DNA from: Owenia fusiformis
Taxonomy: Eukaryota > Annelida > Polychaeta > Sabellida > Oweniidae
Direction of reading: 5' to 3'
NCBI GenBank assembly: GCA_903813345.2
Contig: CAIIXF020000011.1
Location: 9,706,842 to 9,770,841, forward strand
DNA: 64,000 nucleotides
Part shown: positions 1-64,000 of the stretch, piece by piece
How the letters are laid out: every line of letters begins with the position of its first letter
Numbering within the stretch: the stretch's first letter is position 1
The notes under the pieces: model-generated
Seen by the model: the letters and a program-made list of their open reading frames with translations, nothing else
The model's database searches: none
Told to the model about the DNA's origin: nothing
Position numbers and translations under genes: made by a program

Positions 1-1697
1 ACACAGGATCAGTGGAGACTTGGAAAATGATACCGGATCAGTGGAGACTATGGTAAATGACACAGGGTCAGTGGAGACTATGGTAAATGACACAGGATCA
101 GTGGAGACTATGGTAAATGACACATGATCAGTGGAGACTATGGTTAATGACACAGGGTCAGTGGAGACTATGGTAAATGATACCGGATCAGTGGAGACTA
201 TGGTAAATGACACATGATCAGTGGAGACTATGGTAAATGACACCGGATCAGTGGAGACTATGGTAAATGACACAGGGTCAGTGGAGACTATGGTAAATGA
301 CACATGATCAGTGGAGACTATGGTTAATGACACAGGATCAGTGGAGACTTGGAAAATGATACCGGATCAGTGGAGACTATGGTAAATGTCACAGGATCAG
401 TGGAGACTATGGTAAATGACACAGGATCAGTGGAGACTATGGTAAATGACACAGGATCAGTGGAGACTATGGTAAATGACACCGGATCAGTGGAGACTAT
501 GGTAAATGACACAGGATCAGTGGAGACTATGGTAAATGACACAGGATCAGTGGAGACTATGGTAAATGACACAGGATCAGTGGAGACTATGGTAAATGAC
601 ACGGGATCAGTGGAGACTATGGTAAATGACATGGGATCAGTGGAGACTATGGTAAATGACACAGGATCAGTGGAGACTATGGTAAATGACACAGGATCAG
701 TGGAGACTATGGTAAATGACACCGGATCAGTGGAGACTATGGTAAATGATACCGGATCAGTGGAGACTATGGTAAATGACACCAGATCAGTGGAGACTAT
801 GGTAAATGATACCGGATCAGTGGAGACTATGGTAAATGACACCGGATCAGTGGAGACTATGGTAAATGACACCGGATCAGTGGAGACTATGGTAAATGAC
901 ACAGGATCAGTGGAGACTATGGTAAATGACACCGGATCAGTGGAGACTATGATAAATGACACGGGATCAGTGGAGACTATGGTAAATGACACAGGGTCAG
1001 TGGAGACTATGGTAAATGACACAGGGTCAGTGGAGACTATGGTAAATGACACAGGATCAGTGGAGACTATGGTAAATTACACCGGATCAGTGGAGACTAT
1101 GGTAAATGACACCGGATCAGTGGAGACTATGGTAAATGACACCGGATCAGTGGAGACTATGGTAAATGACACAGGATCAGTGGAGACTATGGTAAATGAC
1201 ACAGGGTCAGTGGAGACTATGGTAAATGACACAGGGTCAGTGGAGACTATGGTAAATGACACAGGATCAGTGGAGACTATGGTAAATGACACAGGATCAG
1301 TGGAGACTATGGTAAATGACACCGGATCAGTGGAGACTATGGTAAATGACACCGGATCAGTGGAGACTATGGTAAATGACACCGGATCAGTGGAGACTAT
1401 GGTAAATGACACAGGATCAGTGGAGACTATGGTAAATGATACCGGATCAGTGGAGACTATGGTAAATGGCACAGGATCAGTGGAGACTATGGTAAATGAC
1501 ACAGGATCAGTGGAGACTATGGTAAATGACACAGGATCAGTGGAGACTATGGTAAATGACACAAGATCAGTGGAGACTATGGTAAATGATACCGGATCAG
1601 TGGAGACTATGGTAAATGACACCGGATCAATGGAGACTATGGTAAATGACACCGGATCAATGGAGACTTGGAAAATGACACAAGATCAGTGGAGTGT
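1..1697. repeat. 30-bp minisatellite array
   Basis: About 56 head-to-tail units of 30 bp built on GTGGAGACTATGG followed by a variable block (CACAGGATCA, TACCGGATCA or CACATGATCA). The array runs off the left edge of the window. A 29-bp variant unit (GTGGAGACTTGGAAAATGA) occurs near 11, 342 and 1661. The CATGATCA/GGTTAATG pair recurs near 121 and 301, so blocks of several units have been copied together. Because 30 is a multiple of 3, both strands stay open for hundreds of codons with a ten-residue period. I read this as non-coding satellite in the intron upstream of the first visible TULP4 exon. Confidence 0.97.
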
Positions 1698-3037
1698 GAT
1701 TTGACTATTAAGTTGCCCCAATTCTTCTTGCTACACTTCATTACCTTCTTGCTTTGATTTTCAATTTTGAATCAGATACGATCTTAGCATGACATATGTT
1801 ACATGTATTCTGACAGTGACAAGGTCAAAGGATTATCTCTCATATCATGAGTGTAGTGAGTTCTTACAGTCAGTACTAAAAATGTTTGAAGAACATTTGA
1901 TTTAATAATACCGACTCAAATGACTTCTTGGACCTAATCATTTTTATAACAACAATCGACATAGCCGGCCATTCAACTCGGCTATTGTAAAATACAGGCA
2001 CCTTCAGCTTTGAGCAGGTGCTTTGCAAAAATAAATTTTCCAATTCGTCATTTCTCAAAAGCTCATGTATAGTTAGAAGTTTTGTCAATTGACACACACA
2101 CCATTAGGATGTTCAACCATTGGTCTGTCAATCAATCCTTCAACATCAATGATATAAATTAAAACTTCTATTTGGAAAAAATAACCAAAAGTTCAGTTCC
2201 GTTCTGTTATTCTCAATGTCTTTAATTTATATTTTAAATTGAATATATAGTACTGAATATATGATACATAAATAAGTAATAACGTATTTTTATTGTTTCG
2301 TTCAATTAGCAACTGGACGGATCACCTGTTCATTTTGTTACCTTGTCATATTAATAAAAAAAAATGCACATTCATTTTATGGTCATAATATCTATTTTAG
2401 ATATCATAACCATTTCCCAAGTTCTTATGATGTTTATGTTGCCACAAGAAGTTTGACATATTGTTGTTATTGTCTCCAACTTTTTGTGGATGTTGTTTGG
2501 TGGTTGGTGTTTGGCATTCAGCTGTTGGCCTCTGTAACATATGTCAGGTGGTGACATTTTGCTAATGTAAATATCTTGTTAGAAATTTTGATTTCAATAG
2601 CCATGATCTCTGACACTCAAAGTTTGGAACATTGGATTGCTTAAAGTGATTGAATTCTTTAACAACTGTTTGTCATATCTGTCTAGGATACAAAATATGT
2701 TGCAAGAAAGTAACCATCACTTATTAATGCATGAAATAAAAGCATAAGTGATGTTAATTTGTCTCATTCCAGTCATTATACATTTAAAACAGCACAACAC
2801 ACTTTTCTATATGGGAAATGTTGGATGATAAATGTCATTTTTCAGTTATTCATTAGATTCTATTTCTAACTATGCATGGCTATTAGGTAATCTTTTTATT
2901 GCTAATAAATCATTTTTCCTGTGATTTCCAAGCCTTCATTTAGGTATAACTTGATCTGTATCTCCTTTGATCAATTTTCATCACATGTAAGGACGTGCTT
3001 TCAACTATAAAGTGATGTTTTCAGTGTAATTTTATCA
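1698..3037. other. intron stretch, nothing recognised
   Basis: AT-rich sequence between the 30-bp minisatellite and a Helentron-like 5' end. I looked for a TULP4 exon ending just before the VVIVRW segment and saw none. Short ORFs here have no recognisable domains. Confidence 0.6.
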
Positions 3038-3486
3038 TCCCACTGAACAAAGTTTGAGTGGGATATAGAAAAGCTGTCCGTTCATCTGTTCATTCTTCCA
3101 TTCGTTCATTCATCTGTCCGGGTGATAAATCAAACACTGTTTGACAGATTTGAGTCTAATTTCATAGATTAATGCCTTAGGGGGGGGGGGGGGGGTGTAG
3201 GACCTCTGCTTGAGAAGGAATTTTATATATGGCCACTTAATTCAAAACGGCCACCATTTTTCATAAAAAATATAATCTTTGATAACTCAAATACTACTTG
3301 TATTTGACGGAATTGGTTTACATTTTATATGCCGTTGCCTAGGGCCAAAGGAGCTTTGCTCAAGAAGAGATTTTCTTGATTGCTCAAATACCAGTCAACA
3401 GATTTGGTCCAAATGTTATATGGTAATGCCTACGGGCAAAGGAGCTCTGCTCTATATGGAATTTTCAAGATGGCAGCTGAATTTCA
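3038..3486 (+). mobile_element. Helentron-like element, 5' part
   Basis: Begins TCCCACTGAACAAAG followed by GGGATATAG, a degenerate CATC/TTCATTC tract and a cassette reading 'sequence that ends in CAAAATGG...GATAACTCAAATAC'. It is the same family as 26413-27281 and 37083-38601. A run of 16 G lies at 3180-3195. The cassette stops where the 33-bp minisatellite begins, so the 3' end with its hairpin is missing here. The base before the element is not the T seen in sister copies. Confidence 0.6.
3180..3195. repeat. poly-G tract (16 nt)
   Basis: Uninterrupted run of 16 G inside the first Helentron-like copy. Its true length is likely polymorphic and prone to sequencing error. Confidence 0.9.
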
Positions 3487-5740
3487 AAATAAGACCCAAG
3501 CCATGCACTAAGCATTTAGCAACAAGACCCAAGCCATGCACTAAGCATTAAGCAATAAGACCCAAGCCATGCACTAAGCATTAAGCAACAAGACCCAAGC
3601 CATGCACTAAGCGTTTAGCCCTACACCAATCATTAAACAATAAGACCCCAGCCCTGCACCAATCATTAATCAATAAGACCCCAGCCCTACACCAATCATT
3701 AATCAATAAGACCCCAGCCCTACACCAATCATTAAACAATAAGACCCCAGCCCTGCACCAATCATTAAGCAATAAGACCCTGGCCCTGCACTAAGCATTA
3801 AGCAACAAGACCCAAGCTCTGAACTAAGTATTAAGTAATAAGACCCCAGCCATGCATTAAGCAATAAGACCCTGGCCCTGCACTAAGCATTAAGCAACAA
3901 GACCCAAGCTCTGAACTAAGCATTGAGTAATAAGACCCCAGCCATGCATTAAGCAATAAGACCCTGGCCCTGCACTAAGCATTAAGCAACAAGACCCAAG
4001 CCCTGCACTAAGCATTAAGCAATAAGACCCAAGCCATGCACTAAGCATTAAGCAACAAGACCCAAGCCATGCACTAAGCATTTAGCAACAAGACCCAAGC
4101 CATGCACTAAGCATTAAGCAACAAGACCCTAGCCATGCATCAACCAATCAGACCCTAGCCCTGCATTAAGCAATAAGACCCCAGCCTTACACCAATCATT
4201 AAGCAATAAGACCCCAGCCCTGCACCAATATTAAGCAATAAGACCCCAGCCCTGTACCAATCATTAAGCAATAAGGCCCCAGCCCTGTACCAATTAAACA
4301 ATAAGACTCCAGCCCTGCACCAATCATTAAGCAATAAGACTCCAGCCCTGCACCAATCATTAAACAATAAGACCCCAGCCCTGCACCAATCATTAAGGAA
4401 TAAGACCCCAGCCCTGTACCAATCATTAAGCAATAAGACCCCAGCCCTGTACCAATCATTAAACAATAAGACTCCAGCCCTGCACCAATCATTAAGCAAT
4501 AAGACCCCAGCCTTACACCAATCATTAAGCAATAAGACCCCAGCCCTGTACCAATCATTAAGCAATAAGACCCCAGCCCTGTACCAATCATTAAACAATA
4601 AGACTCCAGCCCTGCACCAATCATTAAGCAATAAGACCCCAGCCTTACACCAATCATTAAGCAATAAGACCCCAGCCCTGCACCAATCATTAAGCAATAA
4701 GACCCCAGCCCTGCACCAATCATTAAGCAATAAGACTCCAGCCCTGCACCAATCATTAAGCAATAAGACCCCAGCCCTGTACCAATCATTAAGCAATAAG
4801 ACCCCAGCCCTGTACCAATCATTAGGCAATAAGACTCCAGCCCTGCACCAATCATTAAACAATAAGACCCCAGCCCTGCACCAATCATTAAGCAATAAGA
4901 CTCCAGCCCTGCACCAATCATTAAGCAATAATACCCCAGCCCTGTACCAATCATTAAGCAATAAGACCCCAGCCCTGTACCAATCATTAAGCAATAAGAC
5001 AAGACCCCAGCCCTGCACCAATCATTAAGCAATAAGACCCCAGCCCTGTACCAATCATTAAGCAATAAGACAAGACCCCAGCCCTGCACCAATCATTAAG
5101 CAATATGACCCCAGCCCTGTACCAATCATTAAGCAATAAGACAAGACCCCAGCCCTGTACCAATCATTAAGCAATAAGACTCCAGCCCTGCACCAATCAT
5201 TAAGCAATAAGACTCCAGCCCTGCACCAATCATTAAGCAATAATACCCCAGTCCTGCACCAATCATTAAGCAATAAGACCCCAGCCCTGCACCAATCATT
5301 AAGCAATAAGACCCCAGTCCTGCACCAATCATGAAGCAATAAGACCCCAGCCCTGTACCAATCATTAAGCAATAAGACCCCAGCCCTGCACCAATCATTA
5401 AGCTATAAGACCCCAGCCCTACACCAATCATTAAACAATAAGACCCCAGCCCTGCACCAATCATTAATCAATAAGACCCCAGCCCTACACCAATCATTAA
5501 AAACAATAAGACCCCAGCCCTGCACCAATCATTAAGCAATAAGACCCTGGCCCTGCACTAAGCATTAAGCAATAAGACCCCAGCCCTGCACCAATCATTA
5601 AGCAACAAGACCCAAGCTCTGAACTAAGCATTAAGTAATAAGACCCCAGCCATGCATTAAGCAATAAGACCCAAGCCCTGCATTAAGCATTAAGTAATAA
5701 GACCCCACCCATGCATTAAGCAATAAGACCCCAGTCCTCA
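3487..5740. repeat. 33-bp minisatellite array
   Basis: About 68 units of 33 bp with core AATAAGACCCCAGCCCTG followed by CACCAATCATTAAGC. Outer units carry a second variant (CCAAGCCATGCACTAAGCAT) at both margins, 3487-3610 and 3780-4150, and again at 5600-5730, while the centre is the CACCAATCATT type. This is the usual picture of homogenised centre and diverged edges. Units with an extra AGACA occur near 4995, 5068 and 5140. Minus-strand ORFs with an 11-residue period (LLLNDWCRAGV) are a consequence of the period being divisible by three. Confidence 0.97.
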
Positions 5741-6540
5741 TTTTTTATAACACTTACATCATGTGGCTATAGTACTCTGATACTTGCTTATTACTGCATA
5801 ATGACAAGTGAGCTTACAACCAAATAAGTACAAAACAGATATATTCCTTCAGGAATCAAACCCGTGACCTGACGCACCTGAGACGACGATTCTGCCAACA
5901 GGTCAATTAAGATTACGGAAGAAATGAGACAGTCAAGTCGCACACATTTGGGAAAACCTTGAAATATTTTGTATTGCACGAAATGTTCAATACATACACA
6001 CCTTCAATACAAATAAACCCTTCTAATCCGAAAATGTAAACACTTTGGTCAACGTAGCTATTTTTATTGTGTCCCTTTAATGCATACATTTGCATGCAGA
6101 ATATCAGCTCATATCCCCATTATAATCAATTGTTAAAGGATTTAATTTAGCTAAGTGAAATTTTGTTTCAAAATGGCCTCCATTTTTCTGCTGAGTGAGC
6201 TGTATAAATGGTTGATCCGTTGAGTTTGAGGTTCTTTCCGAAAAGAAATTTTGAAATATCTAAATCCAGACAAGCAATGCACCAACCTCAACATAATTAT
6301 CCCAACGAAGTTCAGTAAGGATATAGTGAAGCCATCCATCAGTCAATCCGGAAGATAACGCGAGTACTAGTAGAAGAATATTCTTCATATTTGCTGGAAA
6401 GATGTATATTGGTGAATAGTTTTACACAAATTTTTTTTTTCAAGATGGCCGCCGCTTTAGAAATTTTTTGTTCAATTTAAGGCCAGAACAAACTTCGAAT
6501 TTTTCTAAGATTTTCATTATTTCTGTAACAGATTCTTCAT
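5741..6540. other. intron stretch with degenerate dispersed repeat
   Basis: From about 6300 a degraded copy of the Helentron-like 5' end is visible (TATCCCAACGAAGTTCAG, then GGATATAGTGAAGCCATCC), followed by a short cassette with AAGATGGCCGCC near 6443. No gene was seen. Confidence 0.5.
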
Positions 6541-6547
6541 TTTTAAG

Positions 6548-7178
6548 TTTTTTTTTTTTTTATAAAAATATTTATTCAAAAACATAAACGCAAAATACAT
6601 AAACACAAACAATACTTAAGTCAATAAAACTATGCACAAACGGAAATATACATATATCCTGGATTAGAATTTATACATTAGTAAAATAGGATTTTCACAG
6701 CATTATATACTCTATCAAAATTTTGATCCTTATACAATAGTAAAAGTCCAGAAAATCCATTCAATCTTAGTAAGCAGCAAAGGCATTTATAATTTTCTTA
6801 AAATCATGAGCAATATTTACTTTTCCTTGCAGTTTAAAAATGTGTTCATAAATATTTAATTTTAATTAATATTCATTTTTAAGTGTAACTGTGACATAAT
6901 CAGCTTACTGACATGCTTTTATTTCCTGATCACGAATTGTAACACCCTGAACATTTGTATTTTGTTTCACTGCAAGGCAGAGAATCTCAATGACAATTAC
7001 AAAAAGTAATCCTGACAGGGGGTCACCTTGTCTCACTCCTCTGTGTACTCTAAAAAAGCTAGAGGACTCGCCATTATTAATGACACAACTGTTTGAATTT
7101 TTGAAAAAAATTAATGAACATATTGCTAAATCCTAAGGCTTCCAATGTTTTTTCAATAAAATTCCATTTGACAGAATT
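6548..7178 (-). pseudogene. LINE reverse transcriptase relic
   Basis: Read on the minus strand this gives a broken RT core: a KWNFIEKTLEALGF segment (cf. the WDF...L...GF region of non-LTR RTs), then SCVINNGESS, then RGVRQGDPLSGLLF, the hallmark of LINE RT domain 4-5, at about 7010-7060. The catalytic FADD position reads stop-ADYV near 6900. A frame change lies near 7105 in a run of A. The minus-strand 3' end has an AATAAA-like signal and a poly-A (poly-T at 6548-6561 on +). The region between the RT motif and the tail is far too short for a full ORF2, so the copy is internally deleted. It is dead and intronic. Confidence 0.85.
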
Positions 7179-7179
7179 T

Positions 7180-7950
7180 ACTTTAGGTGGGTATTTTGCA
7201 CTCTAGCAGCCATCTTGGAAGTTTTTAGATAAATCTTGTTATCGCGATTTCAGGAAAACCACTAAACAGATTTGCTTCAAATTTTCACACATGTTACATG
7301 GTAAGAAGTTCTAAGAATTGGTGGCCATTTTCGGTGGCCATCTTGCATTCAGGCGGCTACTGGAATTTATGAGATAATAGTACGAAACAAAAAGTTAAAA
7401 AAGACCTTAGTTAAGCTTTAATGTCTTGTTTGAGAACCCCTATTCTAACTTTTGAAATTGGATTCTAGTAATATTTCTTTTTAACTTGTACAAAATTGAT
7501 GAGAATAGGCAAATATTATATACAAAAGCCTGTGAAATTTTACCTAATTTGGATTTACAAAGTGAAAATTTATTAGTCAATCTTATTTCTAGTGAAAATG
7601 TAACCTTGCAAAGACATATTGGCAAATTCATTTACCATTCATTTAAGAATTAAGCATAGTCATAATGCATTGTATGTGCACCACACTATTATCGTTACCT
7701 TATATATTTTTAAATATTTTTGTATTTTTAGTTTAGTTAGTGTTAAGGATTTACTTCAAATTGTCACACATGGTACATGGTAAGATATTATTCACCCTCT
7801 GCCTTGTCTAGAGTACATACAAAATCAATGAAGTCACATTTTAATGTAAGCTTAGACTCGAGTAAGCTGTTAACACATTTAGGCTACCAAAGAATATATG
7901 AGTTGATGAGACACTGTAAAAAATCATTTTCAAGTTCTCAGATCTCTTGA
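7180..7950. other. intron stretch with dispersed-repeat cassettes
   Basis: Contains cassettes with TTCACACATGTTACATGGTA near 7285 and CACACATGGTACATGG near 7767. The same motif recurs around 42350-42530, so this is a dispersed family. No gene was recognised. Confidence 0.5.
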
Positions 7951-8765
7951 TTTTTCAAATTGATTTTCTGGATTAAAATTAAGATATATCTAATCACCAA
8001 ACATCTACTGAGGTCTAAAAAAGTAAAATTTACAAGGTCAAAGGTCAAGGTCATCAAACCAAACCACAAACAGTGTTTTCTAAGTTTCTCAAAATTGGTG
8101 ACTACAAATCGATATTTTTGGATTAAAGTCAGGATATAAATTCTTCTTAAGGTTCTTCACATTAGCAATTGACTATCTATTAAAATTTGCACCAGTTATG
8201 AGATATTAGAACTCAAAAATTGAAAAAAGGTCAAATTTCGAAATTTTTCAAGACCACCAAACTTTCTTTTAAAAATCATCGACAAGTTCTCAGGAATGCA
8301 AATCTGACCTTAGTTTTGACATTGACCTTTAGTTGACCTTCAGTGACCTTCGAAAGGTAAAAAAATGTTGATTTTTCAAATTGATTTTCTAGATACAAAT
8401 TTAGAAATCACAAAAGACCTACTGAGATCTATAAAAGTAAAATTTGCAAGATCAAAGGTCAAGGTCATCAACTAAATCACAAATTGTGTTATCTAAGTTT
8501 CTCAAAGTTCGAGACTACAAATCAATATTTGTTGATTTAAAGTCTGGATATATATTCCTCTCAAGGTTCTACACATATTAGCAATTGATTATTTGTTAAA
8601 ATTTTGCACCAGTTTGAGATATAAGAGTTCAAAAACAGAAAAAGGTCAAATTGCGAAATTTTTCAAGACCAAATTTTTACTTGCTTCAAATTGAAAACAT
8701 CATGTACGGGTAGTTCATATATGATCTTAGATTTGAGGATTCACCTTCGACTGACCTTCAAATTG
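7950..8765. repeat. Diverged tandem duplication (~420 bp period)
   Basis: The segment from about 7957 (TCAAATTGATTTTCT..., then TCTACTGAGGTCT, then AAAATTTACAAGGTCA) recurs from about 8378 with roughly 80% similarity and the same order of sub-motifs, including 'GGATATATATTC...AAGGTTCT.CACAT.TTAGCAATTGA'. Both halves end with AAATT.CGAAATTTTTCAAGACCA. It lies directly upstream of a TULP4 exon. Confidence 0.75.
8035..8053 (+). promoter_or_regulatory. Nuclear-receptor half-site cluster (candidate)
   Basis: AGGTCAAAGGTCAAGGTCA contains a perfect DR1 (two AGGTCA with one spacer) followed by a TCAAGGTCA extended half-site. A second imperfect version is at about 8451-8469 in the tandem copy, and four TGACCT half-sites occur at 8305-8349. 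Function is only a motif-based guess, because the block is part of a repeat. Confidence 0.25.
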
Positions 8766-8865
8766 TCAACTAATCCTCTATAAGATTGCTTGCAATCTTA
8801 AACCTCTAGATATTAATCTTTGTTTTTGAAAATATAATTAGATGATTTGTGCCATGTATTTCCAG

Positions 8866-8994
8866 GTTGTGATTGTACGATGGAATGAGCCATACCAGAA
8901 ACTTGCAACGTGTGATGCAAATGGGATTATTTATGTTTGGATAAAGCATGAAGGAAGGTGGTCGATAGAACTGGTCAATGACAGGAACATTCAG
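8866..8994 (+). CDS. TULP4: TULP4 coding exon (WD40 region), 43 codons
   Basis: Bounded by a 3' splice site (TTTCCAG, AG at 8864-8865) and a 5' splice site (CAG|GTAATT, GT at 8995). It is read in phase 0 at both ends. The product starts VVIVRWNEPYQKLATCD and ends GRWSIELVNDRNIQ. It matches the WD40 segment of animal tubby-like protein 4, where vertebrates have RWNEPYQKLATCDADG and GRWSVELVNDR. The family protein has an N-terminal WD40 domain, a SOCS box that recruits elongin-cullin E3 ligase partners, and a C-terminal tubby domain; a substrate-receptor role is proposed from family knowledge. The next exon, at 28689, continues the frame exactly. WDR35 has a similar sentence but differs at the WNEPYQKLATCD/ELVNDR positions, so TULP4 is preferred. 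Confidence 0.94.
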
Positions 8995-9239
8995 GTAATT
9001 TACAACCAGAGAATTTCTTAAGAATGGATAAATTGGAGAAGAATGATACGTTCTTGAATATGCCATTTCTTTAGCTTCTTTATTTGATCTTTTCCATTTT
9101 GTGTTTGATATTTAATTTTTCTTGCTTGAATTTTCACTTTTCAATTCAAACTTTCAAATTTTTGTTCATTTTTTCAATTCTATGCTTGATAATTCATATT
9201 TTTGCTTGATATTATATTGATATTTCAAATGAGCAATTA

Positions 9240-9385
9240 CACGTCTCATTGATGTTTGAATCAAAAGACAAGTCTCGCTTTGGAGAAAAGTCTACTGGGC
9301 TAATAATGTTTTTTTCATGAAAAATATAGAATTAACACCCAAATTAAATTATGAATATTCAAAAGAAAACATTTAAATCTATAAT
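9240..9385 (+). mobile_element. MITE fragment, relative of 48821-49215
   Basis: AAAAGACAAGTCTCGCTTTGG at about 9260, then GTCTACTGGGCTAAT, TTTCATGAAAAATATAGA and a stretch ending ATGAATATTCAAAAGAAAAC. These follow the same order as in the complete element at 48821-49215. The right inverted repeat is absent. Confidence 0.7.
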
Positions 9386-9386
9386 A

Positions 9387-9513
9387 CCGTATTATCTCTA
9401 ATAGACGCACACACTCCAATAAACGCACATCCGACTTTTCCAAGAAAGACTGGCAACTTGAAAAACAAAAATCAAGAAAAATACAATTTATTCCAGCGGG
9501 CGATAATAGGGTT
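9387..9513. mobile_element. Short TIR element, relative of 40098-40588
   Basis: Starts CCGTATTATCTCTAATAGACGC and ends GGCGATAATAGGG, giving imperfect inverted ends. Its left end aligns with CCGTATTATCTCCTATTGGC of the larger copy at 40098. It is about 127 bp, so strongly internally deleted. Confidence 0.6.
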
Positions 9514-10070
9514 AATATTGAATAATTCACTTACCGCTATCGATAGAGCCATTTTTGTACATAATGCTGTTACAGACGTGTCTCCTGAATATCAAGAACT
9601 ATAACTACATTCATGATAACCTTAAAGTGATGAGTTAAAAGCTATAATAAACGTCAATTATGACCTGTCACCATTACAAACACTCGCAGTGCATTATGGG
9701 GAGTTCCGATCTTTAAACATATCTTTTGCCTTTTCCCACAAACAAATATTCAATCATTTATAAACATTTAGGAGTATTATGTGGATATAAAACATATTTT
9801 CATTGACTATGAAGACCATTCAGATACAAGAAGCCTTTAGATTTTAACTCGGGTATCGGCATCAATTTTAAAAATGGCGTCTGCTCGGATCGATTGGAGT
9901 GGATGTTTATCATCAACATTGATGCATATTATGTCAACTAACCCATGGAAACACATCCAGCAGATTGATAAATGCATGAGGAAAACATTGAGGTATGATA
10001 ATATGTTATCTAGTTGGAGTGAGTCTAGTCGCAAAATATTGTAGGAGAAAATCAGGAGAAAATACATCAA
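9514..10070. other. intron stretch, nothing recognised
   Basis: No recognisable domain or splice-bounded ORF. Slightly more CpG than the surroundings near 9660-9900, but no coding exon could be supported. Confidence 0.4.
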
Positions 10071-10175
10071 ACCTACATCATTGTCTTTGCTTCAAATCGG
10101 TTAAATAGTTACATTGTACATCTAAAGTGTACTCCGGTATATTTTGTCACTGTACCTTGTCGATGGTTAGGCGTG
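10071..10175 (+). repeat. Fragment of the 59577-60879 inverted-repeat arm
   Basis: Runs from CATTGTCTTTGCTTCAAATC to ACCTTGTCGATGGTTAGGCG. It is nearly the same as 60778-60879 (+) and the reverse complement of 59577-59680. Only one arm is present here. Confidence 0.85.
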
Positions 10176-10229
10176 TTGTCTTCTTGTCTCAGGAGGGAGT
10201 CAGTTTAAGTTGTTGAGAACTTTGGTAGT

Positions 10230-10594
10230 AGTCGTTCCATGTAAACACCCAGAGCAGCAAAGTGCTGCCTGGTAATAAAATTTAACAAGTCTACCAAGGA
10301 GTTTTTTTAAAATAATCTGTGATAAAGAAGTGTACCATAGTCGAACTGAGGAAGTATATATGAGTTAAAAATTGTCTCTAGATACTTTGAATTTAACTTG
10401 TGCTTTAGTTTTATTAGTGGATTTAACATTTGGTTGACCTTTTCAAATATATCTTCAATGTGGATTGAGTTTTCAAGGTAAGAGTCAAAGTGAAAGCCCA
10501 GGTGTTTATGGGAGTTTTCTCTTTTAATCAATTTGTCATTTAAGAGGGAAATGTTGATATTTGGATTTCTAGTTCTGTTGCTATGGAAAATCAT
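10230..10594 (-). pseudogene. LINE RT C-terminal fragment
   Basis: Minus-strand ORF of 95 codons, from MIFHSNRT to the end LLYHRLF. It contains SHKHLGFHFDSYLENSIHI, then KHKLNSKYLETIF, then ILPQFDYGTLLY. This is the well-known RT thumb/connection pattern of CR1/Jockey-type non-LTR elements (HKHLGI.LD, then P..DYG). Catalytic RT motifs are missing upstream and the ORF is truncated, so it is a dead copy. A Helentron-like element abuts its 5' side at about 10595. Confidence 0.85.
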
Positions 10595-10597
10595 CTA

Positions 10598-12225
10598 AGA
10601 GCTCCATAGCTCATATGGTGAGCTATTGTTATCGCCTACTAGTCCGTCCGTACGTCCGGCAGTTTTTTTCCAAAACCGCTACAGATATCACCTTCAAATT
10701 TTCAGGGATAACTTATGAAAGCATACAGATGTGGATGAAAAAAATTTAACTCGATACCTACTTCCTGTCGGCCATTTTGAATTCAAATGCTAAAATCCTT
10801 GTCTTCAAACTTTAAAAAAAACAGCTTCACAGTTGCTTTTAAAACTTTGACATCTTGTTCAGCTCACTTCATTCTACATCTGATTAGGTTTTGGACCTGT
10901 TAGCTCAGTCATGTCAGCTATTTTGAATGTCTTAAGAAAAGTTGGCGCGCGATAATACTTTGTATCAGTATTGAATGGTGTTTTTCAGTTATCATACTTT
11001 AACTATTTAGTAACTTTATGAATAATTTCAGGTGTACTTTGTTGTAAAAGCCTATGTTATTGTTAACAGTAGTTATATGTGATAATTTTGTAAAAAGAAA
11101 TCAGCAAAAACTCATAATCACTTTTTTATTGTCAGCCATTTTGGATTTTTCCGTCTTAAAATCTTGTCTGTAAAGTCTTGTCTACGCATTTCCAGGTGAA
11201 CCGTTTGGTAGATCAATTTCAAATTTTCAGGGATGATTCTTAGTATGAAAATCTAGATCTGATTATTTCTTTGGCATTCTGGATAAATGTCAAGGCAGCC
11301 ATTTTGGATTTTCCATCTTAAAATCTTGCGCGTAAAGTCTTTTCTACGCATTTTTAGGTGAACCATTTGGTAGATCAATTTCAAATTTTCAGGGATGATT
11401 CTTAGTATGAAAATCTAGATCTGATTAGTTCTTTGGCATTCTGGATAAATGTCAAGGCAGCCATTTTGGATTTTCCATCTTAAAATCTTGCGCGTAAAGT
11501 CTTTTCTACGCATTTGTAGGTGAACCATTTGGTAGATCAATTTCAAATTTTCAGGGATGATTCTTAGTATGAAAATCTAGATCTGATTAGTTTTTGGGCA
11601 TTCTGGGTAAAAGTGCGCGGCAATTTTGGATTTTCCGTCCTAAAATCTTGTCTGTAAAGTCTTGTCTACGCATTTCCAGGTGAACCGTTTGGTAGATCAA
11701 TTTCAAATTTTCAGGGATGATTTTTAGTATGAAAATCTAGATCTGATTATTTCTTTGGCATTCTGGATAAATGTCAAAGCAGCCATTTTGGATTTTCCAT
11801 CTTAAAATCTTGCCCGTAAAGTCTTTTCTACGCATTTTAGGTGAACCATTTGGTTGATCAATTTCAAATTTTCAGGGATGATTCTTAGTATGAAAATCTA
11901 GATCTGATTAGTTTTTGGGCATTCTGGATAAATGTCAAGGCAGCCATTTTGGATTTTCTGTCCTAAAATCTTGTCTGTAAAGTCTTGTCTACGCATTTCT
12001 GGGTGAACCGTTTAGTAGATCAATTTCAAATTTTCAGGGATGATTCTTAGTATGAAAATCTAGAACAGATTAGTTTTTTGGTATTCTGGATAAATGTTTA
12101 GGCAGCCTCTTTGGATTTTCCATCCTAAAATCTTGTCTGTAAAGTCTTGTTTACATGTTTTCTGGTTAACTGTGTGACGGATCAATTTCAAATTTTCAGG
12201 GGTGGTTCTTAGTATGAAAATCTTT
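10598..12225 (+). mobile_element. Helentron-like family B, ~162-bp array
   Basis: Starts with a hairpin-forming block (GAGCTCCATAGCTC then GTGAGCTATTG), a short GTCCGTCCGTACGTCC tract and ACCGCTACAGATATCACC, then about six tandem cassettes of 161-162 bp (CAGCCATTTTGGATTTTCC starts near 11296, 11458, 11780 and 11941). The same order of modules occurs at 17227-19150. The 3' terminal hairpin found in the second copy is not present; similarity stops near 12220. Confidence 0.75.
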
Positions 12226-13599
12226 TTGAGAGATTCCGAACTCTTCTCTTATAATCTGAAAATAATATCAAAACAAATGGTAAGAGCGTTTCTAAAATAG
12301 TGTCCTAAATTGACGGAGCGTTAAGAGGAAAGCAGGTGATTTCTCGAGAATAAGTAATGGATTTGGACTGGGATTTTAGGAAATGAAAATATAAGAGTTT
12401 GTGATAAACTACTTTGACAGAAAGTTTTACGTTTTCATATAAATACTAGTTTAATCCGTAATTTGTGGTCAATTTGTCAACTTCAGATTCCTTCGATCTA
12501 CATTACGGAGCTTTGATCAAACAAATAACACCACAAGAAGTTGAATAAATGAGATCTTTGCTCAGGGTATTGTTCATCGATTGGTACACAATATGCCACC
12601 ATAAAGTATGATATGTAAGAGAAACGAGTGAAAGAGTACTTACGGTCATAGTGGAATCTTCATTAGCCGCCGTTTTATTTTGCTCCGCAGCATGTCTGTG
12701 TGAATGAAACGCTCTGTCGTGCATGTAAGAGCGTTTGGGTTGGACACCATGTATCTAGTCCTGACAAAATGTACATTTGCATGATACAATATGCTGCAAT
12801 GAAATGTGTTAAAGCTTTCTGTCGAGATTACCTGTGATTACAATGTTAGACCATATTTCAGTTACATCATTACATTCATTGATCCGCTCTAGGCCGATAA
12901 ATTATTTATGTTGAAAATGCATGACATTATTCTGATATAAACATATGCTAAATTGAGGCTTTTTGATCATACAACTAAAGTTTCCAGTGGCCGATACATA
13001 TCCAAGTAAAGACCAGATACTTGATTGATTGTTCTAGTTATTATAGAACTGTATTCAAGTGTATTCAAATGATTGAACACGATAAATTGATATTGAGTTA
13101 ACTATAATCGTATGTATGCTAAATGTAAGACGTTATGACATCTGGTAGGTTTAAAATTCAAATTGACAGTTTTTTGGGATGTAGTGGTTTCGATATGTCC
13201 CATATAGTTGGTACCCCATGATAAAACAAATGTATTTACCACAAGAGCCCACTGCAGCGACTTTCAAAAAGTACCCTATTCATATGCATATAGATATAAG
13301 TTTGCCATATATGGTATACAGATGGATGGACGGTTAGGACGGAGGCTTTCTCTATATCACTCCACTATATGTCTGTCAGTCATCTAGTACTAGCATTTGA
13401 AGAGTTTGTGTTTTTACTCTGGGAAGGTTGGCTGGTCATGGCCACAACTTAATAAAAGTTTTTATATCCTCATATTTTCATTTCATTCAATAGTTTTAAG
13501 ATGACTTTGTACCTTCCCATTCCATTTTTAGATTAAGATCATATTGGCTATGGTAATTACCATGGAGTATATTTATTCTGCTTTGCACAAGAATTGTAT
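12226..13599. other. intron stretch; weak antisense exon candidate
   Basis: Mostly featureless. On the minus strand 12644-12724 reads MHDRAFHSHRHAAEQNK... for 27 codons and ends at ACC|GTAAGTA, a strong donor match. The start codon sits inside a 9-bp inverted repeat (AAACGCTCT/AGAGCGTTT, about 12702-12730). I could not find a partner exon or a homologue, so no gene is called. Confidence 0.3.
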
Positions 13600-13740
13600 C
13601 TTTTGATTTACAATAATTTCTTTTAGTTATTGTAACACAAACTTTAAAATATTCTTTTGATTTACAATAATTTCTTTAAGTTATTATAACACAAACTTTA
13701 AAATATTCTTTTGATTTACAATAATTTATTTTAGTTATGA
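13600..13740 (+). repeat. 54-bp tandem repeat, 2.6 copies
   Basis: CTTTTGATTTACAATAATTT recurs at 13600, 13654 and 13708, each followed by TTAGTTAT.GTAACACAAAC except in the last, incomplete unit. Confidence 0.9.
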
Positions 13741-14454
13741 TGTTTAACTAGCATATTTCATGCATTGTTTGATACATGATGAAATATTCAAATCATAACA
13801 CTCTTTTTACTCAAGTGTAGGCCTATATTTTTGAGGGTGACAACATTAGAATTTTATGCCTAAGTTACTTCAAGAGTTTCATCAGCATGATCAAATCCTC
13901 ATCAAAAGCAAGAAATTGCTTCATCAAAATCCAATTAAAACATGAAGCATCTCAGAATTATTACCCCATTCATTATGCTATGAAAGAATGGTGCTTTTTA
14001 TTTAAGACACTAAAGATAGCCTTGATATATTGAGTTGAATCATGGTATGTTATCGATGAACTTAATTTTTGTGTCTGTATCCATAGAAACCTGATTTAGA
14101 TTCTAAAGAATTGTCCATAAAACACCATCTTGGAGATTCATAATTGAGAATCATTTATTTCAATGATGGTGTTATGGGGTGATAAAGGTTTTGATAGATG
14201 GAGGTCGTAATATATCTTGAATCTTACTGTTAAATCACTGTGTGCCTCTGATCTTGATGGTATATGGCTATTTCAAGCAATCTCCAAGTTCCACCTTATC
14301 CTGGAGGTTTTCCAGGAAGTCTGATGGATCTGATGGATAAAATGAGGTCTAAATGGGGAGGCTTGCCACAATTAGAAAATAAGAGAATACCAATATCTTC
14401 TTTCTGAAAGTAAATAAGTTTTTAATTTTCATTTTAAAATTCTGAGAAATTGAT
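13741..14454. other. intron stretch, nothing recognised
   Basis: No domain, no repeat family member and no splice-bounded ORF that I could support. Confidence 0.5.
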
Positions 14455-14954
14455 CAGGCCAAACAAGGATATATGTCTGTTTCTTTAACCCCGACTGACC
14501 CTAGTTGGAGCTCCCAAACTTAAGACATTTTTTAGTATACTGAAATTAAATATTCTGCCTCTGTCCCTACTCAATCGAAACAATACATTCCTTCTGAAAT
14601 GTTTCCCTCACATTAAGTCTAGGTGTCCGTATTTCATCATACCGTAGAACATTTGCAGATAGGGCCCCAAAAACACACGAAACAGAGGAAATATTGTTAA
14701 TTTTCTTGAAAAGTTTTCTTTAAAATAGAGGCCCAAGGAGGTCTATTAATAGCTTTAGATCTTCAACTGCATCGTGAGTTAACTAACAGGAAGTGACAAA
14801 AAACATAAAATAAAATATTTTTCTGACTGACCTACCCTAAAAAAAATTTGAGTGGTCTAAAATTTGAATGAAAAATAAAATAATCCTACCTACCTACCCT
14901 AATCTGAAAATTCATGGAGCAGGAAACAGACATACATTTTTGTTTGGCCTCAGG
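14455..14954. mobile_element. TIR element (MITE, ~500 bp)
   Basis: The left end, CAGGCCAAACAAGGATATAT followed by GTCTGTTTC, is the inverted complement of the right end, which reads GAAACAGACATACATTTTTG then TTTGGCCTCAG. The inverted repeats are about 29 bp with a few mismatches. There is no transposase ORF, so it is non-autonomous. I could not fix a target-site duplication. Confidence 0.8.
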
Positions 14955-14989
14955 TAATTTTTGGGTGAAAAATGTGAAAATAATCTACT

Positions 14990-15158
14990 TTTGAAAAGGA
15001 CCGTTAGTTGTTTGTAGAATGAATCTAGGGCATTTTTTCATTTTTTTCATTTTTTATTTTGAGATAACAGGAAGGTTAATCTTTAATATACACCTTATTG
15101 GGTTGCTTTCATTTATATTACAACCTATTAAGGTGTATATTTTTTATCTGTTTTGAAG
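14990..15158 (+). mobile_element. MITE fragment, relative of 50612-50994
   Basis: Shares GTTGTTTGTAGAATGAATC, TTTTGAGATAA.AGGAA and TCTTTAATA.ACACCTTATT with the complete element at 50612-50994, in the same order. It is broken on the right, where the TA-site element begins. Confidence 0.7.
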
Positions 15159-15161
15159 GGC

Positions 15162-16147
15162 TATAACATGAAATAAGGGAAAAACTGTTGAGTTTGAAAT
15201 TCAGAACTACACAAAATTTAGTAATTTGTTTATTTTTGTCATTAGGGCATGGTCTACATTGCCTAACAACCTCGGGGTATATAGATTTTGGTTATCTTGA
15301 GATCGGTATATAGATGTAACCTACATACGATCATAAAAAGTCAGTTGAGCATTGGAAACCACCTACTATGTTCTTCTCAAGCCATAATAATGTATTTTGA
15401 ATTTGCGGTTAAGCATCATCAGTACTTGATGCTAAATCTTCTTTTGTCTCTTCATTGCTATCTTTTTGACTTTCTTTGGTTTCATAAATAAAGCAAGACA
15501 CAATTTTATCCTTGCCCTATAGAGGCTCAAACAAGAACGTCTCTTGCGAGTCCTGAAAACAAATATGAGTAATTCAATATTCCATTTCTTACCCATTATA
15601 ACAATGACATGGAAAGAGGCTATCAGAACTAGCAACCTTGACTTGAAAGGTATACATGCACGTAACCGTCTGCTAAATATCTAATGTACAACTTATACAA
15701 TAGGTTACCATCCATTGAATTCATCCATTGTCGTCTTGCAACATTGCGTTTGAAACCTTATTATTTACAATATACGTACACCACGTTCCTGTTCTGGATT
15801 TGTCATTTTATGGTTTGTTTATACATAGTTTACTTACAGTAAATATTTGAGTGGCTCTGAGGCACATATACTGAGAAAACATGAGAATGTACTAAAAATT
15901 ATGAACTTGGATATCTCAGTCGGTAAGTTTACAGAGCTTATATTCTGCTTCTACCACCTGGCAGATTTGACCCAGTCTTTATAACCATCCATATATACGT
16001 CACCGAATGGAACTAGTTGAAAAAGAAATCATATCTGTGAAACTTGTCTACAGGCAAGAAAGAGGACATGCTGTCTTTCCCATCCTCCATTTTTTGTTAT
16101 TGTTATCGCAAAATTTGCAAATTGCCTTGACGTAACCGTCATGCTAT
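15162..16147 (-). mobile_element. TA-site TIR element, truncated copy
   Basis: Reverse-complement copy of the 44955-46210 element. The end near 16130 reads CGTAACCGTCATGCTA followed by TA, matching the terminal inverted repeat of the full copy. The other terminus is missing: similarity stops at about 15163, where TATAACATGA resembles a degenerate terminus. It carries the 67-codon ORF described separately. Confidence 0.8.
15432..15635 (-). CDS. 67-aa ORF inside a TA-site element, unknown function
   Basis: MLVLIASFHVIVIMGKKW... with a basic tail (KPKKVKKIAMKRQKKI). The paralogous element at 44955-46210 encodes a 68-residue ORF of about 85% identity in the same place. Both begin MLVLIASFHVIVI and both end in a lysine/arginine-rich tail. 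I recognise no family and no transposase catalytic triad. It could be the C-terminal piece of a decayed transposase or chance conservation through recent duplication. Conserved frame between two copies is the only coding evidence. Confidence 0.3.
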   Translation of the reverse strand: MLVLIASFHVIVIMGKKWNIELLIFVFRTRKRRSCLSLYRARIKLCLALFMKPKKVKKIAMKRQKKI

Positions 16148-16175
16148 AACACTTTGTACTTAGGCCTTAAGAAGT

Positions 16176-16778
16176 AGTGGTGGGACTCGCCACTAAAATC
16201 TCTACTCGAGTAGAATGATAAATTTGACGATCGAGTAGACGATTTTTGCGATAATTTTTTTTAAAAAATTGAGAAAATTAGAACCTTGAAAATCACTACT
16301 TACATCGACTTTTGGTTTAATGACCACTCAACGATGTAGTTCTGAACGGATTTAGTTCCGTTTTGGATGTTTTAGACGCACATTTACCATATATTAGCAA
16401 TGATATAACCTTTTATGGATTTTTTTGACTTTGAAATTCCCACTTCCGTCAAAATACATATGCCCCCCATATATGCGCATGCGATATACCAGATATAAAC
16501 AAACATAAAAAGCAATGAATGCGATTCTCATACTTTTTCTCATCAACTGACCATTAAATCAACAAAACAATCTGCAGAATATAGTCAGAAGTATGTAATT
16601 TATTAGAAAAACATAAAGGCAGCTACAATCCTTGCTTAAATCGTGAATATGGAGGGTAAATCGCGATTTTTCTCAGAAATTTTCAGGATCACAACTTTCA
16701 AATTTTCAATCGATTGATCATTTTTCTAGGCTCATTCGAATTCTAGTCGATTACCCGAGTCACTCGTTACACCACTTA
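16176..16778. mobile_element. hAT-like MITE with 8-bp target duplication
   Basis: Inverted ends: AGTGGTGGGACTCG on the left, and on the right TCGTTACACCACTTA (reverse complement TAAGTGGTGTAACGA, with ACTCGGGTAATCG further in). The 8-bp direct repeat TAAGAAGT flanks the element at 16168-16175 and 16779-16786. Eight-bp duplications and (C)AGTGGTG ends are typical of hAT transposons. No transposase ORF is present. The exact boundary could shift by one or two bases. Confidence 0.75.
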
Positions 16779-17226
16779 TAAGAAGTATATTCTTTGTTTT
16801 GCGTCCTCTTGCTTGCACGATTTTGAGTAAATCAGAAAAAACAAACACATCCAAATAGCAATCACAAGGGTCTGAATCAGACATCAATCAGAATCAGACG
16901 AAATGGCAAATAATTTGACGTGCATCAAAATTGACAGTGTAGTTATTAATTAGTTTGACATACATAGTGTATTTCTTATCTTTACCCTTGAATAATAGCT
17001 ATGTTTAAATATATTATATAAAATGTATAGATACTGTAAAACGGGTAATTTTGACACCGGGAAATTTTAGCGATTTTTCAATTTTAGGGGGTTTTAGCGC
17101 GGGAAATTTTAGCGAAATTAAGATTCTATAAACTTTGATTTTGAAAGTGATCCTTTGCTCACTTATGGTACGGGAGAATTTAAGCAATATCATTGGTTGT
17201 TGAACCGTGTTCAATTAACACCTTTT

Positions 17227-19150
17227 TATGTCCCCACCACATAGTGTGGGGCCATATTGTCGGCCTAGGAGCGTCCGTCTGTCCGTCTGTCTGTCTGTCC
17301 ATCTGTCTGTCCGTCTGTCTGTCCGTAACCGCTACAGATATCACCTTCAAATTTTCAGGGATAACTTATGAGTGCATGCAGATGTGGATGAAAAAAAATT
17401 AACTGGATACCTACTTCCTGTCGGTCATTTTCAAGTCAAATGCTAAAATCCTTGTCTGCAAACTTTAAGAAAAAACGGCTTCACAGTTGCTTTTAAAACT
17501 TGTTCAGCTCACTTCATTCTAGATCTGATTAGGTTTTGGACCTGTTAGCTCAGTCATGTCAGCCATTTTGAATGTTTTAAGAAAAGTTAGCGCACAATAA
17601 TACTTCGTATCATATTGAATGGTGTTTTTCAGTTTTCATACTTAAACTATTGAATTAACAGCCGAGTTTTTACACTCTATTGTCAAGGAAGTTAAATAGT
17701 CCAATATTCATTAATTTATACATATATCTCTGACCTGTCTTCATGTTTTCAAGATTATTTTCATGTTCATAAATATGTTTTATATCTATCATTTTTACAT
17801 TATGACCTATTTTAACTTATATTGTAACTACTTCAACAGGGCCAATAATGCTTCGGCGTAGGCCCGGTATCTGTTTGTATGATGTATTATGAAATAAAGG
17901 AAATATAAAAATTTAAAAAAAAAAAAAAAAAATACTTAAACTATTTAGTAGCTTTATAAATAATTTCAGGTGGACTTTGTTGTAAAAGCCTATGTTATTG
18001 TTAACAGTAGTTATATGTGATCATTTTGTAAAAAGAAATCTGCAAAACCTCATAATCACTTTTGTATTGTCGGCCATTTTGGATTTTTCCGTCCTAAAAT
18101 CTTGTCTGTAAAGTCTTGTCTATGTGTTTTCAGGTCAACCGTCAATTCCAAATTTTCAGGGATGATTCTTAGTATGAAAATCTAGATCTGATTAGTTTTT
18201 GGGTATTCTGGGTAAATGTCAAGGCAGCCATTTTGGATTTTCCGTCCTAAAATCTTGTCTGTAAAGTCTTATCTACGTATTTTCATGTGAACCATTTGGT
18301 AGATCAATTTCAAATTTTCAGGGATGATTCTCAGTATGAAAATCTAGATCTGATTAGATTTTGGGCATTCTGGGTAAATGTCAAGGCAGCCATTTTGGAT
18401 TTTCCGTCCTAAAATCTTGTCTGTAAAATCTTGTCTACGCATTTCAAGGTGAACCGTTTGGTAGATCAATTTGAAATTTTCAGGGATGATTCTCAGTATG
18501 AAAATCTAGATCTGATTAGTTTTTTGGCATTCTGGATAAATGTCAAGGCAGCCATTTTGGATTTTCCGTCTTAAAATCTTGCCCGTAAAGTCTTGTCTAC
18601 GCGTTTTTAGGCGAACCGTTTGGTAGATCAATTTCAAATTTTCAGGGATGATTCTTAGTATGAAAATGTAGATCTGATTAGTTTTTGGGCATTCTGGGTA
18701 AATTTCAAGGCAGCCATTTTGAATTTTCTGTCCTAAAATCTTGTTTGTAAAGTCTTGTCTAAGCATTTCCAGTTGAACTGTTTGGTAGATCAATTTCAAA
18801 TTTTCAGGGATGATTCTTAGTATGAAAATCTAGAACAGATTAGTTTTTTGGCATTCTGGATAAATATCAAGGCAGCCATTTTGGATTTTCTGTCCTCAAA
18901 TCTTGTCTGTAAAGTCTTGTTTACATGTTTTCTGGTTAACTGTGTGACGGATCAATTTCAAATTTTCAGGGGTGGTTCTTAGTATGAAAATCTAGAACTT
19001 ACTTATTTTTTGGCATTCTGGGTAAATTTTAAGGTGGCCATTTTGGATAATCCATCCTCAAATTGTGTCGGTAAAGTCTTGTCTACTCATTTTTAGGATA
19101 ACCATTTGACGGGATTACCCATAGGTGGAGACATTTTGTACACATTTGTG
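17227..19150 (+). mobile_element. Helentron-like family B with 3' hairpin
   Basis: The 5' end is TATGTCCCCACC, followed by GTCYG-type microsatellite 17270-17325, ACCGCTACAGATATCACC and then about seven ~162-bp cassettes (CAGCCATTTTGGATTTTC near 18224, 18386, 18549, 18712 and 18873). A subterminal inverted copy of the 5' end, GGTGGAGACAT, lies at 19124-19134, followed by a perfect stem-loop ACACA-TT-TGTGT and a TTCTTG end. 5' motif, (GTCY)n core, subterminal inverted repeat and 3' hairpin is the layout described for Helentron/DINE-type elements. No Rep-Hel protein is present. Confidence 0.65.
17638..17945 (+). mobile_element. 5'-truncated LINE tail with 14-bp target duplication
   Basis: The insert at 17652-17931 (280 bp) ends GAAATAAAGGAAATATAAAA plus poly-A and is bracketed by ATACTTAAACTATT at 17638-17651 and 17932-17945. 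The sister repeat at about 10995-11025 reads straight through this point, giving the empty site. The 3' terminal 85 bp (CAGGGCCAATAATGCTTCGG...) recurs at 34733-34819. Confidence 0.9.
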
Positions 19151-19477
19151 TTCTTGTATCTTTATATTTACTACTAATACTATTTCACTGATGGATGGCT
19201 ATTTATCCTTCAGATATTGAAAGAAACATACGATTTAAAAATATTTACCTTTTTCTAATTACAAACCGGAAGTCGAGCACTGAACGAAAAGCTCCTTTAA
19301 TACTAGTATTCATGTAGTTTCCCGGGAATTTGCAAATTTTAGCACCCGGTTTATTTTAACCCCGGTTTATTTTAGCGAATTGAATTTTTAGCGAAACTAT
19401 AGCGATCGCTAACAATTGCTAACAATTACCCCTCGCTAACAATACGCGTTTTACAGTATGTGTTTGTAATCACTACG

Positions 19478-20015
19478 GTTATATAATGGTTTTTCTGTAT
19501 ATCGTGTTTATACTCGAGTGAGTATATTATATTCTCACGAGAGTATAAAATGCACGATATATAGAATGAACCATTATATAATCTTATTATGCCACTCTAA
19601 GTTCAATTACAGTTGATTCGAACACAATCATAACAATTGAAAACCATAAAAATATCCCATAGCCAACTCAATAATGCCGATGTTGCTCTTGAACCATTTA
19701 TGACGTGGCTTGATTCTAGCAAATCATGCCAGAACCATTTATGACGTCACTTGATTCTAGGAAATCATGAAAATTTTGGAGTGTCGGAACTCCTCATTCG
19801 CTCCACTCATTCGAGGGACACAACAGTCTGTGTAACAAAACATACACGTTGTTCTTCGGTCTATATTCATTAGTTCCCAGAATGCACTTCTACAGTGGTA
19901 TACGCTGGAGTGTATACGGAGGAGTTGTATACGATGACGATATACCACTCTCCACTTTATATCGTTGTTATAGACCCATGTTATACAACTGTAATCGGAC
20001 TTAGAGTGGTATAAA
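19478..20015. mobile_element. Two-palindrome element, copy 1
   Basis: A palindrome (19478-19585, GGTTATATAATGG ... CCATTATATAATC, with centre ACTCGAGTGAGTATA/TCTCACGAGAGTATA) is joined to a second unit whose ends are inverted: TTATGCCACTCTAAGTTC at 19588 and GGACTTAGAGTGGTATAA ending 20014. A second short palindrome around GTATACGCTGGAGTGTATAC lies near 19900. Other copies: 44033-44473 and 47283-47803. The 130-codon minus ORF inside is not conserved in those copies. Confidence 0.8.
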
Positions 20016-21100
20016 AATTGGTATGTCATCCCTTTTTTGCCCATAAAATGTATACATTTCTCAGCAAACAAGTTTGTGTTTTTTCTTGAGTTTGTGTTTG
20101 TTTTCCTTGTACCCTTGTATGATTTTGATTTTGGCAGGACGCAAAACAAAGAATTTACTTCTTATGGCCTTATAGTCCCAGAGTACAGACACCTGCACAC
20201 TCTATACATGTAAACTTCACACACACTTTAAGTATTTTGTACCAAATAAACGTCACATCAATCTACAAATATTTTACCATCCTACATTGTAAATGTTATT
20301 TTGGAAAATTACCATTCCTGTTATTCCTGTCTATATATGCAATGTAATGTACATGTAGTTGTTTTATTTAGCCATGCTATTAATTTGTGATATCCTTTCT
20401 GGAATCTTGTCACGAAGTTTTAGTTAATATGTTTCATGAGAATGAATGTGAGTTAATTGCCTGTGTATTTGTGTTTGTGAGAGATGCTAATTCTCTACAT
20501 GATGTGCTGCATATAAAACTCCCTAATTTCCATTGTTCAAGGGAATAGGATCATTCAAATATAGTAGTTGTCCTGTGAATAAAGTGTCATTTTGATAATG
20601 TTAAATGACGTAAATAAGAAAGAAGGAATAGAATCTCTGGAGAATAGATTATTAATAACAGGCCTGTTGTTAGCACTTGAAAAATGACACAAATTCAAAC
20701 ATTTTGTTTTGGTTGAGATATGTATTCAACAGAAATGTAAAATGTTACATTTTGGAAACAATTGTTGTAATCATGAGTGGTTGATTGCCTATTGTGAGAT
20801 GGGGAAATCAAGGCAGGCAGAAGGAGCTATTTGCTTGGCATGATATCAGGATGTGAGAATAGTGTATTCTTTGTAATTAGTACCCAGAGGCCTCATTATC
20901 CAGTCAGCACAAAATTATCGATTGGCGTTGCGCTTGAGAATCAACATTTTTCGCAAGCGCAAATCTTTTTTTGCGTGGTATTACGTGCTTCACGCAAATG
21001 CAGACACAATGCAGATGAAAAAGTATGCTAATCGCACTAGAGATCCCAAATAAATTAGAAACGCGGGACATTTAATCGTAGAGCTTATAGATTTATGGAA
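20016..21100. other. intron stretch, nothing recognised
   Basis: No supportable feature. A short ORF at 20831 has no recognisable domain or splice context. Confidence 0.5.
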
Positions 21101-21551
21101 AAACAATATCTCATGAGTTGATCTTTTTCAAATATTTTGTAATTTAATTGATCTCTTATGAATTTTGAATTATTTATTAAACTACGAAATGAAAATTTGA
21201 ATGCGTATTGTCAAAAAAAGTTTAGGATTGTATCATCTGTTTTTAAATCCAGAAATATTTTGTAATTTAAATAATGTCTGCATTTGAAGTTAAGATGGAA
21301 ACATAAGTGTCAAAATCAAATGAATTGAAGTATGAAATACATGATACAAGTAATAGAATGCAAATTGTCAAAAAGCTCAACATGTTTAGGATTATATCGC
21401 CTATTTTTGCAAATATTATATATGGTGGCATAATGCGAAATCAGAAATATTTTGTTATTAAAATGGTGTCTCATGAATTTGAATTATCTAAGATGAACAC
21501 GTATTATTGAAAGCAAATAGAATGCACATTGTCAAAAACATTACATGTTTA
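21100..21551 (+). repeat. Diverged ~160-bp tandem repeat
   Basis: The motif 'GAATGC...TTGTCAAAAA...TTTAGG' recurs near 21200, 21357 and 21520, with AGAAATATTTTGT.ATT in between. The third unit is split by the TIR element starting at 21560 and resumes at 22159 (CCTGTCTTTAAACCTATTTT, ATGGTGGCA). Confidence 0.65.
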
Positions 21552-21559
21552 GGGATGTG

Positions 21560-22150
21560 CCCGGGGGTTCACTGTATATAAAACTCGACGGGGGTCCTAG
21601 GCTGAAGCCTCAAATATCAATATGTTCCCATACCAATCTGTCAAATTTCAATATGTTCCCATACCAACCAAAATAACGCCCAAAGGCCATACCAAATGTC
21701 CAAATATAGGACCAATGCCATACCAAATGTCCAAATATAGGACCAATGCCATACCAAATGCCCAATCATGGGACCAATGCCATACCAAATGTCAAAATAT
21801 AGGACCAATGCCATACCAAATGTCCAAATATGGGACCAAGGGCTAAAATTCAAAGGTTGAAGAAGGCCCTGGAAAAGAAGATACTTCGGGAAACGATCCA
21901 AAACAACTTCAAATTTGCAACTACTGGACTAATGCCATACCACGAATGTTAGGTAACGTATCTACAATGACCATTCTTATACCAGAAGAGCAAAAGTCCG
22001 ACCATTGCCATATCTCAGAAGTCAGAAATTTCCGGGCATTCCCATACCAAATCCTAAAATATGGGTCCATTGCCATACCAAACGTTGAAAAAGGTACCCC
22101 ACATGCGCCGAGGATCCCCGTCAAGGTTTATATATAGTGAACCCCCCGGG
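21560..22150. mobile_element. TIR element with internal 31-bp minisatellite
   Basis: The ends are inverted over about 39 bp: left CCCGGGGGTTCACTGTATAT, right ending TATATAGTGAACCCCCCGGG. An 8-bp direct repeat GGGATGTG flanks it (21552-21559 and 22151-22158). The interior holds about five units of a 31-bp repeat (ATACCAAATGTCCAAATATA...) at 21689-21840 and related ATACCA motifs elsewhere. There is no transposase. A fragment of the right end (GGGGATCCTCGG...) occurs at about 50553-50600. Confidence 0.85.
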
Positions 22151-22158
22151 GGGATGTG

Positions 22159-23293
22159 ACACCTGTCTTTAAACCTATTTTATGGTGGCAGATTACAAAT
22201 CAGACCCTAGAGTTTTAACCTGTTGTAGAACTGTGGTTTATTGATTACAGTCATATGTGTAACCATTTCACAACATGAATCACATGATTTAAATACCCTG
22301 GTCATGATGAGGGCTGCAATTTTCAGAATACTGAATACTTGTTTAAACAGAACACAAAAATGTAATATCCCCCAATGACACATGAGTTTTATATTTCGAG
22401 CAAGTAATGTATTTAATTTGCGACAATATAAGGAATACTGAATTCCGCTCAACATTCTCCCTTGGTTTCAACTGGTCTTTTTCAGGGACTGGAAAACTTT
22501 GTTTTTCATGATCTTTTACCGTGTTTAACCCAAAAGTTCTGGCTATTGAGTAAAATCAAGAGACACACGTAAAGGCTCTTTTTCCTAATAAAATAATCAT
22601 TCACACAATATAATTTTTATTTTCCATTGCCCTTTAGATATGCCTATTTGGATATGCCTATTTCTGCCCCATGGAACTCCATTGAATTCCATGGGACTTA
22701 CATGGCTCTATAAAACCCCATCGAGTCCCATGAGATTCGATGGGGCATTATGGGGCAAAGTCCCACAAAGCCCCATCGAAAATAAATATGTTCATTCTTA
22801 TCATTGAGCATCATTGGACTTTTGGTTAAATCATTTTTGTAGGACTTCTAGGGCATAGTGTGACTCAATGGGGCAAAGTTAACAAGGTCACGGTGGGACT
22901 CAAAGGGACTCGAAGTTACGATTACGCCTCTTTGAAGTATGTTGGGCTTAACAAAACTTAAATAAATACTGAAGATGCACTGGCTACTAGACTGAAGGGA
23001 TGATAGATGCCTCAGTAACGAAAAGTCAACATTTGGGCTTCCTGGGGAATTAGTATAGCGAGTTACAAGCGCCAAACTAGTAACTATAATGATCTAGTGT
23101 TAGAAGTATATGCCGTCATACACCCTACTTTGAATGAACCGCCAACACCTCACCTACATTATTCAAAACAGTGGGTTGAGATATGGCAAATACTTTCCAT
23201 TCAACATTTGCATGTTCCATGTGGCATAAAACCGTGAAAAAAGAGACACTTCAAGGTGGCAGTGTATTGCCTGACTGTTCCTTATCTATCTTA
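22159..23293. other. intron stretch with CCCCAT-rich block
   Basis: 22630-22920 contains many short related blocks (CCCCATGGAACTCC, CCCCATCGAGTCCCATG, GATGGGGC, TGGGACTC) in both orientations, a low-complexity inverted-repeat patch. The rest shows nothing recognisable. Confidence 0.5.
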
Positions 23294-24920
23294 CCCTACT
23301 ATCACACCAAACTAGTTCTCACTACATTCTCGAAAACAGGCTTTTACTGTGTACGAATGGACTGGACGTAATTAGAACTGTTCGAACGTACTCGAATGGG
23401 TAGGTCCTCTAGAACTCAGAACATGCTCAAAATGTTCTCTTGGTCGTTACGTTCTACAATTAGTATGAGTGACAACCTACTAACGACAAGCTGGACGTTC
23501 TATGAACAGAACCGTCATACTTCAATCCTACTACAGTGCTGATACATATTAATTGGTATTACATACCCAGTGAAGCATTTGTATTGAAGTCAATGGAGCT
23601 GAAGGTCGGCTATATATTCCTGTATAGCCGCCAAACCTTTTACCATGACAATCTTATGACGTCATCGGGACGTCATGTTTCATTTCTTCCTAATTTCACT
23701 CGCACACAGACAAGTGGCGTCATTGATATAACGTAGCCATGATATAAAAGTATGTAATACAACAGTTATGTCCGTATCATTGAATATATGCCTTCGGTCT
23801 GTCGTAATATAACCCTCGCAAGCTCGGGCTATATTGGTGACAGACCTTAGGCATATATTCAATGATAGGGACATAACTGCTAAATAAGGCGTATAAGTCG
23901 CATATTTTCTTGAATTCTAACATTTAATGTCTAAACTCCTCCAAACTGCTGAAAAGTATACACCGTAAATCATATATACCAAAATGAGTGGCTCCAAGGC
24001 TTCATACCAGTGTATGCATAATGCATTTGTCACGAGTTTGAGCTGAAATTTCGCTAAGATGAAGTAAGGGCCCAGGTAATCTCTGCCAGGTTTTTTTATT
24101 GTGGTAAGTGCTCAGAAGCAAATAATTCATGTGCGCAAAATTTGTTTGTGTTTCAGTGTAACTTCCGCAAAAAGGGTCGGACCAATGACAGAATTAGCAG
24201 GTAAAATCACTTCGAAAAAGAGAACTTTTTTAAGAGAACTTTTTACCTATAATAGCAAAACTTTTGTTTTATTTGTGCATTCTATCTATCAGATAAGAGT
24301 CTCAGGGGTATATAGGCAAATCTATTTTGATAGAAGAACTCTGTCTAGTTTGAAAACTTACCCTTCATTATTTTGTATCAGCACTATAGGGACGTTTTTA
24401 CGAGTTTAACTGTCTGAAGATGTATTGAGAACGAGGTAGAACTAATTGCAAACGGGTTAAAACTGATTAAGAACGTATTTATCAACGAGTTAGCAAAAAT
24501 ATAGCTATCACACCAAGCAAGTTGCCACTGCGTTCTTCAAAACTGGTTTTAAACTGTGTGCGAACGGAATGAAAGTAGCAATCAACGTTCTACAGTCTGT
24601 TTACGAAGTTCATGGACTTTCCCCGACAGGGAATGTGTTTTAGAATTTTGAATCGATTCAAAATTCGATGGCGACCATACCATTCTGTAATCAGGTTATG
24701 ATGATCTTCTAGACTAAGGGACTCGTTATACGCGTTGCACACCGACGTGGTGCGACCTGAACGAACTGCGAATGAGATGGACGTATTGAAGACTGTTTAT
24801 GAACAAAGTAGCTAATTATTTTAGACATATTTCCCGACCACAGCCAGATTGAGCACGTTTTACGACGTTTTCGTAGGACGGGCAAGAACGGGTAAGAACT
24901 AGTTTGGTGTGATAGGGGGG
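23294..24920. mobile_element. PIF/Harbinger-like non-autonomous element
   Basis: Left end CCCTACTATCACACCAAACT, right end AGTTTGGTGTGATAGGGGGG: inverted repeats of about 26 bp including AGTTCT. TTA lies on each side (23291-23293 and 24921-24923), the target duplication typical of PIF/Harbinger. A terminus-like internal copy (ATCACACCAAGCAAGTT) is at 24509. No DDE or Myb-type ORF was seen. A separate palindrome is nested at 23739-23880. Confidence 0.7.
23739..23880. repeat. Foldback palindrome
   Basis: Arms CAGTTATGTCC...ATCATTGAATATATGCC and GGCATATATTCAATGATAGG followed by GACATAACTG pair over about 55 nt around a loop near 23815 (CTCGCAAGCTCGGGCTATATTG). Confidence 0.85.
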
Positions 24921-25134
24921 TTACGTTGAACAAGGTCTGGTTTTGAAAGATCTATCAATTTCTAATAAGCTTGATCAACACTAAAAAACTTAACAGATGC
25001 GAAATAGGATTGAAATATTTATTCCTGATTTCACAAAACCAAAGTGGCATAATCGTGCATTTTCACACTTGATTTTGATAAGGTTTTGTTATTTGTGCCT
25101 CTAATTTGTTTTAACTAATTTTTAGTTGAATGTC

Positions 25135-25730
25135 GCAGCATGCACTTCCTAAAGGAGTGGTATTGATATGGTGAACTTTTTTAACACGCGTTTCTCTTAA
25201 ACCAGTCATCAAAACATTCTGAAAATTTTACACATTGTCAATAACCCAGATGCGAGTAGAAATAATCTTGATTTACGTCATTAAAAATTTAAAATTCAGT
25301 CAAAGTAATGTAATATTTGAAATCTACATGTAAAATTACATCTAGAAATGTGGTTTTAGAAAGTGTTTATCAACTTTGAAAAATTTATTTTCTTTGAAAA
25401 TGTGACTTCTAGCTCGGGGAGATTCCCCATAGACCCCATGCTATAAAATCACAAAAAATGAAATATCTTTTCTTTTAGTGGACAGATAATATTTTGCTTT
25501 ATTGGACATATTTTCATTAGTATAAGTATCAGACACATAAGGGTTATATGAGAATTGAGCCACTTAAATTGATAATATTCAAGTTTAAGGGAACTTTCTT
25601 ATATACCTGCCATGTTAATTGACCCGAATCAGCCACCTGGTGGTGAAACTGGTAACTACCTACTCGCATTTGGGTAATTTAATGGTCATCTTTTGGATGG
25701 TAACATTATAATTTGAAATATATATTATCT
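25135..25730 (+). repeat. Dispersed repeat Rep-A, copy 1 (with MITE)
   Basis: Flanks read GGAGTGGTATTGATATGGTG on the left and TTAATGGTCATCTTTTGGAT on the right. The same sequence occurs inverted at 38930-39055 and 41500-41605 without the internal MITE. The repeat itself has no recognised ORF. Confidence 0.8.
25248..25673. mobile_element. MITE with AAT target duplication, copy 1
   Basis: Ends AACCCAGATGCGAGTAG and CTACTCGCATTTGGGT are inverted, with AAT on both sides. Removing the element plus one AAT restores GTCAATTTAATGGTC, exactly the reverse complement of the uninterrupted paralogue at 38955-38970. A second copy is at 40974-41396 and a fragment at 30097-30140. Confidence 0.85.
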
Positions 25731-26412
25731 ACTAATCTAAATATATGTTTTTATATGCACCAAAGTTCTGAACGCTAGAAAACTCATACTAAAAATGTTC
25801 TTACTTTTTAATGGTGTAATTAGACCAAACAGCAAGTGCAAAGATCACTCACAATATAATATAATAATATAATGAAAAAAATTTGCCGAAAATATTCAAA
25901 CCCCCTCTTATCAAATCCTGGCTAAGCCACTGCAGTTGTCATGACTACAAGGCTTAAGACATTATGAAACCAAATATTTGACAATAACTGTCATTTTGAG
26001 ATATTTATGAGCATTTTTATGTTGATTAGCCCTTCATTTTTATACTGCCAGTATTTATGATCCCCCCTCATATACCATGAAATGAAAATATTAAGATCAT
26101 ATAATACAATATAAGGGTGATCATTAAGTTTTGGGATTCGATCTGCCATTCAATATTTTTCAACCAATTATGTTGAAATTTTCAGCAAATGTAAATTATG
26201 TATTTCTGAATTGACATACAATCTTTCGTATACATAACACTTCTACAATTTATTTGGTTGTAATTACAATGAATTATAAAAATAGTAAAAGTGGTCTGCG
26301 GGTCAGCAAATTTTGACTGATGTTAATAAGAACATTTCCTGCCATAACATATTCATCTTGCCTGCATGGTTACTTCAAACTACTTGCACTAGGGGCAGCA
26401 CAGTCCTTTTTA
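25731..26412. other. intron stretch, nothing recognised
   Basis: AT-rich, with no domain or repeat that I can place. Confidence 0.5.
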
Positions 26413-27281
26413 TCCCAATGAACGAAGTTCGAGGGGGATATAGAGAAGCCGTCCATCCCTCGTCCGTACGTCCGTTCGTTCGTTTGTCCGTGTGTTCGGG
26501 CGATAACTCCAATACTGGTTGACGTATTTGGTTCAAATTTTATAGGCTTATGCCTTATGAGTGTAGGACCTCTGCTCGAGAAGGAATTTTCAATATGGCC
26601 GCTCAATTCAAAATGGCCGCCATTTTTCGTAAAAAATGTAATCGTTGATAACTCAAATACAAATTGATGGATTTGGTTCAAATTTTATATGCTGATGCCT
26701 AGGGATAAAGTTTCGCACAAAAAGAGATTTTCAAGATGGCCACTTAATTTCAAAATGGTGGCCATTATCATAAAAATATGTAATCTTTGATAACTCAAAT
26801 ACCAGTAAATGGATTTGGTTCAAATTTTATATGATGATGCTTAGGGACACAGTAGCTATGTTCGACAAAAATTTTTCAAGATGGCCGCTTAATTTCAAAA
26901 TGGCGGCAATTTTTCGTAAAAAACGTAATCTTTGATAACTCAAATACCAGTGAACAGATTTGGTTGAAATTTTATATGATTATGCCTAGGGACACAGTAG
27001 CTCTGTTCAAGAAATAATTTTCAAGATGGCGGCTGAATTTCAAGATGGCGGCCAATTTTCGTAAAAAATGTAATCTTTGATAACTCATATACCAGTGAAT
27101 GGATTTGATTCAAATTTTATATGATGATGCCTAGTTCACAATGGTATAAACTAACTTTGTGCCAAATTTCATGCTTCTATCACAAAGTGCACAAACATTT
27201 CAACATTTACACTAGCTATAATAAGCATAATATGTTTTGTTTGGTGGGATTTGCTACTCCGTGGAGTTGCTGTTTTTCTAG
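26413..27281 (+). mobile_element. Helentron-like family A, complete copy
   Basis: Starts TCCCAATGAACGAAGTTCG (preceded by TTTTTA) and ends TGTTTTTCTAG followed by TTAG. Core order: degenerate CGTCCGTACGTCCG tract, 'CGATAACTCCAATACTGG', then four to five cassettes of about 145 bp with AAGATGGC.GC and TTGATAACTCAAATACCAG. Near the 3' end TGGGAT is an inverted copy of the 5' ATCCCA, followed by a stem-loop ACTCC-GT-GGAGT at 27256-27267. Insertion between two T residues fits both this and the 37083 copy. Non-autonomous. Confidence 0.7.
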
Positions 27282-27282
27282 T

Positions 27283-28015
27283 TAGTCATTGATATAGAAG
27301 TATTATTCAGTGTCGAAAGGATCATTTCGTATAATAGTTTCCATTAGCCTGAATGTACATGCGTTGTTGACAAACCTAATCCATAGAGGCGTTTTCCAGG
27401 TCTCCATTTGTTATCTCTCGAAGATTGGTTTAAGTTGTTGAAATCAGCCCCTAATTTGAATCAAACAGATGACATCTCACATGATGCTTCAACATCCCAA
27501 ATGTAGTGAAGCCTAATGGTGTTTCATCTGGTGAATATGAGACATGAGCAAGTTTTGTGAACCCTAGTTCTTCAAGATAAGTATTACAATTGAAGATAAC
27601 TCCCCGCTTTTTGAGCCATTGATTGTGACTCGGAGAGTCTGAAGAATGATAAGAAAATAGAGCAAAGAACACTGTTATATCACTGTAATACAGATGTTAC
27701 TATAGACACTGCAGTTAGATCTATTTGAAAGCATATAAAATCACAGAAAGATGTCTACCAAATAGGTATTTATCAACCATACTTTTTGGATCAAGTAAGA
27801 TAAAAATAAATCCAAATTTTGTTTGACCCGCGACACCATACGTCATGTTGCTATAGTTATAATAATTATCTATTGTAACATCATATTACAAGAGACTGTT
27901 TTATTCAACTCATAATTACATTTCACCTTTACGTTGAAAATGTCAAGCAAATTGGTTGAGGAATAATGAAATGACAGACAAATTCCCAGACCTTAGTGGT
28001 CACCCTGTATTTAAG
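27283..28015. other. intron stretch, nothing recognised
   Basis: A minus-strand ORF of 73 codons (27451-27672) has no recognisable motif. No exon is supported. Confidence 0.5.
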
Positions 28016-28020
28016 AAATA

Positions 28021-28190
28021 TAGACCGTAGAACAGGGCTACTTGTTTCGAATACACCCAGCAGGGTCTAGGCACAAATGTTTTCTGTACCCCGAATGACC
28101 GAAGGGAGTGAGGGGTTCGAAAGCTTTTGTTCCTAGACCTAAGGGGTGTATTCGAAACTAGTAGCCCTTCTCTGAGGTCTATATTACGAT
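28021..28190. repeat. Foldback palindrome
   Basis: Left TAGACC...CAGGGCTACT...TTTCGAATACACCC pairs with right GGGGTGTATTCGAAAC...AGTAGCCCT...GAGGTCTA, with inner arms TCTAGG/CCTAGA and CCCCGAATGACC/GGAGTGAGGGG. It lies about 500 bp upstream of a TULP4 exon. Confidence 0.85.
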
Positions 28191-28199
28191 TTGAACATG

Positions 28200-28688
28200 A
28201 AAACTCACCAGAATATTGCAAATCGTCAATTTCGATGTTCATTTCAACTTTTTTCATTTCTACTTCTGGTTGAGCATTTGGCTGTTCCAATTTGTTTACT
28301 TACCTCCTGACCCCGACTTAAGTTTATTAGTGACATTTCGGCCTATTTTATTAGTTTCACGCATATCTACTACATTGGTAATTATTGAAATTATTGATAC
28401 AGTTTACAAATGCTTCGACAGAAAATTTTGGCTCCGGACAATTTCTCCCTGCCATTTTGAATTTTGCAGACGAGAGGGGGATGTGAAAATAATGAAACGG
28501 CCTAAACTGACCAATGAATGCACTGAACGAAACATTAAGTACAGAGCCGGGGAATTGATCTCGAATATAACCCAGCTGAAGCATTGACTTTGTTCACAGT
28601 TTATAGAAGGCATGAATACAGTCATGTTCGAATATGATATAATGTTCAATGAAATATTGCACATGGAACATACTTCCTGTTTTTCTAG
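28200..28688. other. Intron end with weak antisense exon candidates
   Basis: On the minus strand MEQPNAQPEVEMKKVEMNIE... starts at 28290 and meets TCTG|GTGAGT near 28209. A second strong donor GGAG|GTAAGTA lies just upstream near 28303. A third small ORF (MAGRNCPEPKFSVEAFVN) begins near 28484 on the same strand. CpG content is a little higher here. No homologue or acceptor chain was found, so this is recorded only as a candidate. Confidence 0.2.
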
Positions 28689-28853
28689 GTAATGGACTTC
28701 AGTTGGTCGCATGATGGTCGTATGGCTTTGATATGCTACCGCGATGGTTTTGTATTGGTTGGCTCTGTAGCCGGACAACGATACTGGTCAACCACCCTTA
28801 CACTTGACAACAGTATCATCACATGTGGCCTGTGGATGCCAGATGATCAGAAG
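28689..28853 (+). CDS. TULP4: TULP4 coding exon (WD40 region), 55 codons
   Basis: Acceptor TTTTCTAG (AG at 28687-28688) and donor AAG|GTATGTG (GT at 28854). Phase 0 at both ends. The product starts VMDFSWSHDGRMALICYRDG, continues FVLVGSVAGQRYW and ends TCGLWMPDDQK. Vertebrate TULP4 has WSHDGTQALISYRDGFVLVGSVSGQ and GIWTPDDQ at this place, so the alignment is unbroken with the previous exon (…NDRNIQ|VMDFSW). It holds one WD-type blade and the start of the next. An ATG at the second codon is not a start site; it simply follows the splice junction. Confidence 0.96.
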
Positions 28854-29420
28854 GTATGTGGAATTTTTGCCTACCCTTCCATTGGCCAAACATGGGACAC
28901 ATTGGTTTGATATGGCACATATGGAACAAAGATACTTTTAAGCTAACAGCAGCAACCTAAAGACTTCCTTTCGGAAGATAATTCTAATACGTAGTGGACA
29001 GATTTTCTTAAATTTGGTGGAAAGATGTATACTGGTGAATAGTTGTATGAAACATAAAAAATTTAAGATGGCATAACAAGAATTGTAAGGTCCAATTTGA
29101 TTAGCTGACTATATTGCATCATCTGCTGTGAACCAATCAAATCCGAGTTTACAATTTCTAGAAACCGGAAGTAGTTCCTATGGGATCAACCAGGCGTCTG
29201 TCCATCCGTTGGTCTGTCCGTCCATCAACATTGGCCGCACAAATTAAAACTGCTATTCGGATTGAGTCATATCCCCATTCATTTCATGCATATCCATAAT
29301 GCCTATTTGACCTATCATTGCCATTTCCCAAGAAATTGCTGATTTTGACGTCAAAAAGTCAAATTTTTTTTAAATACTAGACACCTTGTTGAAGTAGAAC
29401 TTTCAAATAACTTGTAGTAG

Positions 29421-29705
29421 TTGCTGTATATGCAACTTATGTTTTCTGGAGATTTCAAAGCCCTTGAAATTACAGTTTTTGGTGTTTACTCTATAAAATT
29501 TGACAAAAAGTCACTGGCATGTAGCGGCCCTGATATCGATAAATTCTACACGCAATATAACCCGATTCTAAATGCTTGGTTAAAACTTTACACGAAAAAG
29601 CCTCGATATCCGGGCATTTACTCTTACACTGAACTGAAAATAGCATCGTCTAAACGCGTATGTGTTGGCTTCCGGGTAAGTTTATCAACATTTATACTCA
29701 ATTGA
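29421..29705 (+). other. 94-codon ORF, unidentified
   Basis: MLYMQLMFSGDFKALEITVF..., then DIDKFYTQYNPILNAWLKLY, then PRYPGIYSYTELKIASSKRV. A donor-like CCGG|GTAAGTTT lies at about 29672 inside the ORF. The composition looks protein-like (many Y, K and L) but I recognise no family. About 270 bp later, after TCCATTGCAG at about 29970, a second frame reads PKMFQCGYCNAHENTFDSYI. These could be two exons of a decayed element-borne gene; evidence is weak. Confidence 0.25.
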
Positions 29706-30096
29706 AAGAGCAGTCGTGCTTATATCGTGTACCAGTTTGATTAATGTATATGTGTGTGTATTTATAATATGATAGCCTAGTAATACCGTGTCGTTAGAAC
29801 AACTGCTCGATATCGAACTGATGACCTGAAATTACATTATTGGACTGATCGCGCATCTGATATTAAATGATTAATTTGCGTTGAATCTGATATTAACTTG
29901 CAACCCAATACCATGACTTTACATTTGAATGATAACACGGCCTCATATTCTAATTCATTATACGTCCATTGCAGGCCAAAAATGTTTCAATGTGGATATT
30001 GTAATGCACACGAGAATACATTCGATTCGTATATATTGATCACACATCAATTGAACTTGGAGATTTTCCTGTACACTTTTCCCAAACATGTGGAAT

Positions 30097-30140
30097 AGAC
30101 TAGATGCCAGTAGAAATTATCTTGATTTATCCTATGCCAA
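30097..30140 (+). mobile_element. Fragment of the AAT-site MITE
   Basis: AATAGACTAGATGCCAGTAG then AAATTATCTTGATTTA, matching the left end of the copy at 40974. Confidence 0.7.
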
Positions 30141-30382
30141 GGAGGGTTTTAGGGAGATAAGTTGGTAAGATATATCCCGTATCCTGATTTTGAGGTTTCC
30201 ATATCAAGAACCTCCATATCTCCCGTCATATCTCCCGCTTCGGTGCATATCTTCCCGCTTCGGGGCATATCTTCCCGCTTCCAAAAAAAGTGGAAATGCA
30301 ATAAAATGACTTTGCATATGAATGATTTGTTTATTTTTTACACCTTGTACTACTGAAAACTCTACTTGGTATAGGATAAAGC

Positions 30383-30508
30383 AGTTATGTACGGTCGGTT
30401 TGGATATTGGGTTCATCCCTCGTGAGGTCCCTCAGGTAGATATGCATATCTCTCTCTGGATAAACCCCATATCCAAAACCTCCCAGTACAGAACCCTTAT
30501 TTATCCCA
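30383..30508. repeat. Foldback family P, copy 1
   Basis: CAGTTATGTACGGTCGGTTT on the left and AACCTCCCAGTACAGAACCC on the right are shared with 51173-51345 and 58787-58930. The interior is palindromic (GGATATTGGGTTCATCCC.../...GGATAAACCCCATATCC). It directly abuts the larger foldback that follows. Confidence 0.8.
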
Positions 30509-30555
30509 TGGTTACAAGGATATAGATCGAATATCACGTGAAGATATAATTGATA

Positions 30556-31261
30556 TGGAACAATTTACACCTTGACATGAGAAGAGGTCAACCGATATCA
30601 CGCTTCAAAAGATAAGTAAGAGATTACAGGAGCCCTGTCTCCATGCTACCCACTACCAAAATGGTAAACGAAATGCCTAGATATGTTGAATGTGCTTTTA
30701 ACAAACTCAGAGTGGGTCTTCTTTTAAAATCGCAACTATATGTTTATAATTTCACCAGTGTTAGTGATCCCTTTTGTAAGTGTGGATTACCACAAACACC
30801 TTCTCATTTTATCTTAAAATGTCCTCTGCTTGTAAACGAGCGTGAAACTTTATTTGCAGGACTGCGAACTTCAGATCTTCATCTTTTGGTTCAGAGTTTG
30901 AACACAGTTGACAAAATTCAGTTTCTTTTGTATGGTGATGAAAATTTAGATAATTCATTAAATGAAAAATTAATAGAACTAATGAGTCATTTTGTGGATC
31001 AAAGTTTGAGCCAAATTGATCGGTTTGGCTAATTTTTGCATGCATGTGTTAACTCATCCCTGGCCCATGGGATTATAGTTTCTTATATGAGTTTTAACAT
31101 TACTTTGATAAATTTTTAAATTTTATTGTATTCCTATTCATATTGTCTAAAATTGCCGCTAATGTTTTTATAAAAACTTTGGCAATCAACTGCATGTCTG
31201 TTATCGTTTACTAAAGGAATACATTTATGTATAATAAAAAAAAAAAAAAAAATAATTGATA
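30556..31261 (+). mobile_element. 5'-truncated LINE, 3' ORF end and poly-A
   Basis: The + strand ORF 30643-31032 encodes 129 residues with FNKLRVGLLLKSQL, a C-K-C-G ... T-S-H-F-I-L-K-C-P motif (residues about 43-60) and a leucine-rich tail. This is the C-terminal CCHC-like region of non-LTR retrotransposon ORF2. It is followed by ~200 bp and a poly-A (31235-31251). The direct repeat ATAATTGATA (30546-30555 and 31252-31261) is the target duplication. It sits in the left arm of the foldback; the right arm gives the empty site. Confidence 0.88.
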
Positions 31262-31639
31262 CGTGGATGAAGATATCATATTTTAGCAAACAATTCCCAA
31301 ATCATGGAATATCACTTTTGAAACCATTGAATATCACTTTTTGAAAGGTGATATTCGATGGTTTCAAAAGTGATATTTGATGGTTTCAAAAGTGATATTC
31401 GATGGTTTTGATTTTTTCAATTTTTTTATTAATTCAGCAAAACGATTGTTTATATATTTATTATTTTTTGGGATCTTGTTTTTACGGCGTTCGCATTAAA
31501 TACAAACCACTCTGTTACGTCACGTATATGACGTTCGTTGAATTATCACAATCAAAATGTCAGACGAAATGGAATTTCCATTGCAATTTATCTGACTATT
31601 CAATGTTCGCTGGATAATAATTCCCAATGGGATAAACGG

Positions 31640-31790
31640 ACAATCCTATGGTTTTTCAAAAATATCACTTATATCCACTCATGGATATCAGTATCTTCAC
31701 TCATTCGCTGCACTCACTCGCGAAGATATCAATATCCACTCATGGATATAAGTGATATTTTTTCAGAGCCATAGGATATTCCTATATTAT
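31640..31790. repeat. Foldback palindrome with CACTCGCG loop
   Basis: ATCCTATGG...ATATCACTTATATCCACTC pairs with ATGGATATAAGTGATATT...CCATAGGAT around TCACTCATTCGCTGCACTCA. The same type lies at 32075-32215 and in 54338-54440. Confidence 0.8.
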
Positions 31791-32365
31791 TCCATAGTTA
31801 GCATGATATCCATAGGATAACATGTCAAAATAAAAACGGTATTTTTAAAATCAGTGGTAAAATATGATATTTTTGGCAAATTTTCACTTAACCATAGCAT
31901 ACAATGTTTTAGCCATGACATATGGCGCCGTATGCCATGGTTTATGAATTTTTGCTACTTCAGACTCAAAACGAGGCTAAGTGTCAATATCGCCGTATCG
32001 TTTGGAAAATTCCTTTTAAATCACTTAATTCCCGACGATTCTGATGATGACTTTAACTATGGAATATAAAGAACATCCTATGATTTACTCGTGATATGAT
32101 TTTAATCCACTCATGGATGTTGATATCTGCACTCTCTCGCTACGCCCACTCGTGCAGATATCATATCCATTCGTGGATAAAAATCATATCACTCATAAAT
32201 CATAGGATATCTTCTATTTAAGATGTGATATTCGATAGTTTAAAAGTGATATTCGATGGTTTGTAAATTGTTTGCTAAAATATGATATCTTGATCCACAT
32301 ATCCAATATATCATCATGTGATATTCGATCTATATCCTCCTTGCAACCATGGGATAAAGCTTTAC

Positions 32366-33239
32366 GTCCCACTCCAAGCCGCTACGTCATAATCGCCGCT
32401 CGCATATTTGTTCATAATTTGTAACGTTCGCGGAATGACTGTAAATGGCAATGGAGAAAACACAGACAATCAGGGTCTGTTTGATAGTTAAAAAAAGGGA
32501 AAGAGCATCCACTTAATCAATATAAATTTCGAGAAAATAAATATGGGAATATTTGAGAGAACATGAAAATCAGCTAGATAATTAGTTGCACCTTTAAGGG
32601 CCAAGCCCATTGTGAGAGATTAAAATCATCTATCATTTCCTCTGAAGAAATAACTTAAGTTGCAAAATAGTTGATACACATGATATAAGATCAGGTAAAT
32701 CTGAGATCATCAGTATTCTATTTCTATTGCATAAAACCAGGCACGGGATTGCATTAATGAAAAATAAGTCCATGACTTTAACATCCAATAATTAATGTCT
32801 GCTATGTTGCATAATTGGCAGAGTTTTTTTTGTTCAGTCTGTCAACAGCTTAGAAAATTATTCTCTCTAGCTTCGATCAATTCATCACTTGTCACTAATG
32901 ATGCAATTATATTCATGATCAGTTGTCCAACAGAATGTAATAATAGATCAAAAGTTGAATGGTTCACAAAGAGTCTCATTTATAATTTACAGAAGACTGT
33001 TAAGTAATATGGAGTTCACGTTTTAAGGCACTGTAAAGTAGAAAATATGGAATCGGCTAGAGATAGAGTTGACTTATCAAATTGTGTAGAAATACAGATA
33101 ATCTTACATTTCATTTTCAAAGAATAAGCATGTCGAGAAGGTACCTACATGAAATAGGCATTTATTCTAAACTGCATGTTTCAATATCAATTCTAAACTC
33201 ACTTTAGTCCATAAAAATTATGTGATATCTTTATGAAAA
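32366..33239. other. intron stretch, nothing recognised
   Basis: No repeat family or coding exon that I can support. The 70-codon ORF at 32795 has no known motif. Confidence 0.5.
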
Positions 33240-34670
33240 GTAATGAAAGAATATAGAGAAGCTGTCCGGCCATTTGTTTGTCCATTCGTGTTTCTGGACA
33301 ATAACTCAAAAACTAGTCGACAGATTAGATTCAAATTTAATAGGCTTATGCCTACTGGATGAAGGACCTCTGCATAAGAAGGAATTTTCAATATGGCTGC
33401 TCAATTCAAAATGGCCACCATTTTTCTATTAAATGTAATCTTTGATAACTCTAATTCTAATTGAAGGATTCAGGTCAAATTTCATGTTCTGATGCCTTGG
33501 GAGAAAGGAGCTTCGCTTAAGAAGAGATTTTCAAGGTGGGCACTGAATTTCAAAATGGCCACCAATTTTCATAAAAAAACGTAATCTTAGATAACTCAAA
33601 TACTCTGCATAAGAAGGAATTTTCAATATGGCTGCTCAATTCAAAATGGCCACCATTTTTCTATAAAATGTAATCTTTGATAACTCAAATTCTAATTGAA
33701 GGATTCGGGTCAAATTTCATATTCTGATGCCTTGGGAGAAAGGAACTTCGCTTAAGAAGAGATTTTCAAGATGGCCACTGAATTTTAAAAATGGCTATCA
33801 ATTTTCATAAAAAAACGTAATCTTTGATAACTCAAATACCAGTAAATTGATTTCGTTCAAATTTTATATCTTGATGCCTCAAGATACAGTAGCTCTGTTC
33901 AAGAAAGAATTTTCAAGAAGGCAGCTTAATATCAAAATGGCCACCATTTTTCGTAGAAAACATAATCTTTAATAACTCAAATACCAGTGAGCTTATTTGA
34001 TTCAAAGTTTATATGCTGATGCCTAGGGACACAGTAGCTCTGTTCAAGAAAGGATTTTCAAGATGGCGTCTGAATTTCAAAATGGCTGACCAGTGAGTGA
34101 ATTTGGTTCATATTTTATATGCTGATGCCTAGGGACTCAGTAGCTAAGTTCGGGTAAAAAAATTATGCTGGCCGCCATTTTTGGTAAAAGAATGTCATTT
34201 TTGATAACTCAAATGCCAATTGATGGATTTGGTTCAAATTTTTATATGTTGGTGTCATGGAACAAAATAGCTCTGCTAGACATTTTCAAGATGGCCATTG
34301 AATTTCAAAATGCTGCCATTTTTCATAAAAAAAGTAATCTTTGATAACTCAAATATTAGTAGACGGATATGGTGCAAATCTTATTATGCTGATGCCTTTG
34401 GACATAACACAGTAGCTCTGTTCAAGACAGAATTTTCAAATTGGTGACTGAATTTCAAAATGGATGCCATTTTTTGTAAAAATACATCATTATTTTTGGT
34501 AACTCAAATACCAGTGAACGGATTTGGTTCAAATTTTAAATGCTGATGCGCAGGGACACAGTTGCTGTGTTCAAGACAGATTTTTCTTAAAAATCATAAT
34601 CATTCATAAATCAAATACCAGTGAATAAATTTAGTTCAGATTTTACATGCTGATGCCTAATAGACTAGAA
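33240..34670 (+). mobile_element. Helentron-like family A, degenerate array
   Basis: Lacks a clear 5' end but keeps ATATAGAGAAGCTGTCCGGCC, a short GTCC-like tract and about nine cassettes with GATAACTCAAATACCAG and AAGATGGC/AAAATGGCCACC. A 237-bp unit is duplicated (CTCTGCATAAGAAGGAATTT at 33368 and 33605). The 3' hairpin end is missing. Confidence 0.7.
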
Positions 34671-34724
34671 TCACATGATGATAAAAGCCTCTAGAAAGTC
34701 AAAGTGCTTATGTTTTAATGAGAG

Positions 34725-34829
34725 ACCTATATTAACAGGGCCAATAATGCTTCGGCGTAGGCCTTGTATCTGTTTGTATGATGTATTATGAAATAAAGGA
34801 AATATAAAAAAAAAAAAAAGAACCTATAT
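34725..34829 (+). mobile_element. Very short LINE tail insertion
   Basis: About 87 bp (34733-34819): CAGGGCCAATAATGCTTCGG...GAAATAAAGGAAATATAAAA plus poly-A, nearly the same as the last 85 bp of the 17652-17931 insert. ACCTATAT at 34725-34732 and 34822-34829 is a likely target duplication. Confidence 0.75.
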
Positions 34830-35800
34830 CAAAATATTCCCTTATATATAGCAAAAGATTTGTGAGATTTAACATGGTGAACGAGGTGTCAAAAGGCACT
34901 AATTAGACAATTAATTAAAATAATATTCTTCATCCCTTAACAATCAGTGTTGATCACCACATTAATAGTTGTGGTCAACTTGTCATTGTGCCAGGTTGGT
35001 GCTCTGCCAGCCAATCTAGTGTTATGATAATTGTACTTTATTTGGTTTGATTGTCTTTATTGAACTAGTACTGTCTAGAACCAATAATCACCACTCACAA
35101 TCATGTCCCTATCAAAAAATACTTGTTAGTCAATGGTTCAGACAGTATGCAGTTTCTGTACTAAATCCAGAAGAAGGTCAAATGTTATAATAAAAAGCAC
35201 AAAAGAAACAGTTGAACACAACACAGAGAACCTTGAAAAGACAATTGATGCATAACATCCAAACAGGATTTCTACATATAACTGATAAATCATATGATAT
35301 ATTTTCAACAATGGGGAAGGTACAACTCCATAAAAGTTAAAATAGTACAATACATTTCTGATATATTAGTAAACACAAACCAGTATAATATAATTCTCAA
35401 TAGTACCAAAAATATCCATCATTAGGTGTAAGATTAGATGATATAAATGACCTAATGTCAAATGAAGATCGTTGAGACTATTTTTTCCAAATTCAAACGT
35501 GATATAACATCAGTATCTATTTAGCATGCTGCATTCTCTCACAATTAAATTCTGCTGCTAAAGAGGAACATGTTCTTAGTTGTCAGATGTGAGAGAGGAT
35601 ACTATGTATTAGCTCATGATCATGCCTTCTGCAGTTACATTACACTGCTCTCCCTAGGATTTTTTTGTAGGGAGGATTTTGTAAAAAAAATATTGCAACA
35701 TTCTGGGATTTTGTTATTCTGAAAGTGCAACATTTTAATATTTTTTACTCCTAAAGTGCAACATTTTATTTATGTTTTTATTAAGGATTGTGGTAGGGTT
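34830..35800. other. intron stretch, nothing recognised
   Basis: AT-rich sequence. The lines near 35690-35770 repeat 'TGCAACATTTT' three times. No coding exon. Confidence 0.5.
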
Positions 35801-35999
35801 GATTTTGGAACAAGTGACACCTCTTACATTATAAAGGAGTGGTATCGATATGGAGAACTGAATTCAACAATCTTTTTCTCTTTAACCAATCATTGAAAAC
35901 ATTCTGTAAAAAACACGGTATTTTATATAATGTTGACTGATTGACAACAATTTAATGCGAAAATTATTTAGAAATATTTTATATATCTATTTTTGTTAA

Positions 36000-36777
36000 A
36001 GGCCCCATATAAAGTTTAAACCACTTTGGCTTATATTGTAGTCTTACCCAATGTTATCAATGTTTGATCTGTGAAACTTTTTTTTAAATTTCAAAAAGTG
36101 GTTTTTGATAGACTTTTTGTTCAAAATTTGTGATCTAATTAGTCACAATTCATACCAATGCATAGCATTCATCCTCCCATGTTTTTTGCCGAAAAAATTA
36201 AGAAAATCAGCTAATAAATAAGCGAGAAATGAACTTATCAGTACATGAAAATGGTTCTGAGAAAAATGCATTTCAAAATTTTAGTTCTCATAGAAACCAA
36301 TGGTACAATGATATCTAAAACATAATTTATTCTTCCTTTTAACCTGGTTAGGCGATCAACATTGGTTGTTTATCTTAGAAAAGATTGACATCGAAAAAAA
36401 AAAATTCAATTTTTTCAAAACGTTTTTGCTACCTTAGTGACATCACTAATGTTTCAAAATATTTTTGATATGCTAAAACATTGAAGTGGCCCATTAATTA
36501 TGGCATTTTATTATTGAAATAGTGTGTCCTTTGTTCAATCTTTGCATTGGTGTTAAAAAGATAATATTTTTTGAAATGCATTAAGGAATATTTGATGATT
36601 AAGAAATTTCAACTTTTTTTGAAAAATGGCGGGAAATTTGAATATTTGAGAAATGAAATGCTCACAACTTTTTTTTCAAAAAATATTTTTTGTTCAAAAA
36701 CCTCTTAAATCACTTTTTAAGTCCTGACAAATAGTAAATGAATGATAAAAAATATTTTCAAACTTTAGACGGGGACT
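36000..36777. mobile_element. piggyBac-like MITE in a TTAA site
   Basis: Flanked by TTAA at 35996-35999 and 36778-36781. Inverted ends AGGCCCCATATAAAGTTTAA (left) and TTCAAACTTTAGACGGGGAC then T (right). The paralogous Rep-A at about 40600 reads TTTTTGTTAACATTTTTT with a single TTAA, the exact pre-insertion site. There is no transposase ORF, so it must have been mobilised in trans. Confidence 0.88.
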
Positions 36778-37082
36778 TTAACATTTTTTGTTTTTTTAGT
36801 GCAATTGTTTTTGCTCCTTTCTACTAGTTCTTGGGAATGAAATAAAATGTCTTTCCAAACCTTGTTGGAACAAAATAGCATATACAACATGTTTTTAGAC
36901 CTCTCAATATTATAGTTATACAAAGGAATTTTTGGTTGATTTTAAAAAATTATTCAAAAAATTAAAACAAAATCCCTCCAAAATAGATAAAAATCAAGAT
37001 AAACATTTTATTTCATTAACAACATACTTTTTTAAAATCAACCAAAATTTCCTTTTTTAGACCTCTCAATATTTAATAGTTA

Positions 37083-38601
37083 TCCCATCGAACGAAGTTC
37101 GGAGGGATATAGGGAACGCCTCCGTCCGTCTGTACGTCCGTCCGTCCGTACGTCCGTACGTCCGTACGTCCGTACGTCCGTACGTCCGTCCGTACGTACG
37201 TACGTACGTACGTCCGTCCATCCGTCTGTCTGTCCGTCCGTCCGTCCGTCAATTAAAATCAAAATAAAATAAAATAAATGACAAATAAATAAAATCAATT
37301 ATAATCTACCTATATGATGTAGATATTCAAATGTTGGTCTGAATTTATCTTTGTGGAAAGATTGTATGCTTCAGTTGCTCTTTAACAAAACATGTGGGAC
37401 AGTGTATCTATATATTACAAGACGTCCGTCCGTCCGGGCAATAACTCAAATACCGTTGGCCCGATTTTGTTCATATTTTGTACACATATACCTTATGGGA
37501 GTAGAATTTCTGCTCCAAAGCCGATTTTCAAAATGGCTGCTCATTTCAAAATGGCGGCCATTTTAGTGCCGATTTTACAGTAATTTAGGTGCAATATGTA
37601 AAACTGTTATAGCAATATGTTTTAAATGTAAAAAAATTATAAAAGACATTAATAATGCTACAAATGTAGATATTAAAGAAGCACATGGCAGCCATCTTGA
37701 AAAATGGTGGCCTTTACTCGTCATTTTACGATTTTTGCTATAACTCAAAAAATAGTGGAGCGATTTTGTTCATATTTGGTATGTGAATACTATTAGCATT
37801 GTACACTGTCTTTAGACACTTTTGGTAGAAGGCGGCCATTTTGAAAAATGGCCGCCATTTTAACATATTTTACTACAACTTGAAAAGTAGTGGAGCAGTT
37901 TTTTCGTATTTGGTATGTGAATACTATAAGCACGGCACACTGCCCTATGGCCGCCATTTTAACATGTTTTACTATAACTCGAAAAGTAGTGGAGCGATTT
38001 TGTTCATATTTGGTATGTGAATACTATAAGCATGGCACACTGTCCTATGACACTTTTGGTAGAAGGCGGCCATTTTGAAAAATGACCGCCATTTTAACGT
38101 ATTTTACTATTATTATCGAAAAGTTGTGGAGCAATTTTGTTCATATTTGGTATGTGAATACTTTAAGCATGGCACACTGTCTATTTCTAATGACACTTTT
38201 GGAAGAAGGTGGCCATTTTGAAAAATGGCCGCCATTTTAACGTATTTTACTATAACTCAAAAAGTAGTGGAGCGATTTTGTTCATATTTGATATATGAAT
38301 ACTTTAAGAATGGCACATTTTCTAATAAAACTTTGGGGAGTAGTCGGCCATTTTGAAAAATGGCCACCATTTTTATGTGTGTTATTTTACAAGTACGTGT
38401 GCGATTTTTCAAAAATTTTAGAGGTGGCTACTGAAAAGCATATTATTTCTTCTGATGACAACTTGGCTAGTGAGCAACCATTTTGAAAATGGTGGCCTTT
38501 CTTATGTGTGTTGTTTTATGATATTTGCTATTCGTTTGTAAAAATGCCAGCCATTTCTGTTCGATGGGATTCGCTACGCTTTGGCGTTGCCGTTGTTCTG
38601 G
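37083..38601 (+). mobile_element. Helentron-like family A, complete copy
   Basis: Starts (TA)TCCCATCGAACGAAGTTCG with a long CCGTCCGTACGTACG microsatellite (37117-37252), then ATAACTCAAATACCGTTGGC and about eight cassettes of 130-140 bp (AGTAGTGGAGCGATTTTG, GGCCATTTTGAAAAATGG). GTTCGATGGGAT near 38556 is the inverted copy of the 5' ATCCCATCGAAC. It is followed by the stem-loop ACGC-TTTG-GCGT and the end GTTGTTCTGG. Rep-A sequence resumes at TTATACAAATG. The empty site AGTTATACAAA exists at 36917 and fits insertion between two T. Confidence 0.75.
37117..37252. repeat. (CCGT)n/(ACGT)n microsatellite
   Basis: GTCCGTCCGTACGTCCGTAC-type tract, with a self-complementary ACGTACGTACGT section at 37193-37212. 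Confidence 0.95.
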
Positions 38602-39060
38602 TTATACAAATGAATTTTTGGTTGATTTTAAAAAAGTATTTAAAAAATTAAAACAAAATCCTCCAAAATAGATAAAAAATCAAGATAAACCTTTTATTTT
38701 ATTAACAAGATACTTCTTTAAAATCAACCAAAATTTCATTTGTACAATTACAATATTGAGAGACCTAAACATGTTGTGTTTATGTCGTTTTGTTCCTATG
38801 AGGTTCGGAAAGATGTTTCATTTCACTCTGGAAACATGATACCAAGAACAAAACAAGTGTTTGATGTGTTTTCTAAAACAATATAAATGAAAGTATATAC
38901 ATTACAGTATATATAATATATTTCAAAGTATATTGTTACCATTCAAAAGATGACCATTAAATTGACGATGTGTTAAATTTTTAGATTTACTTATCACTGG
39001 TTTAAGAGAAACGTGTGTTCAAAAAGTTCACATATCGATATACAGTCTAAAAGGGAAATA

Positions 39061-40029
39061 ATGGGCTTGTTTGATTAAGTCTGAGGTCTAATATAAATCC
39101 TAACGAACAACAAAACAATTCAAAATCTTGTTTTTTCCTCTATTTTCTGTTTCAAGTACAAGTTCACTGTAGCTTGCCTTGCCTCAGCATGATCAGTGTT
39201 GGTGTTGCAAAAACTTACAACTGATATAGTTTATGTACCCTTTAGTGCCTTACCACCCTCTACTGTATGCTAGCTACCCTGCTTTGTGCAGCTCTAACAT
39301 GTACGATTAACCTGTTTACTATCCTTGCCCAAGTCGGTCTCTTTTACTTATCTTGATTTCTATTATGACCACCTTGTACCCAGGAGAAAGCCACATGCTT
39401 TACCGACCCAATCTTTATGTCGGTAAAATTTGACCAATCAATGATGGCCCTGCAGAGTTAGCTCATTTTTATGCACGGTCAAAAGCAAGTACAGTTTTCA
39501 CCAGGACTTTTTACGAACAAATCTTGCACGAATTCATCATGAAAATACAAATATTTTATCACCGGAGGTGAGAAGATTTCAACAATAAACGTTGAAACGA
39601 TCGCTGTATTCATATGATCTTACATGTAGGCTGAGATTCAATCACTGATCAACGACTACATGGCCCGCTACATGGACTAGGTCTTCGTGCATTTTCATCT
39701 CTAAATAAGTTTTAAATCAACATTGAATCGCATGATTTAATTTATTTAATTTATATGAATGACTCTTACATTCCAATGTACATTTAATTACATAATATAT
39801 TGTAACTCTAAAGAAACACTCCATCAGATCATTGAATTTCAAGTCGGAGACGGGAAGTTTGCTTTTGTTTATGACGGTCAACCTGATAATGTTTTGATTG
39901 GTCAATCAGCCTGAAGTCACACATCGTGTCCATGCGATCTTGTCAATCAATAAAGTTTCGCGATACCCCTGATAGCGTAGGTATTATGGAAATCTCAAAA
40001 CCGCTGAATAACTCAGCATAATATCAGGT
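39061..40029. other. intron stretch, nothing recognised
   Basis: No recognised repeat or exon. It is less repeat-like and slightly more GC-rich than its surroundings. Confidence 0.45.
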
Positions 40030-40097
40030 CAATATCACGGTCCTTTATGTAATGTTGACTGATTGGCAACAATTTAATGCAAAAATCATTTATATAT

Positions 40098-40588
40098 ACC
40101 GTATTATCTCCTATTGGCGCACACTCCCCTATAAGCGCACATGCGACTTTGGAAACATGACAAACATTTGTGATAAGAGCAAAAGAGTAGGAAAACTTAC
40201 AGAATAACGATTTTTTAACTTACCAAATTTCATTTCCGGGTAAACTTTTATGCGTAGTAGTTATTATGACGATAAAATAAAAGTCAAAACTTTTACCTGA
40301 TAAATATCGCAATATTTCTTTATTTTACCAATAGTTGGTTCTTTAAAAATGTAATATTATAGTAAATAAACGACACAAGACATGATTTGGCGTGAAACAA
40401 CAGTAAGTATGATAATATTCATTTCAAACCAGGCTTCGAATTCTGATTTTCATATATTATCACCTAATCAAAATGATAACTTATATGTGCGCTTATTGGG
40501 ACTTTATTTGATTGATTTCTCTCCAATTCCATGGTATTTCACCTCAATTTCACAAGCGCACTGTGCGCCAATAGGCGATAATATGGTA
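40098..40588. mobile_element. TIR element (CCGTATTATC ends)
   Basis: CCGTATTATCTCCTATTGGC on the left; GCCAATAGGCGATAATATGG on the right. GCGCAC motifs follow each end. About 490 bp, no transposase. It interrupts Rep-A relative to 35.95 kb. A deleted relative is at 9387-9513. Confidence 0.8.
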
Positions 40589-40973
40589 TTTTATATATCT
40601 GTTTTTGTTAACATTTTTTTGTTTTTAGTGCAATTGTTTTTTGTTGTTCCTTTCTACCAATTCTTGAGAATGAAATAAAATGTCTTTCCGAACCTTGTTG
40701 GAACAAAATAGCATATTTTCTTAGACCTCTCAATATTATTGTTACACAAAGGAAATTTTAGTTGATTTAACAAAAAGTATGCAAAAACTTAAAACAAACC
40801 CCCCAAAAATAGTTAAAAATTAAGATAAACCTTTTATTTCATTAACAAGATACTTTTTTAAAATCAACCAAACTTTCCTTTGTACAATTACAATATTGAA
40901 AGACCTAAACACGTTGTGTTTATGTCGTTTTGTTCCAATGATGTTCGGATAGATGTTTCAATAGACTAGATGC

Positions 40974-41396
40974 GAGTAGAAATAATCTTGATTTACGTCA
41001 TTAAATATTCAAAATCCAGTCAAAGTGATGTCATATTTGAAATCTACATGTAAAAGTACATCTAGAAATTTGGTTTGGAAAATTGATTATCAACTTTGAA
41101 AATTTAATTTTTTTGAAAATGTGACTTCTAGTTCGGGTTGATTCCCCATAGACCCCATGTTACAAAATCACAAAAAGTGAAATATCTTTTCTTGTATTGG
41201 AGAGATAACATTTTCTTTTCCTGGACATATTTTAATTTATATAACAATTAGATACATAAGGGTTATATGAAAATTGAACCATTAAAACAGACGTAATTTA
41301 AGTTAAAGGGAACTTTCTACCATACCCGCCATGCTATCTGACCCGAACGAGCCACCTGGTGGTGAAACTGGTAACTACTTACTCGCATCTGCGTTA
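40974..41396. mobile_element. AAT-site MITE, copy 2
   Basis: ACTAGATGCGAGTAG on the left and CTTACTCGCATCTGCGTT on the right, with the same interior as copy 1 (TCTAGTTCGGGTTGATTCCC, CCACCTGGTGGTGAAACTGG). It is inserted in Rep-A at the place that is uninterrupted near 38838 (GATGTTTCATTTCAC). Confidence 0.82.
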
Positions 41397-41603
41397 TTCA
41401 TGCCGAACATATGACACCAATAACAAAAGGAGTGTCTGATGTGTTTTCTAAAACGATATAGAAAAAAGTATTTATTTATATATATTTCAAATTATAATGT
41501 TACCATCCAAAAGTTGACCATTAAATTGATGATGTGTAAAATTTTCAGAATGTTTTGATTACTGGTTTATGAGAAATCTGTGTCCAAAAAGTTCACCATA
41601 TCG

Positions 41604-42325
41604 CAGAGGTCTAGATAAGCTGTCGCCATTCGCCAATTGCGAATATTTTTAGCACCTGGCGAAGATCTTGATCTAAATATTCACAAAGGTGGCGAAGATC
41701 TTTGTACAGAACCTACCTGAGAAACAAATAAATTATCGGGGATTCTTCGTTTTCAACTTTTGTAATTTTTGTAATTTCATCCATGAGACGCCACAATTAT
41801 TTTTGTTTCAATGGAAATTTAACACAGGGCACCTACACAAGACCTATTGCGTTTGGTATTTTGATGAATCAATTGAGACGCCAAAACTTATTTTCGAGTC
41901 AATGAAAATTTAACATTAGCTCATATTCACAAACCTGTTTCGTTCGTTTTTCTGATACATTCAATCTGTCTGTTTGTCGAGCTAAATATTTCAAAATTAT
42001 GCTGGGACCATTGAGATCTTTCCGGCCAGACTGGAAGGCAGGTTGGCCTTGGCTTAAATACAACGACGGAAAGATGACATGTGAAATTTGTCTGAAATAT
42101 GGAAGTCAAAGTGACACTCGAGGTTGACAGACTGATTGAAAAGTATCAGTAATAATGATTATCAGAAAAGACTATTAAGAATGCAATCTACATAATCTGT
42201 TAAATGTGTTTTTTGTGAAAATATAAGAAAATATTGTGGCTAATAATTTTTCAGAGTGGCTAATATTTTTTTAAAAAACATTAGCCACATTGGCTAATAA
42301 CTTTTTCAACTTATCTAGACCCCTG
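41604..42325. mobile_element. hAT-like MITE in Rep-A
   Basis: Inverted ends CAGAGGTCTAGATAAG and CTTATCTAGACCCCTG; 7-bp direct repeat CATATCG at 41597-41603 and 42326-42332. Rep-A without the insert reads GTTCACCATATCAATACCAC (complement of 25157). CAG-type ends and 7-8 bp duplication suggest hAT. GGCGAAGATCTT is repeated inside. There is no transposase. Confidence 0.82.
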
Positions 42326-42350
42326 CATATCGACACCACTCCTTTTCACA

Positions 42351-43165
42351 CATATTACATGGTAAGAAGTTCTCGAACTGATTTCCTTTTCGGTGGCCAT
42401 CTTGCATTCTGGTGGCCATTTTTGATGTTTTTAGACAAATCTTGTTTGCGCAATAACACGAAAACCCCTTAACAGATTTACTTCAAATTTTTACACATGT
42501 TACATGGTATTAAGTTCTAGAGCTGATTTACTTTTCTGTGGCCATTTTGCTTTTTGGGTCAACAAGCCAACACTGTTATGTTTTAGGTACGATATTGTTC
42601 ACCCTGTGCCTTTTTTTTTCTAGTTGTGAAGCAGACTGTAACAATTGGTAATCTAACATCACTCCAGTTCTACTTAGTCTTACATCAATGCCCATCGTTA
42701 TATATTTTAATCTACAGGCAATTTATTGATTGATAATCTTCTGATTTATTCATTAATTTGCTAGTAGACTGCATTGGTATGACACTTCACTTCAACAAAG
42801 ATGTCTGTTAATCTCATGTCATACAGATTATAGCTTCACTTGGGAATAACTCTTATATTTTTCTAATTCATCTTAGCAGCTTGGATTTTACAAGGATTTA
42901 GTCGTTCTTATGCCCAGAATCTTACATAGCTTCAATAGACCCACTGGAAAGTAGTATCAGCCCAATTTATACTGCACATAGCATCTCAAGCCATCTTGGG
43001 TAAAACATTTTAGAAAAATTATGCAGAGTTTACACTACCATTTTTAAGACATCTGACGAAATATGGCGTTGTCTGTATCCAATATTTTTACCTATTTTTT
43101 ATGGAAATACTTAGCAATACTTGGAGGAATCATGCTAAATATTATTGAAACACATATATAGAGGT
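42351..43165. other. intron stretch with dispersed cassettes
   Basis: 42350-42610 carries two ACACAT.TTACATGGTA cassettes as near 7285. The remainder shows nothing recognisable. Confidence 0.5.
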
Positions 43166-43275
43166 TATTTAATGGGAGGTTTTTGATACAGGGTATATCT
43201 GAGGGAAATACAATATATCCGAGGGACCGTATATTGTATTTACTGAGGGATATACCCTGTATCAAAAATCTAGCA
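43166..43275. repeat. Foldback family P, copy 2
   Basis: GATACAGGGTATATCTGAGG pairs with CTGAGGGATATACCCTGTAT; inner arms AATACAATATA/TATATTGTATT surround CCGAGGGACCG. Confidence 0.85.
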
Positions 43276-44032
43276 TTTAATAACTGATTTATCCTATACT
43301 TATTAGATTTTGAAGATGAGTATATTATTACATGTAAGTATGTATTGAATGTTGTGGAACCCTCATGTAACAATTACAAATGATAACTACAATCAAAACA
43401 AATCCAAATGTAAAGGTCTTAAAGGGTGACGCTCGTTTCTGGTGTTGCTCACCGTTTAGTATAAAAGGCCCGATCCCGGAATAATACTCAAGGGTTCACA
43501 GGCTCGAGGTCGTTGTGTCAACACCTCTAACTGTTATATAGCATAAGTATATTATAGATCGTCACATATTTATAAAACGGTGATTTTTATTTTGACAAAT
43601 CAATTCCACATTTATGGGTGAAGTTTCAGGATCTTCTATTTGTGTATAATAAGGAAAAATTGACATCTAAATTTCCCCATAACGTAATAGCACACAGCTT
43701 GGTATATGAAATATCCTACAAATGAAACAAAGCAGTTCTGATACAAGGATTTATATTGGCTGTTGTACATATTCTTTGAACGCAATCACTCTATGGATAA
43801 TGTTTTCAAAATCATTATAAACGGATTACTTTATCTCAAAGACAATTTCAATAAACTGGATTTTACAGAACTCCCCTTATTTCTTAAAAATGTACTGATC
43901 CAGTCGATTTGCCTGGAGCCGCCATATTGTTTTTATACGGGATGCTTATCGGAACACTTTAACATTTATTGTTCCACAGCTTTTAACATAAAACGAAATT
44001 CCCGGAATTATTGAGCGGGTGATATATTATGA
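43276..44032. other. intron stretch, unidentified ORF
   Basis: An 83-codon + ORF at 43763-44014 (MYIFFERNHSMDNVFKIIIN...) has no recognised domain or splice sites. No other feature. Confidence 0.35.
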
Positions 44033-44473
44033 GGTTATATAATGGTTCTTTCTGTATATCGTTTTTATACTCAAGTGAGTATATGATATATTCACAAGTG
44101 AGCGTAGCGAACGAGTGAATATATAATATTCTCACGAGAGTATAAAATGCACGATATACAGAATGAACCATTATATAATCTTATTATGCCACTCTAAGTT
44201 CAATTACAGTTGATTCGAACACAATCATAACAATAATCAACTCAATAATGCTGATTTTGATCTTGAACCATTTATGACGTCACTTGATTCTAGGAAATCA
44301 TGAAAATTTTCATGATTTTTTTATTCATTGGTTCCCAGAATGCACCTCTACAGTGGTATACGCTGGAGTGTATACGGAGGAGTTGTATACGATGACGATA
44401 TACCACTCTCCACTGTATATCGTTGTTATAGACCCATGTTATACAACTGTAATTGGACTTAGAGTGGTATAAA
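44033..44473. mobile_element. Two-palindrome element, copy 2
   Basis: Same modules as 19478-20015. The first palindrome here has the complete centre AAGTGAGCGTAGCGAACGAG. About 90 bp in the middle of the second module is absent compared with the other copies. Confidence 0.85.
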
Positions 44474-44954
44474 TGTATGTATCACCCCCTGGATCCTCCC
44501 TCCCTAAATATCTATCATTGGTTAATACTTCCACACCATACAAAACTAATATTCTCTCAAAATAGTCAAAAAGGAATGAAGGAAATATTAAAATTGATGT
44601 GTTTTTGTTCGACATTGATATCAAAAGTCTACTGCGCATATTTTCTGCTGATCTTATAAGGTCATGAACTTAAGTGTTTTTTACTAATATTCCTTCTTGC
44701 TTCACGTCTTGTACACAACTTTAAATCAAACAGTTTGCAGTGGAAATAAAGAAAAGTATCGGGGAATTAACAATTCGTTTGATTTTGGGGGCTCTTCTGG
44801 GGATTTTTTAAATATTGTGTTTATTTAGATTCTCCCATTCCGCACCTTTTTAGCGTGAAATTAAACACAGATGACAATCCAACCTGTTTTGAATAACAGA
44901 GGCTGAAATTATATTGACCTGTCAGATCCTAATAAGACATATATCACGGTGTTA
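44474..44954. other. intron stretch, nothing recognised
   Basis: No recognised feature. Confidence 0.45.
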
Positions 44955-46210
44955 TAGCATGATGGTTACGACAAGGCGATTTGCAAAATTTTGTGGTAAT
45001 GATAACAAAAAATGGTGGATGGGAAAGACAGCATGTCCTCATTATCGCCTGTAGGCAAGATTCACAGATAAAATTTCCTTTTCAACTAGTTCCATTCGGT
45101 GACATATATATGGATGGTTATAAAATCTGGGTCAAATCTGCCAGGTTTACTAGAAGCAGAATATAAGCTGTAAACTTACCGACTGAGATATCCAAGTTCA
45201 TAATTTTTAGTCCTTTCTCGTGTTTTCTCAGTATATGTGCCTCAGAGCCACTCAAACTATTAACTGTAAGTAAACTGTGTATAAACAAGCCATAAAATGA
45301 CAAGTCCAGAACAGGAACGTGGTGTATATTGTAAATACTTATAAGGTTTCAAACACAATGTTGTTAGATGACTACGTATGAATTCTATGGACGATAATGT
45401 ATTGTATTACTTGTACATTAGATATTTAGCGGACGGTTACGTGCATGCATACCTTACAAGTCAAGGTTGCTAGTTCTGATAGCCTCTTTCCATGTCATTG
45501 TTATAATAATGGGTAAGAGGTGGAATATTGAATTGCTTACATTTGTTTTCAGGACTCGCAAGATACACTCTTGTTTGAGCCTCTATGGGGCAAGGAAAAA
45601 ATTGTGTCTTGCTTTATTTATGAAACCAATGAAAGTCAAAAAGATAGCAATGAAGAGGAAAACGAAGAATTAGCATCAAGTACTGATGAATATGACAAAA
45701 TTAATAACAATGAATCGGGGATACATATTTGAACAAGGTTCACGTAACCGTCCATCAATTTTTTGCGTAACCGCAAATTCAAAATATATTATTATGGCTT
45801 GAGTATAACATATTAGGTGGTTTCCAATGCTCAATTGGCTTTTTATTATCGTATGTAGGTTCCATCTATATACCCCGAGGTCGTTAGGCAATGTAGACCA
45901 TGCTGCCCTAACAACAAAATAAACAAATTATTAAATTTTGTGTAGTTTTGAATTTCAAACTCAACAGTTTTTTCGCTTATTTCATGTTATCGCTGACATC
46001 AATTTGCAAAGACTACATTCAAAATAGACATTACTAAATGCATCATCGAATGCGATGCTTACATAAATCGTTCATCCTTTCATTTATACACAGTAGTAGA
46101 AAATAATGCACCAACCTTAGTTTTCTGTTCCATCGCGGCCATTTTATTAGATAAATCAGTGAACGTAGCCGTCCAACCTCATTTTCAGAGGTGGCGTAAC
46201 CGTCATGCTA
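44955..46210 (+). mobile_element. TA-site TIR element, complete copy (1.26 kb)
   Basis: Ends TAGCATGATGGTTACG and CGTAACCGTCATGCTA, with TA on each side (44953-44954 and 46211-46212). Further GTAACCGTC motifs occur inside. Length and TA target resemble Tc1/mariner, but I see no DDE transposase. A truncated inverted copy is at 15162-16147. Confidence 0.75.
45467..45673 (+). CDS. 68-aa ORF inside a TA-site element, unknown function
   Basis: MLVLIASFHVIVIIMGKRW..., basic C-terminus (MKVKKIAMKRKTKN). About 85% identical to the ORF at 15432-15635, with one extra residue near position 14. The frame is kept over the whole length despite several substitutions. There is no known domain; the hydrophobic N-terminus could be a short membrane segment. 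It may simply be part of a decayed longer ORF. Confidence 0.3.
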   Translation: MLVLIASFHVIVIIMGKRWNIELLTFVFRTRKIHSCLSLYGARKKLCLALFMKPMKVKKIAMKRKTKN

Positions 46211-46596
46211 TAGCAGGATGTTTATCCAACAGAGATGAGTTTATAGAGAAGAAGTCAAATCTGAAAATGCAAACGCTTTATTTCCAAAGTTCCTCATTTG
46301 ACAGTGACAATTTAATTGTCTCTGATATATAAGCCTTTTAAGTTAGAATTGCATAATGACATGACATGATATTGTGCAGTTTTTCATTAATAATAATTAC
46401 ATGAATGAGGAATTGATCAAAAAATTGCGCAGAAATTCAGCTCTTTCATTTCATCATTTATGATCTTAGAGCTCTATGCTTTGATTGTGGCAACTTCCAG
46501 TTTCGCCATCTGTTATTTAAGAAAATGCAGCAAACTCCTCGAGTCGAGATCTCCAAGTCAAAAAGTTGTGTTATATCAGTTGATTATCCCAATTGT

Positions 46597-47222
46597 TATC
46601 CCACCGAACGAAGTTCGGAGGGATATAGGGAACGCCTCCGTCCGTCCGTCTGTTCGTCCGTCCGTTCTGTCCATCTGGGCAATAATTCAAATACCGTTGG
46701 CCCGATTTTGTTCATATTTTGTACACATATACCCTATTGGGGTAGAAGTTCTGCTCGAAAGCCGATTCTCAAAATGGCCGCTCATTTCAAAATGGCGGCC
46801 ATTTTAGTGCCGAATTTACAGTAATTTAGGTGCAATATGTAAAACTGTAATAGCAATATGTTTTAGATGTAAAGCTAGAAATGTAGATATTAAAGAAGTA
46901 CATGGCAGCCATCTTGTAAAATGGCGGCCTTTTCTCGTTATTTTACGATTTTTGCTATAACTCGAAAAGTAGTGGAGTGATTTTGTTCATATTTGGTATG
47001 TGAATACTATAAACATTGCACACTGTCTAAAGACGCTTTTGGTAGAAGGTGGCCATTTTAAAAAATGGCCACCATTTTGAAAAATGGCTGCCATTTTAAC
47101 CTATTTTACTATAACTCGAAAAGTAGTGAAGCGATTTTGTTCATATTTGGTATGTGAATACTATAAGGATGGCACACTGTCTAATGACACTTTTGGTAGA
47201 AGGCGGCCATTTTGAAAAATTT
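46597..47222 (+). mobile_element. Helentron-like family A, 3'-truncated
   Basis: TATCCCACCGAACGAAGTTCG start after a T, GTCCGTCCGTCTGTTCG tract, then three to four cassettes as in 37083-38601, with which it is very similar. It stops at GGCCATTTTGAAAAAT; no hairpin or CTGG end. Confidence 0.75.
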
Positions 47223-47282
47223 TGACAAAGCTTTGCTGCACATTATATATAACTACCTGAAATACACAAGCATTAGACTATG

Positions 47283-47803
47283 AGGTTATATAATGGTTCA
47301 TTCTGTATATCGTGTTTATACTCGAGTGAGTATATAATATATTCACAAGTGAGCGTAGCGAACGAGTGAATATATTATATTCTCACGAGAGTATAAAATG
47401 CACGATATACAGAATGAACCATTATATAATCTTATTATGCCACTCTAAGTTCAATTACAGTTGATTCAAACACAATCATAACATTATAAAAACCATAAAA
47501 ATATCCCATAGCCAACTCAGTAATGCCGATTATGATCTCGATTCATTTATGACGTCACTTGATTCTAGCAAATCATGTTTGAACCATTTATGACGTCACT
47601 TGATTCTAGGAAATCATATGTAACAAAACATTCAACTCGTTCTTCGGTCAATATTCATTAGTTCCCAGAATGCACTTCTACAGTGGCATACGCTGGAGTG
47701 TATACGGAGGAGTTGTATACGCTGACGATATACCACTCTCCACTGTATATCGTTGTTATAGACCCATGTTATACAACTGTAATCGGACTTAGAGTGGTAT
47801 AAA
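47283..47803. mobile_element. Two-palindrome element, copy 3
   Basis: GGTTATATAATGGTTC...GAACCATTATATAATC palindrome with central GAGCGTAGCGAACGAGTG, then TTATGCCACTCTAAGTTC...GACTTAGAGTGGTATAA. Longer than copy 2 and close in content to copy 1. Confidence 0.85.
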
Positions 47804-48820
47804 GTTTTTTATATTACTTCAAATGTATTGACACCACAATATTGCACCTTCTAGATTTTTTACTATTGCATACGTTTGCATCCTGTGGGAACCATCTATA
47901 GAAATATAGACTCTCTTGTTAATCAAATGTATTTAATTTTCATCAAAATTAATTGATAACATACTTGAATTGCAGTTATTTGGTAAAAAGTAAAGAAAAT
48001 GCCATTTACATCAATTTGTTTTTAGGAGGCAACCTTGTGTGACCCCGTTATAGAGGCAAAAACCCCTGTTACAATCAAAACAAAATATATTTTCTTATAA
48101 GTGAAGTCAGTACCTTGAAATGGTATGTTCATTTTTATGGCATAGTAACGGGCAACAACACTTCATTTTTCTTGGAGCAGGTTAGGGACTATTGTACATA
48201 AACAAGCTTTGCTCTGTTTCCACACTCTCAGAGGTATTATCATCCCAGAGCATTCAAAGCAATCACTTAATTTGTTTTGAGATGATACTTTGCTGAATCC
48301 CATTTGAGCAGTTTACCCTCAGAATAAATATCAGGGCTGATGGTTGGAAATACAAAATACAAGTGTAATAAGAAAGTTGTTTTGTTATTAATGAGAGACT
48401 CTTAATTGCATAGAAATGCCAGAAAATCAGAGTTTGTTCAAATTTTAGTGAGAAATTGCATAGAATATGCATGAGCAGATGGACATTTTCTCAAGCAGAT
48501 GGACATTTCTTGCTAGATACTTTTATTTATTGAAATCAGGCAGCTCTCTAGTTGCAATTCTAAGCTGGATGTCTATTAGAGTAAATTCTAATAAATCTTC
48601 TTAGTCCACTGAATGGCTTTCAATTTGTTAGATTCAGCAGAAGACAATATAGAAAAGTGTTCATCTTTGGATGTGTTTAACCACACATACTAGTTTTCTG
48701 CATGAAATAGTAAAAATTCTGCAAAAAATTCTCTCGAGCAAAAAAGGAAATTCTTCAAGGGGAAAATCGAAATTCTGCGCAAATATAGAGAAAAAAATCT
48801 GCAATTTTTAAAATGACCAC
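47804..48820. other. intron stretch, nothing recognised
   Basis: No recognised repeat or exon. Confidence 0.5.
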
Positions 48821-49215
48821 AAAGGACGATTCTCGGTTTGGAGAACAGTCTCCTGGGCTAATATTTGTTTTCATGAAAAATATAGAAATATTACCCAAAT
48901 TAAACTATGAATATTCAAAAGAGGACATTTAAATCTACAAGATGTAAAGATAACAAATTGGTCTGAAGCAGGGATAATGCTCAAATAGACCTATTCAATA
49001 TAAATACAAGTCTCGATTTGGGGAAAGAAGTTCATCAGTGTACTGCGCTAATATTTTTTTGCAAAAAATCTAGAAATATTACCCAAATTATATTATGACT
49101 ATTCAAAAGAAGACATTCAAATCTTTATTATGTAAAAAAATCAAATTTGTCCGAAGCAGGGATAATGCTCATTTAGATTGACGAACTTCGTTCTCCAAAC
49201 CGAGAATCGTCCTTT
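48821..49215. mobile_element. TIR element with internal duplication
   Basis: AAAGGACGATTCTCGGTTTG then GAGAAC at the left; GTTCTCCAAACCGAGAATCG then TCCTTT at the right: a perfect 26-bp inverted repeat. The interior is a tandem duplication of about 180 bp (CTGGGCTAATATTT / CTGCGCTAATATTT; GAAGCAGGGATAATGCTCA twice). A partial relative is at 9240-9385. Confidence 0.88.
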
Positions 49216-49821
49216 GAATTAAAGGCTTTCAAGGTGCAAGAAATGTTGCCATTTATGTATTTTTTCATACAGGGAAGGTATAATTATTAATTTCCATAAG
49301 AAGTGTCAAGGTCCAGAATAATTTCGGAATGGGACAAGGGGTCTCGGGACAGTCAGTAGGCGATGATAAGTGATTTACCTTCAAACACTGTTTTTTAGCA
49401 TCTTTTTTTTCACTATCATATACAGAGATACTTCATTCTAACTGTACTGCCCAGCTGTACTGGTTTACTCCTGATTTTTACTCTCTCGGGGATGCGAAAA
49501 TCATGAAAGCAAGTTCTTATAGAACAGAGATTCTCATTGGGCGATTAATTGTGTGGTCTGAGAGGTCCAATTAGATCCCGGCTTTCATAAACATGGTTGT
49601 TTACATTTTAGAAATCGGCAGAACTTTGCTGAATTTCAGTGAATTTAAGGACTTTAAGTTAAGAAATTAAAGTCCTGATATCGTTCTGAAATGATCTCTT
49701 TTTATATCGCCAAAAATCGGACCAAGTATTCTGGTTATTTTGGCAATTCTGCGGGATTTTCATGAAAAGTTTTGACAAATTCCATCTGCAGTATGAAATT
49801 ACGGAATACTAGTATTTATGT
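49216..49821. other. intron stretch, nothing recognised
   Basis: No recognised repeat or exon. Confidence 0.5.
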
Positions 49822-49825
49822 TTAA

Positions 49826-50530
49826 CCTTTAGCATGCTGCCGGCGAGTGTATCCGCCCATGTTTGACTATCCCGAGTGACTGCTGGTAGATCCATCCACC
49901 CGACTTCAAACTTTTAAAAACTCCACTTTTTCGCGCCATTCTTATGATCCAATTGCAAGATTTATTCAGTGCCTTACATATAATAAAATATTTCCCAATT
50001 CAACAATTTAAACAGAGTTTTATTCATTTTTAGTGACAAATCGTAGAAAATGTCAGCCAAGTACGATCACAACAAAAATGTGGGCCAAATACGATCACAA
50101 CGAAAATGTGGAGGAAATGGATTGCGATTTTGAGCTCTTAAGGCTCTTGGAAGCTGGTAATAGCCATCGAAAAAAAGAACTACAATATTTTCTGAACTGA
50201 AAGTGAAAAGTTGAACATTCGATCGCTACAAATTCAGTTTTGGATTCTGAACAGACGTTGAATCTTCCCAGGGGCAAAACTGTGGATTCCAAAGGAGTAT
50301 TCATGGTATATTTATGCCCAGTCATGTTTATTTACGAAAAAAAATTCATGAGAAATTTTATGAGCCAGGCCAGTGTATCTTCCTTTTGTGAAAATTTTAT
50401 GCAGATTCATTCAATAGTTATTGAGATATTAATTTTTTAATTCAGGCATATCATTTTTTGCACTCTTTGAAAAATAAGCCAGTCGCGTGGGATATATTTG
50501 CTGAAATAAGGCAGCATGCTAAATAAAAGG
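49826..50530. mobile_element. piggyBac-like element in a TTAA site
   Basis: TTAA at 49822-49825 and 50531-50534. The left end CCTTTAGCATGCTGCC is an inverted copy of the right end GGCAGCATGCTAAATAAAAGG, with a 4-base offset. CCYT-type termini and TTAA targets characterise piggyBac. The interior has a duplicated block CAAGTACGATCACAAC/CAAATACGATCACAAC near 50058 and 50088, but no full transposase. Confidence 0.75.
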
Positions 50531-50552
50531 TTAATGGTTAATTCCTTGATGG

Positions 50553-50600
50553 GGATCCTCGGTGCACTTGAGGTACCTTTTTTTGACATTTGGTATGGCG
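50553..50600. mobile_element. Fragment of the 21560-22150 element
   Basis: GATGGGGATCCTCGGTGCAC ... GGTACC ... CATTTGGTATGGC corresponds to the right end of that element in reverse. Confidence 0.65.
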
Positions 50601-50611
50601 ATGGAGACAAA

Positions 50612-50994
50612 GAAGGGGGAGTTGTTTGTAGAATGAATCAGGGGAGTTTTTTCAAGCATTTTGCTTATGATTAATTATAAGATTGCACCATATAATCCCC
50701 AAAAATATTTCTCATTTTCAAGGATTATGTATGGATTAACACCCAGGTATTTTGATTTTTCAAACTTCAGAGGTCTGGGAATCATTGATCCTTTTCACTT
50801 TTGAATAATATAAGGAATTTCCCATAGAAATCCAATGGTACAGTTCCAAGCAGATTTTGAGATAATAGGAAAGTAAATCTTTAATACACACCTTATTTAG
50901 TTGTTTCCATTTATATCGCAGGAATTTACGCCATCACTACTCCAGCCCTTAAAAAAAGTCAAAAATCATTCTACAAACAACTCCCCCTTCTCCC
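50612..50994. mobile_element. MITE with 26-bp inverted ends
   Basis: GAAGGGGGAGTTGTTTGTAG then AATGA at the left; TCATTCTACAAACAACTCCC then CCTTCT at the right. AGACAAA flanks it (50605-50611 and 50995-51001). No ORF. A partial copy is at 14990-15158. Confidence 0.85.
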
Positions 50995-51172
50995 AGACAA
51001 ACGGAGTGAACAAAAAAGATTTAGATTGAATAACGTGGATGAATTCTTAGTAAACTTAGAAAACTCTTTGGATGTTCAAGTACTGAAGGAGTGAAGGGTG
51101 TACTAAGGGTGAACTCGGCCTGTCGACAACCTCTTTATTATTTCAAACTTTATCAGCTATGGAATACAGCAG

Positions 51173-51345
51173 TTATGCACGGTCTGTTTTGATACGGGGA
51201 AATATCCCTTTGGATATACAATATATCTTCCCTTGGTCCCTTCAGGCCCTAGGGAAGATATACATGTTGTATATATAGGATTTTACATACATCACAGTAT
51301 ATCCCTCGGAATATTCTCTGTATCCAAAAACCTCCCAGTGCATAA
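51173..51345. repeat. Foldback family P, copy 3
   Basis: CAGTTATGCACGGTCTGTTT ... AACCTCCCAGTGCATAACCC with an internal palindrome (ATATCTTCCC.TGGTCCC/CCCTAGGGAAGATAT). Confidence 0.8.
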
Positions 51346-51599
51346 CCCCTATGTATTCTTGCTTTATGGACAAACTACTCCACATATGGTTGTCCTAGTC
51401 CTACCTTAAGAACTAAAAATATTGTATGAATACTCTGTCATGAATATACTACTTAATGATTACAGATATATACAGCGTGTTTCATATGTATGCACCCCCC
51501 CCCATAAACTCATATACAATGTATGTAGCATTGCCACCCTATCATGTTATATATCATTTTGTTCCTTATTGAAAGTTACATAATTTATTTTATTTATTG

Positions 51600-52010
51600 A
51601 TTTCTCAATTCACCCCTTGTATAAGAGTACAAAAGATAAACTTAACTAATACAGTAACAAACATTAAGATAACATTATAAATGTAAATTTTTTTGCCCAG
51701 CCTCGATTAAAAATTTACAAAGTTTTATAAGTATATTTTTGATTGAATTCATTAATTTCTCAAACTTCTGTGTGTTTGGATTTGTCAAATAACATTTAGG
51801 AAGGTACCTTTTTCTAATATAACTTAAAGCTTTGCATTCTAAAATGACATGAAATTCATCACCTATTCCTTTACCACATAAATCACAAAACCTATTTTCC
51901 CTTGGAATATTTTTATAACGTCCTCTTTCAACTGGGAGTTTATTATTACACAATCGGTACATAATTAAAACTTTTCTATATTTATCTGGCATACAGTCTA
52001 AGAGTGCAAA
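51600..52010 (-). pseudogene. LINE ORF2 C-terminal relic
   Basis: Minus-strand ORF of 105 codons (51675-51992): MYRLCNNKLPVERGRYKNIP, then RFCDLCGKGIGDEFHVILEC, then YIRKRYLPKCYL. This matches the terminal region of CR1-like ORF2 (a short R-rich 'L..E.GRY.N..R..R.C..C' followed by DE.H...EC). It lacks RT and endonuclease, so it is a 5'-truncated copy. Confidence 0.85.
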
Positions 52011-52971
52011 GTGTCAGAATCCAGTGGTGCCCCTGAAAAAAGATACAATGTATCAAAGTATGTGGGTACGGGTCATTTGGAGGGGAAACTGTAAACGCGA
52101 CCCATTTTTAAATTCGATGCATTCTCTGATAAATATCCATCATTGGATGCTTCCAACATCATACTAAACTAATATAATGTTATCTCAAAATAGTCCTTAA
52201 TGAATGAAGGAAATGTTCAAGTTTAAGAATTTTGTTTCATCATTTATCCAAGAAAGCTTTAGGTTTCTGTAGATGTCAAAAGGTTATGAATTTCCTCGTT
52301 TCTTTTTACATGACTTTTACATGAAAAATGAACATCTAACATCAAATTAAGAATATAAGGTATTACTTTAGATCCATATCCAACAGTCTCTAGTGGAAAT
52401 ATTGAAGATCATCTGGGAAAACAATGCCTTCAATTCGAGGGGTTAGAACTGCTCGAGATCTCCTCAATCACTGTCAATATTGTCTTTCAAGATCCTTACT
52501 TTATTTTAGTGATCTTTACCGTAATCTCTCCAATATCAATACATATCATTATTGTAAAAATATGCAGTTACTTTAAGTTTTGATGTTGCAAATAAGGCAT
52601 TCTTAACAAGAAAAATTGCCATACATGAAATTGTCGGTGACTTTAGACTCTTAATGAATATAGACACTTATTAAAATGGTCTGAAGATGTATATTTAATT
52701 TTCTAAATTCCCGGGCACTAATAACTTATTTGCAAAATGATGAGGTGATTGACAACGATAGAGAAATTGATAGCTTTCCAGTCAATGTGTCCAGATACAC
52801 CATTTTAATAATTGCTATATCTAACTCAGTTGCGAGAGAGTTTCACTACCTAGCTAAACACCAATTTATCTGACTATGCTAACTCTAAATAGGCTGTATG
52901 GATATCGTCACTTTAAGGATATCTGCCGCACTTGTCTAGAGGTAACATATTATTATTATATTAATATATTT
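52011..52971. other. intron stretch, nothing recognised
   Basis: No recognised repeat or exon. Confidence 0.5.
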
Positions 52972-53240
52972 ATTATCCTACACTTAGTATACTATATGTA
53001 TAATAACATAAAAAAATAAATTTGATATCTATTGGCAAAATGAATAACCGGAGGATATCACTACGATATACTCCGGAAAACCAGTATGCGGAGGATATCG
53101 TGACGATATACTCCGGGAAACCAGATATCGTGACGATATACTCCGCTTGTTGATTTCCCACAAAATTGAACTATTTGACATGAAATTTATTTTTCAATGA
53201 TATCAAACATTTAGTATACTACTAGTAAGTGTAGGATAAT
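52972..53240. mobile_element. Small foldback/TIR element
   Basis: ATTATCCTACACTTAGTATA on the left; AGTGTAGGATAAT on the right, with TTTAGTATACTA inside. The centre has three copies of a self-complementary motif, CGGAGGATATCGTGACGATA then TACTCCG. Confidence 0.85.
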
Positions 53241-53272
53241 AAGAACATCCGATGACTTTTTCAGAATATCAT

Positions 53273-54337
53273 TATTCCATCAAACGAAGTTCGGAGGGAT
53301 ATAGGGAATGCCTCCTTCCATCCATCTGGCGATTTTAGTGCCGATTTTACAGTAATTTAGGTGCAATATGTAAAACTATAATAGCAATAGTTTTAAATGT
53401 AAAAAAATTATATAGGACATTGATAAAGCTAGAAATATAGATATTAAAGAAGCACATGGCAGCCATCTTGAAAAATGGCGGCCTTTATTCATTATTTTAC
53501 GATTTTTGCTGTAACTCAAGAAGTAGTGGAGCGATTTTGTTCATATTTGGTATGTGAATACTATAAGCACGGCTCACTGTCTAGTGACACTTTTGGTAGG
53601 AGGCGGCCATTTTTCAAAATGGCTGCCATTTAAACATATTTTACTATAACTGGAAAAGTAGTGGAGCGATTTTTTCATATTTGGTATGTGAATGACATTA
53701 GCATGGCACACTGTCTAATGACACTTTTGGTAGACGCAAAATGGCCGCCATTTTAACGTATTTTACTATAACTCGAAAAGTGGTGGAGCGATTTTGATCA
53801 TATTTGGTATGTGAATACTATAAGCATGGTACACTGTCTAATGACACTTTTGATAGAAGGTGGCCATTTTGAAAAATTTCCACATTTTAAAGTATTTTAA
53901 AGTAGTAGAGCGATTTTGTTCATATTTGGTATGTGAATACTGTAAAGAAAAAGCATATTATTTACTCGTTATTTTACGATTTTTGCTGTAACTCGAAAAG
54001 CAGTGGAGCGATTTTGTTCATATTTGATTTGTGAATACTATAAACATGGCACACTGTCTAATGACACTTTTGGTAGAAGGTGGCCATTTTGAAAAATTTC
54101 CACATTTTAAAGTATTTTAAAGTAGTAGAGCGATTTTGTTCATATTTGGTATGTGAACACTGTAAAGAAAAAGCATATTACTTCTTCTGATGACAACTCG
54201 GCTAGTGAGCAACCGTTTTGAAAATGGTGGCCTTTCTTATGTGTGTTATTATTTTTGCTATATATTTCGTTTGTAAAATTGCCAGCCATTTCTGTCCGAT
54301 GGGATTCGCTACGCTTTGGCGTTGCCGTTGTTCTGGT
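53273..54337 (+). mobile_element. Helentron-like family A, complete copy
   Basis: TATTCCATCAAACGAAGTTCG start, short tract, five cassettes as in 37083-38601, then TCCGATGGGATTCGCTACGC, the ACGC-TTTG-GCGT stem-loop and GTTGTTCTGG followed by T. It is inserted in a foldback (AACATCCGATGA... before; AATCATAGGATATCC after) similar to 32075-32215. Confidence 0.75.
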
Positions 54338-54440
54338 TTTAATCTACTCGGTGATATGCAATCGTTCGCTTCTCTGTCTCGTGCAGATATCAATATCACC
54401 TCGTAGATAAAAATGATATTTCTCAAAATCATAGGATATC
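54338..54440. repeat. Right part of a foldback palindrome
   Basis: AATCTACTCGGTGATATGC ... CGTGCAGATATCAATATCAC ... AAAATCATAGGATATCC. Its left part (about 53241-53272) is separated by the Helentron-like insertion. Confidence 0.7.
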
Positions 54441-55043
54441 CCATATTCACACCTATTTACACAATTTCCTTTTTATTAGGGATTCTCTACGTACATATGA
54501 ATATAATTGAGACATGCCATTTTATGAAATATCATGAATTCATATTAAAAAAATGACTTTTCCGCACCTTGCGCACATGATATCCATGTTTCGTATAGCA
54601 CCGTCTGCATAGGGTGAAAAAGTAGAATAAGCATGTTCAATGTGGTTTTCATTGGCAAAACAAATGCTGCTAAGATTTAGTCCCCAGGCATTAAAAGACA
54701 TTGACTGATTAACTAACTGTTGCTTCGCCAGTATTTAAAATACCGTACTTATTTACACTCTAATTCTGTATGAATTCTCTCTTTTTCTCACTTTTCTAAA
54801 CACATATTCAGATAAAGGCACTGGTGTTAACATGCCTTTTCATAGTTGTTTCACCATTTTTACATTTCATTACATGTCATCTTTTCCATTAATGAAAGGA
54901 AAATTGAGAGAATATTGCATGGTTTATTAATAATCCCCCGAAATAACCTAGCTCCCCAACCACATTGTGTGGGTTGATGAAGAGAAAATAGGGCAATTAA
55001 TGAATTCCTTTTAGATAATGTTAAGTAAAATGATGTTGTAACA
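54441..55043. other. intron stretch, nothing recognised
   Basis: No recognised repeat or exon. Confidence 0.5.
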
Positions 55044-55044
55044 C

Positions 55045-55234
55045 AGGCCCGTAGCCAGAATTTTCCAAGGGGAAAAATATTTTTCCAAAAAATTCTAGGG
55101 GGGGGGTCACTTTGGCAAATTTGGCCAAAAATCACTCAAAAAATGGTCAGAATGGTGAAAAACTGCATGATTTTGAAAGAAATTTTGGCCAGGGGGTTCG
55201 CCCGAACCCCTCGAACCCCCTTGGCTACAGGCCT
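55045..55234. mobile_element. GGCCCGTAGCC-type MITE
   Basis: AGGCCCGTAGCCAGAATTTT at the left; CCCCTTGGCTACAGGCCT at the right; internal GGGGGGGGG and CGAACCCC blocks. Non-coding; the ORF crossing it is spurious. Confidence 0.8.
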
Positions 55235-55442
55235 GGAACATATATCATTCTAAAGGTGTATATTGAGAACATTGTAAGGTTAAGAATAAATAAAGAATGT
55301 CCCTATTAAGACTGTAATGAGATGATCTATTTTCATTAGGGGCTGGGTTCTTGACTTTCAAGGTATTATAAATAATGTCCTTGACATTATTATTTGCAAG
55401 CCTAACATCTCTGATACCTAGAATGCTGTCAGAAAACTACTC

Positions 55443-55642
55443 GTGGAATAATGAACTCCAATGGAGGTGTGATATCTCGGTGACAGGTCATCTTAACCCC
55501 AAAAATATAGTTGTTGAGTTTTACTGGGGTTGAGTTTTACAGGGTTGAGTTGACTTGGGGTTGAGATGACCAGGAAGCTGATATCTCAGGTGAAAATACA
55601 AGAGGGGGCAGATGTAATTGTTTCTAAATTGGTTATTTCTAG
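55443..55642 (+). pseudogene. Degenerate TULP4 exon copy with MITE insertion
   Basis: 55450-55478 and 55588-55620 align with the interior of exon 57096-57264 (ATGAACTCCAATGGAGGT..., AATACAAGAGGGGGCAG...). The copy lacks the splice acceptor and first codons. A 100-bp element (55479-55578) interrupts it; removal of one TGATATCTC restores the exon sequence. Confidence 0.85.
55479..55578. mobile_element. 100-bp MITE in an exon copy
   Basis: Inverted ends GGTCATCTTAACCCCAA / TTGGGGTTGAGATGACC, interior TTGAGTTTTACTGGGG repeats, and a 9-bp duplication TGATATCTC at 55470-55478 and 55579-55587. A longer relative made of the same TTGAGTT(TTAC/GAC) blocks is at 58288-58428. Confidence 0.85.
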
Positions 55643-57095
55643 GTCATATTTGGCACAAATGATGGCCAGATTGTCACTATGAACTCCAATGGAGGTATGA
55701 TATCTCAAGTGACAATACAAGAGGGGGCAGAGATAATAGCCATTGCTTGGTTTTAATTGATTCTTCATTGGTTATTTCTAGGTCATATTTGGCACAAATG
55801 ATGGTCAGATTGTCACTATGAACTCCAATGGAGGTATGATATCTCAAGTGACAATACAAGAGGGGGCAGAGAAAACAGCCATTGCTTGGTCTTAATTGTT
55901 TCTTCATTGGTTATTTCTAGGTCCTATTTGGCACAAATGATGGTCAGATTGTCACTATGAACTCCAATGGAGGTATGATATCTCAAGTGACAATACAAGA
56001 GGGGGCAGAGAAAACAGCCATTGCTTGGTTTTAATTGATTCTTCATTGGTTATTTCTAGGTCCTATTTGGCACAAATGATGGTCAGATTGTCACTATGAA
56101 CTCTAATGGAGGTATGATATCTCAAGTGACAATACAAGAGGGGGCAGAGAAAACAGCCATTGCTTGGTTTTAATTGATTCTTCATTGGTTATTTCTAGGT
56201 CCTATTTGGCACAAATGATGGTCAGATTGTCACTATGAACTCCAATGGAGGTATGATATCTCAAGTGACAATACAAGAGGGGGCAGAGATAACAGCCATT
56301 GCTTGGTTTTAATTGATTCTTCATTGGTTATTTCTAGGTCCTATTTGGCACAAATGATGGTCAGATTGTCACTATGAACTCCAATGGAGGTATGATATCT
56401 CAAGTGACAATACAAGAGGGGGCAGAGAAAACAGCCATTGCTTGGTTTTAATTGATTCTTCATTGGATATTTCTAGGTCATATTTGGCACAAATGATGGT
56501 CAGATTGTCACTATGAACTCCAATGGAGGTATGATATCTCAAGTGACAATCAAGAGGGGGCAGAGAAAACAGCCATTGCTTGGTCTTAATTGTTTCTAAA
56601 TTGGTTATTTCTAGGTCATATTTGGCACAAATGATGGTCAGATTGTCACTATGAACTCCAAAGGAGGTATGATATCTCAAGTGACAATACAAGAGGGGCA
56701 GAGATAACAGCCATTGCTTGGTCTTAATTGTTTCTAAATTGGTTATATCTAGGTTCTATTTGGCACAAATGATAGCCATTGCTTGGTTTTAATTGATTCT
56801 TCATTGGTTATTTCAAGGTCCTATTTGGCACAAATGATGGTCAGATTGTCACTATGAACTCCAAAGGAGGTATGATATCTCAAGTGACAACACAAGAGGG
56901 GGCAGAGAAAACAGCCATTGCTTGGTTTTAATTGATTCTTCATTGGTTATTTCTAGGTCATATTTGGCACAAATGATGGTCAGATTGTCACTATGAACTC
57001 CAAAGGAGGTATGATATCTCAAGTGACAATACAAGAGGGGGCAGAGAAAACAGCCATTGCTTGGTTTTAATTGATTCTTCATTGGTTATTTCTAG
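55643..57095 (+). repeat. 139-bp tandem array of a TULP4 intron/exon boundary
   Basis: Eleven units, each with TGGTTATTTCTAG acceptor plus the first ~111 nt of exon 57096-57264. Exon-like parts start at 55643, 55782, 55921, 56060, 56199, 56338, 56477, 56615, 56753, 56818 and 56957. Intact units read VIFGTNDGQIVTMNSNGG... to IAWF and then TAA. Unit 56477 lacks one A, unit 56615 lacks one G and unit 56753 has lost most of the exon part. The acceptor before 56818 is CAAG instead of CTAG. The final, complete member is the real exon. Confidence 0.95.
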
Positions 57096-57264
57096 GTCCT
57101 ATTTGGCACAAATGATGGTCAGATTGTCACTATGAACTCTAATGGAGGTATGATATCTCAAGTGACAATACAAGAGGGGGCAGAGATAACAGCCATGGCT
57201 TGGTCGTGTGAGAAGTTCAACATGGAAGAGCCAAATGATGAAACTGATGACACAGCCAGTCAAG
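57096..57264 (+). CDS. TULP4: TULP4 coding exon (WD40 region), phase 0 to 1
   Basis: Acceptor TTATTTCTAG, donor CAAG|GTATTTG. It reads VLFGTNDGQIVTMNSNG, then MISQVTIQEGAEITAMAWS, then an acidic tail with EEPNDETDDTASQ. It continues DDQK of the previous exon just as vertebrate TULP4 continues DDQQVLFGTADGQVIVMD. The stretch MAWS corresponds to the MSWN that starts the next blade, and the acidic segment to the SSESDTDSDD linker, shorter here. This is the 3'-most copy of the 139-bp array and the only one with the second half and a donor. Where most truncated copies have EKTAIAW, this one has EITAMAW. Confidence 0.95.
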
Positions 57265-57591
57265 GTATTTGATATGTTTCAATTAAACCACTAGAAAATA
57301 CTTTCCTAGCTATGTAATTTGAATGAGTGTTGAAAAGTCCTTCCTAGGATTCCTATTTATTTTTGATTATCAACTTGACATATTCTGAGAGAACACAAGT
57401 CCGGATGCATTTATAAATATTTCAATCATTATTTGAAAATTACCTTATATCTTAAGGCTTTTGGCAAGATATTTTAAAACTAAAAAATATTGAACTGAAA
57501 CTTTGAGGTGGAATATATTAATGTAAGATTTTTATATGACGATAATTCCAATTGGTTATACAGCAACTGTAGTTTTATTGTTGTTTTACAG

Positions 57592-57699
57592 ATGAAGACC
57601 GTGTTAATTTGCTTGCAATCTGTTTCAAATATGGTGCAATCTATTTAACTACTAGTGTTGATGATGTTTGTCCTAAGATCATCTATACAGGCCTAACAG
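57592..57699 (+). CDS. TULP4: TULP4 coding exon (WD40 region), phase 1 to 1
   Basis: Acceptor TTGTTTTACAG (ends 57591), donor ACAG|GTATGT (GT at 57700). Joined to the last G of the preceding exon it reads DEDRVNLLAICFKYGAIYL, then TTSVDDVCPKIIYTGL. This follows vertebrate TULP4, where the linker is followed by LLTVSFTSGDISLMNNYDD and P.VIRSGL. The next exon should start in phase 1 with the 'VVAQWCTQGDLLAVAG' equivalent; I did not find it up to 64000. Confidence 0.92.
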
Positions 57700-58287
57700 G
57701 TATGTTAATTGAGCTAGGTTATCCTATTTCCTTTGTTGAACCATGACTTTCTGCGATGTCTAAATTAATTTTATGATACACAATTCAAGTCATTCATTTA
57801 TGAAAATCTAGCATTTTGCATGATACTTTGAATTGAAAGTTGTTAAAATATACAAAAAACAGTTAAGCTCAAGGATAATTCATCAGGTTGTCACTATTAT
57901 TTTATTTCACCCATCTTTTAAAATCAGATTTCAGATAATGTAGAAATAATTAACAATGTAAAATAACTTTTTTTTCATATACACGCATTGTTGAAATCAT
58001 TAACATTTACTAATTAATGGACTGAAAGCAATGCTCAAGTTCCAGTATTCTAAATGATCATGAGTGTCAACCTAAGAGGGATTACAACAAAACAAATTTA
58101 TTAGCAAGTAATAAAATGACCCATATTTTATTAATCCTATTAGTACCATGTTGACATTTTGGAGATAAACTCATTATTAACTATAAAAGGCAGGTCTAAG
58201 AATGAAAATCACAAACTGACTCAGAATTATTAAAACTTTTTTTATGAAACTTTCATATCATGTGGAATATAAAATCAATAAATAAAG
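57700..58287 (+). other. TULP4 intron, nothing recognised
   Basis: AT-rich intron start without recognisable repeat. Confidence 0.5.
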
Positions 58288-58428
58288 ATACAAGGGTTGA
58301 GTTTTACTGGGGTTGAGTTTTACAGGGTTGAATTGACTTAGGGTTGAATTTTACTGGGGTTGACTTGACTTGGGGTTGAGTTTTACTGGGTTGAGTTGAC
58401 TTTGGGTTGAGTTGACAAGGAAGTGTAT
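58288..58428. repeat. GGTTGAGTT tandem block
   Basis: About eight units of GGGTTGAGTT(TTACTG/GACTT), related to the 100-bp MITE at 55479. Confidence 0.8.
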
Positions 58429-58439
58429 ATCAGTATGTA

Positions 58440-58778
58440 TTTCATACTTGAGTGGGTTTGGGGTAGATATCACCCGGGAATATATATCATATCTGAGGAG
58501 CGGGCAGGATATATTGTATATGTCCCGCTCCAGGCCAAATGCGGGCAGATATAATATATCCATCCCGCTCCCAGGAATTTTTTCAAAAGTTTAAAAATTT
58601 AAATTTCAGAAGTTTAAAATTTTTCAAAAAGTTTAGATGTTACAATTCTATTGTATTGAGCTGAAGGAATATTATGAAAATGTTAAATATAAATTGTGCT
58701 TTCACAGTATAGGCCTATTTTGTCATTTGAAAAAGGTGGTAAAGGTTATATCTACCCCAAACCCACTCAAGTATGAGA
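58440..58778. repeat. Foldback element
   Basis: TTCATACTTGAGTGGGTTTG then GGGTAGATAT pairs with ATATCTACCCCAAACCCACT then CAAGTATGA near 58745-58776. The interior has CCGCTCC/GGAGCGGG palindromic motifs near 58496-58570. Confidence 0.85.
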
Positions 58779-58786
58779 TACACCAG

Positions 58787-58930
58787 TTATGTACGGTCGG
58801 TTTTGGATACAGTGTTTATCCCGCGGGAAATATGTGTATCTCCCTCGGTCCCTGCGGTCCCTGGTGAGATACACATATTTCCCTTGGGATAAACCCTGTA
58901 TCCAAAACCTCCCAGTACATAACCCTTATG
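58787..58930. repeat. Foldback family P, copy 4
   Basis: CAGTTATGTACGGTCGGTTT ... AACCTCCCAGTACATAACCC. The inside is an almost perfect palindrome: GGATACAGTGTTTATCCC... / ...GGGATAAACCCTGTATCC, centred on CCCTCGGTCCCTGCGG. Confidence 0.88.
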
Positions 58931-59576
58931 TATGCAATAGCAAACTACTTTGCAGAATATCTTGAACCATTGATCGTGTTTGCTCCTGTAATAATTCACT
59001 TCATCACCTCTTTCCACCTTGATTTAAATCAATCAATCAAATTTTTGGGAGTTTAACCTCAAATTCAAACATAATTATTTTATCAAAGAAATACTGTTAT
59101 GTTTTTAAAACTCAGTAGGCCAGATTGAGACATATTTTAGTGTGCCCTTTGATTTTGGTTTTTAGTGAGGCCATATTGGATTGGAAGCAGTGGTGATACC
59201 TATCATCAAACCCCTGTTAGTTCACACTAAAATCATTCAGCTAACTCATTTGAAATTTTTACCAGTTAGGCACATCATGTTGATTGATTTATATAATTAT
59301 TTTCATCGTGCTCCTTTATGTACTTTTGAAGAAATAGTTCAAGCTGTCAACTGCCAATAATTCTACCGCAAAAAATCATAATTTTAACACAGGTCTAACA
59401 TCGCTAAATATTTGAATATCAAAAAACTGAAATTCTACGATTGTGTTTTACTGCTATGCTTATTTGGGCCCGAAATTTTAAATAAATGAAAACAAGAAAA
59501 TTAGTGTTCTGAATTGTAATAACGGCATGTACAGCTCTTTAGCACAATACATTCGAAAACGAGGTTTATACATATA
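58931..59576. other. intron stretch, nothing recognised
   Basis: No recognised repeat or exon. Confidence 0.5.
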
Positions 59577-60879
59577 CACGCCTAACCATCGACAAGGTAC
59601 AGTGACAAAATATACCTAGTACACTTTAGGTGTATGATGTCACTATTTAACCGATTTGAAGCAAAGGCAATGATGTAGGTTTGATGTAGGTTTTAAAAAA
59701 ATAATCTGGTAATGCATTAAGGATTTGATGTTTGATTTTTTGTGTATTCGTTTAGGAAGACATTTAACTTTCTAATAATGTTAAAAGATTTTCGAACAGT
59801 GCTCAATTTTTTCGTAGTCAATATACCTATATAATTGGTCGGTCGGAAAATGTTGTGTTTTTACACATTTCCTTTGATCATTTCCTCCCCTGTCGTCTAA
59901 GAGTGTCGAAGATTTTTATGAGAATATGTTTCTTTAAACAGCACAATTAAGGTCTGTTGAAGGTTTAATGCCTATAACATTTTGGCTATAATTTAAAAAA
60001 TCATAAGTGTATGTTGTCAACTCGAATGTACATTGTCCCATTGAACTTACTCAATTCACAGTTTACCCTAATGCAGACAACGTATTTTTCATAACACTAA
60101 CTGACAGGGGGGTCAGATGCATCTAAATTTGAAACAGAACAATTACAGAATAACTTCAATTTGATTTAACTATTGAAACTTTCCAGTAGATCATAAATGG
60201 GATTTTAAAAAGTCATATTCAATAAGTTAGTATAGATCAGTAGATCTATCTATCAATGTAAGTAACAAAACTGAAGGTACAGACGCCAAATAATCAAACA
60301 GGCTGGAAGCAGACTCCGTGGCAGTGCTAGTCTTCAACATATTCTATTCCGAGACACTGGATGGGAGTTTGGGCTGGAAGATAACACCAAATGGGCACAA
60401 ATTAACCACAACCACAACAATACTTTCATAAAATGAAAAAGCAAAAAGGATACTTGAACATGTTCGTTAAAGATCACTTGTTACTCATAAAAACCTTAAT
60501 GAATTTAGAAATAAAATGAAATCATTACATTGTTTGATATTACGTATATCTCATGAATTTCAATTACATGGACAACGTACATTCGAGTTGACAATGCACA
60601 TTTCTGATTTTTTTTAAATTACAACAAATACTTGAATATTTATTAATCTCCACCCATCCTAAATTGTGTAGTATAGAGAAACATATTCTCATGAAAATAA
60701 TCGACACTCTTCGGCAACAGGCTCTTTCAAGTATTCCCAAGATTAATTTTTTAAAACCTACATCACACCTGCATCATTGTCTTTGCTTCAAATCGATTAA
60801 ATAGTGACATCGTACAAATTTACATCTAAAGTGTACTGTGGTATATTTTGTCACTGTACCTTGTCGATGGTTAGGCGTG
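59577..60879. repeat. Large inverted repeat (1.3 kb)
   Basis: CACGCCTAACCATCGACAAG at 59577 is the complement of the end at 60879. Inner blocks also pair (GAAGAGTGTCGA region 59905 with 60695; GTCAACTCGAATGTAC 60018 with 60576). Arms of about 450-500 nt are imperfect. The spacer at 60295-60410 reads AGSRLRGSASLQHILFRDTG on +, which looks like a LINE-type segment. One arm recurs alone at 10071-10175. Confidence 0.8.
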
Positions 60880-61117
60880 ATATACATTCTTTTCAAGTCT
60901 TTTCCAAAATTGATTTTTTTAAATTATATACAAACAGCATACATGTATGTGAAGTCATATGGTTTTGTCCAGTGCCTTGCTCTTTTGTTTTTGATTTATT
61001 GTGAATCAGTTATTATAAAAAATTAACCGATGAATCAGGGCCTGGGCTAGGCAACTTTAATATGACTTGGAGATCTTGACTACGAGAAGTTTGCAGCAAT
61101 TTCTTGTTGACTATAAA
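60880..61117. other. intron stretch, nothing recognised
   Basis: Short interval between two foldback elements. Confidence 0.4.
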
Positions 61118-61594
61118 CACTGGTGATCCGCTCGATTACGCTGGTTACCGAAATGGCTCATTTCGGTAACAAAATGTCGGAACGTCAAAGGTAAAATTTT
61201 TCTTTTTTCCTTATTTCACGACTCGTTGGCAGAATCCCCACAACATTTTTTCTCACAAACGTGTATCAGTATCATACGTTTTAGAAAATGTACATGTTTG
61301 CGAAAAAAATAGCTCATTTAATTACATAAACTGTAGGTGTTAAAAGTGCAGATCTTAACTGTTTTCCGAAATACTGTTTATGTAACTTAAAAAATCGACG
61401 TTTCCGTTGTCTTCTGAACTATTTGTTCGCAAATGTGTACATTTTCTTAAACATATGATACTGATACAGGTTTGTGATGTCTTGGGAATTCTGCCTACAA
61501 CGTGTGAAATAAGGAAAAAAGAAAAATCTTACCTTCGACGTTCCAACGTTTTGTTACCGAAACGGTTCCAGCGTAATCAAGTGGATCACCAGTG
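61118..61594. mobile_element. Near-complete palindromic foldback (477 bp)
   Basis: CACTGGTGATCC..GATTACGCTGG at the left pairs with CCAGCGTAATC..GGATCACCAGTG at the right. The arms extend to about 61320 and 61417 (GTATCAGTATCATA / TATGATACTGATAC). Even the loop has TTACATAAAC/GTTTATGTAA. A 62-codon ORF across the right arm is incidental. Confidence 0.92.
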
Positions 61595-64000
61595 ATAGAG
61601 AAGCCGATAAAAGAAATGTCCTCAATGAATGACAAAAATGCCAATGGAGAGTTCACTAAGAAATATTAGTATAAAGCATGATTGGTGTGGCAAATGGTGT
61701 GACATTTGAATTTATGATATTGTGCCTTCTTCATACAGTATTTTTTCTGTTTCCGCTACAAGCCACAATGACATCATTAAAACTGCATTAAGGATATACT
61801 CCATTATTAATATTTCGTTTTAATCTAGACATTTCAAATGCATACTGTTTCCATGCTCACTAAATATTTTAAAATGAAAACTGTTAAAATACATCCAGGT
61901 AAATCTACTTATTATGTCATTGAACCCATGGGCTTTCAATTTCTAGTTGAAAGCCCATGTTGAACCTTAACAACATCAAAAAATAATTTATTGCTATGGC
62001 GATATAAATTCATCCAACAAGTGGTCTAGATTGTAGGTGCTCATGTCTCCATTGAAGTTTTTATGTTTTCTAATGTGCCTTCTCTTATCAACCTATTGTT
62101 TCTGTTCCTTTCTGTGCTAACTAGTAACTATTTTATAATTGTTCCAATCAATTTGTGGTTTTCTTGAAGAAAGCAATTAAATGATGTGTTTTTTTATTGT
62201 TTCTAGTGTAGTGACTTAGGATACAGCTTGTCATAAAACATAAGTTTCATAAAAAAGTTTTTAGATGAAGAACTACAGCCTCTTCTTACAGTAGGAAGCT
62301 CTAATGTAGTACATCGTAAAATTACTCAATAAGTTGTAATAAGGTGTAATGTCCATGTTTAAGTTTTTTGATATTCAATGTTTTGGTTTCTCAGATGTTG
62401 CCTCTCGTGACTTAAATGTAACATTTTATAATCCCTTAAATCCCACTTGGGTAGCAACACAATAGAATTTGCTGTGGTTTATTTTTAAGAATGTATGGTT
62501 TTATCAAAAGGAAAGTGCATTATTTTTCTATTGTTTTTAAAGAATGTACACTTGGCAAGCTATCAAAAACAAGTGAGACATAAATGACAGTTTTTGATAG
62601 TTTTCATTCCCTAAAAACAATATACAAAAATACATGTACCCTTCTCTTGTTACTGTGCATTCTTTAGAATAAAACAATTTATCAATTTTTGTTGCTATCT
62701 ACATCATTGATCTTATCTTACTTACAAATATTCTGCTGTATTCAAATTTAATGTTCTTGACTGGACAGTCACCTGTAGTGCACTGACAGCTAGACTAATT
62801 ATAGCCCACTCAGTCACTTACATCAACTCACACTCATGAGGTCAATGCAACCAACTCTTTTTGTTGTTACAATTAATTGGCTATATAACAACAAATTTTA
62901 ACCAATAAGAGCCAGGGTCATTGTGAGCCTGGTTGAAGTTTGCAAAATTCACAGTTTGAATAGTCAATACAAAAGAAATCACATTTTTCCGGATTAAAGA
63001 CCTTTTAACTGTAATATAATAGACCCTTCGCCTGTGATAAGAGTCTGTGTGATTTAAGTAAGATAAAGCATTCGAATTCGATTTGATAAGAAATAATAAT
63101 CTCAGGCCTTTGGCCTTCGGTGTATTATTTCTTATAAAACCTCATTCTTATGCGTTATCTAGTACTTAAAGTATATTAATAAAGCATGAGTGCTAGCTTT
63201 GAAAAGTCAAAATGTGTTTAGTATACAACAACTAAAAATATTTAGTTTTTATACTTTACAAGAAATGAGATTCCTTCATTAATCAAGCTATATACTTGCT
63301 TTCTGAAATAAAGTTAGAAGCCACTTCATTGGATGTAAATTCATTGAACCTACCACTGGGAGTGATATTTCTTAATGAATCAATTTCTTATTTGTTGAGA
63401 TCCTAAATGTCCAAACAGATATTGTTACTTATTATTAAAGCACATAAATCTAATTTTCTGTGACACTTTAGTTGTAGTAAACTTCATCATTAATATTAAT
63501 TCACCAGATCTAGGCACCACTCGGTGTAATTTTGAAAAGTGCCTTGTTCAGAATATTTAGGTTGCAGCATTTTTCAGGATATCATTTGGATTAAGGTTAA
63601 ACAATTCCTTCATTAAGACTACATTTGTCTTTTATCCTCACGTCCCAGAATTATGTAGGCAAAAATTTAAATTATGCATCAAAAAACACAAAATTATGTG
63701 GGTGAAAATGCAAATTATGCTACCACCTTACAGCATACCAGGTTACCCCATCTCACCATTTGCATCGCCATTTCCAGTACAGCATGGATGAAATTATAAA
63801 CTTTTTAGAGTTTATGTTAAGGTGGCTGTAGCTACCTGGGGCTTCACATTTTTGTATATTTTTTGTATTAAAATCTTCCTTCCTTCATTCTGCTTCATAA
63901 TCAGGCATAAAAAATGGGTGTCACCTTCTTTATTTTTTACTTAAACCTAGAAAACTCCCATGTTGGGAGATGTTAGGAGATTTAGAGGATTGTAGTATGA
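61595..64000 (+). other. TULP4 intron to window end
   Basis: Contains a hairpin at 61925-61960 (CCATGGGCTTTCAATT / GAAAGCCCATG), a palindrome at 63085-63140 (GATAAGAAATAATAATC.../...TATTATTTCTTAT, centred on GGCCTTTGGCCTTCGG), and AAATTATG. blocks at 63640-63720. No further TULP4 exon was recognised. Confidence 0.6.

Follow-up and report, generated by a model that had tools for sequence, protein, structure and literature searches.

A tandemly amplified intron/exon boundary in a TULP4 gene of the annelid Owenia fusiformis

The end of a long intron and the start of the following coding exon are repeated in tandem in a TULP4 gene of Owenia fusiformis. In the window (the whole 64,000-nucleotide stretch of DNA that was analysed), a 139-bp tandem array was found by TRF at 55615..57204 on the + strand (8.4 + 3.1 copies, 97% matches). 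It is composed of 11 decoy units, each bearing an acceptor, and of the 5′ part of the real exon, and it occupies the end of a 28,242-nt intron, directly before this exon. The amplification of this boundary into a 139-bp array had been predicted from the sequence, and both TRF and the 11 decoy acceptors preceding the real exon confirm it. A 97% array of such length cannot be put down to chance. We consider it probable that the array is a locally amplified minisatellite of the kind called mirage, and that it is tolerated by splicing.

Results

The gene and its exons

The features of the gene are as follows, all on the + strand (the slash marks the exon end at donors):
8863..9006, earlier TULP4 propeller exon (PF24797 profile 73-120 at C11:9715704-9715847; extent as matched)
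28689..28853, preceding TULP4 exon (WD40 propeller), ending in phase 0, donor AAG/GTATGT at 28854
28854..57095, intron holding the array, 28,242 nt
57096..57264, real exon, 169 nt, phase 0 to 1, donor AAG/GTATTT at 57265
57144..57153, internal donor GGAG/GTATGA of the real exon, GT at 57148
57592..57699, next TULP4 exon, donor CAG/GTATGT at 57700

Open frames and matches to PF24797, the family of the WDR35/TULP4 N-terminal propeller, were found for the TULP4 exons tested in the window, and the real exon adjoins the array. The preceding exon matched profile 117-171 at C11:9735527-9735697. Exons 28689-28853, 57096-57264 and 57592-57699 join into an open frame, which matched PF24797 over 2-145 with 78.8 bits, for a family cut-off of 80 bits; the general WD40 family PF12894 passed its own cut-off. 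The nearest solved structures were chains of IFT122 and IFT121/WDR35, not TULP4. On the same strand, ∼65 kb downstream (C11:9835625-9836682), a match to Tub profile positions 162-253 marks the C-terminal part of that domain, and this Tub-domain end decides for TULP4. One other Tub locus was found, at a distance of 3.5 Mb, and C1 carries a distinct WDR35-like gene. The name TULP4, given in the original prediction, therefore holds, as propeller exons of the PF24797 type are followed by a Tub-domain end on the same strand.

We infer that the real exon ends at 57264, an end favoured by the open frame and by the profile match. The real copy alone also has a GT in phase at 57208 (CGT/GTGAGA, score 2.10), at which the exon might end instead. 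Splicing of the real exon at its internal donor would shorten the product by 39 codons and keep the frame.

Architecture of the array

A full unit is made of ∼30 nt of intron end and 109 nt of exon start. Its intron part contains TTTTAAT, a candidate branch site picked by eye, then the tract and the AG. The decoys, all on the + strand and listed from their first exon base, are:
55643..55751, decoy 1; acceptor end 55642; TAA after 37 codons
55782..55890, decoy 2; acceptor score equal to that of the real acceptor
55921..56029, decoy 3; acceptor score equal to that of the real acceptor
56060..56168, decoy 4; acceptor score equal to that of the real acceptor; AACTCT common to this decoy and the real exon only
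56199..56307, decoy 5; acceptor score equal to that of the real acceptor
56338..56446, decoy 6; acceptor score equal to that of the real acceptor
56477..56585, decoy 7; 1-nt deletion, frame shift
56615..56723, decoy 8; 1-nt deletion, frame shift
56753..56773, decoy 9; stub with an internal deletion, devoid of its own cryptic donor
56818..56926, decoy 10; CAAG acceptor
56957..57065, decoy 11; acceptor score equal to that of the real acceptor

Up to the real exon at 57096, the spacing between successive acceptors is 139 bp eight times, 138 bp twice and 65 bp once. An AG stands at the boundary of all 11 decoys, as CTAG in 10 and as CAAG once (56818), which is what had been predicted. Eleven copies of the first ∼111 nt of the exon had been announced: the count of eleven stands, and the length has to be corrected to 109-110 nt in 10 decoys and to 21 nt in decoy 56753. 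The in-frame TAA expected directly after the copied codons is present in 8 of the 11 decoys, the exceptions being 56477 and 56615, frame-shifted by their 1-nt deletions, and 56753, which has suffered a large deletion. Reading in the frame of the preceding exon and on to the real donor, a premature stop is nevertheless met in all 11, so that use of any decoy would indeed truncate the protein. The predicted cryptic donor GGAG/GTATGA was found 52 nt into the exon part of 10 of the 11 decoys, and in the real exon.

An additional remnant of a unit, without acceptor and missed in the earlier description, lies to the left of decoy 1. It is older than the decoy units, and is split by an inserted element:
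55451..55485, + strand, left part of the remnant, 88.9% to exon positions 37-72
55486..55571, no strand assigned, 86-nt element splitting the remnant, with 17-nt terminal inverted repeats (16/17 matching)
55579..55612, + strand, right part of the remnant, 94.1% to exon positions 56-89

As the 86-nt element interrupts one unit, its insertion is later than the unit. It belongs to a dispersed family, with at least 109 matches from 40 scored of 507 candidate places in the genome. The 139-bp unit, searched with a 251-base query in the 498-Mb genome, was matched at the TULP4 locus only (13 of 13 matches, best candidates scored). Divergence is seen at the left edge of the array (the remnant and decoy 1) but also inside it, in decoys 8 and 9: the homogenised centre and diverged edges expected of mirages are seen in part only.

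Other repeats were noticed in the window. The 86-nt element contains a minisatellite core, GGGTTGAGTTTTACT, and a repeat similar to this element is found at 58294-58413. Long arrays of 30-bp and 33-bp units, in which both strands contain long open frames, lie at 1-1694 and 3617-5715 and are probably minisatellites. Two arrays of closely similar 162-bp units, ∼6 kb apart, are found at 11133-12223 and 18073-19108.

Splice-site strength and the internal donor

Splice sites were scored with a generic matrix, not one derived from Owenia fusiformis. With this matrix, the real acceptor scored 4.20; six of the 11 decoys scored the same, and five lower. The GGAG/GTATGA donor reached 3.21, a rank within the best 2% of all 3,317 GTs scored across the window, against −0.25 for the real donor AAG/GTATTT at 57265. 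Six decoys being equal to the real site and the internal donor being stronger than the natural one, site strength fails to explain why the decoys would be ignored. Since the scores single out no acceptor, it is the exon body and the downstream donors that would have to direct splicing to the last copy. Such a choice would be in line with the report that long introns on both sides weaken the bias towards the upstream one of two competing 3′ sites (PMC9225289). The introns flanking the real exon measure 28,242 and 327 nt.

The GT that follows the acceptor AG is poor as a donor in the two copies scored with the same generic matrix (−5.88 at 57096, in the top 57% of GTs, and −3.46 at 55643, in the top 30%). 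Recursive splicing, or a dual-specific AG/GT site, was rejected on this ground.

Each full unit could also be read as a nascent exon, with an acceptor, a 52-nt exon, the GGAG/GTATGA donor and an 87-nt intron, mini-exons being included at a real rate. This would be intron gain by tandem duplication of the type described in potato, amplified elevenfold. The presence of the donor in 10 decoys and in the real exon, together with its rank among the GTs of the window, speaks for this reading, and so does the potato RdRp gene, where duplication of a boundary containing a cryptic exonic donor gave a spliced intron (PMC4974935). However, placing a single mini-exon ahead of the real exon leads to a frame shift and a stop, whichever mini-exon is taken (10 of 10), the identical donor carried by the real exon must mostly be ignored, and the donor score itself comes from the generic matrix, not from measurements in the organism. 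We judge inclusion at a real rate quite unlikely, aberrant or nascent exons from the internal donor being possible. The preference of splicing for the last, donor-bearing copy would be the most likely reading.

Variation among the decoys

Substitutions were counted and classified by hand in ten decoys, the stub being left out. Their exon part has 7 substitution sites, 2 synonymous and 5 non-synonymous. These counts agree with the synonymous share of 0.25 expected under neutrality (P = 0.76-0.77 for at most 2 of 7). The other changes in the exon part are two 1-nt deletions and, in the stub, one large deletion. Among the decoys, 5 of 28 intronic and 7 of 108 exonic sites are variable (P 0.07), in the direction opposite to constraint. 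No selection for the decoy acceptors was detected in this within-array variation, the acceptor part not being spared: TULP4 decoys vary as neutral sequence would.

These counts bear on the proposal that the array is a selected poison-exon cassette, or a splice-site buffer, lowering TULP4 output under some condition. A stop does follow all 11 decoy acceptors, and these are mostly intact (CTAG in 10), yet the near identity of the units already accounts for the intact acceptors, the acceptor part shows no sparing, and the occurrence of a second array in an unrelated KIF4-like gene (see below) points to a mutational process. The regulatory function suggested in the original prediction is thus unsupported, and we regard it as very improbable.

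Variation also bears on the assembly. A comparison of 11 copies, namely the real exon and every decoy except the stub, shows differences at 17 columns. A transposable element divides one unit, a private deletion is found in another, and the contig measures 37 Mb. Tandem arrays are error-prone, and one BflGb6 haplotype was aberrantly assembled in the draft amphioxus genome (PMC3087553); against the features just listed, a single boundary falsely expanded during assembly is very improbable here. The array structure in the present assembly is real, and its copy number may be wrong.

Finally, satellite-like arrays on mobile elements are reported in oyster (PMC7492417) and a dispersed 86-nt element sits in the remnant, but the probability that an exon-capturing transposable element carried the satellite is negligible, as the best-scored matches of the unit are all at one locus, the array runs unbroken into the real exon, and the 86-nt element, which interrupts one unit, arrived later.

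A second array in a KIF4-like gene

In a profile search with control families, 18 matches to kinesin positions 290-327, spaced by 159 bp, were found on C2:
C2:23266350-23269200, − strand, second boundary array, in a KIF4-like kinesin gene; 17 decoys and the real exon, 159 bp

The plan is that of the TULP4 array: intron end and exon start, with the complete exon last and a stop just past the copied codons. CATAG/ATTC (here the slash marks the exon start) is present in 18 of 18 copies, and KNKPV(A/V)L followed by a stop ends 17 of 17 decoys. The real exon is 175 nt long, with donor TTG/GTGGGT. From the upstream donor, the first decoy is reached after 511 nt and the real acceptor after 3,213 nt. 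The closest solved structure was KIF4 (1.4e-42).

Variation among these decoys was mostly synonymous, at 6 of 8 sites (P 0.004), or at 6 of 9 (P 0.009) when one site at a unit junction is included; this test was chosen after seeing the data, concerns one array, and differs from the TULP4 result. A wider count, with the real exon and the sites at unit ends, gave 10 synonymous and 3 non-synonymous changes (P 0.0001), and the count restricted to decoys is preferred. Between the real exon and the consensus of the decoys there are 3 differences, all synonymous. The skew may have arisen because the decoys spread from the exon recently, or because they exchange sequence with it.

A bolder proposal, which we hold to be rather unlikely, is that mirages are recurrent in the Owenia fusiformis genome, and that decoys and true exon evolve as one unit. 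If this were true, the first half of the last copy would be interchangeable with any decoy, and with each unequal exchange or conversion the coding exon would acquire decoy sequence. Selection acting through the exon would in this way purge the untranslated decoys, as the KIF4-like skew hints and the TULP4 counts do not, and the non-coding array would act as the template for the 5′ half of its own exon.

Tandem copies elsewhere in the genome

The control search comprised six families: PF00063 (92 rows, best 65 of 210 candidates scored), PF00118 (60 rows, 76 of 76), PF00225 (144 rows, best 122 of 218), PF00069 (144 rows, best 124 of 876), PF00005 (25 rows, best 19 of 194) and PF00271 (85 rows, best 150 of 155), 550 rows in all. 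Rows were read by eye, and overlaps of neighbouring rows over part of the profile were taken as exon-edge extensions. Four close clusters of the same profile were noticed among the 550 rows: the KIF4-like array, a myosin cluster, a GSK3-like pair and a helicase-like pair. The profile search with PF24797 did not return the TULP4 array itself. With candidates scored in part and the TULP4 array missed in this way, no rate of mirages can be derived.

The myosin cluster consists of twelve diverged tandem copies of a motor exon (Myosin_head ∼18-84) at C9:37986009-37994334 (− strand), open over the exon core. These myosin heavy chain copies look like a putative large set of alternative exons. Mutually exclusive exons were considered for TULP4 and rejected, as its copies, unlike the myosin ones, are truncated and near-identical. 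Two diverged copies of a kinase exon, with splice sites, are present at C10:2256896-2257205 (+ strand), in a gene that we take to be GSK3-like. Since the donor of the first is separated from the acceptor of the next by a mere 47 nt, the two should be mutually exclusive. At C4:29162068-29162455 (− strand), a two-copy direct repeat of ∼181 bp lies within a helicase-like stretch and includes no splice boundary.

To see how common tandem arrays are, 20 pieces of 10 kb were sampled, at places chosen blind and not by a random generator. Eleven arrays (period of at least 60, at least 2.5 copies) were present in 9 of the 20 pieces. Two of the 11 were tested for dispersal: one was local, the other dispersed. 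Arrays being so common, some would be expected to fall on exon boundaries from mutation alone.

Discussion

In the explanation that we favour, unequal exchange would have amplified the boundary into a minisatellite. In most transcripts, 28853 would be spliced to the real acceptor at 57095, and the eleven decoys would be discarded with the intron. The real exon would be preferred because it alone is joined to the rest of the exon and to its natural donor. Rare use of a decoy would lead to the premature stop observed after each of them, and the transcript would probably be degraded; no selected function would be necessary. The array is contiguous with the real exon and, among the best candidates scored, matched at the TULP4 locus only, and the same plan is found in amphioxus BflGb6 and in a second array of the Owenia fusiformis genome. 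Against this explanation, normal splicing of TULP4 is an assumption, and the synonymous skew of the KIF4-like decoys is not predicted by plain neutral decay.

The intron offers twelve 3′ splice sites that closely resemble one another, of which the last alone is joined to the remainder of its exon, and so sets up the kind of competition that minigene experiments build by hand. The TULP4 array, in a 28-kb intron, and the KIF4-like array, with its short upstream intron, together offer a natural test of exon definition against the proximity rule.

Mirages are minisatellite-like tandem duplications of an intron/exon boundary, described in amphioxus for Adh3 and the globins BflGb6 and BflGb9 (PMC3087553), and also for TnC and PGBD5 (PMC3902484). 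In BflGb6, units of 150-160 bp containing intron end and exon start are present 3 or 6 times depending on the haplotype, and RT-PCR suggests that splicing is undisturbed (PMC3087553). The TULP4 repeat likewise spans an intron/exon boundary, and its units carry the splice signal. The genes are others and the copies more numerous: BflGb6 has 3 or 6 units, whereas TULP4 has 11 decoys and the KIF4-like gene 17. Tests of length change and of normal splicing come from the amphioxus mirages. A satellite built from a coding boundary had been held to be rare in the original prediction, a view weakened by the amphioxus cases (PMC3087553, PMC3902484) and by the KIF4-like array. Searching the openly licensed literature with varied terms, we found no mirage described by that name outside amphioxus, which is weak evidence of absence. 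As far as this limited search shows, the kind is already known, albeit obscure, and the novelty lies in the gene, in the copy numbers and in the second case within one genome, and probably in the animal. This suggests that mirages are not special to amphioxus, but recur outside it.

In the potato RdRp gene, a two-copy duplication created a new spliced intron, supported by 106 RNA-seq reads (PMC4974935). There as in TULP4, the duplication runs across a 3′ boundary, the exon part providing a cryptic donor and the intron part the branch site, tract and AG. The potato gene has two copies and a proven new intron, whereas TULP4 has eleven extra copies. Both Owenia arrays bear on whether mirages feed the birth of new introns.

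Splice sites inside each tandem unit are also found in the polyubiquitin gene UBC, the repeats of which contain dual-specific splice sites (PMC10809524). In UBC one site serves as donor and acceptor, whereas in TULP4 the GT at the acceptor is a poor donor, and the copies are not productive coding units. Finally, tandem alternative exons, such as the 12 myosin copies, are also tandem copies of one exon; the myosin copies have diverged and keep an open frame across the exon core, whereas those of TULP4 are truncated and near-identical.
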